Source of the DNA: Nitrososphaeraceae archaeon
Lineage (GTDB): Archaea > Thermoproteota > Nitrososphaeria > Nitrososphaerales > Nitrososphaeraceae
Length of the DNA: 48,622 bases
Direction of reading: 5' to 3'
Assembly (NCBI GenBank): GCA_021325295.1
Contig: JAJPHM010000045.1
Location: 1 to 48,622, forward strand
Under the pieces are notes generated by a model. It worked only from the letters and a program-made list of their open reading frames with translations, was not told the origin of the DNA and made no database searches. The position numbers and the translations under genes were made by a program. Positions 1 through 48,622 of this stretch are shown one piece after another (the stretch's first letter is position 1; each line of letters starts with the position of its first letter).

Positions 1-225
1 GAATGGCGGTTTGACCTTCCCTCGCTAACGCCAAGGGATACAAATGCCACCAATATGCTAAATGCATTTGACTTTAACCAGCAGCCAAGGGCACCGGAGC
101 CAATACCACTTTCGGAAGCAGAGCTCAAGAAAATCGATCACTATATGAAGCAATATAACAACTTCTATTACTCAAACTGTATACCTTGTGAGACACTTTA
201 TCAAAAGTGGCAATCTGTTGATTAG
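1..225 (+). CDS. C-terminal end of an unidentified protein
   Basis: Frame 1 is open from the window edge to a TAG at 223-225 and gives the last 74 residues of a protein. The peptide has no stop, is rich in Asn/Gln/Pro in its middle, and ends in a helix-like stretch with two cysteines (residues 56 and 59) before the terminus QSVD. The start lies outside the window. I do not recognise the family. The neighbouring genes downstream (sulfotransferase, glycosyltransferase) suggest a cell-surface modification role, but that is only context. The 230 bases after it hold no gene that I can support. Confidence 0.5.
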   Translation, partial: EWRFDLPSLTPRDTNATNMLNAFDFNQQPRAPEPIPLSEAELKKIDHYMKQYNNFYYSNCIPCETLYQKWQSVD

Positions 226-455
226 ATGAACCTATGGTGTTCATCTCATGAAATGATGAATGCAATAATTTTATAATGCTATAACGAATTAGAAACCATC
301 TCATTCATGTACATAGCAATAGCCATATGAACGCAAGCAGCTCCGAATACAAAATAACGTGCTAATAGATGAGTTTTCTGAGTTAAGATTGTTTATGGGA
401 AGAGTTCTAGTCATTTGATGTAAATCCCATAGGATATTAGGAATAGTTCCATCCT

Positions 456-1742
456 CTAAGTATAACCGAATTGCCGCTGTGTTGAACCTATGACAGATTC
501 AATGAGTTCCTTTTCCTTCTCGTTAAAGTTTACGCGCCAAGCTCCAGGTGTTGCTACACGATAGAATTTGCCTGGACCTTTCTTTTCATCTGGGATAGAC
601 TCAAATGCATATTTTCTCACAATATTGTTAATTTCTTCATCAGAAAATTTAAGTCCTATGAAGTGGTATATCTTCTTTAATTCTTCAAATGTATTTTCTC
701 TTAGATGCTCATACCTCACAAGGAGTCTTAAATTCTGGTCATGTCTCTCAAAAGCTTTCGCGATAATGGAAATATTACTTCTCCAATCTTCTGCGTTATA
801 CTTTATAGCTTTAAGCCTAGATTCTTCATCGCTAAGTGGCTCAAGTTTATGAATAGGATCGGTACTTCGCCATGATCCTGGCGAGTGCGAATCAAGTATT
901 GAATCAATAACATCCCTTGCATCTCGTAATATGAAGATGAATCTGGATTTTGGGAAACATTCCATCAGTAAATCAGTCCCTAAATGGGGGCTTGGCTCCT
1001 TAATTACTATAGGTTTGTCAATAGATGAAAATTGAGAATATATTCTTGCCAATACGAATTTACGAAATGGAAGGATCCAATTGCTTTTATGGATTCGTGA
1101 GAATAAATACTCATCTTGATAATGTAATCCATACCATTGGGAAAGGTGCCAAGCTATTTTTGGCTCGTGCCAATATGGATTCAAGTTAAGCGCTAACAGG
1201 TCTCGTCCAAGCCATGTAGTTCCGCTTCTCTGATACCCAAATACCCATATCAAGTTACGCTCCAATCGTTCTTCCTCTACCTCATTTAAAGGACCCTGCT
1301 TTGATGCTGCATAATCAGAGTCTCTGTCAAATGAATTCTCAGCGTCACCGTGATATTCCTCAACTTTTACTGAATCTATATCTTGAAGTTCTACACTAAT
1401 TCTACTTTTATGAAAAGTCTCAGTATTGATCCTATAACCTACCTGTACGTATTTAGATTGATAGGGAGGTGAAAAAATTATTTCATAATCATGATCAAGC
1501 CCATCGAAGTTATTGATCCATCTGCGAAAACGCGCCAATTCTCTCTCTCTAGAATCGAGAACAAAAACTCCAAAGAAAACCGAATATGGTTTACCAAAAC
1601 CTGCTTTTGCTCTGCATACTGTTCTATATCTTTCGTTCTCTTTAACTTGATATGATTTGGAATTAACCAGAAATTTATTATCCTCAGAAAGCCTAACAGT
1701 CATGTAAGCCATAATAGGTGGAAAATATCTTGAATTAGGCAA
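456..1742 (-). CDS. Sulfotransferase family protein
   Basis: Predicted PAPS-dependent sulfotransferase that moves a sulfate group onto a sugar or other acceptor. The 5'-phosphosulfate-binding loop is visible as GYQRSGTTWL (residues 169-178), and the 3'-phosphate-binding segment as RFIFILRDARDVIDSI (about 268-283). The C-terminus holds the usual G-x-W segment followed by a terminal helix. The first 150 residues form an extra domain unlike the catalytic core and may bind the acceptor. The start at residue 1 is not certain; Met11 or Met14 would also work. It sits in a surface-glycan region. The donor pathway is represented in the same window by APS kinase (20463-20993). The acceptor is unknown. 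Confidence 0.88.
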   Translation of the reverse strand: MPNSRYFPPIMAYMTVRLSEDNKFLVNSKSYQVKENERYRTVCRAKAGFGKPYSVFFGVFVLDSRERELARFRRWINNFDGLDHDYEIIFSPPYQSKYVQVGYRINTETFHKSRISVELQDIDSVKVEEYHGDAENSFDRDSDYAASKQGPLNEVEEERLERNLIWVFGYQRSGTTWLGRDLLALNLNPYWHEPKIAWHLSQWYGLHYQDEYLFSRIHKSNWILPFRKFVLARIYSQFSSIDKPIVIKEPSPHLGTDLLMECFPKSRFIFILRDARDVIDSILDSHSPGSWRSTDPIHKLEPLSDEESRLKAIKYNAEDWRSNISIIAKAFERHDQNLRLLVRYEHLRENTFEELKKIYHFIGLKFSDEEINNIVRKYAFESIPDEKKGPGKFYRVATPGAWRVNFNEKEKELIESVIGSTQRQFGYT

Positions 1743-1782
1743 TATAATAATTTCTAAATTTTAATAATATTGAATGTGTCTT

Positions 1783-2028
1783 AGAGACTATCCGAAAAGT
1801 AGTCTGATCACTTATCCTTACTCACAGCTCGTTTAAATCAGATGTGAATTGCTACAAGAATTCCATTTGCTGAAAGTATGAGAAGAGAAGAATAACATCA
1901 AATCAAGAGAAGAATATACTGATAAGAAGAAAATTCTTGGATACCGAGCTAGAAGATGGGTTGTCGAAAGAATCCATTCATATGTGAACAGGTTCAGATG
2001 GTTGTTAATTCGATGGAAGAAGAAATAG
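1783..2028 (+). pseudogene. IS5-type transposase remnant
   Basis: An IS-end-like sequence (GAGACTATCCGAAAAGT) starts near 1783. A short open frame at 1882-2028 then encodes the C-terminus of a DDE transposase: ARRWVVERIHSYVNRFRWLL followed by IRWKKK and a stop. This is the conserved R-x-W-V-V-E-R-x-H-S-x-x-N-R-F block with the catalytic Glu of IS5-family transposases. The rest of the gene is missing and a stop precedes the fragment, so the element is dead. No matching right-end inverted repeat was found before 2218. The stretch 2029-2218 otherwise holds nothing recognisable. Confidence 0.75.
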
Positions 2029-2218
2029 GAGATATGTCACCGCACACGGTTTGATAAATGTCTTCAATGAAAATGCAAACTAGAACTCATCCCATAAACA
2101 AGCCTATCCAGAAAAATTTCCTGATACATCTCCAAGTTTTGCTTAGTTTTGGCCAGCAATTCCAGAGCTATTGCTTTATTATACTATTTATGACTTCTAA
2201 ATAGAGCGGGCATAATGC

Positions 2219-5200
2219 CTAGTTCCTAAAGCTTTGGTAGAACTGGGCAAACCTACCAAGATACATATTTGCACTATCATGCATAGTTCCATGATCTGCA
2301 GCCCACCGAATTAATCTCTCAAAATTGCCCGATTGAACTTCTGGCATAGCCTTTTGGAGGTCTTCACGTGAGTTATAGATTGCAATCAACATATCCATCG
2401 GATCTGTAACAAAGGAGAAGTCTAGGGAAAAACCTTGGCCCATAAGTGAGAGATTTGGATTATAATAAGGATCACCATACTCAATTATTCTCTTGTGTCT
2501 ATCTCTGAAAGATGTAACTGCAGCTTCTTCTTCTGGTGACTGGTCCAACCTTCCTCGAGTTGCGCCGGTGATATGATATAATCTGCAATATGGTGTGTAA
2601 ACTATTCGCTTCCCTAAGCTCAAGATTCGTAGGCACAGATCAACGTCTTGCCATGATTGAGCCAGCTCTTCATCGAAGCCATTAACTGATTCAAACACAT
2701 CTCTTCTAACCATAATACATGCAGCTGTCACCGCGCTACAATTGCGTATTACATTTGCAAATCCAAAATATCCAGGATCGTCCTTCTGGAGACTATAATT
2801 CGTTGCTGCACGGTTAAAGCCAACAATAATTCCAGCATGCTGAATGGAACCATCAGGGTAAAAGAGCTTTGCGCCTACAGCTCCAACTTCACCGTGCTGT
2901 GAGTGTTCTAGTAAAGATTCTATCCACGAAGGTTCAATTACCTCTGTATCATTATTTAGGAACAGAAGATGTTTACCATGAGCAGCCCTAGCCGCCAAAT
3001 TATTCATTCGAGAAAAGTTGAACTTTCCCTCATACTTTATAATTTGAAACTTTAGGGTTTTGAGGTACTCTAATGTTTCGTTGTCAGTACTACTATGATC
3101 AACAATGATGATCTCATAATTCTTATATGTAGTTTTAGCTTGTATACTTTCAATACACGTTTTCAAAAGTTTAGCATTGTTCTTGTTGAGTATTATGATG
3201 CTGACAAGAGGGTTTTCAATCAAGTCGTATTTGATCCTGTAAACTCCTGGCGTAATATCGCTTACGCTTCCCTTCAAACCTCTTCTCTCAAGAGCGTCTC
3301 TTAGAGCTTTCTTTGCTGCTACATAGGCATAAGGCTTTGCTTGCGTCGAACCGGCAGATGATCCTGCAATTATTCTCCAATGATAGAGTACTTTAGGAAT
3401 GTGTAATATATCGTTAGCCTTCTCAGTTACTCTTAACAATAAATCATAATCCTGACTGCCATCAGTGACTTTTCTGAATCCCCTTAAAAGGCGAATTAAC
3501 TTAGTTCTGATAATACTAAAGTGGCAAAGGTAATTCATTGAAAGTAAGAGATCTGGCGACCAATCTGGTTTGAAAAATGGTTCTGAGTGCTCAGAGTTTT
3601 CATTAATCTTATCCTCGTCGGTGTAGATATAATCTACATTAGGATTATTGTTTATGGCTTTGACAACCTCAAACAATGCGTCACGGGAAATCTCATCGTC
3701 ATGATCCAATAGGGCTACATAATCACCGGTAGCTAAAGCTAGCGCTTTGTTACTTGCTTGCGATATTCCATTATTTTCCTTTGAGAATATTACCTTTATT
3801 CTTGAATCATTTCGTGAGTAATCCCTAAGAACTTCCTTAATTTTCGGCTCTTTAGATCCATCATCGCAAATGCAAAGCTCCCAATTAGTATACAGCTGAT
3901 TTCTGACAGACTCAATAGCTGCAATTAACCAACGCGTTTCTATTTTGTAAACCGGCATGACGATGGATATCTTGGGTTGCAGCTTAAATTGTTCTAATTG
4001 AGCTCTTATGGCGGCAATATTATCGTCCTTTAGATGCTCTTCTAACCATCGCGCATATAGCGACTTTTTGGTAGGCTTTATTGATTTGTTAAATCCCTCC
4101 ATTATACCTACCCTGAATCTCATTTCAGTTAACTTACTTGTAATTGCCTTGATTGCTTCATCTTGCTTTTGAATTGCTGCCTTAACATCTTCAAGTGCTT
4201 TTGGAAATTCCTTTACCTTGTCTTCTAGGAATGCGATCTTGATTTGCTGATTTTGAATCAGTTCACTAGCTTCTTCAATAGTCTTAGGAATCTCCTTGAT
4301 TTTGTTTTCAAGAGAGATAATTTTCAATTGCTGATTCTGTAATTGCGGGCTTTTTTCAATTACCTTCGAGATCTCTTCAAGGTCACCTTCATCAAATGTA
4401 ATCTTTATATTTTGAAGCGCACTAGTTGGTGGACGTTGATTCATTTGTAATTGCGATGAATTGCTTTCTGCTCCTTTTCCTTGCGACGAAGGCGGCGCCT
4501 GCGTTTGCTGTTTGTTGCTAGTCGGAGCAGCAATGATATTCTGTTTGGGATTAATAACTGCTTTACCTTCTCTCGTCTGTCTGGCTATTACAACCAGCCT
4601 GGGCCCCTTGCTCTGATGATGTATTACGTAATCAAAGCCGATCAGCGATAATTGTAACCTTTTTAGAATCTCTTCAATCTCGGCTCGCGTATAGTATGCG
4701 ACATAGGTGTTTCCATCATACCAGACAGACTTTGCAGGTATCCCTTCTGATTTTAGGTTATTGTTTTTGTTCTCTATCAAGTCAAAGAATAAAATTGCGT
4801 CTTTATTGAGATATTCGCAAACATGCTTTAGAGCCTGTTCAAATGTAGGATACTGGTGCTTGAGAGTTATTGACGATAGGACAACGTCATACTTGCTTCC
4901 AAAATCAACCCGGGCAAAGTCACCTTCGATGAAATGTATGCCTTTGGCAGGATTTCCAAACTTGGACTGTAAATATTTGATAGTTAATTTGGAAATGTCG
5001 ACCCCAAGATATGACTTGAACTTTATGCCCTTAGATAAAATTGATGCCAGAATCCTTCCATATCCGGGGCCAAGTTCCAGTATCGTTCTATTTTCAGCAA
5101 AAGCCTTGTACTTTGCTGCCAGCTCAACGAAGGCATCTCCATTTAGAGTTAAACCGTACGTGATGCCTGCATTTGGAGAAGAATCCTTCCACCTCTTCAG

Positions 5201-5236
5201 GGGATCCGGTGGCGTCTGAATATTCTTTACAGACAA
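2219..5236 (-). CDS. Methyltransferase plus tandem family-2 glycosyltransferase
   Basis: A 1005-residue multidomain protein for surface polysaccharide synthesis. Residues about 40-225 are a SAM-dependent methyltransferase domain (ILELGPGYGR, 52-61). Residues 230-420 are a Gln/Ser-rich linker with heptad-like coiled-coil repeats. The first GT-A domain runs from about 425 to 660 (KISIVMPVYK; LLDHDDEIS carries a DxD-like motif). The second runs from about 690 to 940 (VSIIILNKNN; LLFLNNDTEV; the acceptor-side WQDVDLCLRI). The last 60 residues carry a short repeat (NSREDLQKAMPEV...LIRWA) also found twice in the divergent neighbour at 5531. Translation most likely begins at the TTG at 5234-5236, with an A/T box about 25 bases upstream. 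Such fusions are known from bacterial O-antigen and capsule clusters; substrate unknown. Confidence 0.92.
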   Translation of the reverse strand: MSVKNIQTPPDPLKRWKDSSPNAGITYGLTLNGDAFVELAAKYKAFAENRTILELGPGYGRILASILSKGIKFKSYLGVDISKLTIKYLQSKFGNPAKGIHFIEGDFARVDFGSKYDVVLSSITLKHQYPTFEQALKHVCEYLNKDAILFFDLIENKNNNLKSEGIPAKSVWYDGNTYVAYYTRAEIEEILKRLQLSLIGFDYVIHHQSKGPRLVVIARQTREGKAVINPKQNIIAAPTSNKQQTQAPPSSQGKGAESNSSQLQMNQRPPTSALQNIKITFDEGDLEEISKVIEKSPQLQNQQLKIISLENKIKEIPKTIEEASELIQNQQIKIAFLEDKVKEFPKALEDVKAAIQKQDEAIKAITSKLTEMRFRVGIMEGFNKSIKPTKKSLYARWLEEHLKDDNIAAIRAQLEQFKLQPKISIVMPVYKIETRWLIAAIESVRNQLYTNWELCICDDGSKEPKIKEVLRDYSRNDSRIKVIFSKENNGISQASNKALALATGDYVALLDHDDEISRDALFEVVKAINNNPNVDYIYTDEDKINENSEHSEPFFKPDWSPDLLLSMNYLCHFSIIRTKLIRLLRGFRKVTDGSQDYDLLLRVTEKANDILHIPKVLYHWRIIAGSSAGSTQAKPYAYVAAKKALRDALERRGLKGSVSDITPGVYRIKYDLIENPLVSIIILNKNNAKLLKTCIESIQAKTTYKNYEIIIVDHSSTDNETLEYLKTLKFQIIKYEGKFNFSRMNNLAARAAHGKHLLFLNNDTEVIEPSWIESLLEHSQHGEVGAVGAKLFYPDGSIQHAGIIVGFNRAATNYSLQKDDPGYFGFANVIRNCSAVTAACIMVRRDVFESVNGFDEELAQSWQDVDLCLRILSLGKRIVYTPYCRLYHITGATRGRLDQSPEEEAAVTSFRDRHKRIIEYGDPYYNPNLSLMGQGFSLDFSFVTDPMDMLIAIYNSREDLQKAMPEVQSGNFERLIRWAADHGTMHDSANMYLGRFAQFYQSFRN

Positions 5237-5530
5237 ATGTGCAATAGTAAACTTAAAGTCGATATATTAGGTTAATGCATCTATTGTGACACATATCTTG
5301 GAGTTGACTTTTAGTCCAGTAATGTGCTGATTGTTTATTTGCTGAATGTGTGCAGTTAATATCACTTCAGACTGGAATAAGACTAGAAGATAGGACACTG
5401 GCAAGGCGCTAATAGATGGTGTCGGCGAAAATTCCTTGTGAACTAGCTCGACTACAAAGCTGTGGGATCATACTTTTGGGTACATTTTAATAAAGTGTTC
5501 AAGAAAATTGTTTTCTGCTTGTCATTTGTT

Positions 5531-6658
5531 ATGATTAACAAATCATACATTCACGACCTTTTGAAAGTTTATTATTCTCGACACGACTTGCAGAAGGCCT
5601 ACGCCGAAGCCGCAAGTGGTGATTTGAAGAAGCTTCTGCAATGGGCCAGCTATTTTGCTCAAAAGGAATATCCTGAAGGCATTGGAACCTACGACCATAT
5701 TTACAAGCTTATGAGAGTTTATTACAACAGACCTGATCTACAGAAGGCATATCCTGAGGCAGAAAACGGCTCTGATTTGACGAGATTAGCCACATGGGCA
5801 GTTAGCTTTGGATCAAAAGAAGAGCCATTGTTGATTCCTTTTATCCAGAAGTATTCAACAATGCAGGAGCCTGATGGAGTGTTTTCGCTTCTCAATGATA
5901 ACAATAAGCTCTGTATGATTGTATTTTCAGGATTCGGTCACGAGTTAGGAATGAATGAACATCCATTCCATTTTTTGAGAACAGTACATTGTCTGGGTTT
6001 TGATATTCTTCACCTGAACGATGTGCATAAAGCATGGTATCATTTTGGTGCAAATGGTATGGGAGATAACATTGACGAACTAGTTTCAACCTTACAAGAT
6101 TTTGTTAAAGATTACGATAAGGTTGTGACATTTGGTAACAGCATGGGTGGCTATGCATCCATACTTATTGGTTCGTTACTTGATGCAGATCTAGCAATTA
6201 CAATAGTTCCAGCAACTTTTATTGACAAGAAGAATTGCGAACTCTATAAAGATAACAGACATCCGGAATTTAGAGAAAAGGTGCGCCAGACGACAGGGCA
6301 CCCGGAGTTTCTTGATTTAAAGGAGTATTTCACTGGACATCAAATTGGAAAAACCTGCTTTTTGTGTTTTTATGGCGACGCCAACAGAATGGATGAGATT
6401 CACTGTAAGAGGCTCGTTGAAATTCCGTCATTCTATATATTCAGGGTTAAAGGCGGTGAACATTCATCGACAGATCATAGTACTGCCATTTTACTGAGGC
6501 ACAGTGTATTTAACAAGATTTTCAGGCACATACTAAACTGCTCTGAGGTAAAATCCTCACTATCAATTCTTATTTCAGAATTGGAGAATGAACCCATTCT
6601 TGAACACGTTACTGTCGGAAAAGCTTATCCAAGATTTCAAATGGACAGGCAAGGGTAA
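5531..6658 (+). CDS. Alpha/beta hydrolase with two N-terminal DLQKAYPE repeats
   Basis: The open frame reaches up to a GTG at 5462, but ATG 5531 (MINKSYIHDLL) fits better because the upstream extension is not domain-like. Two copies of a roughly 33-residue repeat open the protein (YYSRHDLQKAYAEAASGD and YYNRPDLQKAYPEAENGS, each ending in a W-A element). A hydrolase-like core follows, with the nucleophile elbow GNSMGG (about residues 202-207 from this start) and a likely catalytic His in GGEHSSTDHS near the end. The fold is alpha/beta hydrolase, perhaps an acyl- or sugar-esterase. It is divergent from the glycosyltransferase that carries the same repeat, so the two products probably act on the same glycan or scaffold. 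The 294 bases between them hold the two promoters only. Confidence 0.75.
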   Translation: MINKSYIHDLLKVYYSRHDLQKAYAEAASGDLKKLLQWASYFAQKEYPEGIGTYDHIYKLMRVYYNRPDLQKAYPEAENGSDLTRLATWAVSFGSKEEPLLIPFIQKYSTMQEPDGVFSLLNDNNKLCMIVFSGFGHELGMNEHPFHFLRTVHCLGFDILHLNDVHKAWYHFGANGMGDNIDELVSTLQDFVKDYDKVVTFGNSMGGYASILIGSLLDADLAITIVPATFIDKKNCELYKDNRHPEFREKVRQTTGHPEFLDLKEYFTGHQIGKTCFLCFYGDANRMDEIHCKRLVEIPSFYIFRVKGGEHSSTDHSTAILLRHSVFNKIFRHILNCSEVKSSLSILISELENEPILEHVTVGKAYPRFQMDRQG

Positions 6659-6767
6659 TTTCACAGTACAGTGTATGCAAGTAAATTCCTTGTGAACTTT
6701 AACTTTTGTCCCAAACTACCTGAATCACTAGCAATAATATTTATAACAACTTATTGCACCAAGACTG

Positions 6768-7091
6768 ATGAGATTTCTAATCAGGGCCCAATTACCGACT
6801 GAGGCCGGCAACAAAATGATGGAAAACAACAAAATAGTAAATGACATAGAAGCCTACATGGCCAGCGTAAATTCAAAAAATGCATTCTTTCTTGAGGCAA
6901 ACGGAGAAAGAACAATGCTCTTTGTAGTAAATATGGAGCGCGTGGACCAGATGCCATTAATTGCTGAACCCCTTTTCAAGATGGGAGCCAAGGTGGAATT
7001 CCATCCAGCAATGGTACTAGATGACCTAAAGAAAATGGCCTCGGGCAAAGAGCCAGTACCGAGTAAAGGAAAGAAAGCCACTGCAATTTAG
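6768..7091 (+). CDS. Small conserved ferredoxin-fold-like protein
   Basis: A 107-residue protein of unknown function. It begins MRFLIRAQLPTEAGNKMMEN, a beta-strand followed by a helix. Later comes an alternating strand (AFFLEANGERTMLFVVNM), then helix and strand elements typical of a dimeric ferredoxin-like (DUF3303-type) fold, and a basic Lys-rich tail. A TATA-like box (ATATTTATAAC, about 6738-6748) lies about 20-30 bases upstream of the ATG, suggesting a leaderless transcript. No catalytic residues are evident. It is monocistronic. Confidence 0.65.
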   Translation: MRFLIRAQLPTEAGNKMMENNKIVNDIEAYMASVNSKNAFFLEANGERTMLFVVNMERVDQMPLIAEPLFKMGAKVEFHPAMVLDDLKKMASGKEPVPSKGKKATAI

Positions 7092-7257
7092 AGGTCGTCC
7101 TTAATTTTTTGATGTCTCATATAGGAAACTATTATCTATCAACACAACAGCTTGTTATTTACTTGATAACAATATGCCTAATTGCCCTATTTGCGTTCAA
7201 TCATTAATTAAGTCTATCCAGTCACAATAAATTGAGGAATAATCATGCATTAGCCTG

Positions 7258-8319
7258 ATGAACCTGTGCATTTCCCATAAAGAAGACGTTGACGGCATAG
7301 CTTCCGCCATGCTAATCAAGCTACTGTTCAATCCAAAATCAACAATTCTGGTCGACTATGGCAACATGATTGAAACTCTTGAAAAGGTTGCCAGCCAGAA
7401 CGCCAGAAATAAATTCACAAATATTTTCATCTGCGACCTTGCCCTTGGCAAAAGGAACGAAAACGAATTTGCAGAGATTATTGAGAGATTTATCTCGATG
7501 GGAATCAAAGTCACCTACATCGACCACCACGACCTTGACAAACCAATAGAGGACAAGCTGCAGGCAATGGGCGTTGAGCTGCTCCACAATATCGAAGAGT
7601 GCACAAGTGTCCAGATCTACCAGCATTACAAGAACCAGCTCTCCGGCAGCAGCAATACTACAGCAGCGACATCGCAGAGTTCCACTGGAAACGCAAATAT
7701 AAATAATAATAACAACAACAGCCATGCAGCATTCTACGCAGCTGCTGCCGCACTTACAGACTATATGGACAAAAAGCCAGTTGCATCATCGTTGGTAAGC
7801 AGGTTTGACAGGCACTTTCTCATGCTAGAATCCACAGCCCTCTCGTATATCATATCCGCCAACCAGCACGACGATCCATATCTTGTCTCCATTGTCGATA
7901 CCCTCTCGCAGGGCAAATACACCCATGACATAAAGGATGGTTTTGCAACTGCCCTCAAATACGCCACCATGGTAGGCGAAGCGGCAAAAGAAATAGAGAC
8001 GAGCATGAAAAAGCTCAAGAATCTGGCGTATGCCTCAAGCAGTTCTTCCCTCTCAACCAGCATGGTTGTCAATTTTGTACTTGGCAATGCAGGCAAACCG
8101 GTTGCAGTAATTTACAGGTCAAGAGAGGACCTGCCCGGCTCTGTCCAGATTTCAGTACGCGGCACAGACAGGTGCAAAATCCACCTTGGAAGGGCAGTAA
8201 ACGAAATTGCCACAGAGCTTGGCGGGAATGGTGGAGGCCATGAGAAAGCCTGCGGGGCAATAATCCCGGAAGACAGGGTAAAGAAGTTTCTTGGCATGCT
8301 CAACAAGGTCATTGCCTAA
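7258..8319 (+). CDS. DHH-family phosphoesterase
   Basis: Metal-dependent phosphoesterase of the DHH/DHHA1 superfamily, which includes nanoRNases, pAp phosphatases and cyclic-dinucleotide phosphodiesterases. Motif I is SHKEDVDGIASA near the N-terminus, a second metal site is ICDLALGKRN, and the name-giving motif is YIDHHDLDKP. The C-terminal DHHA1 domain ends with the nucleic-acid-binding GGNGGGHEKACGAI. A low-complexity Ser/Thr/Asn insert (about residues 125-155) separates the DHH core from the rest and is probably a flexible loop. Length (353 aa) is normal for the family. The exact substrate (short RNA, pAp or a cyclic nucleotide) cannot be read from the sequence. Confidence 0.9.
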   Translation: MNLCISHKEDVDGIASAMLIKLLFNPKSTILVDYGNMIETLEKVASQNARNKFTNIFICDLALGKRNENEFAEIIERFISMGIKVTYIDHHDLDKPIEDKLQAMGVELLHNIEECTSVQIYQHYKNQLSGSSNTTAATSQSSTGNANINNNNNNSHAAFYAAAAALTDYMDKKPVASSLVSRFDRHFLMLESTALSYIISANQHDDPYLVSIVDTLSQGKYTHDIKDGFATALKYATMVGEAAKEIETSMKKLKNLAYASSSSSLSTSMVVNFVLGNAGKPVAVIYRSREDLPGSVQISVRGTDRCKIHLGRAVNEIATELGGNGGGHEKACGAIIPEDRVKKFLGMLNKVIA

Positions 8320-8396
8320 AGTTCAGTCCCGCTCTTCTCCGTTACATCGGACTTGCTTTGTTATACCGCGGTGTGAAGGTCAATTTACAGGTATTA

Positions 8397-8579
8397 TCAT
8401 AATTGATTTTTTGTTCGCTGAAAGCTCATCTTGTGTCTATTTTCATAGAATGTAATATCAAAACGCTTGAAAAGATAATTTCTTCCCAATACCACATACG
8501 GTAGTCTGATATACCTATTACCTAGACGATACATCAGATACCTGCATATTATACGATCTGGTGTATCATGTTCCGACAT
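8397..8579 (-). pseudogene. C-terminal fragment of a retropepsin-like protease
   Basis: The peptide contains RLPYVVLGRNYLFKRFDITF followed by YENRHKMSFQR. This is the C-terminal half of an archaeal retropepsin: hydrophobic-hydrophobic-Gly-Arg (LGRN) followed by a strand F-x-x-F-D-I-T-F. The N-terminal half, which would carry the catalytic D-S/T-G-A, is absent, although the intact half is present in the paralogue at 10438-10770. It lies 51 bases downstream of a DUF5678 gene, the same order as the second cassette. I read it as a decayed protease gene. Whether the short frame is translated is unknown. Confidence 0.6.
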
Positions 8580-8630
8580 TGATGCAGGGTTATGCAGGTG
8601 CGGAACTATAAAATGCTATTTTAAATTTAT

Positions 8631-8834
8631 TTACAGTAGCATGACATCTTCTGCTGGAACTTGCATTATGAACGGAACTTTGCTTGGATGCTGCTCTTTA
8701 GCCCCGGTATATGCTGCCTTCGCACCCTTTTCTTTTGCGACCACTTTATTATCCACCAGTGCAATCCAGTATCCGGCGTATTCTGAGCGCTCATTTGATG
8801 CACCCATATCCATCACGATTTGGTCGATTGACAA
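8631..8834 (-). CDS. DUF5678 family protein
   Basis: A 67-residue protein with the DUF5678 signature: YAGYWIALVDNKVVAKEKGA, then a helix, then a strand and the terminal VPAEDVMLL. The family is small, mainly archaeal and of unknown function. It is often found next to retropepsin-like proteases, as here and at 10863. The longest frame starts at TTG 8834; Met8 or Met10 are alternative starts. The paralogue at 10863-11060 shares the YAGxW-ALV-x-NKV core and the acidic/hydrophobic C-terminus. Confidence 0.8.
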   Translation of the reverse strand: MSIDQIVMDMGASNERSEYAGYWIALVDNKVVAKEKGAKAAYTGAKEQHPSKVPFIMQVPAEDVMLL

Positions 8835-9004
8835 GCGCTGGCTAGGCTACTACTGCCGTTAAGAAGCGTCCTTGTAACAGGCAGGAGGAGCAAGATGCTA
8901 TCTTACCCTGACTTGGCAAGCTCAACTTGTGTATCCATAATTTCTTCACGGCGATAAGCTAAAAGAAACAACTTGGACCAGAAATGTTCACTAGTAGACT
9001 TTTT

Positions 9005-9018
9005 GTATAAGGTTATAC
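9005..9018. promoter_or_regulatory. Palindromic operator before a TA module
   Basis: GTATAAGGTTATAC is a perfect inverted repeat (6-bp arms, 2-bp centre) six bases before the antitoxin ATG at 9025. Position and symmetry fit autoregulation by the antitoxin or toxin-antitoxin complex, and it overlaps where transcription would start. Confidence 0.5.
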
Positions 9019-9024
9019 TTTAGA

Positions 9025-9234
9025 ATGCAGGGAAAATTCCGAGTGCCATTGTTAGAAAGGCCGGATGTAACAATTGAGAATGTAGATGGCAAGGAGCTAG
9101 CAAGAACTCTGAAAGAGATGGCAAAAAATCTCAATATCGACCTTTCCAAAGCAGATAAAAAGAAAACAGTCGAAATACTCAGAAAGTCATCACCTCTAGC
9201 AGACGAGGTAGTGAAAATGAGAAATTCTGGTTGA
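9025..9234 (+). CDS. Putative antitoxin of a PIN toxin
   Basis: A 69-residue charged protein (KELARTLKEMAKNLNIDLSK and a Lys-rich second half) with no recognised domain. Its last bases overlap the TTG start of the PIN-domain gene by 4 bases (TTGA), the usual translational coupling of antitoxin and toxin. The palindrome just upstream is a likely operator. Its identity as an antitoxin comes from position, size and charge, not from sequence homology. Confidence 0.6.
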   Translation: MQGKFRVPLLERPDVTIENVDGKELARTLKEMAKNLNIDLSKADKKKTVEILRKSSPLADEVVKMRNSG

Positions 9235-9749
9235 ATAGATTGTTCTTTGATACCTCGGCGTATGTGAAAATATTTTCTCAAGAACCAGGAAGCCAAGAGG
9301 TAACACACCTGATGGAATTGGCGCATGAGGGTCGAATCCAAATACTTCTTTCTGTCTGGGCAATCAATGAAGCGATTGCTGCTATAGACAGGAAGTACAA
9401 TCAACGACACGAGATCACATTAGAGGACAGGGATACTGTCATTGCAACTATACTGCAACAGGGTCTCGAGTGGAGTGACCCAAAATACAATGTTTATTTT
9501 GTTCCCCTTGAAAAAACCATCATAAATGGATCCATAACCTTGGTTACAAAATTGCACATATCCGCTGACGATGCCATTCAGGTATATACCAGTTTCATTA
9601 AACATTGTGAAGCATTCATTTGCTCTGATGAGCATATCAAAAATAATGTTGATCACAAACTCGAAGATATGCGTATCCTTGACATCACAGATTCGTACGA
9701 AACTAACAGGCTATTCAAGTGCATAGAGCAAGAAAGGCCATTTTACTAG
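9231..9749 (+). CDS. PIN-domain toxin (VapC-like)
   Basis: A 172-residue PIN nuclease. The acidic metal-binding residues are D7 in LFFDTSAYVK, E47 in AINEAIAAI, D113/D114 in SADDAIQVY and D133 in FICSDEHI. These are the four positions expected for the Mg-dependent active site, so it should be an active ribonuclease. It starts at TTG 9231, overlapping the upstream antitoxin stop. It is longer than the other three PIN proteins in the window (125-131 aa) and is not their close paralogue. Confidence 0.85.
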   Translation: MNRLFFDTSAYVKIFSQEPGSQEVTHLMELAHEGRIQILLSVWAINEAIAAIDRKYNQRHEITLEDRDTVIATILQQGLEWSDPKYNVYFVPLEKTIINGSITLVTKLHISADDAIQVYTSFIKHCEAFICSDEHIKNNVDHKLEDMRILDITDSYETNRLFKCIEQERPFY

Positions 9750-9759
9750 ATCCTATGTT

Positions 9760-10320
9760 TTACTTTTGATATTCAAAGTTGTTATCGGCCTCCTTCAGGA
9801 AAGGAAGATCCAGATCCTTTTTTATCATCACCGGATTGCCATCTGGCCACTTGACTCCAACCTCCGGGTCATTCCATAGAATGCCTCTCTCGTGTTCTGG
9901 CGAGTATTCATCGTCTACTTTATAGATCACGTCTGCCTCATCGCTTAATACCTCAAATCCATGCGCAAATCCCCTGGGAACGTAAAGCAGCCTGTGGTTC
10001 TTCTCTGACAGAATCTCGCCAACCCACTTGCCGTATGTAGGCGAGCCTTTCCTGACATCAACTGCCACATCAAATATCTCTCCTTTAATAGCCATGACAA
10101 GCTTGGCCTGTGCCTTTGGGTTCTTTTGGTAATGCAAGCCCCTCAATACTCCCTTGATTGAATGAGAATGGTTGTCCTGAACAAATTTGGATGTTATTCC
10201 GTTTGGAATAAAGGTGGACTCCTTGTAGCTTTCCATAAAAAAGCCCCTCTGGTCTGAAAATGCTTTTGCTTCTACCAATATTACATCAGGTATTGCCAGG
10301 CGAGTAAACTGGAATGGCAT
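9760..10320 (-). CDS. rfbC: dTDP-4-dehydrorhamnose 3,5-epimerase
   Basis: Cupin-type epimerase that converts dTDP-4-dehydro-6-deoxyglucose to dTDP-4-dehydro-L-rhamnose, the third step of dTDP-rhamnose synthesis. Diagnostic segments are SDQRGFFMESY, the catalytic-His block LRGLHYQKNPKAQAKLV, DVAVDVRKGSPTYGKW, and FAHGFEVLSDEADVIYKVDD followed by YSPEHERGILWND. The length of 186 aa matches RfbC. The other dTDP-rhamnose genes are not in the window, but the epimerase fits the surface-glycan genes around it. It converges on the PIN toxin at 9231-9749 with only about 10 bases between stops. Confidence 0.95.
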   Translation of the reverse strand: MPFQFTRLAIPDVILVEAKAFSDQRGFFMESYKESTFIPNGITSKFVQDNHSHSIKGVLRGLHYQKNPKAQAKLVMAIKGEIFDVAVDVRKGSPTYGKWVGEILSEKNHRLLYVPRGFAHGFEVLSDEADVIYKVDDEYSPEHERGILWNDPEVGVKWPDGNPVMIKKDLDLPFLKEADNNFEYQK

Positions 10321-10437
10321 TGTTTAGTCAGTCAAGACGATAATGCAGGTAAGATAAATGCTTTTCAACGTAAGCTGGGGCTCCGTTAACTCAACCCCCA
10401 TCTCTGGCAAGGTACGTCATGAATCGTATCCTGTCTG

Positions 10438-10770
10438 CTAACTTTCCAGATTTGTACTATGGATTGATTTTAGAGGAACTGTAATCGGCATTTCACCAAG
10501 TGAAATTTTCTGATTTCCTTTAATTAATTCCACTGAGACTTTGCTGTTTGCAGTTTCAAACGGGCCGGAAGCGCTGCGTGATTTCTTTGGATCAGATAAC
10601 TTTAGATCCAGTATGTCGGCTACCTCCTTTGGGATAAATGACGTATCGGCTCCAGAATCAACAAGCATGGCTATTCTAAAAGCCTTGACACCGTTTGTGA
10701 GCCTTATTTCCACCCTGGGCCTTGGAATAGTTCTGCCATCGTGCTTGTCGTTAACATATTTGAATGTCAA
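10438..10770 (-). CDS. Retropepsin-like aspartic protease, C-terminally short
   Basis: Residues 1-100 match the N-terminal half of an archaeal retropepsin. The catalytic motif is AMLVDSGADTSFIPKEVADI, and later strands are VSVELIKGNQKISLGEMPIT. Retropepsins act as dimers and need a downstream psi-loop of the type (L/I)(L/I)GR(D/N). Here the frame stops at 10438-10440, where that element is expected, and only an out-of-frame TYLARDGG is seen beyond. The gene therefore looks truncated and is probably inactive as a protease. It lies 92 bases downstream of DUF5678 (10863-11060). A degenerate partner cassette is at 8397-8834. Confidence 0.75.
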   Translation of the reverse strand: MTFKYVNDKHDGRTIPRPRVEIRLTNGVKAFRIAMLVDSGADTSFIPKEVADILDLKLSDPKKSRSASGPFETANSKVSVELIKGNQKISLGEMPITVPLKSIHSTNLES

Positions 10771-10862
10771 TGTACGAGATTTGGCTCTAACGGAAGCTCA
10801 TTTAACAATCAGGGTAGAAAAGTTCTGCTTAATATATTGAAATGGGCTGAATTAAAATAAAG

Positions 10863-11060
10863 TCAGAGGATTAGTGTTTCCTGTTCTCTAGGCACTCTTG
10901 TAAACAATGGCTCTTTGTTACTAGCTATCTTCTTTGCCTCTTCGTAGACCTTTTTCAGGTCATCTCCACTGGCAATGACTTTATTCCCAAGAATAGCTAC
11001 CCACTTGCCTGCATATTCAGACATATCTGCAACTGAGTAAAAGTCAAATTCTTGGGTCAT
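10863..11060 (-). CDS. DUF5678 family protein
   Basis: A 65-residue DUF5678 protein. The core is YAGKWVAILGNKVIASGDDL, then a helix KKVYEEAKKI, and the ending VPREQETLIL. The fold is probably a small beta-hairpin/helix/strand unit. Function is unknown; in archaea it recurs beside retropepsins, as in this cassette. It begins at the ATG at 11058-11060 and runs divergently from the RHH antitoxin gene at 11164. Confidence 0.88.
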   Translation of the reverse strand: MTQEFDFYSVADMSEYAGKWVAILGNKVIASGDDLKKVYEEAKKIASNKEPLFTRVPREQETLIL

Positions 11061-11146
11061 GTTGGATCATTAGTGCTTCTCCGTGATAAAGATATCTTCT
11101 TGTATGGCTGGCAACGATATCAAAGATAAAAAGGTTTTAAGGCAAT

Positions 11147-11161
11147 ACCTGTAATACAGGT
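11147..11161. promoter_or_regulatory. Palindromic operator of vapBC
   Basis: ACCTGTAATACAGGT is a perfect 15-base palindrome with a single central base, ending 2 bases before the antitoxin ATG at 11164. A TATA-like TTTTAA lies about 26 bases upstream of the ATG. The RHH antitoxin encoded next is the obvious ligand. Confidence 0.65.
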
Positions 11162-11163
11162 GT

Positions 11164-11388
11164 ATGACAACAATAAGTGTGAGGATACCTGACAGCGAAA
11201 GGGCGGAGCTTGCCAAGTACGGCAGAGTATCTGATGTTATCCGGAATGCCATAAAGCTATACCTAGAGACCAACAGGTCCAGAGCTGTTTTCAAAAGATT
11301 AAGAAAACTTCAGACTTCAGACATGGTAAAAACAACACAGCTAGAGGACCTGAGCCTAATCAAAGATGACAGAGCCCGGCGCCAGTAG
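11164..11388 (+). CDS. vapB: Ribbon-helix-helix antitoxin (VapB-like)
   Basis: A 74-residue MetJ/Arc/CopG-type protein. The beta-ribbon is MTTISVRIPDSERAELAKYG, followed by helix VSDVIRNAIKLYLET. The second half (LRKLQTSDMVKT...) should wrap the toxin. It is followed 23 bases later by a PIN gene, and the palindrome at 11147-11161 is its probable operator. The 23-base gap is a TCAG/TCGG micro-repeat. The transcript looks leaderless or nearly so. Confidence 0.85.
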   Translation: MTTISVRIPDSERAELAKYGRVSDVIRNAIKLYLETNRSRAVFKRLRKLQTSDMVKTTQLEDLSLIKDDRARRQ

Positions 11389-11411
11389 TATCATAGTCAG
11401 TCAGTCGGTCG

Positions 11412-11789
11412 GTGGATGCCCTGCTAGAAATACTTGTTGCAGATAGCAGTTATCTTGTCCATGGATTGCTAAAAGATGCAACTCTGCTAGAAGAGAAAAC
11501 AATTATCTCGCCAGATCTGGCCCTCTACGAAGTCACCAACACCATTTGGAAACATCAAGTGCTTTTAAAAGATCTGCAGAATGGAAAGAAATTCTTGGAC
11601 TTGTTCTATGAGCTTGTTGAAATGAATACTATCCAGCTTGTCAGACCAGATAGAACAATTCTTGCACAAGCTTGCAAAATTGCAGCAAGCAACAGGTGTT
11701 CCGTATACGACGCAATTTTTGTTGCTCTGGCACAGGGTTTGGGTCTGACGCTAGAAACATTTGACGAGCTGCAAAAGAAACTCAAATAG
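11412..11789 (+). CDS. vapC: PIN-domain toxin (VapC)
   Basis: A 125-residue PIN ribonuclease starting at GTG 11412. The metal-binding acids are visible as D11 in LVADSSYLVHG, E40 in LALYEVTNTIW and the Asp in SVYDAIFVALAQ. The C-terminal acid is in LETFDELQ. It pairs with the RHH antitoxin upstream. It is a typical VapC length and cuts tRNA or other RNA in characterised relatives; the target here is unknown. Confidence 0.88.
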   Translation: MDALLEILVADSSYLVHGLLKDATLLEEKTIISPDLALYEVTNTIWKHQVLLKDLQNGKKFLDLFYELVEMNTIQLVRPDRTILAQACKIAASNRCSVYDAIFVALAQGLGLTLETFDELQKKLK

Positions 11790-11811
11790 AATATCTATCC
11801 TATTCTATTGC

Positions 11812-12204
11812 CTACCAGCTTTCAATTTTCAATCCAAGCACTCTTTCAAAGTGCCTGCGATTTCGAGTGAGTAATGTTTCGCCCTGTGTAAGAACAATAC
11901 TTGCAATCAAAAGGTCAGATTCGCCAATAGTATGTGATTTCATTTCAAACTCAAGCCGGCCGGCAAGCCTCGCAGACGGGCTGTCCAATACCAGAATTTC
12001 CACTAAATCAAGAAGTTCTGCTACTCTATTTATCTCACTTTCTTTTCTTTTTGACCTGTAAACTCCTTTGTAGAGTTCAAATGCAGTAATTGCAGTAGTA
12101 CAGATCTGTCCGAGTTCCAATTCTTCAAGCTTTTTTAGAGCATCCTGGCTATTTTGTAACCATGCTATAAGAAAATCTGTATCTGCGCAAACCATATCAA
12201 TCAA
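11812..12204 (-). CDS. vapC: PIN-domain toxin (VapC), paralogue of 19110
   Basis: A 130-residue PIN ribonuclease with VCADTDFLIAWLQNSQDALK at the N-terminus (D8 and D10), E43 in AFELYKGVYRSK, IGESDLLIASIVL and the terminal LLTRNRRHFERV. It is clearly paralogous to the toxin at 19110-19505 (shared VYRSK/AYRSK, IGESDLLIASI, LxTRNxxHFERV). It lies 4 bases downstream of its antitoxin gene and converges with the vapC at 11412-11789. Confidence 0.92.
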   Translation of the reverse strand: MIDMVCADTDFLIAWLQNSQDALKKLEELELGQICTTAITAFELYKGVYRSKRKESEINRVAELLDLVEILVLDSPSARLAGRLEFEMKSHTIGESDLLIASIVLTQGETLLTRNRRHFERVLGLKIESW

Positions 12205-12208
12205 TTAA

Positions 12209-12448
12209 CTAGATCGTCGGATCTTGTGTTTTGAAGTTCTTTCTAAATTCCTTGCTTGTATCTTGTATAATTTTTGCCGTCTCAGAGCTGAGAGGTTCTC
12301 TACTTTTTGCAAGTTGCAATAGCATTTTTGCGCTCCCTTTTTCAAATCCCAATCGCATAATTACATCAGTAAAAGATTCATTTGGCCTCTTTCTCCTCTT
12401 CAAAACTTCGTATGCTTCTTCAGAAATCATTATTGTCTTGTTGCCCAT
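12209..12448 (-). CDS. vapB: VapB-type antitoxin (DUF217 family)
   Basis: The longest frame begins at 12499, but the ATG at 12446-12448 (MGNKTIMISEEAYEVLKRRK) is preferred because a TATA box lies 21-30 bases upstream and the paralogue at 19509 aligns from the same point. The family is the archaeal VapB antitoxin PF02697. The signature is ISEEAYEVLKRRKRPNESFT followed by DVIMRLG, and the toxin-binding tail is ETAKIIQDTSKEFRKNF. It pairs with vapC at 11812-12204. Confidence 0.88.
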   Translation of the reverse strand: MGNKTIMISEEAYEVLKRRKRPNESFTDVIMRLGFEKGSAKMLLQLAKSREPLSSETAKIIQDTSKEFRKNFKTQDPTI

Positions 12449-12452
12449 AATA

Positions 12453-12478
12453 TCTGTATATGCGTCTGTATATATAAA
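12453..12478 (-). promoter_or_regulatory. Leaderless vapBC promoter with CTGTATAT repeats
   Basis: On the minus strand a TATA box (TTTATATATA, 12469-12478) lies 21-30 bases upstream of the antitoxin ATG. On the plus strand the same stretch holds two direct copies of CTGTATAT (12454-12461 and 12466-12473), which may be the operator. A very similar CTGTGTATATAAA lies before the paralogous module at 19771-19800. Confidence 0.6.
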
Positions 12479-12518
12479 TCTTGAAGCAAGATGCCACAAG
12501 CAGTCTGATACGACCTAT

Positions 12519-13220
12519 TTAGCCTATCTGGGATTTCTCTATGTCCTTGACCTCGTTTCCCACAACCGTCAATACAAGTGGCCTGCTGCATCCACGGATA
12601 AGCGAATAGACCTTTACAAACAGCTCTGGTGGCATAATCACCTTCTCTAGCCTTTTTGTCCTCTGTTCTACCGTCTCATTCAGCTGTTTTCGCTCATACA
12701 TAGCTAGCCTTTTTTCCAGCTGCAATATCTTTGAGATATGCGAATTCCCGAGATTGTTGAGCTCCTCTATCTTTTTGGCAAGCCTTTCATTTTCCTTCTT
12801 TAGTTCAGAGACCAGCGAATCCTCCTGCTCGCTGAAGGCGGCCTGCTCCCGCAGGATCGATCCTGCGTTTTCTGCCATTTTGATTCTGCTCAATGCCTGC
12901 CTTTCCCTTGCTGCCTGGTCCTTTGCCTCTGCAGGCAGCAACCTCCGGATGGTATCCTTCTGCCACACCCCTACAAGATCTCTGTATATCCTGTCGGCAG
13001 CATCAAAAGGTGCCATCCCTTCCTCTCTAACCAAAATATCATACATCCTCGGAACGTAGTATTTGGCCTTTAGCTGGTGCTCCTTTCCAAGCCTCATGGC
13101 TTCTTCCAAGAGCTGCTCATAAGTGAGGCTGCTCCTAGTGTAGCGTGCCTCGTCCTTCTTGGTCCTGTCCATTCCACCAGCTGCATACTGCATTTTCTGT
13201 TTATCCTTGCCATGCTGCAA
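12519..13220 (-). CDS. Coiled-coil protein of unknown function
   Basis: A 233-residue charged protein. The first 115 residues contain a helical region with LTYEQLLEEAMRLGKEHQLK and a segment YVPRMYDILVREEGMAPFDA that looks like a helical DNA- or protein-binding domain. Residues about 130-195 form a coiled coil (LVSELKKENERLAKKIEELN...LQLEKRLAMYERKQLNE). The C-terminal 40 residues end in a beta-like LVLTVVGNEVKDIEKSQIG. I do not recognise the family. It lies upstream of, and in the same direction as, the vapBC pair but is 20 bases past the longest antitoxin frame, so it is probably separate. Confidence 0.65.
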   Translation of the reverse strand: MQHGKDKQKMQYAAGGMDRTKKDEARYTRSSLTYEQLLEEAMRLGKEHQLKAKYYVPRMYDILVREEGMAPFDAADRIYRDLVGVWQKDTIRRLLPAEAKDQAARERQALSRIKMAENAGSILREQAAFSEQEDSLVSELKKENERLAKKIEELNNLGNSHISKILQLEKRLAMYERKQLNETVEQRTKRLEKVIMPPELFVKVYSLIRGCSRPLVLTVVGNEVKDIEKSQIG

Positions 13221-13402
13221 TCAGCTATGGCTGTTTTCATTTCCAAAGTCTTGTATAATGCCAGTTGTATGTAGCTTTTCCACTCACCTATTTGATGAGA
13301 AAAACTGATACCACCCCTGCTCAATTGCTATTTGCTAGTTTAGCGGGCACTCCCCGTCGCCCTCGCAGGATTGCAGAACTTTTAACCGGTGAACAGCAAG
13401 AA

Positions 13403-13427
13403 ATCCCACACTCTTTAGAGGTGGGAT
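13403..13427. repeat. Left-end hairpin of the TnpB element
   Basis: ATCCCAC pairs with GTGGGAT, and inside it CTCT pairs with AGAG across a TT loop and one bulged A. The bases that follow (GGGATGAATCGCC) match the left end of the short element at 42848-43176 (GGGATGAATCACC), showing that both belong to one IS605-like family. Confidence 0.7.
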
Positions 13428-13512
13428 GAATCGCCGTACTGCTATATCCTACCAAGAATGGCAGGCAACTAGCCTTTATAGTCGAGAACATATTCATCGG
13501 TAGTCCTACCAG

Positions 13513-14688
13513 ATGACGATTACGGTAAAGTGCAGACTGTATCCTACAGCTCAGCAGCAAGAGATGTTAGAACAGACCCTTGATGGCTGCAGATGGGTAT
13601 ACAATTACTTTAGAAACAAGCCAATGTCAATTTATGATATGCAGTTTGCTCTAACAGAGCTGAAAGAATCCCATCCTTGGTTGAGAAACTACCATTCTAA
13701 AATGTTGCAGATGGTTGTGCATCAGATAGATGTTGCTAGGTCTGGTCTTAGAGTCCTTAGCAAGCGCGGCAAAAAGACAGGAAAATTAAAGTATGCTGAA
13801 GAATGCAACACGTTCGTTTACAACCAGACAGGATTCAAGATAGAAAGACATGGTGATACTGACCTGCTTTGGTTATCAAAGGTAGGCTATGTTGGGGAGA
13901 TAAGGCTGCATCGCAGACAACCTTACAATATCAAGCAAATATCAATAACTAGAAAACCGTCAGGTAGATGGTATGCCAATATAGTTTGCGAGCAATCAAG
14001 GCCACTTGTTGTACCCCCTATTAATACTTCCAAATCAATAGGTATTGATGTTGGCATAACCAAATTTGTACATGACTCTGACAACCACTCGGTTGATAAT
14101 CCACAGTTTCTGAAAAAAATGCTAAAGCCATTACGAAGGGCAGACAGGAAAGTATCCAGAAGGCAGTTTGGCAGCTGCAATTACAAAAAAGCCAAAGGGA
14201 TGAGAGCTAGACTATGGGAAAGGATATACAACAAGCGGCATGACTTTTTGCACAAGCTATCGACTGTTTATGCTAAAAGATATGATTTGATATTTGTCGA
14301 GAAGCTGAACATCATGAATATGGTCAGAAATCACAAGCTGGCAAGAAGCATTGTAGATTCTGGATGGACAACTTTCAAAGCAATGCTAGAATACAAAGCC
14401 AAACTGGTCTTTGAAGTCAACTCCTATAATACTTCAGTTGATTGCTCAAGATGTGGAAACAAGGTAGCAAAATCACTCGCAGTACGTACTCATAGATGTG
14501 ACAAATGTGGTCTTGTACTTGACAGAGACTATAATGCTTCTCTGAATATTTTGCAAAGTGGTAAAGCGTTGCTTGGTGATGGTATTGGATTACCCATGGG
14601 ACATGGGGAATTTACGCCTGTAGAGATTGCAGCTCAGCAGCAGTCATTGAAGCAGGAAGAAGAAGCCCACGAATTAATTCGTGGGTAG
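13513..14688 (+). CDS. tnpB: RNA-guided nuclease TnpB (IS605 OrfB)
   Basis: A 391-residue TnpB, an ancestor-type relative of Cas12 that cuts DNA using a guide RNA from the element's right end. The N-terminal OrfB helix-turn-helix-like part is present (KCRLYPTAQQQEMLEQTLDG). The RuvC acids are D179 (SIGIDVGITKF), E263 (FVEKLNI) and D337/D339 in LDRDYNASLNIL. The zinc ribbon is C311xxC314...C329xxC332. All key residues are intact, so it may be active. The last eight codons and the stop lie inside the right-end hairpin (14666-14685). A guide RNA would be expected to overlap the 3' part of the gene and run past 14688. Confidence 0.95.
   Translation: MTITVKCRLYPTAQQQEMLEQTLDGCRWVYNYFRNKPMSIYDMQFALTELKESHPWLRNYHSKMLQMVVHQIDVARSGLRVLSKRGKKTGKLKYAEECNTFVYNQTGFKIERHGDTDLLWLSKVGYVGEIRLHRRQPYNIKQISITRKPSGRWYANIVCEQSRPLVVPPINTSKSIGIDVGITKFVHDSDNHSVDNPQFLKKMLKPLRRADRKVSRRQFGSCNYKKAKGMRARLWERIYNKRHDFLHKLSTVYAKRYDLIFVEKLNIMNMVRNHKLARSIVDSGWTTFKAMLEYKAKLVFEVNSYNTSVDCSRCGNKVAKSLAVRTHRCDKCGLVLDRDYNASLNILQSGKALLGDGIGLPMGHGEFTPVEIAAQQQSLKQEEEAHELIRG
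14666..14685. repeat. Right-end palindrome of the TnpB element
   Basis: CCCACGAATTAATTCGTGGG is a perfect 20-base palindrome that also encodes the last residues of TnpB. It is followed by TAG and TTCAC, the layout of IS605 right ends. It probably forms the 3' hairpin of the guide RNA scaffold and the transposition substrate. Confidence 0.7.
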
Positions 14689-14761
14689 TTCACCGACAAC
14701 CAGAAGACCAACAACAGGCAGGCTAAAGCGTTTTAATCTAAAATCATGTTAAATCCATCCA

Positions 14762-15244
14762 GTGAAGATCAGATCTCTTGGCAGGTTCCTAATCGACAGA
14801 TACAGAGATGCCATTCTATTCAACAGGAACCTGTTAATAGCTGCAGCTTGCGGCTTTATCGCAAGCACAGCAGTATCCGAACTCTATGCACTATATGATG
14901 CAAGCAAGCTCTATGACTCGCTTGTTGCATTGGCAACAGACTATGCCCTCTACCTTCCCGTTTTTGGGTTTCTGTTCTATCGCGACAACAAGGATAGATA
15001 TGCGGATGAACAAGGCAGGAGAAACAATAAACAGCTAAGAGAAGACCTCAAAAAGTTGCTTGCCGCCTTTTCTGTCTCTGAAGTTATTTATGCCATGGCC
15101 AGACTGTTAGCGCAGTACCAGCTGCTGACTGTATACGGAATTCAGCCTTATGAGGCAGCCATGCTGGGTGAATCAATCGCATGGGCAGTATTCTTTTTGT
15201 CAATTAACTTGATGGCCAGAGCAGTGCGGCTCTTCAAGAGCTAA
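14762..15244 (+). CDS. Membrane protein of unknown function
   Basis: A 160-residue integral membrane protein starting at GTG 14762. Three to four hydrophobic segments are visible: LLIAAACGFIASTAVSELYA, then about residues 58-73 (ALYLPVFGFLFY), about 98-112 and 134-153 (SIAWAVFFLSINLMARAV). A charged loop DNKDRYADEQGRRNNKQLRE separates segments 2 and 3. I know no named family. It lies just downstream of the TnpB element, in the same direction. Confidence 0.7.
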   Translation: MKIRSLGRFLIDRYRDAILFNRNLLIAAACGFIASTAVSELYALYDASKLYDSLVALATDYALYLPVFGFLFYRDNKDRYADEQGRRNNKQLREDLKKLLAAFSVSEVIYAMARLLAQYQLLTVYGIQPYEAAMLGESIAWAVFFLSINLMARAVRLFKS

Positions 15245-15327
15245 TGTGCGCCAGGCCCAGCTCACAAGCCAATGAATGACCAAGCGCAGATCATTCAGGC
15301 AAGCAAATAACCCCCCGCCCCCGCACT

Positions 15328-15348
15328 GCGAAAAGCTTGTTTTTTCGC
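15328..15348. terminator. Possible terminator hairpin
   Basis: GCGAAAA and TTTTCGC are perfect 7-bp arms around a GCTTGTT loop, preceded by a C-tract (CCCCCCGCCCCC). It lies between the membrane protein gene and the sugar isomerase gene, and nothing else is recognisable in 15245-15529 apart from the isomerase promoter A/T box. Confidence 0.35.
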
Positions 15349-15529
15349 CCGGCCCCTCAATACTGTTGATATCGTCTGATAGACGAATGCTAGCCAGAAT
15401 TTCAGACATTTTTTCAGAAAAATACCATAAATATTACATTTTTCTATAAGATTCAAGCGCTGCGAAATTAGTATAGAAGGATATGTACGTAAGACATTAA
15501 TACATGCATCAGTAAATCTGCTTGCCTGT

Positions 15530-16576
15530 ATGCTTAGGGAAGTTGATGTCCTGCTTGTAGACAATGGCCGCGTATACGAAATATACGAAAGATGGCCGGA
15601 TCATTTCAGGACAGCTTCAAAGATTAGTGCCAAGGTAGACCACAGTCCTGATTATTACAACTCTATTATCCAGTGTGGAATGGGAGGCTCTGGTACAAGC
15701 TGCGATATTATAGATACTGTTCTGCAATCGCACTCCAAGATCCAGTCACTTGTCCTGAAGACCATGTCTATGCCCAACCATGTAAACAATAGGTCACTAG
15801 TCATTGTAAACAGCGTTTCAGGCAATACTTCAGAATCGATTGCAATGATGCAGGATGCGGCAAGCAAAGGTGCTGAAGTTATCTGCATATCATCAGGTGG
15901 CCGGATGAAGGAGATGGCCGAGAAACTAGCATGCCAGCATATCGATATCCCCAACCTGAAACTTCCACGGGCTTCACTGCCGTACGTCCTCATGCCTGCA
16001 TTGAGGCTAATAGACCCCTTCCTGGATCAATCAATTGCAGACGAGATCTCGACCATCCACTTGCCGCTGTCAGAAACTGCCGAAACCATATCGATAAGAA
16101 CACCAGAACGCAAAAACATTTCAAAAAGGATTGCAAACTTTTTGACAGAAGGAGCAGCATTTTGTTTTGCCTCTCCTGCGCTGATGCCAGCAGCAACAAG
16201 GTTCAAGAATTCCCTTAATGAAAACGCCAAGATGCATTGCATCAGAGAATCCGTTCTGGAAGCATCGCACAACGAAATTGTGCCATTTACCTTTAACAAT
16301 AATTTTGTGCCCAAGATTCTTTTGCTAAAATGGATCAACGACTCTGAAATGGTTACCCAGCGCCATGACAGGATAAAATCACTTTTCTCGGAGATCGGCC
16401 ACTCATTGATTGAATTGCAAGCATATGAAAGGAGCCTGCTTGCTGCACTATTGTGTTCAATCTACATACTTGACTATGCCACTATCTATGCTGCTGTATC
16501 TAGGGGAATAGACCCATCTCCAACTCCGGCCATAGATATCCTCAAGGGCCTTGCCAAGTCACCGGGCATTTTTTAG
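15530..16576 (+). CDS. Bifunctional phosphoglucose/phosphomannose isomerase
   Basis: A 348-residue SIS-domain isomerase that interconverts glucose-6-P, mannose-6-P and fructose-6-P, feeding gluconeogenesis and sugar-nucleotide synthesis. The SIS phosphosugar site is IIQCGMGGSGTSCDIIDTVL, and the second loop is LVIVNSVSGNTSESIAMMQD. The C-terminal bact-PGI_C domain includes the conserved acid/His region LEASHNEIVPF. Length and domain order fit the archaeal bifunctional PGI/PMI family. A TATA-like CATAAATATTAC lies upstream at about 15426. Confidence 0.9.
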   Translation: MLREVDVLLVDNGRVYEIYERWPDHFRTASKISAKVDHSPDYYNSIIQCGMGGSGTSCDIIDTVLQSHSKIQSLVLKTMSMPNHVNNRSLVIVNSVSGNTSESIAMMQDAASKGAEVICISSGGRMKEMAEKLACQHIDIPNLKLPRASLPYVLMPALRLIDPFLDQSIADEISTIHLPLSETAETISIRTPERKNISKRIANFLTEGAAFCFASPALMPAATRFKNSLNENAKMHCIRESVLEASHNEIVPFTFNNNFVPKILLLKWINDSEMVTQRHDRIKSLFSEIGHSLIELQAYERSLLAALLCSIYILDYATIYAAVSRGIDPSPTPAIDILKGLAKSPGIF

Positions 16577-16670
16577 TCGACGTAGTTTTTGTATCATTAC
16601 ATTGTTGCAGTCTGCTCTACGTTAAGATTGCTAAATCACCCTTAAGTTCGGTTCTGCGTCCATTGCTCCA

Positions 16671-17630
16671 ATGAACAAGCTTAATCTGGCGTTAGGGCTA
16701 GCCCTAGCGCTTAGCACTATAGGAGTGAGTCTAGGGATTGCTCTGGCACAATCAGCGACAAATCAAGCAGGCACAGGTTCTGCTAACAGCAACAATACTT
16801 CGACGACAGCCAATTCGACAACCAGCGCTTCGAATACAATGGGTACAACTACAGCAGCATCAAGCTCCTCTTTTGTAGCCATAGGCGGAATAGGTACCCT
16901 CATCTCATTGGCCAATACTGGCACGACTGCAGCTGAAACAACAAATTCTTCTACTGTCAGTAGCAACGCCACATCATCGACTTCTTCCACAAACGCAACT
17001 GTGAGTACATCTAATTCCACTCAGGGCGGCTCGTCTGGTAATTTAACAGAAGTAATGCCATCCAACACTACGTCATCTTCTTCCTCCCTCATTTCCGGCT
17101 CTTCCAGCGCCAATGCTACGAATATTTCAGGAACAACCAGCGCCGTGCCCCGATTACCATACACTCTAGTTGGAACGTGGAGCATGACTGTAAATAATGG
17201 CATGCCATCCAGCTTTTTGGCCATATTTACGATGGTTCACACTGATGGGTCCGACAGGCATACCCATACTATTACAAACTTTGTGCCAGACAGCAACGCG
17301 GCCCCTATGACCCTCAATCCAAATGGCAATACAACGATATCCGGCAAGGCAGACGTTTCGCTAAATGGTACGCTAAAGTGGTCAGGGATCCACACCGTAA
17401 TAACAATAGGAAAGATGAATTCAATAAGCATTGCACTAGATTCGGCAGCTACCAACAACCACTTTGGCGGGCAGCTAATTTATGGCGTGGTGAATTCAAT
17501 ACAGCAGACTAGCGGTACCAGCCAGTCTGCGACTACAGGCACATCCAGCTCTTCTTCTATACCAGCAAAAAATGCTGCGACAACAAATTCCACTGCTGCA
17601 AACTCGACCACAAGCAGCATGGGCAGGTAG
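16671..17630 (+). CDS. Secreted Ser/Thr-rich protein
   Basis: A 319-residue exported protein. It has a signal peptide (MNKLNLALGLALALSTIGVS, likely cleavage after LAQ near residue 27). A long Ser/Thr/Asn/Ala low-complexity region (about 28-155) is full of N-x-S/T sequons, so it is likely to be heavily glycosylated. A compact beta-rich domain follows (about 160-280), starting LVGTWSMTVNNGMPSSFLAI and containing a His-rich patch SDRHTHTITNF. The C-terminus is again Ser/Thr-rich with no anchor. It is probably a cell-envelope or extracellular protein; the family is not known to me. Confidence 0.8.
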   Translation: MNKLNLALGLALALSTIGVSLGIALAQSATNQAGTGSANSNNTSTTANSTTSASNTMGTTTAASSSSFVAIGGIGTLISLANTGTTAAETTNSSTVSSNATSSTSSTNATVSTSNSTQGGSSGNLTEVMPSNTTSSSSSLISGSSSANATNISGTTSAVPRLPYTLVGTWSMTVNNGMPSSFLAIFTMVHTDGSDRHTHTITNFVPDSNAAPMTLNPNGNTTISGKADVSLNGTLKWSGIHTVITIGKMNSISIALDSAATNNHFGGQLIYGVVNSIQQTSGTSQSATTGTSSSSSIPAKNAATTNSTAANSTTSSMGR

Positions 17631-17735
17631 GCAAATAGATGAATAGGCAAGACAAAACAAGACAAAATAAAACAAAATACACCAAGCCATCGGACTAGCG
17701 GTTAATAGGCTGGTCGGAAGCATAGTTGGCTTCAT

Positions 17736-17770
17736 GTTCGACCAACCGTCGGTTGAACACCCCTCTTTTT
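17736..17770 (+). terminator. Hairpin terminator with T-tract
   Basis: GTTCGACC and GGTTGAAC form an 8-bp stem (one G-T pair) with the loop AACCGTC, followed shortly by six T residues (17765-17770). It could end the transcript of the secreted protein gene. The 318-base gap 17631-17948 also holds a tandem A-rich repeat of AAGACAAAA units near 17648-17680. Confidence 0.55.
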
Positions 17771-17948
17771 TACCAACTTTCTATCCTGATCAGAAATGCA
17801 CTAGGTGATTATGCTTTTGGTGACAAGTTTCATTGTTTTCGTTGCAATTGTACTAGTTAGTAACTGAACTACGATTGTCATAAAATTACAAAACTGTGAG
17901 CATAATTGTTTTATAATTCGTCTCAAGCAGAGAAAATAGTTCCGGAAT

Positions 17949-18221
17949 TTGGCGAAGGATAGCGATGACCATATCAACGACATTAAGCCAATTCCTTCAC
18001 CAAAGTTAAAGAAAGCACTCTCAATTGCCACTCAGGGTCTTGGACAATCGTACAGGCAGGCTCTGTCAGATGAGCTGGAAAACCATGGCATAGTCTTACT
18101 TGGAAAAACATCTTATTCTCTAAGCGAGCTTGGAGCAGCGTTGGAGAAGATTTTTGATGAAGATGGCTCAAATCTGCTGATGCAAAGAGTACGAAAGGCA
18201 TTGGCGGAGGTAGCTAGCTAG
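17949..18221 (+). CDS. Small hypothetical protein
   Basis: A 90-residue helical protein from TTG 17949 (MAKDSDDHINDIKPIPSPKL). A central LSIATQGLGQSYRQALSDEL is followed by ELENHGIVLLGKTSYSLSEL and an acidic helix, a pattern like a small helical sensor or two-component-type output domain. No catalytic motif. I do not recognise the family firmly. It stands alone between a terminator and a convergent membrane gene. Confidence 0.6.
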   Translation: MAKDSDDHINDIKPIPSPKLKKALSIATQGLGQSYRQALSDELENHGIVLLGKTSYSLSELGAALEKIFDEDGSNLLMQRVRKALAEVAS

Positions 18222-18350
18222 AATTATCAGTATACCACATGATTTCGAACAGTTGTCGTGAGCAATGCAATACCCATCAATACCCTTATTGATATCAAGA
18301 GTAGAATCAATTTACAAAGTTAAATAATTTCATCAAGGTCGGTAAATCAT

Positions 18351-18977
18351 CTACAGTCGCTTGCTATTTCCTATATCTACTGTACCGACCTTGTCCATAA
18401 CATCCAGCATTGCCTGTTGCGATATCCAGCTTCTTGGAATCTTCATTTCTAGAGCAGGCAGCCTCACCAGAGGGTCTATCTTCCTTTCAGGAATTTCCTT
18501 TATTATTTCTCTGGCGTAACGCATTTCGTCTATGCTTATCTCTGGCTTGCATGACAGGGAGATCATTTTTGGTTTTATCACCCCTAGCCTAGATAGATTG
18601 TAGTAGATCAAGTAGACAAGTATGCCGCCTGAGACGGCAAATAGTGTATCAGTGGTAGGTGCATCAATGTATCCGCGACTAAGAGCAACCATTCCTAGCA
18701 TGAAGGCCAACACGGCTGTTAGCCCCAAGCCAAAGTTTAGTGGAAGTGCATAGAATTCATAGTTCTTTACACTGCTTCTAACATTGCGCCTCAGATTAGC
18801 ATAAGGCACCTGCTCGAGGACCTTCTGAACCTGATCCAAAATCTCTTGGTACCTGTTCCACCTGTCTATTTGCTGCTGGTAATCTGTCTGGGGCACTGGA
18901 CTTGACGCAGTTCGCTCTAGCGTCTGTATGATATCGTTAATCCCGTCCTGTTCTCCCATACCGGCGAAATTTCGCAA
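18351..18977 (-). CDS. Two-TM membrane protein of unknown function
   Basis: A 208-residue protein with a helical cytoplasmic N-terminus (residues 1-75, DYQQQIDRWNRYQEILDQVQ). Two hydrophobic segments follow (about 77-102, LPLNFGLGLTAVLAFMLGMV, and 110-128, LFAVSGGILVYLIYYNL). The 75-residue C-terminal domain includes EMRYAREIIKEIPERKIDPL. Met7 is an alternative start. No family identified. Confidence 0.7.
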   Translation of the reverse strand: MRNFAGMGEQDGINDIIQTLERTASSPVPQTDYQQQIDRWNRYQEILDQVQKVLEQVPYANLRRNVRSSVKNYEFYALPLNFGLGLTAVLAFMLGMVALSRGYIDAPTTDTLFAVSGGILVYLIYYNLSRLGVIKPKMISLSCKPEISIDEMRYAREIIKEIPERKIDPLVRLPALEMKIPRSWISQQAMLDVMDKVGTVDIGNSKRL

Positions 18978-19109
18978 ATATTGTTTTTAAGAGTTTTTGA
19001 TACATTTATTTACGAATGTTTCATGATGCACACGCTGTATATCCTGTTCCGGCCCTTCATCAGGTCGCGCTGACGCATGCACGTGGTCAGTATTTTGATT
19101 AGTGTTGTG

Positions 19110-19505
19110 TCACCAGCCTTCTACCTGCAGCTTGGGAACACGCTCGAAGTGCTTCTTATTCCTCGTTATTAGGATCTGCTTGTTTGCAATGGCGATGCTT
19201 GCAATGAGGAGGTCTGACTCTCCGATTGGGCTTGACTTTATTACGGCATCCAGCTCACCTACCAACCTTGCAGACTCGCGGTCAAGCGTAATCAATTCTA
19301 GCGAATCAAGCAGCCGCTTTACCTTGGCCGCTTCCTTTTGTCCATCCTTAGACCGGTATGCACCTTTCCACAGTTCTGCAGCATTTACCGTAGTTGTAAT
19401 GGCTATGGTGTCCCCACCTCCTGCTTGCAGGTCTTCAAGCTTTCTTATCGCAGCCTGGTCCTTTTGCAGGTAGGCTATCAAAAAGTCAGTGTCGAAGCAG
19501 ACCAT
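19110..19505 (-). CDS. vapC: PIN-domain toxin (VapC), paralogue of 11812
   Basis: A 131-residue PIN ribonuclease. MVCFDTDFLIAYLQKDQAAI carries D5 and D7, AAELWKGAYRSK the Glu, IGESDLLIASIAI the central Asp, and ITRNKKHFERVPKL closes the fold. It is close to the toxin at 11812-12204 along its whole length. It lies 3 bases downstream of its antitoxin. Confidence 0.92.
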   Translation of the reverse strand: MVCFDTDFLIAYLQKDQAAIRKLEDLQAGGGDTIAITTTVNAAELWKGAYRSKDGQKEAAKVKRLLDSLELITLDRESARLVGELDAVIKSSPIGESDLLIASIAIANKQILITRNKKHFERVPKLQVEGW

Positions 19506-19508
19506 TTT

Positions 19509-19739
19509 TCAGCTCAGAGCTTCATTGCGTAGCTTGAAGTTCTTTCTGAACTCGCTACTGGCCTCTTTCATCTGTCTCGCAGTTTCCGAGCTAATTGGCT
19601 CGAAATCCTCTTCTTGCACAAGTTCAAGAAGTTTTGCGACGCTTCCCTTCTCTGAGCCGAGTCTTAGTATTACGTCTGTGAAGGACTCGTTCTTCCTCTT
19701 TCTTCTTTTCAATACTTCGTAGGCTTTTTCAGAGATCAT
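19509..19739 (-). CDS. vapB: VapB-type antitoxin (DUF217 family)
   Basis: A 76-residue paralogue of the antitoxin at 12209, identical over much of MISEKAYEVLKRRKRKNESF and SSEFRKNFK. The paralogue has a six-codon N-terminal extension (MGNKTI). Here the matching codons are present (CTG GCC TCC AAG ACA ATA) but the first is CTG, so either the start has moved to ATG 19739 or an unusual CTG at 19757 is used. It is coupled to vapC. Confidence 0.88.
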   Translation of the reverse strand: MISEKAYEVLKRRKRKNESFTDVILRLGSEKGSVAKLLELVQEEDFEPISSETARQMKEASSEFRKNFKLRNEALS

Positions 19740-19770
19740 TATTGTCTTGGAGGCCAGATTCTTTCACTAA

Positions 19771-19800
19771 CTATATATACATATCTGTGTATATAAACTT
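19771..19800 (-). promoter_or_regulatory. Promoter region of the second vapBC paralogue
   Basis: The plus-strand sequence CTATATATAC...CTGTGTATATAAAC holds two TATA-like boxes on the minus strand. It resembles the promoter of the paralogous module (CTGTATATATAAA at 12466-12478), so the operator seems to have been copied with the genes. Confidence 0.45.
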
Positions 19801-19895
19801 TAAAACCAAGCAGAACCCAAAAGACAAGTCTAGAAATCTATGTGATGGGATTTAATTCCATCTTTTACTTTTCAGCAAATGGATCAGGACAAAAA

Positions 19896-20342
19896 CTAGC
19901 CCATACTATTTACTGCCTGTTCAAACTGCTGAATTCTGCTCTGCAATCCGCTCTTTATTTTGCCCTTGGCAAAAACACCAAGCATCGCTCCAAGCTTGCC
20001 AAATTTCAAATCAGCCTTGACAGAGACCTTGGTTTTAGCAGGGTCAGAATCAGGCTCCAGAGTTATCTCAACAACTGTTCCTTTCGTATCTCCGTCAATA
20101 ACTTCACTTCTGAGAAAGCGCTTTGGCTCAAAAGCATGCCTTGTGGTCTGGTGAATGTTCCTCCCTGCTGCCACGATATCCTCCTCGACTGTCACCCTAT
20201 TGTCTGACCTGTCAATTACCTTTAGAGACTTGTATGTATCAGGGAACCGGGCAGGCAATTTCTCAAAATCGGTGATTAGATTGTATATCTTTTCCTGCGG
20301 AGCCGATATAGCACTCGAGAAGTCTACTTTTACCATATTCAA
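19896..20342 (-). CDS. SRPBCC (START-like) ligand-binding protein
   Basis: A 148-residue protein of the polyketide cyclase/dehydrase (SRPBCC) superfamily. It begins VKVDFSSAISAPQEKIYNLI followed by TDFEKLPARFPDTYKSLKVI, the strand-helix-helix start of the helix-grip fold. Alternating strands follow (TVEEDIVAAG; TVVEITLEPD), and a long C-terminal helix (LQSRIQQFEQAVNSM). The fold binds hydrophobic ligands; the ligand is unknown. Confidence 0.8.
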   Translation of the reverse strand: MNMVKVDFSSAISAPQEKIYNLITDFEKLPARFPDTYKSLKVIDRSDNRVTVEEDIVAAGRNIHQTTRHAFEPKRFLRSEVIDGDTKGTVVEITLEPDSDPAKTKVSVKADLKFGKLGAMLGVFAKGKIKSGLQSRIQQFEQAVNSMG

Positions 20343-20462
20343 GACAGAACAATGCAGTCATTTTTAAATGCATTTCAACTATTCTTGCTTATACTCCACG
20401 CTCAAATTGATCAGGTACAAATTACCCTGCCATAGAATGGCAGAAACACCTGGCCTTGAATT

Positions 20463-20993
20463 CTAATTCAAGTAGTGCTTTCTTTTCAGAAGGCTGATAA
20501 TTAGCTCTGCGCTATCGTCGATATTCTTTGCCTCTGTGTCTACTATCAGATCTGGATTCAATGGCTCTTCATAAGGATCCTGAATACCTGTCAGGTTGTT
20601 AATCTGCCCTGCAGATGCCTTTTTGTAAAGGCCCTTTGGATCTCTCTGGCGGCATGTTTCTGGAGTTGCTTTTATCCATATCTCAAAAAATCCTTCGCCT
20701 ATCATTTCTCGTGCGTTATCGCGAAAAGACCTGTATGGGGATATCAGAGCTACAATTACATTCACTCCATTCCGTGCCAAAAGCTGGCTTACATAAGCTA
20801 CCCTTTTTGCATGGATCTCTCTATCCTCTTTTGTGAACCCAAGGTTTGGGCTGAGATTCTTCCTTACCTCATCTCCGTCCAGCACTTCAACGGGTAAACC
20901 CTTGGCGGATAAGTGGTCCTTGAGGATATATGATAATGTGGTCTTGCCCGATCCAGGCAAACCAGTTAGCCACAGCACAAAGCCTTTTTTCAT
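20463..20993 (-). CDS. cysC: Adenylylsulfate (APS) kinase
   Basis: Phosphorylates APS to PAPS, the sulfate donor for sulfotransferases. The P-loop is GLPGSGKTT (residues 11-19), then VEVLDGDEVRKNLSPNLGFT, the APS-binding EDREIHAKRVAYVSQLL, and ALISPYRSFRDNAREMIGEG. The lid region is DPKGLYKKASAGQINNLTGI. Length (176 aa) is normal and no sulfurylase is fused. PAPS supply matches the sulfotransferase at 456-1742. Confidence 0.95.
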   Translation of the reverse strand: MKKGFVLWLTGLPGSGKTTLSYILKDHLSAKGLPVEVLDGDEVRKNLSPNLGFTKEDREIHAKRVAYVSQLLARNGVNVIVALISPYRSFRDNAREMIGEGFFEIWIKATPETCRQRDPKGLYKKASAGQINNLTGIQDPYEEPLNPDLIVDTEAKNIDDSAELIISLLKRKHYLN

Positions 20994-21034
20994 ATAATTC
21001 TTCTATCTTGGTGTAGCATATGAATATTATGTAA

Positions 21035-22312
21035 CTATTCTGAAAGCTTTTTCTTCTGCACAATGTAAAATATTATGGCTGCCGCTCCGCCAGTAGCAGC
21101 TCCAATTACTATATAGTATGAATTATTCGTATGAGGATCAGCATTTACATGATCACTTCCTGCCATGCTTGCAGGAAGAATTCTGTATATTGTCCCATCA
21201 GGCAGATCCACAAGGTAAAGAAAGCCGTCAGGGCCAAACTTGACATCGGTTATGCCACCAAACCCGCTTCCAAAGACTATCTCGCTATTTGATGCTCCCT
21301 TGTGTAATTCTGGTGAACTTGCCTGAAACTGTGGAGAGTTGAGAACAAAGCCATCGCGGTTGCTATTTAGCTCAAACCGGTATAGATTTCCATCGTTAAA
21401 ACCACCTACAAAAACACTACTGCTATATTTTGAAAATGGTGCTCCTGTTGGAAACGCAATTCCGGTTGGAGCCACACATTGCTCCCACGTGAATTGAGGA
21501 TCATGGTAGACATAGTCTTCAAACTGGGGCAATGATGCTATTTGAGTGCTGTTTGCCGGCCCCATTATAACATCCCAGCCGCTGTTGAACTTTGGTGGTA
21601 CCATATTCACTTCATCGCAGCACGTATTACCATTTTCAGTATCCCACAGGCTGCCAGTTACCGGATCAACTGTCAGCCCAAAACTGTTTCTAATTCCGAT
21701 TGCATAGTATGGCCCTGGCGGCACCAAGGGCATTATCACGCTTGTATCATCAGGTTCGCCGGTCGGATGATTCTGAAGCTTTCCATACCTTCCTGCATCG
21801 CCTACTACAATATACAGAGTGCTGTTTTTGTCAAATGTCATAGCGCCTCCATTATGATAGGTCTGTGTCTGAGGCAGGTCTTTTATCAGTGTCCTGTTTA
21901 CAAGCTTCTCTGCAACCGGATCCCAGTCATAACTGTAGACCCTTTTGCCTAGTGCAACCTTGCCGGTATTGTCAGATTCAGTAAAGTAGAGGTATACCTT
22001 GTTTCCCTTGGTTGCTATAGAAAGCATGCCCTGCTCCCCAACGGCATCAACATTCTCATGAAGGACAGGGTTGGGCTGCAGCACACCGTTCCGGATAAGC
22101 TGGACATCACCGGATGCCTTTTCCAGAACCAAAATATCACCGCTGTTTCCCACAAAGCCTATTGTGGTAATGCTGCAGCATATCCCTGTGACATACTTTT
22201 GAACAACAAAGTCAGGGTCGTTGACGATGGCAGGCTGTGCCGATGCAGAACCTATCAATAATGCTGGAGACAGCGCAAGAAGAATAACCGCAAAGCCACT
22301 AGTTAGGCGCAA
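21035..22312 (-). CDS. PQQ-dependent-type sugar dehydrogenase (GSDH family), membrane-anchored
   Basis: A 425-residue exported beta-propeller of the glucose/sorbosone dehydrogenase family. A signal peptide (about 1-25, ending SASAQ) and a C-terminal hydrophobic anchor (YYIVIGAATGGAAAIIFYIV then KKK) place it outside the cell. Family segments include LVLEKASGDVQLIRNG, the EQGMLSIA block, YHNGGAMTF, IGIRNSFGLTVDP and KFGPDGFLYLVD. Two Cys-Cys pairs (ICCSITT and NTCCDEVN) are notable and could form disulfides or bind metal. The start is TTG 22312. The cofactor and substrate are inferred from the family only. Confidence 0.85.
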   Translation of the reverse strand: MRLTSGFAVILLALSPALLIGSASAQPAIVNDPDFVVQKYVTGICCSITTIGFVGNSGDILVLEKASGDVQLIRNGVLQPNPVLHENVDAVGEQGMLSIATKGNKVYLYFTESDNTGKVALGKRVYSYDWDPVAEKLVNRTLIKDLPQTQTYHNGGAMTFDKNSTLYIVVGDAGRYGKLQNHPTGEPDDTSVIMPLVPPGPYYAIGIRNSFGLTVDPVTGSLWDTENGNTCCDEVNMVPPKFNSGWDVIMGPANSTQIASLPQFEDYVYHDPQFTWEQCVAPTGIAFPTGAPFSKYSSSVFVGGFNDGNLYRFELNSNRDGFVLNSPQFQASSPELHKGASNSEIVFGSGFGGITDVKFGPDGFLYLVDLPDGTIYRILPASMAGSDHVNADPHTNNSYYIVIGAATGGAAAIIFYIVQKKKLSE

Positions 22313-22390
22313 TTAGTCTACTATAAAAAATTAAATTATAAATATTCTGGATAATTTAAAGACCTTTTAGACGAGCGTGAAAATAGCCCT

Positions 22391-22649
22391 ATTTGCAACG
22401 GTTACGAGTAGCAAATAGCGTTGCAAATTGAATTTTTTAAGTCACGGGTAAATTCACGGGTAACCATTTACACTGCTCACGGTTAAATGCAACGGCTCAA
22501 ATGGTAAACGGTCACTGTTTTGCGTTGCAAATACAACACATCTAGAAGATTAAAACCATGCTCAAAAGGCTCTATTTGCAACGAAAAAACGTTGCAAATA
22601 GGAAAATTTACCTGTAAACAATAGTTCCCGAAGTGTTGAATTTGCAACG
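22391..22649. repeat. Iteron-like array of ATTTGCAACG motifs
   Basis: Six exact copies of the 10-mer in both orientations: forward at 22391-22400, 22574-22583 and 22640-22649; inverted at 22419-22428, 22523-22532 and 22590-22599. The pair at 22572-22601 makes a perfect palindrome with 12-bp arms (CTATTTGCAACG / CGTTGCAAATAG) around six A residues. Between them lie CACGGGTAA and GGTAAACGGTCACTG blocks that recur in 25804-26083. The whole 462-base gap 22313-22774 is otherwise non-coding. It could be a replication origin, integrase arm sites or an operator array. Confidence 0.8.
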
Positions 22650-22757
22650 CATGACGACAAGCGTCTTTCTTTTCTTTTTAATTAAGATTTGTCGCAACTA
22701 CCAAACTATAAGACCTACAAGACTATGTAAAAATGTTAATATACCGCAGTTTGGTTT

Positions 22758-22770
22758 AACGATAATCGTT
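22758..22770. promoter_or_regulatory. Palindrome before the first element gene
   Basis: AACGATAATCGTT, a perfect 13-base palindrome, ends 4 bases before the TTG start at 22775, with an A/T box (GTTAATATACC) about 30 bases upstream of the start. It may be an autoregulatory operator for the encoded HTH protein. Confidence 0.5.
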
Positions 22771-22774
22771 ACCA

Positions 22775-23188
22775 TTGCTAGTTAAAGAAGCCAAGACCAT
22801 CATCAGATACGATCGCACTACTGGTAAGTGGTTGACATACAAGCAGAACGTCAAACGACTAACAGAAGATGCAAAGGCTCTCCTTTGGAAATTAAGAAAG
22901 CGCAGCTGTAGCATCAATTACATCAGCAAGCGTCTTGGTATCAGCACAAAAACTACTTGGTATTGGCTACACAAGTTTGCCAGTGAAAAAGGTCTTCCAT
23001 TGGTTGACCTGCGACACTTCAATGATGGTATGTCAAAGTTGCCAAAGTTCAAGTCATTGCATGCATATCTTTTGGAGAAATTCGAAAAGACCAATGATAT
23101 CAGATGGCTACCAAATGATATCTATCAACTTGGAAGCTATCGTTTGTTTGAAATTGTAAAGTTGTCCAAGCCTCCATTTGGCAAATGA
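22775..23188 (+). CDS. Helix-turn-helix DNA-binding protein
   Basis: A 137-residue protein starting at TTG 22775. The central part reads ALLWKLRKRSCSINYISKRL followed by GISTKTTWYWLHKFA, a clear HTH of the resolvase/transposase (Hin-like or sigma-4-like) type: helix, turn at LGIS, recognition helix TKTTWYWL. The C-terminal half (LPKFKSLHAYLLEKFEKTND...) is not assigned. It is the leftmost gene of the element and beside the iteron array, so it is a candidate iteron-binding or excision factor. Confidence 0.7.
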   Translation: MLVKEAKTIIRYDRTTGKWLTYKQNVKRLTEDAKALLWKLRKRSCSINYISKRLGISTKTTWYWLHKFASEKGLPLVDLRHFNDGMSKLPKFKSLHAYLLEKFEKTNDIRWLPNDIYQLGSYRLFEIVKLSKPPFGK

Positions 23189-23292
23189 CTTTCTATTACA
23201 CCAACAGCTATTTTTGGTGAATAGTGATTCTCCTGTCACATGAACTTATTGAGCAAATCCTTTAAATGGTGGCATTTTGTAATACATTTTGA

Positions 23293-24426
23293 ATGGCTGA
23301 TTTTTCGGTTGGTTTGAACAAGGAAGCCAATGATAAGTTAGAGAAAATCGCCAAAGAAAAAGGTCTCAGCAAAATGGAAGCGGTAATTAAATTGATACTT
23401 GATGGCTCCATTTTGTTAGAAAAAACCAGCATCGAAAACAATCAGTGCATGTATGGTTGCTTCATAGTGACAGACATGAAGGACGGCAAGCGTGATTATA
23501 GCTGCCCCATAGTTGCAAGAGACCCTTCACTTGGCACCAAAGAAAACATGCCCTTGCTAAAGGAATACTGCGGTGGCTGTGAAAAAAAGAAGGTATGGGC
23601 TGCCTTTGTCAGAGAAAGCATGAACAACCCTGCAGTATTGGGAAAGGAAGTAAAGCCAGCGCAACAGCTCAGAGAAAATAGCACAGGTCAACAGACTGCC
23701 TTGCAACAAGGTGCCAAGGCCGAGCAACCAATAGACCAAACCACAGGCCAAGGCCAGTCAGTGACACCAGCTTTAGCACCATCACAACAGCAATCAACTA
23801 TGATGCCTATCTCTTCCAAAGTTGTCAATTGCGCTTATGGTGACGGAATGCATTCTGTCACTACATGCAGAGATACGAAATACAAAAAAGGATGCGGTCA
23901 GCGAATCTATTTCCATAATCACGGCACGACAAAGAAACCAATTTGGGAGGTCATGGATGCCGATGCGCATGTTCCGCATGACTGCCCCCACCACAGGATA
24001 CACACCACTCCAGCTGAACCATCTTCTGCATCAGCATCAACAACACCGTCAGCTCAAGTCGCTTCCAACTCTTCTGAAATGAGAGGTAATGGTAGTAGTT
24101 TTGCTCATGGTGAGAGCGCTAGTCCAAGCTCTTTCAATTTTTCACCACAAATTAGAGAAGCAAAGGAGATAGCAAGCTCTTCTCCCATAGGCTCACCTCC
24201 ATCCCGCCTCTCACAGAATAAGAGCAATGGCGACTTTACCATCAGGTGCACATCCTGCGAAATGAAATGGACGTATTCAGCATTCAAGACAAGCATCAAT
24301 CCGCTCAAGTCAATGACAGACAGAATTGAAAGTCATGTCCGTTACTTTCATGGAAGAGACATGGTTGAAAGCGAAAATCCACAAAACCACTTGGAGCGCA
24401 TTAAAGGAGAGGAGGGGCATAGATAG
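23293..24426 (+). CDS. RHH/zinc-finger multidomain protein
   Basis: A 377-residue element protein. Residues 1-45 are RHH-like (MADFSVGLNKEANDKLEKIA then a helix MEAVIKLILDG). Residues 50-105 form a Cys-rich module (CMYGC...YSCP...YCGGCEKKK). A Gln/Pro/Ser-rich linker precedes a second Cys/His module (NCAYGDGMHSVTTCRDTKYK then CGQ and HDCPHHR). Another Ser-rich linker leads to a C-terminal C2H2-like finger (IRCTSCEMKWTYSAFKT...HVRYFHGRD). Probably a DNA-binding protein of the element; I know no named family. Confidence 0.7.
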   Translation: MADFSVGLNKEANDKLEKIAKEKGLSKMEAVIKLILDGSILLEKTSIENNQCMYGCFIVTDMKDGKRDYSCPIVARDPSLGTKENMPLLKEYCGGCEKKKVWAAFVRESMNNPAVLGKEVKPAQQLRENSTGQQTALQQGAKAEQPIDQTTGQGQSVTPALAPSQQQSTMMPISSKVVNCAYGDGMHSVTTCRDTKYKKGCGQRIYFHNHGTTKKPIWEVMDADAHVPHDCPHHRIHTTPAEPSSASASTTPSAQVASNSSEMRGNGSSFAHGESASPSSFNFSPQIREAKEIASSSPIGSPPSRLSQNKSNGDFTIRCTSCEMKWTYSAFKTSINPLKSMTDRIESHVRYFHGRDMVESENPQNHLERIKGEEGHR

Positions 24427-24432
24427 TTGGTC

Positions 24433-24603
24433 ATGGATACTCTGTTCTGCCAGCATGTCAATGAGCATGGAATCGCTCTATCAGTGATTAGGCTAGCAGG
24501 CGAAGAGCCATGTGAACCCTATGTCTTTGTGATTGGCTGTCAAGCATGCTTGCTGAAAGTAAAACCATTGCTCAATACCTTGGGAGGAGAACGCTATGAA
24601 TGA
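24433..24603 (+). CDS. Mini-protein with three Cys
   Basis: A 56-residue ORF, ATG 24433 to TGA 24603, too short for standard calling. It contains FCQHVNEHG, GEEPCEPYVFVIGCQACLLK and a helical end. The C-x-x-C plus C/H pattern suggests a small zinc fold. Its end overlaps the next start by 8 bases and a GGAGGGG lies upstream, so it is coupled within the left operon. Confidence 0.5.
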   Translation: MDTLFCQHVNEHGIALSVIRLAGEEPCEPYVFVIGCQACLLKVKPLLNTLGGERYE

Positions 24604-24757
24604 ATCTGCATCAGGTCAGATGCTTGCAAAGCGTCCTGTTGATTCAAGCTACTCTGATATACAAATCTGCTATCGCTGTTTGCATCACAGCGATTGTCAT
24701 GAAGACATAAGAGGCAACAAGCAATGCATCATATGTAAAAAGGTGTGCTCTTGTTAA
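24596..24757 (+). CDS. Zinc-ribbon mini-protein
   Basis: A 53-residue ORF with ATG at 24596 and TAA at 24755-24757. CYRCLHHSDCHEDIRGNKQC followed by IICKKVCSC gives C-x-x-C...C-x-x-C ligands. GGGAGGAG lies about 6 bases upstream of the start. It ends in TAATG shared with the next gene. Confidence 0.6.
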   Translation: MNESASGQMLAKRPVDSSYSDIQICYRCLHHSDCHEDIRGNKQCIICKKVCSC

Positions 24758-25446
24758 TGGCAGGTCAAATCAGCTGGAAAATTGAACACGGCTTTTTGGC
24801 ATTCTTTTGCAACAAGGATTGCTCTAATGGTATTAGATACTCATTGAGGCAAACCATCCTAATACTGAGAGAAGAATATGGCCAAACATTTTCAAAAGAA
24901 ACCACCGCAAGAATGATAGCAGACGTTGAAGAGATGCTATCGACAAGCCGAGCCATAAGAAAGCATTATCAAATATTCATAGCACCAATAGTCAGGCACC
25001 TTGACAAATACGTTTCAAGGTGGGACGAATGCATATTGCAAAATGCCAAGCCAAGAAAGATTTACAGGCAGAGTCATGAACAAGGTTGCGGTTGTCTTCA
25101 GTGTTTATTGAAAAAATACAAAGTGTTGCCCGAAGCAGCAGATCTATCACAGCAGGCCAGAGCTCCACATCTGCAACCGCCTATAGAAGAAAATCCATAC
25201 GCTCCACTCAAGCAGCGCCACATCTGTCTTAGTTGCTTTGTTCAAATACGCTCAGTATCAAAGCTTGAACGACACAAGAAGGAAAAGGGACACTATGACA
25301 TCTATCCTATCTATTCTATACTTGCGCAGAAAGCATTGCAAGCCAGAAGTGACCTTGAACCAAAAGTTACCATGCACAGACCCCAAAAAGAAGATAGATT
25401 CACCAAACAATCAAGTGAAAACCTTCCGATTGCTCAGGTCAGCTAG
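24757..25446 (+). CDS. C2H2 zinc-finger protein
   Basis: A 229-residue protein starting at ATG 24757 (the frame also runs up to GTG 24745). The first 100 residues are helical (ISWKIEHGFLAFFCNKDCSN and LRQTILILREEY). Later come CGCLQCLLKKY and a good C2H2 finger HICLSCFVQIRSVSKLERHK followed by KEKGHYD. Single C2H2 fingers of this type are common in archaeal viruses and plasmids as transcription factors. The start overlaps the upstream stop by one base (TAATG). Confidence 0.7.
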   Translation: MAGQISWKIEHGFLAFFCNKDCSNGIRYSLRQTILILREEYGQTFSKETTARMIADVEEMLSTSRAIRKHYQIFIAPIVRHLDKYVSRWDECILQNAKPRKIYRQSHEQGCGCLQCLLKKYKVLPEAADLSQQARAPHLQPPIEENPYAPLKQRHICLSCFVQIRSVSKLERHKKEKGHYDIYPIYSILAQKALQARSDLEPKVTMHRPQKEDRFTKQSSENLPIAQVS

Positions 25447-25494
25447 CTAGGTGGCTCACATTGATTATATTATCCTGCGACTGCAGGCTAGTTC

Positions 25495-25803
25495 TTGGAG
25501 CTCCGAGCAAAACTAGCCATAATTGGCATTCCTTCTCTTTTGACTACCATTGGAATATTGGCAGGAGTGAATTTCATAAAATTGAGTGACCTATCTTCTA
25601 TCGTTGCTTCCGCTCTTGTCAGTGGCATGATTGGTCTGGCCGTATGGGGCTTCAGACCTAAGGAGAAATTCGACAAGGCTTCCTATGAAAAGGAGCTGCG
25701 GGACAAGGAAGCAGTTGAAAACAAGCTCCATAATGAAAAGGCAATTAGAGAATTTAGGATGGCTGGCAGCCTGTCAGATACCGATGATTCTACCGATAAG
25801 TGA
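25495..25803 (+). CDS. Small two-TM protein with charged tail
   Basis: A 102-residue protein from TTG 25495. Hydrophobic segments are about residues 6-25 (KLAIIGIPSLLTTIGILAGV) and 33-53 (SIVASALVSGMIGLAVWGF). A strongly charged helical tail follows (KEKFDKASYEKELRDKEAVE then NKLHNEKAIRE). It is likely an element membrane protein with a cytoplasmic coiled coil. Function unknown. Confidence 0.55.
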   Translation: MELRAKLAIIGIPSLLTTIGILAGVNFIKLSDLSSIVASALVSGMIGLAVWGFRPKEKFDKASYEKELRDKEAVENKLHNEKAIREFRMAGSLSDTDDSTDK

Positions 25804-26083
25804 TAGCTAGTCACTGACTGACTGCTATTGACCGTTTACCGTTTAATTAGGCATTTACCATAAGGAACAGTAACCAGATTTTTGGTCTAACGTGACTATC
25901 GGGCAATTTTGAGCGTGACTAAAAAGGCAGCCACGCACGGTAAACGTAAATGGTTACTACATATGTTTTTTGGTCACTGACTGTAAGGAAATACCTACCA
26001 CAAATGAGCTTGTTTACTGGTGACTCGCTAACTGGTCACTGATTGTTTACCGTCCGTACTTATCATCTACTTTACAACCGTGT
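25804..26083. repeat. Non-coding repeat block, origin-like
   Basis: Between convergent genes. GTCACTGACTG occurs at 25810-25820, GGTCACTGA at 25972-25980, and GGTCACTGATTGTTTACCG at about 26032-26050. TTTACCGT-type motifs occur at 25831-25844 (ACCGTTTACCGTTT) and 25937-25946 (ACGGTAAACG, inverted). The same TTTACCGT/GGTAAACGGTCACTG words lie at 22500-22517 in the left block. Convergent flanking genes make a promoter unlikely; an origin or partition site would fit. Confidence 0.6.
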
Positions 26084-27079
26084 CTAGCTACTATTCTTTC
26101 TATTGTCGGATGCTTTCATTGGGTTTATGCCAATATCAATTAGCCTTCTGATTACCCGGCCAGTGTAGTTCTCGGCCTCTGTCTTGTCTTTGGCAAGGCT
26201 AGTAATGGGGTCAGAGTCAAAAGACCAACCCTTGGCATTGGATAAATGAAGAAAGAACCCTTGCAGGAAGGCTGGAAACTGTTGCCATTGCTCCGGTATC
26301 CTTTCAGTCGATAGATAGATGGTTTTGCCAAAATGCTCATAGAGGACGTAATTTTCGCCCATCTTGTCATGTTCATTTATTGCTACTTTTGGCGCTTCAA
26401 TGCCATAATAGTCGGCTAGGAGATTGCCGGCATCTTGAAACTTTTGTGCTCCTATGCAGTACGCGTATTTTGATAGGATGCTATCAGTAGGAATGTCGCA
26501 ACCTGTAAACGGTTGATTTCTACCAGTGTAACTATAAGATAGTAAATCCTTTCCAAGCATGTCTGGCCTTACGCCTCTATTGCCAAGTAACCTGACCATT
26601 CGCTCATGTTCTGAATAGGGATTATTTGCAATTTGCGCAGCTTGGTCTTCCACCTCTTCCTTTATTGCAATCATCAGGTCTGCTAATTCGAGCATATCCT
26701 TTGGTAGTTTGAGCGGTTTCCATCCTATGACAAGGGTGTTTCCATCAAGCAGGTTCATTTCAATAACTTCCTTTGGATCGTCTTCTGATTCAGCGCAATA
26801 ATCTTCCATGTCTTCCTGCACATATTTCAAAACGTGATTTGCCTCTCTTTTGGTAATTGCCCGGTCATCGTCTCTTGGGAAAAAGACCATATAATCAGCA
26901 ACCCCGAAAGCTAGGTCAATATACTCCCATGTGGCTCTATCTTCCAAATCGTCTGAAATGTGAACATCTGATAGCTGGTTATCTTTCATAAAGGCAATGA
27001 GGTAGGATAGGAGTTGCTTTGGCCTCTCTTCCTTCTTACTGCTTTTTTGAGGCTTGACAGCCTTTTTACTCTGTTTCAA
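26084..27079 (-). CDS. Element protein of unknown function
   Basis: A 331-residue protein with a Lys-rich N-terminus (1-23), a mixed domain including SDVHISDDLEDRATWEYIDL and YMVFFPRDDDRAITKREANH, a helical middle, and a C-terminal part with YYGIEAPKVAINEHDKMGEN and FPAFLQGFFLHLSNAKGW. The latter layout recalls zincin-type domains but has no HExxH. It overlaps the upstream regulator by 14 bases, so the two are co-transcribed and translated together. I do not recognise the family. Confidence 0.65.
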   Translation of the reverse strand: MKQSKKAVKPQKSSKKEERPKQLLSYLIAFMKDNQLSDVHISDDLEDRATWEYIDLAFGVADYMVFFPRDDDRAITKREANHVLKYVQEDMEDYCAESEDDPKEVIEMNLLDGNTLVIGWKPLKLPKDMLELADLMIAIKEEVEDQAAQIANNPYSEHERMVRLLGNRGVRPDMLGKDLLSYSYTGRNQPFTGCDIPTDSILSKYAYCIGAQKFQDAGNLLADYYGIEAPKVAINEHDKMGENYVLYEHFGKTIYLSTERIPEQWQQFPAFLQGFFLHLSNAKGWSFDSDPITSLAKDKTEAENYTGRVIRRLIDIGINPMKASDNRKNSS

Positions 27080-27530
27080 TACCTGCCGCCTCCAGTATGT
27101 CCTTGTAGTATTCTCTTCCTCTATCTCTCCATTCTTTTAACTTGGTTCTCACTTGTGGGACATTCAACAAAAATTCACAGTGTCGGCATCTGCCTGTGGC
27201 GCATACATTGCATGTTAAATCCCAAGCAAATGGATTGAACACTACTTCGACAATCCTATTTAGAGTAACATCAAACAATGAGATTGATTCCTCTTGGCTT
27301 GCTATCAAATAGTGCTGCAATTTTGGCTGCTCAAGGTAATCAAGGCCATACATCAAAAGAAGTGATATCGTACCATTCAGGGAAACTTCTTTTTTGTCAG
27401 CAAGTTGTCGAATCCGTTTCATGATGCTCTCAGGCTGACGTACAGAAAAACTGACTGTTTTGTGTTCCTTTGAAGTTAACCTTGAGTCTTCAGTAGCGTG
27501 GTGTCGTTTTGTATTACTTTCTGAAACCAC
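27066..27530 (-). CDS. RHH regulator with SWIM-like zinc motif (copy 1)
   Basis: A 154-residue protein from GTG 27530. Residues about 23-65 are RHH-like (HKTVSFSVRQPESIMKRIRQ then a helix NGTISLLLMYGLDYL). The C-terminal part has ISLFDVTLNRIVEVVF then LTCNVCATGRCRHCEFLLNV PQV, i.e. C-x-x-C-x4-C-x-H, resembling a SWIM zinc finger. The same layout, with fewer Cys, occurs in the protein at 27662-28045. A palindrome (27533-27549) sits immediately upstream, so it is likely autoregulated. It shares 14 bases with the downstream 331-aa gene. Confidence 0.7.
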   Translation of the reverse strand: MVSESNTKRHHATEDSRLTSKEHKTVSFSVRQPESIMKRIRQLADKKEVSLNGTISLLLMYGLDYLEQPKLQHYLIASQEESISLFDVTLNRIVEVVFNPFAWDLTCNVCATGRCRHCEFLLNVPQVRTKLKEWRDRGREYYKDILEAAGIETE

Positions 27531-27532
27531 AT

Positions 27533-27549
27533 GCTTAGCTAGACTAAGC
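27533..27549. promoter_or_regulatory. CTTAG operator, copy 1
   Basis: GCTTAG-CTAGA-CTAAGC, a palindrome with 6-bp arms, starts 3 bases upstream of the GTG start at 27530. It matches the operator at 28044-28064 in sequence and position. Confidence 0.65.
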
Positions 27550-27661
27550 TTTGTTATATTCTTTTAGTCCCTGAACTATGATGGCAAGAATGTATTTATG
27601 CATTAGTTGTCATTGAATTAGTTTCAAAATGCTAATTTCTTTTGCAGCGCTGGATTTGTGC

Positions 27662-28045
27662 TTAATCCGCCTCAGTATCGCTTTTGGATGGTCGTCTTAT
27701 CTGTAGCCTTCCTACTTCTGGCAACGCCAAAGCATAGTGTATATGAACGCAATCCTTGCTATTATCTAAATTGCAGTATAGATGATGGTCGCGTAGATAT
27801 ATTTCGACAGTTCTGTCAAGCTCAAAATCCTTGATAAATAGAATGTTGTCTTCATATGCTACCTTTGCAAGCTTAGGAGCGTACTTTCTCAAAAAAGCAT
27901 CTTTTTCAACATTCATTAATAGTAATTCATTTACGAAATTTGTGAAGTCAGGTGCCTTAATAGTGCCACTTTTGTAATATTCTTCAAGTTTCTTTACTAC
28001 CGTTGGTTTTAGTACTACTAATTTTTCACCGGGCTTTAATACCAT
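27662..28045 (-). CDS. RHH-like regulator with SWIM-like motif (copy 2)
   Basis: A 127-residue protein. The N-terminal VLKPTVVKKLEEYYKSGTIK then FTNFVNELLLMNV fits an RHH/helical DNA-binding domain. The C-terminal LFIKDFELDRTVEIYLRDHH then LYCNLDNSKDCVHIHYALAL PEV aligns with the protein at 27066 (FDVTLNRIVEVVF...C...CRHCEFLLNVPQV). The retained C-x7-C-x-H suggests a SWIM-like zinc site with one ligand lost. A perfect palindrome overlaps its ATG, so autoregulation is likely. It is transcribed leftward, divergent from the integrase operon. Confidence 0.7.
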   Translation of the reverse strand: MVLKPGEKLVVLKPTVVKKLEEYYKSGTIKAPDFTNFVNELLLMNVEKDAFLRKYAPKLAKVAYEDNILFIKDFELDRTVEIYLRDHHLYCNLDNSKDCVHIHYALALPEVGRLQIRRPSKSDTEAD

Positions 28046-28064
28046 GCTTAGTGTAACTAAGCAT
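28044..28064. promoter_or_regulatory. CTTAG operator, copy 2
   Basis: Perfect palindrome with 9-bp arms ATGCTTAGT and ACTAAGCAT around GTA. Its first bases overlap the start codon of the regulator at 28045. Confidence 0.7.
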
Positions 28065-28095
28065 TACTAATCAGAATGATAGTCTATAACTTTTG

Positions 28096-28167
28096 TCCTT
28101 AGGATTACTTAGTATCACTTAGCTATATTTATTAACTGGAACTTAGTTACACTTAGGTGAGCTAAGT
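28096..28167. promoter_or_regulatory. Divergent promoter with five CTTAG half-sites
   Basis: ACTTAG occurs at 28107-28112, 28117-28122, 28141-28146 and 28151-28156, and its inverse CTAAGT at 28162-28167, overlapping the TTG start of the first operon gene. A TATA box (CTATATTTATTAA) lies at about 28123-28135 between the two pairs. The half-sites match the arms of the two palindromes upstream of the regulators, so these regulators probably repress the integrase operon. Confidence 0.7.
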
Positions 28168-28331
28168 TGAAGGCTAGAGCGTTGACGTCTGTTGCAATTA
28201 AGAGAGCAAGGTTGAATGGCCTCAAAGCAGCAGCGGAAAAAAACAAACGTGATGCGTCCAAAGAGCTTGATTTTATTCTAGAACAAGCGGGCATCCCTGA
28301 GATAGACGAATACGGAGGTAGGGAAAATTGA
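28167..28331 (+). CDS. Small basic protein heading the integrase operon
   Basis: A 54-residue ORF from TTG 28167 to TGA 28331: an Arg/Lys/Ala-rich helix (LTSVAIKRARLNGLKAAAEK) then an acidic end (ELDFILEQAGIPEIDEYGG). Its stop overlaps the integrase start (TTGA), so it is coupled. It may be an excisionase-like or accessory factor from position only. Confidence 0.5.
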   Translation: MKARALTSVAIKRARLNGLKAAAEKNKRDASKELDFILEQAGIPEIDEYGGREN

Positions 28332-29824
28332 ACTCCCGCAAATGGCAGATAGAGAAACATGGCTTCTATGCCCTTTATCACACTACTGAAAGGCCAAACC
28401 CGTTGAGTATGGCACAATGCGCCGAAGAAATGACCAAGGAATTTCTCATGCAATTTGACAAATCAAAGGTTAGCAGAATAGTATCTCAGACAAAAGAAGG
28501 GCTTGCAGAAAATGAAGAATTGAGGAAGCAATGGGAAGCATTTAAAATTGAACAGGGAACGCCTAGAGGCTACCTTTTCAAAAGGGAGCTTGATGCCAAA
28601 AATCAAATAATATGGACTTCTCCTTATGAAGAAGGCCAACGCTATCTCATTGAAAAGAAAGCCAAAAAATCATTTGATGGCATGGTAACAGGACTCAATC
28701 GTATTTATGAAGAGATTGGCAAGATTCCTCCAAAGAAATGGACATATGAACTTGTTAAAGGCTATCTTGATAACATTGCCCTAAATGAGAGCAAAGACGA
28801 AGCATTTCAAAAATGCGTCCTGATTAGGAATTTTCTACCACGCAAATTTGGCACTGGCGGAGAGACCCCGATAAAGACAGACCAATACAAGCGCTCAATC
28901 AACGAGCGAGTCAAGACATATGATTTGTTCACTGACGAAGTCGAAGCCGTCATTACCTACATTGAGCGTCAGGGCTTTTGGTATGTCGCTGGCCTACACA
29001 GAATCCACATGCTCCTAGGATGCAGAGAAGGCACCATAACCCATGAGCGAGACATGGCAAGAAATGAAAATGGTAAAGGTGGCATCCTAGGACTTCTATG
29101 GAAAAATATCGACTGGAACAACCAAACCATCGATGTATTTGAGGGCAAGGTCAAAGGTGGTATTCTGTGGAAAGGCTGCCCACTAGACTTGTTTGAATGG
29201 GAAGTAATGGAATACCTTGAGCGACTCAAGACATTCAAAGGAAGCTTTGTTCTACCAAATATTCCATTCACAAAGCCTAACCGTTCCAATCCAAAGGAGC
29301 CTATAGTCTATTACAAAGATGTTGAGGTCGAGATAGAGCCAAGTGAACAGGTTGTCTTTAACATTTCATACGACAAGCTGAACTCAATCTACCGCTACAT
29401 CAACAGCATCTATGAAAAGCTATGGGGCAGACAAGCAGGAGCAGCAAATTATCGTAAATTTGATAAAATTACGCCTCACACAGCAAGACACCTCCATTGC
29501 AATCTTCTCTTTGAGCGTGGTGTGGACTCTACCGTCATTTGTGGAGATGCTGCAAGAGGTGAAGGTTTTGTCGGTGTTGGATGGACTGACGAAACTACCA
29601 TGAAAACATACTATCTCTCACTTGTCAGAAGAACGGTTCAGAAATGGATTGACCAAGCCAAGAAGGGCAAGGGCAAATTCAGACCATTTGCTTCTTCTCC
29701 TTCCTCTGCTTCAAAGCGTGTTGGCAAAAAGCTCCAACAGGAAAGTGAGGAAGACGAAGAGCAAGAGCAGGAACAGCAAGAAGACACCACTACTGCCGAT
29801 GACCTAGAAGAGAGTGGAGGTTGA
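28328..29824 (+). CDS. Tyrosine recombinase (integrase)
   Basis: A 498-residue site-specific recombinase. The N-terminal 200 residues include a SAM-like/core-binding region (YLIEKKAKKSFDGMVTGLNR). The catalytic domain has Arg I in LLGCREGTI (R233) with GLLWKNIDWNNQTIDVF, Lys in EGKVKGG (about 274-276), the H-x-x-R box HTARHLHCNLL (H384, R387), and the nucleophile Tyr in MKTYYLSL (Y428 or Y429). A Ser-rich then Glu/Gln-rich acidic tail follows (450-498). It starts at TTG 28328 with GGAGGT 8 bases upstream. It should catalyse integration and excision; the att site is not identified. It is not the split SSV type. Confidence 0.85.
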   Translation: MNSRKWQIEKHGFYALYHTTERPNPLSMAQCAEEMTKEFLMQFDKSKVSRIVSQTKEGLAENEELRKQWEAFKIEQGTPRGYLFKRELDAKNQIIWTSPYEEGQRYLIEKKAKKSFDGMVTGLNRIYEEIGKIPPKKWTYELVKGYLDNIALNESKDEAFQKCVLIRNFLPRKFGTGGETPIKTDQYKRSINERVKTYDLFTDEVEAVITYIERQGFWYVAGLHRIHMLLGCREGTITHERDMARNENGKGGILGLLWKNIDWNNQTIDVFEGKVKGGILWKGCPLDLFEWEVMEYLERLKTFKGSFVLPNIPFTKPNRSNPKEPIVYYKDVEVEIEPSEQVVFNISYDKLNSIYRYINSIYEKLWGRQAGAANYRKFDKITPHTARHLHCNLLFERGVDSTVICGDAARGEGFVGVGWTDETTMKTYYLSLVRRTVQKWIDQAKKGKGKFRPFASSPSSASKRVGKKLQQESEEDEEQEQEQQEDTTTADDLEESGG

Positions 29825-29828
29825 GAGC

Positions 29829-30038
29829 ATGGGGCAAAGAGTAGCAAAAGAGTTACTTATGGCGCTCGGAGGCAAGGCCACCATTCAACAGATAAGAGCT
29901 CTTGCAAAGGAGCGCTATTCTGACTCGATTTCAGAAGGCATGGCAAGAGACTTACGCAATCTCAGGAAATGGCATGAAGTCAAATTCAATCTTGCTGACA
30001 AGACATGGGAAATAATCCAAAGCAAGGAGGTGAACTGA
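29829..30038 (+). CDS. Winged-helix mini-protein
   Basis: A 69-residue wHTH from ATG 29829 (the frame also has GTG 29814), with GGAGGT just upstream. It reads LLMALGGKATIQQIRALAKE then LRNLRKWHEVKFNLADKTWE, the helix-helix-wing pattern. It is paralogous to the protein at 31642 (GGPATKEQIRALARQKG). Confidence 0.65.
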   Translation: MGQRVAKELLMALGGKATIQQIRALAKERYSDSISEGMARDLRNLRKWHEVKFNLADKTWEIIQSKEVN

Positions 30039-30042
30039 GAAG

Positions 30043-30432
30043 ATGGCAACACTAGATATTAACCCAAGACTCTATGAGGCAATCAAGTCAGAGGCAGTAA
30101 AGCAAAATCTATCTGTGCCAGAAGTTGCAAACCAGATTGTTGAAAAAGGGCTGCAGAACAGAGGCGTTGACATTTGCGTAACTGAACCAGAAGTGACAGA
30201 AGTAGAACAATTCAGAATACAGACAGACATCTTGATTCGCAAAATGCTGAAACTATCAATGAAGCATTTTGTAGTAGGCCTTGACGACAAAGAACTTAAG
30301 GAATTTGAAGAATGGCTTCCAAGAGCCTATTCTTTGCTAACCAATAGACTGATTGTTTTCAGCTATGGTCTTGCAGGACCAGAGACACCCACAGCAGAAC
30401 GCCTCCTTGAGGACATAATGACATCACTTTAG
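30043..30432 (+). CDS. RHH-like regulator
   Basis: A 129-residue protein. The N-terminus ATLDINPRLYEAIKSEAVKQ then LSVPEVANQIVEKGL fits a ribbon-helix-helix. The rest is helical (IQTDILIRKMLKLSMKHFVV and ELKEFEEWLPRAYSLL). AAGGAGG lies 12 bases before the ATG. Its role is probably regulation or partition; the evidence is fold-like only. Confidence 0.6.
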   Translation: MATLDINPRLYEAIKSEAVKQNLSVPEVANQIVEKGLQNRGVDICVTEPEVTEVEQFRIQTDILIRKMLKLSMKHFVVGLDDKELKEFEEWLPRAYSLLTNRLIVFSYGLAGPETPTAERLLEDIMTSL

Positions 30433-30446
30433 TCGAGGGATATAAC

Positions 30447-31172
30447 ATGAACCAAGCAGCCAAACAGACCGCAGAATTGGCCTCAGACATTGATACTTTG
30501 GATATCGATGTCTCGGCTCTTTTCAAAAGTGGCTACCATATAATTGCAGGGACGGCAAAGCAAAAGAGCTACTATGTCTCAGTGGCATACCCTGAGGTCC
30601 ATGTTCTGAACAACTTTATCGGCGGCCACCTCAGAACTAGGGGCATAGGTGACGGAGCCTATCCTCTTCCCTACTTGGATTTTATAGATGCTGTTTTTGG
30701 CCAAGAAAAGAATACCATCGAAGTATGTTCAAGGCATGTAAAAGTTGACGACATAAGGACAACATTCACGGTTGACATCAACCCATCTTTTCAACCCTCA
30801 TTGGTTACAGATGGTCAAAAGCTCTGTGGTGTGCCATCACAGAGTTTCAATAGATGGAGATGCGATCCACCCTACAATGAGAAAACTGCAAAGCTGATGT
30901 ATCAGACCACTCTTCCCAGCCTCTATGGATTGCTAAAGGCTGGTTCTCGTGTCTGCAAAATAGGCTCTTTGCTGTTCTTGCTAGCATCAAAGAATTTTCA
31001 GATGTGCGAAGGGCTAGGACTGAAAAGGATTGGCGCAATCCCAATTACAGTAGTGCCTAACAATGAGCTTCGCTGTTGCAACATCTTTTACAAATATGAG
31101 CACCCTTCCAGCCTTGAAGAAAAGGATTACAGTTCACAATCGGTGCTGCCGTCAGCGGCTTTGGATAGGTGA
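30447..31172 (+). CDS. DPPY-motif methyltransferase-like protein
   Basis: A 241-residue protein with RWRCDPPYNEKTAKLMY. DPPY (residues 140-143) is motif IV of N6-adenine (and N4-cytosine-like) DNA methyltransferases. Upstream TIEVCSRHVK and TVDINPSF could be motifs I/II of the SAM-binding fold. Downstream LLKAGSRVCKIGSLLFLLAS fits a later strand-helix. It lies in the element operon, where a methyltransferase would modify or protect element DNA. The fold assignment rests mainly on one motif and order, so it is provisional. Confidence 0.55.
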   Translation: MNQAAKQTAELASDIDTLDIDVSALFKSGYHIIAGTAKQKSYYVSVAYPEVHVLNNFIGGHLRTRGIGDGAYPLPYLDFIDAVFGQEKNTIEVCSRHVKVDDIRTTFTVDINPSFQPSLVTDGQKLCGVPSQSFNRWRCDPPYNEKTAKLMYQTTLPSLYGLLKAGSRVCKIGSLLFLLASKNFQMCEGLGLKRIGAIPITVVPNNELRCCNIFYKYEHPSSLEEKDYSSQSVLPSAALDR

Positions 31173-31181
31173 TTAATTGAA

Positions 31182-31373
31182 ATGTTTAGGTCTTTGAAAT
31201 TTGAGTTCAGCGGCGGCATGTCAGAGATTGAAACCATAATGGATGCTATAGCTGATTGCCTTAAAGCCCATCCTCAGACTGACTTTAACATTGCAATTTC
31301 TCTGACTGCTAATTTGCAGACCGTTGGAAGACGCTCAGCATCACAAGTCAATGCAAAGGAGGCTGCAGTCTGA
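31182..31373 (+). CDS. Small element protein
   Basis: A 63-residue protein from ATG 31182, 9 bases after the methyltransferase-like gene. Pattern: strand SLKFEFSGGMSEIE, helix TIMDAIADCLKAH, strand FNIAISLTANLQ, then a polar tail. Such a small alpha/beta unit is unassigned. Its stop is at 31373, directly at the next start. Confidence 0.5.
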   Translation: MFRSLKFEFSGGMSEIETIMDAIADCLKAHPQTDFNIAISLTANLQTVGRRSASQVNAKEAAV

Positions 31374-31374
31374 A

Positions 31375-31638
31375 TTGAATACCATTCCCGTAATTGAGCA
31401 TCTGCTATCAGAGTTTGAAAGCTTGATGGATAAAATCCACAAAATAGAAGCCGAATCCATCACACAAGAATCTAATTCAATGCTATCAAAACTCACAAGG
31501 CTTTCTGCTTCAATGAAGGAAGAGCTGAAAAAAGATATGATATCTCTTGTCCAACTTCAGAATGCATGTCCTGTTAAAGGCTGCGATTTGTGCCAGCAAA
31601 GAGCAAAGCTTGTCAGAAGAATTGTGGAGGTGCTTTAA
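31375..31638 (+). CDS. Small coiled-coil protein with Cys motif
   Basis: Start chosen at TTG 31375, because AAAGGAGG lies 12 bases upstream; the frame stays open to 31324. About 87 residues: helical (IPVIEHLLSEFESLMDKIHK) with a C-terminal CPVKGCDLCQQR, a C-x4-C-x-x-C zinc-like cluster. Unknown function; the next gene begins 4 bases later. Confidence 0.55.
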   Translation: MNTIPVIEHLLSEFESLMDKIHKIEAESITQESNSMLSKLTRLSASMKEELKKDMISLVQLQNACPVKGCDLCQQRAKLVRRIVEVL

Positions 31639-31641
31639 TCC

Positions 31642-31920
31642 ATGCCTCACCAAATTCATGTATATCTTTTGCTAAACAAGATAGGCGGTCCAGCCACAAA
31701 GGAGCAAATCAGAGCGCTTGCCCGACAAAAGGGCTATGAAAGAGGATTCTTTGACAAAGTAGAACGTGCCCTGAATGAACTCACAAAGTATGGCATAGTC
31801 GAGTGGTCGGGCAATCGAGTGTCGATTGTGGAAAAAGACTGGGCTGATGCCATAGAGCATCAATGCGAGTTCTGCTGTCTATCATTGAAAGACAAGGAGA
31901 TTGAAGCAATTGAAGGTTGA
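31642..31920 (+). CDS. Winged-helix protein
   Basis: A 92-residue wHTH (LLLNKIGGPATKEQIRALAR then ALNELTKYGIVEWSGNRVSI) with a C-terminal CEFCCLSLKDKE that may hold a metal. It resembles the shorter wHTH at 29829. A GGAGG lies upstream of the ATG. Confidence 0.65.
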   Translation: MPHQIHVYLLLNKIGGPATKEQIRALARQKGYERGFFDKVERALNELTKYGIVEWSGNRVSIVEKDWADAIEHQCEFCCLSLKDKEIEAIEG

Positions 31921-32104
31921 TACTTCCTGCCTCAAAATATGGTGTGAGCGCTGCATGTTATTCCACAAGATTGAAGACTTGCTACCAATCTACAACCCCA
32001 AAGCTGTAGGCTATGTTTGCACCAACGATAAGGTGATGCATCGAATATTACTAGTAGTCGAAGAAGCCAAAAGCAGCACTGTGACGACTAGCAAGGAGGT
32101 TTGA
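31910..32104 (+). CDS. Small zinc-binding protein
   Basis: About 64 residues. Start at TTG 31910, because AAGGAG (31894-31899) is 10 bases upstream of it but only one base from the alternative TTG 31901. Contains CLKIWCERCMLF, a C-x4-C-x-x-C, and a later Cys in VGYVCTN. Overlaps the end of the wHTH gene. Confidence 0.5.
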   Translation: MKVDTSCLKIWCERCMLFHKIEDLLPIYNPKAVGYVCTNDKVMHRILLVVEEAKSSTVTTSKEV

Positions 32105-32107
32105 AAT

Positions 32108-32395
32108 ATGCCATCAACCTTACGTGAAAGGCCAACCGTTCTGAGCGTGCTTTTGCAGCTGCGTCTTTCCTGCGGCATGTGCAACAAGCAAACAGAACTC
32201 CTTGCCACCCCATTTGAAAAGGCCAAGAGCGGTGCAATGTATCCTGTTTGCAGACATTGTGGTCAAAGACTAGCAGTTCGCCGGTGGAAAGAAAGCCTTG
32301 AAAATCATCAATTGAAAAAAGGAGTAATTTCCCTTATCCGGGAGATTAGAGCCAATCCCCAAATTGCCTTGGTAGGAGGCGTATCAGCACAATGA
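32108..32395 (+). CDS. Zinc-ribbon protein
   Basis: A 95-residue protein with CGMCNKQTELL and CRHCGQRLAVRR, two C-x-x-C knuckles 24 residues apart, a classic zinc ribbon, followed by a basic helix. AAGGAGG is 8 bases upstream of the ATG. Its stop overlaps the next start (ATGA). Confidence 0.65.
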   Translation: MPSTLRERPTVLSVLLQLRLSCGMCNKQTELLATPFEKAKSGAMYPVCRHCGQRLAVRRWKESLENHQLKKGVISLIREIRANPQIALVGGVSAQ

Positions 32396-32529
32396 AGTTC
32401 TGCCTTAACCGATGTGGTAACAAGGCCAAGTCTGGCGACTTTTGTGACCCACTCTGCAAGTATGGATTTTCTGTTCAGGCATACAGGGAATTGCACGAAG
32501 ATAAGAAGCCAAAGGTGCTCATGGAATGA
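32392..32529 (+). CDS. Zinc mini-protein
   Basis: A 45-residue ORF from ATG 32392 to TGA 32529: FCLNRCGNKAKSGDFCDPLC then KYGFSVQAYRELHED. Two Cys pairs (C-x3-C and C-x3-C) suggest a compact zinc site. Overlaps both neighbours by 4 bases. Confidence 0.55.
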   Translation: MKFCLNRCGNKAKSGDFCDPLCKYGFSVQAYRELHEDKKPKVLME

Positions 32530-32705
32530 TGCAAAGGCAATACCAATACGAATCAGAATGTGACCATTACTGGCGCTACTGCTGGGTCTTTACGGCCAAA
32601 GTTGCAGTATGTGACCATTGCGGAGAATTTGACTATGGTGCAGATCCATCAGTTAACCAATCAATGGAGGCTTGCTGGAATGAAACCAAAGATGCAAGAC
32701 TGTGA
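32526..32705 (+). CDS. Zinc mini-protein
   Basis: A 59-residue ORF from ATG 32526 to TGA 32705. It includes ESECDHYWRYCWVF and AVCDHCGEFDYG, with C-x-x-C and further Cys/His that could bind zinc. Start overlaps the preceding stop by 4 bases. Confidence 0.5.
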   Translation: MMQRQYQYESECDHYWRYCWVFTAKVAVCDHCGEFDYGADPSVNQSMEACWNETKDARL

Positions 32706-32838
32706 GCAGGCTAGCCACAATGGCCATGCTCACCAGTGTGCCAATTGCGGCATTGTATTTGATTGCTCATGTCCTTATTGGACTGTCTTTCAGATTAGAA
32801 GGTGCAATACTTGTAATGGAGGCTTGATAGAGAATTGA
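32680..32838 (+). CDS. Zinc mini-protein
   Basis: A 52-residue ORF. ATG 32680 is preferred over the longer frame from 32560, whose N-terminal part merely reads through the upstream gene. Ligand-rich segment: ASHNGHAHQCANCGIVFDCS then CPYW and RRCNTCNGG. Its stop overlaps the helicase start. Confidence 0.5.
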   Translation: MKPKMQDCEQASHNGHAHQCANCGIVFDCSCPYWTVFQIRRCNTCNGGLIEN

Positions 32839-34397
32839 GTCAAACCACTGAACAGACTCAAAGCCTTGATTCTTTGGCTTCAAAACTACTGGATGCACAG
32901 CAAAAGTCGGCGCTGGCCATCTCTACATTAACCGATACCATCAGGTCAATAAATGACGCTCAGGCACAAGCACAGGAAAAGCTCAATTCATTATCGGCAG
33001 AGATGCAGTTTATCAATTCTGCTTCGCAACCTTTAGACAAAGAACAGGTAAAGGAATTTTGGAAGCAGCCCTACGTTATAGTGCCCAGAAGAAAAAGTGA
33101 CGAGTGGTATGTTTGCTGTCCTACCTTTGTCCCATTTCAGATAGGCTGGCTTGAAAAGACTATCAATGGATGGAATTACTTTATTGTCAACAAATACATG
33201 CACTGGCTTGGCAAAATACCTGACGAGCTCAAAAAAGTATTTGACCTCAAAGAACCTCTGCCAGTAAAAATTAGCCATGACATGGATTTTCTGTTAACAG
33301 AGAATGAGCAATTCCAAGAACAGGCTTGGGAGCGATACAGCAAGTTTCTTTATCGGCGTGAAGGCAAAGATAAGATTGCTATCAAAAAAGGCTATGAATT
33401 TGACCTAATAGCCAGCATGATAAATGATGGCATCTTGCCTTTCCTTCCTAGGCCTGTAGACTCGGAAGACCTGCGAGAAGCTATGTTAACTTTTACTCTC
33501 AGAGCCTACCAAGAAAAGTGTCTAAATGCATTTTTGCAATATGGAGCAATCGGTATCTTTTACCCACCGGGCAGTGGCAAGACCTACATGGGAATTAACG
33601 CTTTAGCTAGAATCAAGGGAAGAAAATGCATAGTGGTTCCTACTCTGACTTTAATAGAGCAGTGGAAAGATAGGATTGAAAAGTTCATACCACAACGCAA
33701 AAGCGAAATTGACATTATCACATACAATGGCTATGAGAAGGTCAGAGATAATACCTACACGCTGACCATCTATGACGAATGCCATCGATTACCTGCCAAT
33801 AGTTATTCAAAGCTCTCCACAATCAGAACCAAATACAGAATTGGCCTATCTGCAACCCCATTAAGAGAAGATGGTCGCACAGATTACATCTTTGCTTTAA
33901 CTGGCTATCCTGTTGGGACGAGCTGGCAAGAGCTAATTGCTAAAGGTATCATTCGCATACCTTTGATACGTCTCTATATTGTGCAAGACGAACGGGACAA
34001 AATTGCCAAGATAAAGGAGATATTGGCAGAGAAGAGAAAGACCATCATTTACAGCTATTGGCTTGAGCTTGGTAGCAAGATTGCAAAGCAGTTTAACCTT
34101 CCTTTTATCAATGGAGCCACAACTAACAGACTGGAAGCCTTGAAGAATGCAGAGATAGCAGTAGTTTCAAGCGTTGGAGGGGAAGGGCTGAGCCTTCCTG
34201 ACCTTGAGCGTGTCATAGAAGCAGGTTTTCAGTATGGCAGTCGAAGAGAAGAGGCTCAGCTATTGGGTAGATTGTTCCACTCGGAAAAGAAAGACTTGGA
34301 GCACATTATACTAATGACAGAGAGGGAATTGGAATCATACGAAAAGAGGCTCTATGCAATCAGAGAACAGAACTTTCGATTGGAAATTGTCAGGTGA
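32835..34397 (+). CDS. SF2 helicase (XPB/DEAD-like)
   Basis: A 520-residue superfamily 2 helicase starting at TTG 32835. The first 200 residues are helical and specific to this element. Motif Q/0 is LRAYQEKCLNAFL, Walker A is PPGSGKT (GSGKT 246-250), motif Ia VVPTLTLIEQW, Walker B DECH (314-317), motif III SATPLRED (339-341). The second RecA domain ends with VVSSVGGEGLSLPDLERVIE and motif VI-like AQLLGRLFHSEK. Most similar in layout to XPB/Ssl2-like DNA helicases. A probable replication or packaging motor for the element. Confidence 0.85.
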   Translation: MSQTTEQTQSLDSLASKLLDAQQKSALAISTLTDTIRSINDAQAQAQEKLNSLSAEMQFINSASQPLDKEQVKEFWKQPYVIVPRRKSDEWYVCCPTFVPFQIGWLEKTINGWNYFIVNKYMHWLGKIPDELKKVFDLKEPLPVKISHDMDFLLTENEQFQEQAWERYSKFLYRREGKDKIAIKKGYEFDLIASMINDGILPFLPRPVDSEDLREAMLTFTLRAYQEKCLNAFLQYGAIGIFYPPGSGKTYMGINALARIKGRKCIVVPTLTLIEQWKDRIEKFIPQRKSEIDIITYNGYEKVRDNTYTLTIYDECHRLPANSYSKLSTIRTKYRIGLSATPLREDGRTDYIFALTGYPVGTSWQELIAKGIIRIPLIRLYIVQDERDKIAKIKEILAEKRKTIIYSYWLELGSKIAKQFNLPFINGATTNRLEALKNAEIAVVSSVGGEGLSLPDLERVIEAGFQYGSRREEAQLLGRLFHSEKKDLEHIILMTERELESYEKRLYAIREQNFRLEIVR

Positions 34398-34403
34398 TGC
34401 AGA

Positions 34404-34544
34404 TTGAAGAAAATTGAAATTGATTGCACTGACAGGGTCGCAGAGAGTCTAAGAATATACCTGAAAATGCGCTTGCACAAGGGCGATACAATGGACGTGA
34501 AGATTATTGATTTTGAATCTAATGAAGTAGAGGTATTGAAATAA
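34404..34544 (+). CDS. Small element protein
   Basis: A 46-residue ORF from TTG 34404 to TAA 34544, reading KKIEIDCTDRVAESLRIYLK then LHKGDTMDVKIIDFESNEVE. A strand-helix-strand unit; unknown. It ends in TAATG shared with the next gene. Confidence 0.4.
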   Translation: MKKIEIDCTDRVAESLRIYLKMRLHKGDTMDVKIIDFESNEVEVLK

Positions 34545-34765
34545 TGTTCAAGGTCTGTTTCAATTGCGGAGACAGGGGAATTGTCTTCTGGCCTTGTCCT
34601 AACTGCGAGGCTCCTCTATGTCCCAAATGCATAAGGTCACAAATCCCTTTCGAGTGCAGATATTGTCAAGCATTAATACAATTTCGTTGGCAATGCAAAG
34701 AAGCTCTACAAGCTTATACCCAGCGGCAGCGCCCTTTGGGCGCACTTGTCACTTTGAACCCTTAG
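34544..34765 (+). CDS. Zinc-ribbon/RING-like mini-protein
   Basis: A 73-residue Cys-rich protein: VCFNCGDRGIVFWPCPNCEA, then PLCPKCIRSQIPFECRYCQA. Five C-x-x-C-type pairs give two interleaved or tandem zinc sites, like a RING or double ribbon. Last gene of the operon. Confidence 0.65.
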   Translation: MFKVCFNCGDRGIVFWPCPNCEAPLCPKCIRSQIPFECRYCQALIQFRWQCKEALQAYTQRQRPLGALVTLNP

Positions 34766-34786
34766 AATTTAGATGTGTTCTTGCTA

Positions 34787-34836
34787 GTTGCAAATTGATT
34801 CACGCATGGTTTCTTTGATGGTCACCAATTTGCAAC
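34787..34836. repeat. Right-end inverted pair of the element motif
   Basis: GTTGCAAAT at 34787-34795 and ATTTGCAAC at 34828-34836 face each other across 32 bases. They match the six-copy array at 22391-22649 and mark the probable right end. The rest of 34766-35043 holds no gene that I can support, only the cdvB promoter side. Confidence 0.65.
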
Positions 34837-35043
34837 AAACGACTAATCTGGAACAATGAGAAGATATCGCTATTACTCTAAAAATCTGAGGGCCAAGTGT
34901 AAGAGAAGATCAGTTGACTACTAGACTGTCAAAGCCACTTTTTATTAAAATCTCAACTCGATATGATATTGTGAAGGATTCTTGCCGCTGGGTCTAACAG
35001 ATCACACCTAGGTAATTAATAATAGATTCTGCAATCAACGAAA

Positions 35044-35664
35044 ATGCCAAATTTCAGCAAGAGTTGGATTCACTCCGATAAGCAAATAGACGTAAAAGGC
35101 AAGCTGCAAACAGTATTCAAGCGTGACCCATTAAAGCCAAAAATCGATAACGCAGTAAAGAAACTTGAGGCACAGATATCAAAGCTTGAAGCAATGACTG
35201 CCAAGATAACAGAAAAGGAAAATGCCATCTTCAAGAAAGTGGTGGATGCACTACAAAAACATGATACTGATGCTGCAAAAGCTCATGCCAACGAACTTGT
35301 AGAGGTGCGCAAGATTTCTAAAATGCTGAACCAGACAAAAATGGCACTGGAGCAGGTTGCATTGCGCCTCACGACCATTACAGATATGGGGGATGTGATG
35401 ACGACCCTCGTTCCAGCGATATCTTCGGTGAAGGGTCTGAAATCAAAGCTAGGCAGGTTCATCCCTGGCGCTGACAGCGAAATGGGAAACATGCAAAGCC
35501 TTCTTGAAGGTCTCATGGGCTCACTTCAGGGCAATGGAACAAACATCAGCCTGGATTCAGGTTCAGAGCAAGAAGTTGAACAGATATTGAAGGAAGCATC
35601 TGCTCTTGCAGAGAATCAAGTGAGTGACAGATTGCCATCAGGTAACTGGAGTTCAAAAGCGTGA
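35044..35664 (+). CDS. cdvB: CdvB-like ESCRT-III protein
   Basis: A 206-residue Snf7/ESCRT-III homologue of the archaeal cell-division (Cdv) machinery, which forms filaments that constrict the division neck. Diagnostic parts: LKPKIDNAVKKLEAQISKLE, ENAIFKKVVDALQKHDTDAA then KAHANELVEVRKI, LEQVALRLTTITDMGDVMTT and LVPAISSVKGLKSKLGRFIP. The core is complete, but the C-terminal extension is short and I see no winged-helix-like tail, so it may be a CdvB paralogue rather than the main copy. It lies just right of the integrated element. Confidence 0.92.
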   Translation: MPNFSKSWIHSDKQIDVKGKLQTVFKRDPLKPKIDNAVKKLEAQISKLEAMTAKITEKENAIFKKVVDALQKHDTDAAKAHANELVEVRKISKMLNQTKMALEQVALRLTTITDMGDVMTTLVPAISSVKGLKSKLGRFIPGADSEMGNMQSLLEGLMGSLQGNGTNISLDSGSEQEVEQILKEASALAENQVSDRLPSGNWSSKA

Positions 35665-35678
35665 GGAAGATCGTTTAA

Positions 35679-35702
35679 GCCATGAGCAGACCTCCTCATG
35701 GC
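35679..35702 (+). terminator. Hairpin after cdvB
   Basis: GCCATGAG and CTCATGGC form a perfect 8-bp stem around CAGACCTC, 14 bases past the cdvB stop. No T-tract follows, so termination is uncertain; it may be a processing or RNA-stability element. Confidence 0.35.
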
Positions 35703-35795
35703 ATAACCTCTAGCAATTTTGAAATCTTGGTTATTGAGTTCTTGAATGAGACAACAATGTCGATTGCATTACTGTCGGAGCTTGCGCCTGACTGA

Positions 35796-35999
35796 CTAAT
35801 GGATTACATTATAGATATAGCAGGTCCTGCAGAGCAACCGACCATTCTTGACAAAGTTCATTTTGTCAGGAAATGAGAATAGCTGGTTCTCCAATGAGCT
35901 GCGACATTCTTCGCATATCTGGCCTGACTTGGCCTGCAATGTCGTCCCAGCGACTGAAGCGTCTTTGCCTTGTTTCACAACCAAGTTTTGTTGCGACAA
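35796..35999 (-). CDS. Zinc-binding mini-protein
   Basis: A 67-residue ORF from TTG 35999, with ICEECRSSLENQLFSFPDKM and GRLLCRTCYIY, two C-x-x-C pairs 26 residues apart, as in a zinc ribbon. An A/T-rich box (GATTAATAAAC) lies upstream on the minus strand. It is plausible but short. Confidence 0.45.
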   Translation of the reverse strand: MSQQNLVVKQGKDASVAGTTLQAKSGQICEECRSSLENQLFSFPDKMNFVKNGRLLCRTCYIYNVIH

Positions 36000-36135
36000 A
36001 TTTCGGGTTCATGGAATCGAAATAGAGTTTATTAATCTTGCTTTTAGATTCACCTTTTTTTGGTCTTTTGTCGATACATCCAGCCTTCTGAAAACTAGCA
36101 TTTATTAGCTGGGTAAAAAACAGGATTAACCTTCA

Positions 36136-36387
36136 TTGATAACTAGAAGCAAGAGTAGCAAGTCACCCAGCAGAGAAAGAGCAGATTATATGCAGATTCC
36201 TAAATTGGGCAGAAATCGTTCGCCAACATTCTTTATGGTATATAGACAGGATAGCGTTACAGGAATCTGGAATCTGGATGGTATGTTTTTCTCCAGAGCA
36301 GAAGCTGAAAGATATATCGTCGGGCAAAAGGAAAAGAAAATGTTTAAAATTGTAAAGGAAAAGCCGCAAGAACAGGATGCGGCCTAG
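36136..36387 (+). CDS. Small hypothetical protein
   Basis: An 83-residue protein from TTG 36136; Met19 at 36190 is an alternative start. It starts with a basic Ser/Arg-rich stretch, then FFMVYRQDSVTGIWNLDGMF and FSRAEAERYIVGQKEKKMFK, a strand-helix pattern seen in small archaeal SPOR- or ferredoxin-like units. Function unknown. Confidence 0.5.
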   Translation: MITRSKSSKSPSRERADYMQIPKLGRNRSPTFFMVYRQDSVTGIWNLDGMFFSRAEAERYIVGQKEKKMFKIVKEKPQEQDAA

Positions 36388-36462
36388 TATCCTGCACACT
36401 AACCGTCCATAGTGAGGTTAACTACCACACAAAGGTATTACAATAGGACTGATTAACTTGCT

Positions 36463-37779
36463 TTGTACGTGGAAAACCAGTCCTTTGACATTGCAATTAT
36501 CGGCAGCGGCATTTTAGGCGCTTCAATCACTTATTTTCTTGCTGCCAACTCTAAATCAAAGGTTGTTCTTGTAGAACAGGAATCCGCTCCTGCTTCCCAT
36601 ACAAGTTCCAGAAACACCGGCAAGGTTCATGCCCCATTCCTTTATGACCCATTAAAGAAGAAACATTTTGCCAAAGCTGCATTTCTTGGCTTTGATATGT
36701 TGAAAACCTATTGCAGCATAAAGTCGCTACCGTTCAAGCAGGATGGCGTCCTTGAGGTAGCCACCTATGAAAAAGGAATCGACAGGTTGCACAAGTACAT
36801 GAACTGGGGCTTTTCAAACGGATTGTCAGAGAATGAATTGCAATTTCTGGACAAGGATCAGGTTTCAAAAATGGAGCCCAATGTAAAATCCTTAGGAGCC
36901 ATCTATTGTTCCAGGGATGCTTCTGTAGATTACGGGGCCATCAGTAGGCATCTTGTTGAGGACTTGCAGCGCTTTGGTGGCGCGATGCTACTCAACAAAA
37001 GAGTAAGAAAGGTAAATGCTGCAGGCGGCAAGATAACCCTGCAAACCGCAAGCGGACACACAATCAATTCCAATTTCGTGATAAACGCTGCAGGCGGCAA
37101 TGCGGTAGATATTGCTCATTCTCTTGGAGTAGGCAACGATTACACCGACCTGCACTTTAGGGGAGAGTACTGGAGGGCGCCAGCTGAATACAATGGCCTG
37201 ACAAAGATAAGCGTCTATTCTGTCCCCAAATATCCAGAATACCCATTTCTCGATCCTCACTGGATAGTGAGGGCAGATGGCAGGCGGGAGATAGGTCCAA
37301 ACGCTGTTCTAGTCTTTAGCCCGTATGCTTATACTCTATCAACCAACCTCAAGTATGCAATCCCTAAAATTTTTGAGTCACTGCCAACTGGTGTCAGCAA
37401 GATGTTATTTGACAAACAGTTCATTTCCCTTGTGTTTCGAGAAGTTAAAAGCTCGCTGTCAAAGACTGCCATGATAGAGCGCGCAAGGGAGTTCCTGCCA
37501 CAACTCGAACCAAGGTTATTCAGCCAGCGTGGAACTGCTGGGATCAGGGCATCACTCATTGACAAAAATGGCAAGTTTGTTCCGGATACGCTCATGATAA
37601 GAAGCGATTCGCAACTACATATCCTCAATTATAATTCCCCTGGTGCAACAGGCGCCTTGCCTACCGGGGCGATGATTGCAAGCCAGCTAATTGAAGGCGG
37701 GATTGCAAAGGCCAAGATGGACGCCGATCACACCACACCTTGGAACCTGCCAAAAATAGCTGAGCAGATGTTAATATAG
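36463..37779 (+). CDS. L-2-hydroxyglutarate oxidase-like FAD protein (DAO family)
   Basis: A 438-residue FAD-dependent oxidoreductase. The dinucleotide-binding fold is FDIAIIGSGILGASITYFLA with the acidic end of the second strand in VVLVEQESAPASHTSSRNTG. Family blocks are HAPFLYDPLKKKHFAKAAFL, IYCSRDASVDYGAISRHLVE, FVINAAGGNAVDIAHSLG and the LhgO-type FRGEYWRAP with IGPNAVLVFSPYAY. The C-terminus ends GATGALPTGAMIASQLI. Closest to L-2-hydroxyglutarate oxidase, which repairs 2-hydroxyglutarate by transferring electrons to the quinone pool. The start is TTG 36463 or GTG 36469. Confidence 0.85.
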   Translation: MYVENQSFDIAIIGSGILGASITYFLAANSKSKVVLVEQESAPASHTSSRNTGKVHAPFLYDPLKKKHFAKAAFLGFDMLKTYCSIKSLPFKQDGVLEVATYEKGIDRLHKYMNWGFSNGLSENELQFLDKDQVSKMEPNVKSLGAIYCSRDASVDYGAISRHLVEDLQRFGGAMLLNKRVRKVNAAGGKITLQTASGHTINSNFVINAAGGNAVDIAHSLGVGNDYTDLHFRGEYWRAPAEYNGLTKISVYSVPKYPEYPFLDPHWIVRADGRREIGPNAVLVFSPYAYTLSTNLKYAIPKIFESLPTGVSKMLFDKQFISLVFREVKSSLSKTAMIERAREFLPQLEPRLFSQRGTAGIRASLIDKNGKFVPDTLMIRSDSQLHILNYNSPGATGALPTGAMIASQLIEGGIAKAKMDADHTTPWNLPKIAEQMLI

Positions 37780-37881
37780 TGCTAACTAACTATTTTCGGA
37801 TTGTGTCGGATTAACAGCAGATTTGTAGCGGAATGAGGATTCTATAATGTACTAAATCAGCTACGCTCCTCTCAGATGACC

Positions 37882-38736
37882 TTATGCCTCTGCAACTTTT
37901 TGGCCAATTATGTACCCGTGGACTTCTCCTTTTTCCCCCCAATTCTCTTTAATGACCTGCAAGTTGAAATTATACCCTTCCAGAATTTTTCTTATATCTT
38001 CAAAATGATAATCATGTACCTCTACTATTATGCTTCGTAACTGTCTTAGCGTCTTTGTTGCGCTCTTTAATGCCATGACTTCTGCTCCTTCAATGTCAAT
38101 TTTCATGACATCAACTTTTTGCGTCACATTCGCCAGTATGTTGTCTAATGTATCGCATTCCACTTCTAATGCTGCAACTTTATTTTCCGAAATTCCAGAG
38201 TTCTCAATAATGGTGAATGTCTCAAATCTAGCTCGATGGCCAGATCCCAAATTCTCATACATCATGACTTTGCCCCTATGATCAGATACTGCTTTGTTGA
38301 TTGGCTTGATTCTATTCTTAAAATTCCGGTTTAATTCTATATTCTTACATAAGGCTTTGTAATTCTCCGGGTGTGCCTCTATTGCTATAATATTTACTGA
38401 TTTGTCCTGATTGTCCTTAGCAATATACAGGCAATACTTTCCCACATTCGCCCCTACATCAACAAAAGTTTCACCATCTCTGAATGTAAAATATTGTGCA
38501 ATAATTTCTTCTCTGGGCCATGCTAGCAAATCAAAGTCATTTGTAAACTTTCTTGGAACCACCCTCACGCCATTTACAATATATGGTATTTCAGGCAAGA
38601 AATCAACAATCTTGACTTCATTTTCTTTAAGATACTGGTCTCTCTTTTTCTTGCCTATCTTGAGCCGCAAAATTACTCTATGGATTCTATAGCGAAATTT
38701 AGCGTATTTGATAAAAAAAGAAAGGGTATCAACCAT
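37882..38736 (-). CDS. FkbM-family methyltransferase
   Basis: The longest frame starts at 38919, but Met at 38736 (MVDTLSFFIKYAKFRYRIHR) avoids overlap with the gene upstream and fits family length (284 aa). The SAM-binding motif is TFVDVGANVGKYCLYIAKDN, followed by IIAIEAHPENYKALCKNIEL and the FkbM signature VDVMKIDIEGAEVMALKSA. Probably methylates a sugar hydroxyl on a surface glycan. It lies behind a TIM-barrel glycosidase-like gene on the same strand. Confidence 0.85.
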   Translation of the reverse strand: MVDTLSFFIKYAKFRYRIHRVILRLKIGKKKRDQYLKENEVKIVDFLPEIPYIVNGVRVVPRKFTNDFDLLAWPREEIIAQYFTFRDGETFVDVGANVGKYCLYIAKDNQDKSVNIIAIEAHPENYKALCKNIELNRNFKNRIKPINKAVSDHRGKVMMYENLGSGHRARFETFTIIENSGISENKVAALEVECDTLDNILANVTQKVDVMKIDIEGAEVMALKSATKTLRQLRSIIVEVHDYHFEDIRKILEGYNFNLQVIKENWGEKGEVHGYIIGQKVAEA

Positions 38737-38845
38737 TCCGCATAGTATTATGGATTTGTAACTTATAAGAGGAACCGCGATTTGTTCCAAAGCTAAAGAT
38801 CCCGTGTGTAATCTACAGGAAATTTCTTCTACTGTACAGACAGAT

Positions 38846-40189
38846 CTAACTGTTAGGAACATCGTTATTGAGAGTATTGCTGGAAGACAGAGCAGTAGAA
38901 GCCTTGTGGCAAGTACCAAAATTCTCTCTCATCTTTGATATATGTTCACTTGGAACCTCATTTAGCCAGACAATAAAAAAGCCATCAGTGAGTGGCCTTG
39001 TTGCACTACCTTGCTCAAAATTACAAGAAGAACTATCAACCAAGGTGCTGTAAGCTCGTACCTGTTCTAGCGTTCTTGGCAATGGACAGTTCCAACCCTC
39101 AATACTGTCACTAGTCTCGGCCGTAAACAATATCTTGGGTTTTGATTTCAGTGATGAAAGATAATTGTTAAGAGAAATTAATTGTTCCAAATTATTCTTG
39201 ATATCTTTATTATGAAGTTTGAAATACGTTGCCCAGGCATAATCATATGTTTGAAAAATCAAGTAATCTAGACCCGATTTTGCTATAGCTTTGTAGTCAA
39301 CTCCATGAATTAATGCCTCTTCTGGCCCATAGTTCATGCAATTAAATGCTCCAAGTTTATGCTTTCCTTTTGCATGCAAAAAACTTGCCAATGTGTAGTA
39401 TAGATTGGACCATTGGGCGCAATTCCATTCGATCCACTTTTTTTGATGGAATGACCAGATATGCGAGGCGATAATACTTCTCGTCTTGTTCATGTCACCC
39501 AGCTCTTTCTCAAGTATACAATCATGATTGTTATCAACATCGTCTCTGTATTGTTTTGATTCCAAAAAGCCAGCTATGGAAGAGTTAGAAAAGTCATAGG
39601 TATTTACACCGACACTGTCGTCTCCAAATATCCTGAATCCCATGCCGCCATCACCAATGAAGAGACCGTCAAATTCAAAATCATCTGCAAGCTTTGAATA
39701 CTGCCTGCAAGCATAGCTCGCAAAGAGTTCTCCCTCAGCTATACCAAAGTCTGGGTCTTTTTTTAAGCTCAATAGCGGGTTAAAATCATAGTCAAATCGA
39801 TCTTTTCGCAGTTGTCTTCCGCTTTGATCAGTCAGCAACAATTCTGGATGCCTGTGTTCTATCCATCTATTTCCATGCACCCAAAACCCGTACAACACTT
39901 CAACTCCAAAATCGTGGAATTCCTTAACAAATGATTTAAGGTCACCATGGTTTGGATAGTAGTCACTATTATGTGGGCCACATCTATTCAGTCTAGCATA
40001 TGATTCAGGGTTATATCGATCATATTTTAGGAAAAAATCTGGTTCTCTTTCTTCCAACAAGACTACAAAATTGATTCCCTCTTTTGCTAACGTATTAGCA
40101 ACTGAACTATAACCATCTGGCTTTGAGATTCCAAGATCAAGGCAACCACTAATCAATATGTCATCAGACGACTTGATTTTGTTTTCCAT
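38846..40189 (-). CDS. TIM-barrel glycoside hydrolase-like protein
   Basis: Start at ATG 40187-40189 (MENKIKSSDDILISGCLDLG); the frame also extends to 40243. The barrel pattern is visible: LAKEGINFVVLLEER, VKEFHDFGVEVLYGFWVHGN, FEFDGLFIGDGGMGF, and later KHKLGAFNCMNYGPEE and LDYLIFQTYDYAWATYFKLH. Acidic residues at strand ends (IGDGG; YGPEE; TAETSDS) could be catalytic. It resembles uncharacterised TIM-barrel glycosidase-like proteins; no signal peptide, so it may act inside the cell. It is paired with the FkbM methyltransferase. Confidence 0.65.
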   Translation of the reverse strand: MENKIKSSDDILISGCLDLGISKPDGYSSVANTLAKEGINFVVLLEEREPDFFLKYDRYNPESYARLNRCGPHNSDYYPNHGDLKSFVKEFHDFGVEVLYGFWVHGNRWIEHRHPELLLTDQSGRQLRKDRFDYDFNPLLSLKKDPDFGIAEGELFASYACRQYSKLADDFEFDGLFIGDGGMGFRIFGDDSVGVNTYDFSNSSIAGFLESKQYRDDVDNNHDCILEKELGDMNKTRSIIASHIWSFHQKKWIEWNCAQWSNLYYTLASFLHAKGKHKLGAFNCMNYGPEEALIHGVDYKAIAKSGLDYLIFQTYDYAWATYFKLHNKDIKNNLEQLISLNNYLSSLKSKPKILFTAETSDSIEGWNCPLPRTLEQVRAYSTLVDSSSCNFEQGSATRPLTDGFFIVWLNEVPSEHISKMRENFGTCHKASTALSSSNTLNNDVPNS

Positions 40190-40608
40190 TCCAGATGATC
40201 TGGATTTGAATGAGCAAGAATATCTGTGTTTGAAACATTTCACAAATATGAATAATTATCGTAGGAGGAGCAAGGCGCTGTCAACATTATATTATTCAGA
40301 TACGGGCAGCATTTTGAGCACGTATACTAGGATCATCTTCCACAGCAGGATTCTCGATTCTGGCTTCAATTTGCCTAAACAAATTTGAATAGTAACATCA
40401 GGAAAACTCCCGCAAAGGCGGCTATCTGGAGTTTATTGAGAGAACTCAATTTTTGTAGCAGTTACAAACCATAATTATTTAAGAAAAATGTCGTGAGAAT
40501 TGATGACATACATTCATTCATACAATTTGACCAAGTTAGGCTATTGGATCTTACACAAAGTACAGCTTGTTTCTGGTTACTATCAAATAAAAAATATAAG
40601 AAATCAGT
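40190..40608. other. Gap with no supported gene
   Basis: About 420 bases. Contains the promoter of the glycosidase-like gene on the minus strand, a short imperfect hairpin around 40427-40447 (GAGTT...AACTC) and A/T-rich sequence. The six-frame reads across it look like chance. Confidence 0.4.
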
Positions 40609-40731
40609 ATGATGATGGAGTTATCCACGTTCGTGCCAGCCCTTTACCTTTTGGTTCTGGTGTCCGGTTGTCTGTTTATGCTTGTCAGCATCCTGTCTGA
40701 AGAAAAAGAATGCTTTACAGTCAAGACATGA
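40609..40731 (+). CDS. Possible 40-aa membrane mini-protein
   Basis: ATG-ATG-ATG at 40609 opens a frame encoding ELSTFVPALYLLVLVSGCLF then MLVSILSEEKECFTVKT. One strong transmembrane segment plus a charged tail is the profile of a small membrane protein. A TATA-like AAAAATATAAG lies about 15-20 bases upstream. The frame is too short for certainty. Confidence 0.35.
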   Translation: MMMELSTFVPALYLLVLVSGCLFMLVSILSEEKECFTVKT

Positions 40732-40902
40732 ATACACTTTGTCTTCAAACATCAAACAAATATATTCTCACGAGCTCCTGATATGATATTGTACGTAATT
40801 TTTCCTTACAGAGTCTGACACTGTCCAGATAATGCAATACTAGTTGAAAAATTGTCGCCAATTAGTTGAACTAATTTGCATGGATAAGTGGTGACTTGGA
40901 AA

Positions 40903-41106
40903 TCAATCGGTCTTGATTAGCCTCACTACCGTCTTTTCCTTGCCATATCCTACTCTACAATAGTCATGCACGTGAGTAACATCTTCCATCTTCAAGCACC
41001 TATTGCAAACCCATGCTACATACTCTTGGCAGATAGTACAGACCGCCGTAGCTGTGAGATACGAACCGCATGCTCTACAGCTTTGTTTGCAACTATTGCT
41101 AACCAT
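40903..41106 (-). CDS. Cysteine-rich zinc protein
   Basis: Start at ATG 41106 (with AGGTGAAGG about 8 bases upstream) rather than GTG 41121. CKQSCRACGSYLTATAVCTI then CQEYVAWVCNRCLKMED and HVHDYC: Cys/His spacing suits two zinc sites, similar in style to B-box/ZZ fingers. A TATA box (TTTATAATATTTATAG) lies upstream. Related in style to the cut gene at 48432. Confidence 0.6.
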   Translation of the reverse strand: MVSNSCKQSCRACGSYLTATAVCTICQEYVAWVCNRCLKMEDVTHVHDYCRVGYGKEKTVVRLIKTD

Positions 41107-41391
41107 ACTTTCAACCTTCACCTATCGTGATTGTCTATAAATATTATAAAGTTGGTATGTAACATTTTCTACTAATTGGTCAGTATTATGCAATATTAGC
41201 CATAAGACGTATCATTGACTGTATGTGAAGTCCAATGGTGACCGGTGTATGAGGTCCTACTGGAAATGCTGTTTTCATTGGGAATTGATTGTCAGGTTCG
41301 GGATGAAAATAGTTAAAGCCGCCAAGATTTCTGTACATTTAAAACCTGCAAAGTGGTTTTTGTTGTTTCTGACTGCAATGAGTGATGTAAT

Positions 41392-42111
41392 TCAGGCAGC
41401 TTCAACGGTGTCGGATTCATCCTTTCCACTTTGCTGCTCGCCAGAGTCTTTCGTTACCATTACCAGTACCACTTGGGTAGAGATAATCGAGGAGTTTGAT
41501 GCAAGCATGTGGTTCCCATTTTGCAGGACTATTCTGGTGTAAAGCAGGCCGATGTCATGCACTCGTCCCTCTTCTCCAAAGATCTTTATCCTATCTCCAA
41601 TTTTAAACGGTCTTACAATTGCAAGGTAAATCCCTCCAATGGCATTTCCGATTATGTTAGATGCAGCAAATCCAATGACAAAGCCAGAAATAGTACTAAT
41701 AGATGCTGCAATAACCGGGTCTTGGCTGAGAAAAGCTATGATAAACGCAATCATGATTATAGCTCCTGCAATTCGAATCAGGCTTTTCATTGATTTTGCA
41801 GTCTGTTCAGAATGGCCTTGAGATAACCTGTATACAATGCCTGCAACTATCTCTATAGCAAAGTAACCCATTACTGCTATTTCGCCCACCTGCAAATACT
41901 TCAGGTATCCTTGTGGGAAGAATGGTTTTATCGTGTAGGTGGTTATAGCAAGAATGATTCCAAGTACAATTGCGATAACGATTATGTGCTTTAGAGCATC
42001 CTTTTTTGCGCGTGATGTACTTTCCCGACTATAGCTGTAATGCTGACCTCTTTTAGATTTATCATCGGAATCAGACTCCCAATGCTTTTTCATCTTTACA
42101 TTATAAGGCAT
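41392..42111 (-). CDS. mscS: MscS-family mechanosensitive channel
   Basis: Start at ATG 42109-42111 (MPYNVKMKKHWES), which has a TATA-like box 20-30 bases upstream. Hydrophobic segments: IIVIAIVLGIILAITTYTI, LQVGEIAVMGYFAIEIVAGI, and the pore-lining helix ISTISGFVIGFAASNIIGNA then IGGIYLAIVRPFKIGDRIKI. The beta domain EEGRVHDIGLLYTRIVLQNG NHMLASN is present. The large C-terminal cytoplasmic domain of E. coli MscS is missing and the tail is short and acidic, as in compact archaeal MscS proteins. Osmotic-release channel. Confidence 0.9.
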   Translation of the reverse strand: MPYNVKMKKHWESDSDDKSKRGQHYSYSRESTSRAKKDALKHIIVIAIVLGIILAITTYTIKPFFPQGYLKYLQVGEIAVMGYFAIEIVAGIVYRLSQGHSEQTAKSMKSLIRIAGAIIMIAFIIAFLSQDPVIAASISTISGFVIGFAASNIIGNAIGGIYLAIVRPFKIGDRIKIFGEEGRVHDIGLLYTRIVLQNGNHMLASNSSIISTQVVLVMVTKDSGEQQSGKDESDTVEAA

Positions 42112-42278
42112 CGAATTATAGATAAAGGTCAACTGCTACTGTCGCTTTCAATCATTTGTTCAAGTATTTTTTAACTATCCTATTGCCAAAGCATGGTGGT
42201 TTTGCAGCCGATGGCAGCGTAAAATAATAGAATGGGGCTGGCCTTCATAATGCCCGCTACGGCACTTTGAGAGCCAGA

Positions 42279-42842
42279 CTATGGTGGACCAGAAGTAACA
42301 GGCGGTGAAAGTAACGCTGACGCTGCGTTTGCTGTCGATTGAGCATCTCCAATTATAGAGTCAAGAACATTGTTGGCTGGTCCTGGAGGAATCTGGCTCT
42401 TCAATTGATTTGCAGTAGTGACTATCTGGTCAGATGTCGATACTACTTGTCTCAGCTGTGCTATGACTGAAGGGTCGGTTGTGCATGGGTCAGGTGGAAG
42501 CTGGCAATAGTTTGCTCCTACACCGTTTACAATAGCCTGAGCATCCAGCAGATGATTGCTCGCCGCTGTGAGGACGGCAACACAGCCTTGGCTTGCGGTG
42601 CTTGACAAGCACGGATCTGGTGGTTCTTGTTGGACAGCAAGCAGAATATTTTCAGAAGAGGACAGTTTTGCGTTTGCTATATTGAGCAGTATATATGGAG
42701 ACTTGAGGCCAGGAGGCAGTGGCTGTGGATTCAGTGCATATGCCGAATGGATCGCACCTTCTATTCCGCTGGCAGATATAGCGCCGATAGCCACTGCCAG
42801 CAAGACAGCTATTACGACTGGCATTCCTTTGCTGGCAATCAT
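42279..42842 (-). CDS. Exported Pro/Ser-rich protein
   Basis: True start is ATG 42840-42842 (MIASKGMPVVIAVLLAVAIG), a signal peptide. The open frame runs on upstream to 43265 only because it reads through a small IS605-like element. The mature part is helical with ALNPQPLPPGLKSPYILLNI and two EPPDPC/LPPDPC segments that could form disulfides. It ends in a Gly/Pro tail. Function unknown. The insertion has replaced its promoter region. Confidence 0.75.
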   Translation of the reverse strand: MIASKGMPVVIAVLLAVAIGAISASGIEGAIHSAYALNPQPLPPGLKSPYILLNIANAKLSSSENILLAVQQEPPDPCLSSTASQGCVAVLTAASNHLLDAQAIVNGVGANYCQLPPDPCTTDPSVIAQLRQVVSTSDQIVTTANQLKSQIPPGPANNVLDSIIGDAQSTANAASALLSPPVTSGPP

Positions 42843-42847
42843 ATTCT

Positions 42848-43176
42848 GACATCCTCTCAACCCTGAAGGGTTTGAGGTTCCTACCTGGTCACTTCGTTCC
42901 TGTCTACGATCACGGAGGTTCTGGGCTGTGTCAGTTGCAGCCCCTATGCAAGACAGTACGCCTTGCACTCGGTGGAGCTTCTTCTCACCTTTCTCGTTCG
43001 CTCTGTGGCTGTATAGGCTCACTGCATCACTCGGCTCTTGACGGCGCTGTCCCCACAGCATCCTCGATGTGTGGTTCACCATCGCAGCCCCGCTGGATGG
43101 ATACCACAAATGCACTGCAGAGTTATTTAAAGACGGTGATTCATCCCGCCGGTAAACCAGGCGGGCTTTCTCGCTG
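42848..43176 (-). mobile_element. Short non-autonomous IS605-like element (PATE-type)
   Basis: About 330 bases with IS605-type ends and no complete gene. On the minus strand the left end begins at AGCGAGAAAGCCC (just below 43177) with hairpin CCCGCC/GGCGGG (43145-43165) and the GGGATGAATCACC box shared with the TnpB element. The right end has the stem CCTCTCAACCC/GGGTTTGAGG (42853-42876) followed by ATGTCAG. The right-end stem differs from that of the tnpB element (14666-14685). The interior could encode a guide-RNA scaffold. It lies 6 bases from the start codon of the exported protein gene. Confidence 0.7.
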
Positions 43177-43980
43177 TAACTGTAATCGTAGCCTGAAATA
43201 ATGTAAATAAAATTTGTGGAATCAAATATTTTTTGGTAAGCAATTGGAAATGAGAGGAAATTCAAATTATTCTGACCACAAATACAAATATTTCGAGTTA
43301 TCGAAAGGGTTTAACGTTTATTCCCATTTAGAAATGATTGTATCTGGTTGCTACTGGTTTAAGAATACCTGTCTTTTCGAACATCCAGAAAAGGGAAGCC
43401 TAGATTCTCACTCTAGGCGATTGTTCGTTCAGTGTTATACGCCACTGAAGACAGAATTACTAGTCTTTACCGCGCCGCGGCAAAGTTGCTCTCAAATGGA
43501 GGACCCAACTCATTTCCCTCCATTTGATAAGGTTTAACACCAACAAAAGTTGGTAGAACCGGTTGTTTCATAATTCATGTGGTTTAGACTTCGAAATTTC
43601 TAGGTTCTACCAAAAATAATCAACTCAAAATGCTAGCATATTTGGACTTGGGGTTATCAAACCTGAAGCTATAATAAATCACTCTAAGTATCTTTATGAA
43701 TCGTGTTTTTCGAGCAGATCGGTAGTCTGGGCTCAAAGCTTCTTACTTATCTCGCTAATGGAATCAGATTTGTGTTTGCTGGCATTACTTTAGGATCTGC
43801 ATGGTTGACGCAAACATGCGCCCGTTCTCTTTACATCCCCTCCATGCAGGGGACTCGGCCTGAGAAATAACTTGTGCTTAGCCTGTAATGCAACTGCTCT
43901 CATGTTTCTATAGATTCACAGTCAAGCCGGGCACTATCAGATTTGTAGATTGATCGTGATCTGCTTCTTTTCTTGTCAGA
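43177..43980. other. Long gap with inverted repeats, no supported gene
   Basis: About 800 bases. Notable is TTGGTAGAACC (43550-43560) and its perfect inverse GGTTCTACCAA (43603-43613), with a nested hairpin CCAAC/GTTGG (43540-43553), and a CCCCT/AGGGG hairpin near 43840. The 107-residue frame at 43214-43537 shows no protein-like features. It could be a decayed mobile element or an ncRNA locus. Confidence 0.4.
43540..43613. repeat. Perfect 11-bp inverted repeat (GGTTCTACCAA)
   Basis: Arms 43550-43560 and 43603-43613 are exact inverse copies 42 bases apart, next to a smaller CCAAC-aaaa-GTTGG stem. Origin unknown; could be terminal repeats of a miniature element or the stem of a structured RNA. 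Confidence 0.5.
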
Positions 43981-44469
43981 CTATGCAAAGTTTGGTACCA
44001 CATGCACAACGCCGGTCATGAAAGGATGCGGCACACAATGGTATGCGTAATCGCCCTCAGCAGTGAATGTAAATGACCAAGATTTGCCAGGCATAATATA
44101 CCCGCCGCCATTTTGATCAGGATGTTGGAGTGAGTCAAAAGGACCGTTGATTTTATCGTTATAGCCATTGTCTGATGTAACGGTGTGAGCGACTTCGTCT
44201 TGGTTGGTCCAAATTACCTTATTAGTAGCACCGATAGCAGACCTTATCTCACTTGGGACAAAGTGCTCTGCATTATTTGGTGAGGAAGCACCGTGAATTA
44301 TCGTTACTTTTGTAACTCCAGGTGGATTAACAATGTCAGTAGGCAGGATAGGTTTTGCATTAGCTTGAGGAATATATAGAAACTGATAATACCCCAGGCT
44401 GATTGCTACGGCTACGATAAAAGTTATGATGCTTATGCCCGCAGCGTGGTTTGTGCCAAGCCTCTCCAC
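43981..44469 (-). CDS. Membrane-anchored cupredoxin (plastocyanin-like)
   Basis: A 162-residue blue-copper protein from GTG 44469. An N-terminal anchor (AGISIITFIVAVAISLGYYQ) is followed by the cupredoxin domain. Copper ligands: His in DEVAHTVTSD, then Cys-x4-His-x-x-Met in YHCVPHPFMTG. Ammonia-oxidising thaumarchaea carry many such proteins as extracytoplasmic electron carriers in place of cytochromes. A TATA box (CTTATAATC) lies upstream on the minus strand. Confidence 0.92.
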   Translation of the reverse strand: MERLGTNHAAGISIITFIVAVAISLGYYQFLYIPQANAKPILPTDIVNPPGVTKVTIIHGASSPNNAEHFVPSEIRSAIGATNKVIWTNQDEVAHTVTSDNGYNDKINGPFDSLQHPDQNGGGYIMPGKSWSFTFTAEGDYAYHCVPHPFMTGVVHVVPNFA

Positions 44470-44782
44470 GTGCCATATGTTGGCCGCGAAGATTATAAGT
44501 TGTCAGCATTCGTCTGCATTATTTTGCACTCTCTGGCGCTACTTTATTAGCAGCTGATCTGTGACAATATACCATGCGCTAGAACAGCATTTCTGTGCCA
44601 TAAATATTTCAAATTGCACAAGATTTATGCAGGTGCAGTTTCACAACTATACAAACCCCATCGCAACCAGTACAGGCGCAAGCGTCGCTGAATAGTTGTT
44701 AATCCTCAACAGAGCAGCAAAAGAAAATTTAGATAACCAGAAGCATTAATTATCTTGTGCTGATCATGTAGATTAACGATCA
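44470..44782. other. Intergenic gap of 313 bases
   Basis: Holds the promoters of the divergent cupredoxin and DedA genes. A 22-codon frame near 44628 is too short to support. Nothing else is seen. Confidence 0.4.
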
Positions 44783-45268
44783 TTGTTCAGCGCTCTGTAT
44801 AATTTGCTCAATAGCCCTTTTTTTGTTCAATACGGCCTAATTGGTCTTTTTTTAAACAGCATGCTATCTTCAATAATACCTATCCCAACAGAAGTTACAC
44901 TATCTGCATTATTGATAGCAGGGTTTGACAAGACAGTATTGTTAACAGTTCTTCTTACAAGCTCAATTGTCGGAGGCTTTGTATCATACTATCTTGGATA
45001 CACTGGAAATCGGCTTTTCAAAAGATTTTACAAATTGCCAAGAAAACAGCATGAGGAGAGATTGAATGTCATCATGGCAAGGTATGGCTGGATCATCATT
45101 TTCATCAGCCCCTGGATTCCCGTTTATAGTGATATAGTACCGATGATGTCAGGAATCAAAAAGTATGACCTTCGCAAATTTACTGTCGCTATGGTATCTG
45201 GGAGGATTGTGAAGGTAATTGCAGTCGTATATTTTCTGGCTTGGTTTCTGCCTTTGGTCTTCAGGTAA
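44783..45268 (+). CDS. DedA/VTT-family membrane protein
   Basis: A 161-residue membrane protein from TTG 44783. Segments FFVQYGLIGLFLNSMLSSII, IPTEVTLSALLIAGF, LLTVLLTSSIVGGFVSYYLG and ISPWIPVYSDIVPMMSGIKK match the SNARE-associated/VTT (DedA) family, with the conserved reentrant loop F/Y-x(n)-P-x-P-T-E and the R/P-rich second loop. DedA proteins are lipid scramblases or flippases; substrate not known here. Confidence 0.82.
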   Translation: MFSALYNLLNSPFFVQYGLIGLFLNSMLSSIIPIPTEVTLSALLIAGFDKTVLLTVLLTSSIVGGFVSYYLGYTGNRLFKRFYKLPRKQHEERLNVIMARYGWIIIFISPWIPVYSDIVPMMSGIKKYDLRKFTVAMVSGRIVKVIAVVYFLAWFLPLVFR

Positions 45269-45785
45269 GAAGGGGCGGGATTCATGCCAACTTCCGTAGT
45301 GTCCAAAACGTAAACCTTCTTCGTAAACTACTACCATGAGCCTTTTTAGCACCCACAACAAACGAGCAACCGTCATCAAGGACTCGGTCAGAAGGGGACG
45401 CCGTATGCCAATCTGGCTTGTTCATTGCGTCCTTATCCATCTATTTCCCCTTCTGCCATGTCCTTTCATCATCCACTAGTGATTAAACGGTGGATCTTCA
45501 ATAACTGCCATCATTCAGCACAGTAATTACCATATACCCGAAATGGCTCAGCGTTTCTTCTCCTTCGATGACAATGAGAGCAAAGTTCAGACAATAAAGC
45601 AACTTTGACGGCGGCAGGTTAACAATGTAATGTTGTGCAACTTCGTGATAGGCTCTGGTCTCGAAATGCCAAAAAGTGAATTCAATTTTTATTGCGATAT
45701 TGAAGCAGCTGTTTTAAACTGTTCAATAATATTACAGAGCTGAACCTAGGTCGATATATCATAGAAGTTAATAGCAGCCTAAACT
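45269..45785. other. Gap with one doubtful mini-ORF
   Basis: About 517 bases. A frame at 45336-45479 encodes 47 residues (RATVIKDSVRRGRRMPIWLV then a hydrophobic end) that faintly recalls ribosomal protein L39e. The remainder is A/T-rich and has no supported gene. Confidence 0.3.
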
Positions 45786-45938
45786 ATGAAGTTGGAACTA
45801 TTGACAGATACAAAACAGATTGACAAACTTGAGTTATACATCTGCCAAAGATGTGGGTCTGTATTTCTGTTCCTAGGTAACGTTGAAGACCATAAGAGAA
45901 TTTATACGTATTATGACTTTAAAATCAGGCCACTGTGA
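45786..45938 (+). CDS. C2H2-like zinc-finger mini-protein
   Basis: A 50-residue ORF, ATG 45786 to TGA 45938. LYICQRCGSVFLFLGNVEDH then KRIYTYYDF gives C-x-x-C...H, a single-finger layout. Typical of small archaeal zinc proteins. Confidence 0.5.
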   Translation: MKLELLTDTKQIDKLELYICQRCGSVFLFLGNVEDHKRIYTYYDFKIRPL

Positions 45939-46067
45939 ACCTTGAGCTAATTGGAAAATAGCTTTAGAAATTAGTTATTTCTTGGCACGATAAAGATTCT
46001 CTACAGGTACCATTGTTCCATTCCAAAGGTACACAAGTATTAAATCAAATTTTATTTGTTCAATCCT

Positions 46068-46304
46068 ATGCAAATAGATAGCATCGATAAATCCACTAGT
46101 CCCAAGAGAGCAGCCTATATTCTCAGGCGTCTAACTGAAAAGGGAGAGAATATGGAGGATATGATCCCTGATTTTAACGGCGATAAAGAATTGGTCAAGA
46201 TGTGGGTTCTTTTTTTGCATCATAATCATTTTATGAATCAACAAGGGGAACGCTGGCAGCTAACAGATAAGGGTAGATTCTGGCTTCAGAATCATGAGGC
46301 TTAA
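46068..46304 (+). CDS. Small winged-helix-like protein
   Basis: A 78-residue protein starting at ATG 46068 (the frame is open to TTG 46056), with a TATA-like TTTTATTTG about 20 bases upstream. It reads DSIDKSTSPKRAAYILRRLT, then a helix LVKMWVLFLHHNHFMNQQGE, and the wing-like RWQLTDKGRFWLQNHEA. The LTDKGRFWL ending is typical of archaeal wHTH regulators. Confidence 0.6.
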   Translation: MQIDSIDKSTSPKRAAYILRRLTEKGENMEDMIPDFNGDKELVKMWVLFLHHNHFMNQQGERWQLTDKGRFWLQNHEA

Positions 46305-46403
46305 CTTTGGAACCGAATCTCAATTATTTCATCAATGACTCAATTTATAGCTCAATAATAGACACCATACGCGGATCCATTAAATCTGCCAAGATGTTCG
46401 TTA

Positions 46404-46690
46404 TCATTCGCTAATCTTTGGACCTATTGCCCTTGCTGTAAATGAAATTGCAGAAGTAATAGCGCCCAAAGCAGCCCCATATACAAGATACGCAATAAAA
46501 CCAATCTCCATTATTAGTGGCATATCTTTGTAAATCAGAATCGCTACGATAATTGCAATGTATGTAGCCTGAAATAGCTCATCGTAAATTCCGAATATAG
46601 ATGGTGTTGCTCTTCCAGTAATTGTACTGCTCCATCTCCAACTGCCCCGTCTCTCGTTGCAAGCCTTTCCGCATGTAGTTAAATTAATTA
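46404..46690 (-). pseudogene. Membrane protein fragment lacking a start
   Basis: A minus-strand frame ends at TGA 46404-46406 and reads back as CGKACNERRGSWRWSSTITG, then RATPSIFGIYDELFQATYIA with two hydrophobic segments (IAIIVAILIYKDMPLIMEIG and FIAYLVYGAALGAITSAISF) and RAIGPKISE. It is protein-like, but I find no ATG/GTG/TTG in frame up to the neighbouring gene. It may be a decayed gene or use a rare start (ATT/ATA). Confidence 0.45.
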
Positions 46691-46745
46691 TAACAAGCTC
46701 CCAAAAAGGATAAATGTAGAGCTTATTACTTAAATTAGCACCTCC

Positions 46746-47498
46746 ATGTCATTACATCTCATTCTTCTCACAGATAGGCAAATCCGCGATGCCGCATACG
46801 GATTGTACAGCTATATCAAGGAATATCTTGGTAAAGGTCACTCGGTTCTATATGCTGCGGAGCGTAAATCTGCCAGACTAATCCTTCGCTTATCCAAAGA
46901 CTACGATCTCCGACGACACATCAAATCAGGTTCATTGAAGGTTATTGACAGAGACGCAATTTTTCCCAAAGGTAGGGCTCTAACATCCGATAAGTTACTC
47001 AAGGATTTGTTAGAGCCGGTAATTTCCAGCATACAGAAGGAGAAACAAAAACATGTAATTGCCGTTGGCTCTCATAGCCACCTGTTCAAGGATTTTAAGC
47101 AATTGATAAAGTACGAACGATCATTATCAAGGCTGTTGAAAAAGTGCAGGATGTTTGTCTGCTGTTATACTCAAAAACACCTGGCGGCTTTATCTACTCC
47201 TGTTCTCATAAACCTTGTTTCCTGCCATACTCACAGCCTGCACAAGGGATGTATTTTCCGTCCATGGCAAGAACAAGATATCATTAGGATAATTGGAAGC
47301 GGGATTGATGCAGCATTAGGAAGTGGAATGTCGAGGCTAATCTTGAAAACATTAAAAATGGTATACAAAATGGATACCCACGACATAATATCCGACCCGG
47401 AAAGATTTGAATCAATCTTGGGCAGGGTGCTCTGCAGGTGGAAGGACAAAGTAATGCAGAGCATCAGAGAAGCTATGATAAGTCAAATGCAGTATTAG
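46746..47498 (+). CDS. MEDS-domain protein
   Basis: A 250-residue protein of the MEDS (DcmR-like sensory) type, with the RecA-like start SLHLILLTDRQIRDAAYGLY then SYIKEYLGKGHSVLYAAERK and HVIAVGSHSHLFKDFKQLIK. A C-terminal extension (about 195-250, DPERFESILGRVLCRWKDKV) is a helical domain found behind MEDS domains in thaumarchaea. Proposed to sense small signals or interact with two-component-type partners; no direct evidence. Confidence 0.65.
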   Translation: MSLHLILLTDRQIRDAAYGLYSYIKEYLGKGHSVLYAAERKSARLILRLSKDYDLRRHIKSGSLKVIDRDAIFPKGRALTSDKLLKDLLEPVISSIQKEKQKHVIAVGSHSHLFKDFKQLIKYERSLSRLLKKCRMFVCCYTQKHLAALSTPVLINLVSCHTHSLHKGCIFRPWQEQDIIRIIGSGIDAALGSGMSRLILKTLKMVYKMDTHDIISDPERFESILGRVLCRWKDKVMQSIREAMISQMQY

Positions 47499-47596
47499 TT
47501 TTAGGGGAAATTCCTATAGTTTGACCTTCTAGAAGGCATTTCAACAATATTAAATATCACCTACAGATCAATCGCTTTTAAATAAACTGAAACTTC

Positions 47597-48199
47597 TTGT
47601 CAACTCGGAATCAAGTTATACAGTTTGTAAATTCCCTAAATGGGCCCAAGCACATTGTGTTATTCTGCGAGGAGCCAGAATATGCCGCTAAGATAGAGTA
47701 CATGTTTACTTATGATGGTTTGAAAAACGGGCAGAATTGCTGTTTTATTTCAAATCATCATAGAATGGATATTCCTTTCATGGAAGCAAATATGGCAGAT
47801 GCCGGCATAGATATTGCAAAATACAGAGCAGAAGGTCTCTTGCACTTTATGGTTCTGAACAGCCAGAAAGATAATCCGGATCACGGTATATCTGGTAGAT
47901 TACTGCGAAACTTGTCTCGAATTCCCAGATGGTCTAGAGTCGTGTATCTGGACAATGCATCTGAGATAATATCAGGTAACATAATATCACGGGAGAAGAT
48001 TGAGTTGCAAGCCGACCTAAAGCAGGCGGTTCATGAGTTAGGCGCATTGTGGATATGTCACTATGAGGTTCAAGACATTCACAGCATATTGGATACAAAG
48101 GGCATGGCAGAATTCCTGATGACACACGATGCTGCAATCTATCTTCCAAGAGGTTCAAGTGGCATAGCTATGACTCTGGCCGATGCCGAGACGGATTGA
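47597..48199 (+). CDS. MEDS-domain protein
   Basis: A 200-residue protein from TTG 47597 with the MEDS start GPKHIVLFCEEPEYAAKIEY, then MFTYDGLKNGQNCCFISNHH. Middle part includes GISGRLLRNLSRIPRWSRVV and LDNASEIISG. No HTH or C-terminal output domain. Together with the preceding gene it forms a sensory pair. A TATA-like TTTTAAATAAAC lies about 20 bases upstream. Confidence 0.8.
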   Translation: MSTRNQVIQFVNSLNGPKHIVLFCEEPEYAAKIEYMFTYDGLKNGQNCCFISNHHRMDIPFMEANMADAGIDIAKYRAEGLLHFMVLNSQKDNPDHGISGRLLRNLSRIPRWSRVVYLDNASEIISGNIISREKIELQADLKQAVHELGALWICHYEVQDIHSILDTKGMAEFLMTHDAAIYLPRGSSGIAMTLADAETD

Positions 48200-48431
48200 T
48201 CAGAAAGTATCTACAAATGAAAAATAATCAACTGCAACATGATTACTTGGTGTTATTTCCTTCAAATAACTTAAGTCCATTTTCCCAGACTTGCTGTCTG
48301 GCCTGCAACGCGAATTATTTTTATAACTTGACGAGAAGTTGCGTTCAAAGTCCATGCCATAGTCAGGAAATGCTAAATGACTTTTGCTGAGTTTGGCCCT
48401 TGGTCAGTTCATTCTATTGCTTTGATTTGTT

Positions 48432-48622
48432 TCAATTGCGACTCACATTACAAGCATTACAAACAATCTCTCTTCTGATAAGTCCCTTCCTCTGAAAGCA
48501 CCTGTTGCAAACTTGTCTACTGCACAAACCACACATAGCACTATGAGCGGTACATGCAAACGAATTGCATATTTCGCACTTTATGCTGTGATTTGAACAA
48601 AAGATAGCATTGCAAATATGAC
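48432..48622 (-). CDS. Cysteine-rich zinc protein, 5' part cut off
   Basis: The minus strand is open from the window edge to a TGA at 48432-48434. It encodes ICNAIFCSNHSIKCEICNSF, ACTAHSAMCGLCSRQVCNRC then FQRKGLIRREIVCNACNVS. At least six C-x-x-C-like pairs give several zinc sites. Related in style to 40903-41106. The start is outside the window. Confidence 0.6.
   Translation of the reverse strand, partial: HICNAIFCSNHSIKCEICNSFACTAHSAMCGLCSRQVCNRCFQRKGLIRREIVCNACNVSRN

Follow-up and report, generated by a model that had tools for sequence, protein, structure and literature searches.

Genes of the region and their distribution

The window, meaning the whole 48,622-nucleotide stretch analysed from contig JAJPHM010000045.1 of an ammonia-oxidising archaeon, contains a 12.5-kb block of genes and repeats between two divergent host genes, a dehydrogenase gene and a cdvB paralogue (Table 1). 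The larger genes of this block are all intact, and its G+C content is 42.4% vs 41.6% for the rest of the window. No tRNA gene was found in the window. Searches of the ten larger proteins against Pfam and PHROGs revealed no capsid, packaging, conjugation (VirB4/VirD4-type) or casposon genes.

Table 1. Coordinates of genes, repeats and candidate attachment sites of the 12.5-kb region (positions in the window)
Feature	Position	Strand	Remarks
attL core candidate TCTGGA, left end	22346..22351	+	Distances to repeats and hairpin match those of the G011 provirus pair
Left array of repeats, with ATTTGCAACG in six copies, two dyads of 12-6-12 and a nested larger palindrome (centre near 22586)	22389..22649	.
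Second repeat family within the left array (CACGGGTAA, GGTAAACGGTCACTG)	22443..22520	.
HTH137 (helix-turn-helix), the element's first gene	22775..23188	+	Weak HTH matches in Pfam; 43% identity to the first gene of the G011 provirus pair
zn377, Cys-rich zinc protein with RHH-like start	23293..24426	+	A G011 provirus protein is 23% identical across 126 aa (E 4e-5)
p233, integrase-like N-terminal domain and zinc finger	24745..25446	+	Matches the N-terminus of the G011 tRNA-Tyr element integrase
Intergenic region between convergent genes; its iteron-like repeats (GGTAAAC, GGTCACTG) also occur in the left array	25804..26083	.
p331	26084..27079	-	Relatives in 7 other genomes of 400
p154, RHH/Arc-like regulator	27066..27530	-
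p127	27662..28045	-	The G011 proviruses have a reversed homologue at the equivalent place (28%, E 7e-14)
Operator-like ACTTAGTnnnACTTAG repeats, divergent p127/p54 promoter	28046..28156	.
p54, small protein upstream of the integrase	28167..28331	+	Same position as in the G011 proviruses, with 54% identity across 41 aa
int498, tyrosine integrase; helical DNA-binding domain at the N-terminus	28328..29824	+	phrog_1 (E 1e-8)
p74 and p129, small regulators (p129 Arc-like)	29814..30432	+
DPPY methyltransferase-like protein	30447..31172	+	phrog_3816 (E 2e-9); 9 other genomes of the 400 have relatives
Series of small proteins, several of them bearing CxxC zinc motifs	31182..32838	+	From translations
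XPB/Rad25-like SF2 helicase, candidate replication protein	32835..34397	+	Pfam ResIII (4e-18); XPBII structures (E 1e-29); 8 other genomes of the 400 have relatives
p73 (zinc mini-protein), the element's last gene	34544..34765	+	From translation
Hairpin GCGCCC-TTT-GGGCGC near the right end	34729..34743	.	Only one in the window
Right repeat pair, GTTGCAAATTG-28 nt-CAATTTGCAAC	34787..34836	.
attR core candidate TCTGGA, right end	34847..34852	+	By position

The integrase int498 has all of its catalytic motifs (R, HTAR, GW and Y), and its match to the Pfam Phage_integrase model (E 1.9e-4) lies below the curated cut-off. In its predicted structure, the N-terminal domain forms four helices with a pLDDT of about 80-87, and such a unit could bind DNA; the overall pLDDT is 45 and the catalytic part of the model is unusable. 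Both int498 and p233 match the N-terminus of the integrase of an element located beside a tRNA-Tyr gene in another genome (G011), and p233 is a possible competitor or directionality factor. The predicted fold of p331 (pLDDT 71) was compared with the PDB without a significant match. The convergent intergenic region next to p331 is a possible origin.

We then considered the distribution of these genes. Counting the genome of the window itself, 3 of the 191 genomes of the order had the integrase. HTH137 was found in 2 of 400 genomes of the class, again with the window's own included; the sole other, G011, carries it twice, 19 kb apart. The corresponding counts among the 400 genomes were 8 for p331, 10 for the methylase and 9 for the helicase, and the fetched neighbourhoods of the relatives of these three genes each share at most one gene with the element. 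The integrase, p331, HTH137 and p127 had no matches in IMG/VR, while the helicase matched one bacteriophage-like contig (L065) that has only this gene in common with the element. Searches of further genome contigs with the integrase and the dehydrogenase gave no matches. A second copy of the element was found neither in its own genome nor in the relatives searched nor in IMG/VR. The element genes are absent from nearly all relatives, and conservation at this locus in most of them was not seen. With its genes so patchily distributed and no copy in the genomes and database searched, the proposal of the initial annotation that a new mobile element lies here is borne out, and we consider the 12.5-kb region to be almost certainly an integrated mobile element.

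Repeats and probable ends of the element

The eight copies of ATTTGCAAC that had been noticed at the two ends of the region, with none elsewhere in the window, were all confirmed by exact count (0.91 expected; none of 100 shuffles reached eight). Six of them lie at 22391-22648 in mixed orientation (+,-,-,+,-,+), each followed by a G, and the other two form a pair at 34787-34836, - then +, without the trailing G. The left array contains a perfect dyad, CTATTTGCAACG-AAAAAA-CGTTGCAAATAG (22572-22601), and a near-perfect one, CTATTTGCAACG-GTTACG-AGTAGCAAATAG (22389-22418). A bigger palindrome, with 27-nt arms at 22521-22547 and 22625-22651 that are 85% complementary, shares its centre with the perfect dyad. 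In the whole genome, ATTTGCAAC occurs 56 times, and the 48 copies outside the window are spread over 2.69 Mb with no further cluster. The family had been described as private, which is true of its clusters but not of single copies. None of 2000 random pairs of zones of equal size had a k-mer repeated as often at both ends.

The presence of copies at both ends and in both orientations could recall the terminal inverted repeats of a DNA transposon. This reading is hardly credible with mixed orientations and several copies at one end; moreover, the proteins searched yielded a tyrosine integrase but no transposase, Cas1 or PolB, and the sequence beyond the outermost copies shows no convincing target-site duplication.

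Two kinds of elements in G011 offer a comparison for the ends. The relatives of HTH137 sit in two near-identical tandem elements (C1:237-274 kb), the first of which carries a 1.3-kb insertion. From their match to the published description, we take them to be NitGar-E1 and NitGar-E2, which a published survey (PMC6563490) describes as STIV-like (double-jelly-roll) proviruses arranged in tandem in Ca. Nitrososphaera gargensis, with E1 carrying an ISH3 insertion. The core of this pair, TCCAGAAA, is present at the left end, the junction and the right end, and could be defined without an empty site because the tandem junction (GGGGTT-TCCAGA-AACGCC) reads it out. Their own repeat, TGTTAC, occurs four times just inside the left core, then as a - and a + copy at the right, the last starting 18 nt before the core. 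The other element, beside tRNA-Tyr (C1:1218998 to about 1230391), has the left end GGCGTT-TCTGGA-AACACC and its own TGGACA repeats; its 8-bp right end is provisional. Against 2000 random pairs, end-repeat enrichment was strong for the window, with 0 pairs, but modest for the two kinds of G011 elements, with 8 and 19 pairs.

In the window, TCTGGA is the sole word of at least five bases common to both end zones examined, and random pairs of zones shared the core in 98 of 200,000 trials. The identical bases form a direct repeat of 6 bp, whose length alone is within chance for such zones. The left copy lies 45 nt ahead of the first left ATTTGCAAC (38 nt in the G011 proviruses) and the distance from the start of the last repeat to the right copy is 19 nt (18 nt in the proviruses). 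The hexamer class TCYRGA is common to the core of the window and those of the other two elements. The inverted arms of these two other cores (GGGGTT/AACGCC) were not seen around the window core. The GC hairpin is located 118 bp before the right core in the window, 134 bp in the proviruses and 123 bp in the tRNA-Tyr element; its stem is identical in the window and the proviruses, and the hairpin of the tRNA-Tyr element is similar. From their position and six shared bases, the TCTGGA copies at 22346 and 34847 are probably the attachment core, and 22346-34852 are the likely ends of the integrated element. The repeats do bracket the element, as first suggested, but they are probably not its ends and lie just inside this core. 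Neither an empty site nor a circular junction was found, and the two flanking genes were not adjacent in any relative fetched.

Other candidates for the ends were discarded. The repeat CAAAGCCACT (22291 and 34930) is placed in host sequence because the start region of the dehydrogenase gene beyond it resembles that of the gene's paralogue. The 12-bp GTTGCAAATTGA (22420/34787) has mismatched flanking bases, and 12-bp matches are common between random zones. For the outermost ATTTGCAAC pair, the flanking bases do not agree either. A match to the hairpin in another genome (L114) has a different stem, and no element was seen at that site.

A genomic island that is old and no longer mobile, with its integrase fixed or decayed and its repeats fortuitous, would explain a G+C content equal to that of the rest of the window, the lack of a second copy and the short core. 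Such an island appears quite improbable, since the larger genes are intact, the integrase retains its catalytic motifs, and at both ends the repeats, the hairpin and the core still stand with proviral spacing.

Relationship to proviruses and cryptic elements

The left region of the element shares with the G011 proviruses HTH137, a reversed p127, p54 (+), the tyrosine integrase (+) and a zinc protein. Both are inserted in intergenic sites at a short TCYRGA core, which in the window is the probable one. Each carries repeats of its own just inside its two ends, and the hairpin before the right pair has an identical stem in the two. The provirus pair also has its own TTTACTGTA repeats at the place equivalent to the p127/p54 promoter. 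The two differ in their cores (TCTGGA in the window, TCCAGA in the proviruses), in their repeats, which are unrelated in sequence, and in their integrases, which are only remotely alike: the proviral integrase starts with a winged-helix-like region unrelated to the N-terminal domain of int498. The window element has the XPB-like helicase and a different methylase, whereas the packaging ATPase and the double-jelly-roll capsid candidate of the proviruses have no homologue among its proteins. The gene set had not been recognised as a named archaeal virus or plasmid family; it is partly recognisable, in that these proviruses have the same left-end module, with the genes in equal order and on equal strands. 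The tRNA-Tyr element is similar to that of the window in its integrase N-terminal domain (the type of int498 and p233), its TCTGGA core, its own repeats and its right-end hairpin; it differs in its other gene content and in a weak repeat enrichment at its provisional right end.

Thaumarchaeal elements of this kind have been catalogued as 'cryptic integrated elements' (CIE), for which the survey gives a median of 17 kb and a minimum attachment repeat of 8 bp (PMC6563490). At least one of them, NitDev-E3, is reported there to have an SF2 helicase. The window element is like CIEs in its tyrosine integrase, its 12.5-kb length, its genes mostly of no assigned role, its probable short attachment site and its intergenic target, and unlike them in that only 6 bp of the candidate attachment repeat are identical. 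Repeats flanking the core at the ends are not described in the available part of that survey. We file the element as a thaumarchaeal cryptic integrated element because no capsid, packaging or conjugation gene was found among the larger proteins. A casposon needs Cas1, PolB and terminal inverted repeats; neither protein was found among those searched, and its repeats are not terminal inverted ones. The VirB4/VirD4-type transfer genes of an integrative-conjugative element were not found in it either.

Thaumarchaeal integrated elements are mostly cryptic, and their ends are hard to define owing to very short attachment repeats. If end repeats, hairpin and core constitute a conserved attachment module, they would allow element ends to be found without an empty site, and such a module would link plasmid-like cryptic elements to proviruses.

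Possible roles of the repeats

The attP site of phage lambda has a short core with repeated arm-type sites on either side for a second DNA-binding domain of Int, and integration splits these arms. The element is like lambda attP in having a core flanked on both sides by repeats, with no homology claimed, and unlike lambda in that no IHF or Xis was identified in it. By its own tyrosine integrase, the element would be inserted at TCTGGA between the dehydrogenase gene and the cdvB paralogue. The excised form would be a 12,501-bp circle that joins the right pair of repeats, through the core, to the left array, with a predicted junction of ...CGACTAA-TCTGGA-TAATTTAAAG..., leaving a predicted empty site of ...AAATAT-TCTGGA-ACAATGAG.... 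In this circle, copies of ATTTGCAAC would lie on both sides of the core, as the arm sites of lambda Int do. By analogy, the ATTTGCAAC repeats could well be accessory (arm-type) recombination sites of the attachment site, a reading to which we give a chance just short of even.

The likeliest binder of ATTTGCAAC would be the N-terminal helical domain of the integrase. A rather unlikely alternative is that a repressor binds the repeats as its operators and that they have no role in recombination; HTH137, the simplest candidate, would then act like an immunity repressor on its own promoter and on the transcripts of the right end. The left array is directly upstream of HTH137, as is the case for its homologue with 43% identity in the G011 proviruses; the p127/p54 promoter bears its own operator-like repeats, and dyads with A-tract spacers fit a dimeric regulator. 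However, the right pair comes after the last gene, with no gene of the element directly downstream, the repeats are wholly different in sequence despite the identity between the HTH137 homologues, and operators would not need to be placed on either side of the core. We favour the integrase over HTH137 as the binder because both the integrase N-terminal domains and the repeats differ between the window and the proviruses; this comparison of sequences covers two cases, which are few, and favours rather than establishes the choice.

The repeats could also be replication iterons, the left array and right pair forming in the circle an origin that an initiator would open together with the XPB-like helicase. 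Several close inverted copies with AT-rich spacers, a second repeat family shared with the convergent, non-promoter intergenic region at 25.80-26.08 kb and a helicase that is the sole replication candidate of the element are consistent with this possibility. It nevertheless seems improbable: no initiator was recognised, ATTTGCAAC is missing from the inner region, which looks more like an origin than the array does, and a repeat split at an attachment site suits recombination better. The roles of arm sites, operators and iterons may also be combined.

Under the arm-site reading, p233, which has the same type of domain as the integrase, and HTH137 would be candidate regulators of direction and expression. 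In a broader and more doubtful proposal, still a possible one, a thaumarchaeal group of viruses and plasmid-like elements would have a lambda-like attachment system, with a short TCYRGA core, element-specific repeats on either side of it that bind a separate N-terminal domain of the integrase, and a dedicated p233-like directionality protein. We know of no described case of a multi-site attachment site for an archaeal integrase. Such a site would be new in archaea because the characterised archaeal integrases are reported to need no directionality factor (PMC8371274), and these same reported integrases weigh against the reading as a complex site. If true, archaea would have a counterpart of the multi-site attachment site of lambda, and control of direction in archaeal integrases would become testable. 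Of the small regulators encoded after int498, p74 resembles p92.

Regulatory and replication candidates

The divergent promoter of the element genes p127 and p54 contains four copies resembling ACTTAGTnnnACTTAG; TTTACTGTA copies occupy the equivalent position in the tandem double-jelly-roll proviruses of a relative (G011; C1 near 239.1 kb). Judged by sequence, the operator-like motif at this promoter differs element by element between the window and these proviruses. Iteron-like repeats (GGTAAAC and GGTCACTG), which also occur in the repeat cluster inside the element's left end, were found between two convergent genes, and this intergenic region is a possible replication origin. The p233 product, a zinc finger fused to an N-terminal domain of integrase type, is a candidate directionality factor or competitor of the element's integrase.

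Features discussed
Feature	Position
Surface-sugar/sulfation genes	456-20993
IS605-type OrfB/TnpB gene	13513-14688
p233	24745-25446
Convergent intergenic region	25804-26083
p127/p54 promoter	28046-28156
CdvB/Snf7-type gene	35044-35664
Region beside tRNA-Met, G008	L108:2529-10155

Relatives of element genes elsewhere

Large helicase and restriction-like genes adjoin the p331 relatives at L099 and L100 (genomes G190 and G145), perhaps forming defence islands. At L101-L103, a short p331 relative occupies a stable housekeeping context. The G008 region is a probable element that includes a methylase relative; the gene immediately following the adjacent tRNA-Met likely encodes an integrase. A full-length helicase relative (38%) was observed on a bacteriophage-like IMG/VR contig (L065) among unrelated genes.

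Other genes in the window

The surface-sugar/sulfation genes include a sulfotransferase, glycosyltransferases, a dTDP-sugar epimerase and an adenylylsulfate kinase; an IS605-type gene is also present. The CdvB/Snf7-type gene is one of six such matches in its own genome, and its nearest relatives (67%) are present in only 2 of 70 family genomes.
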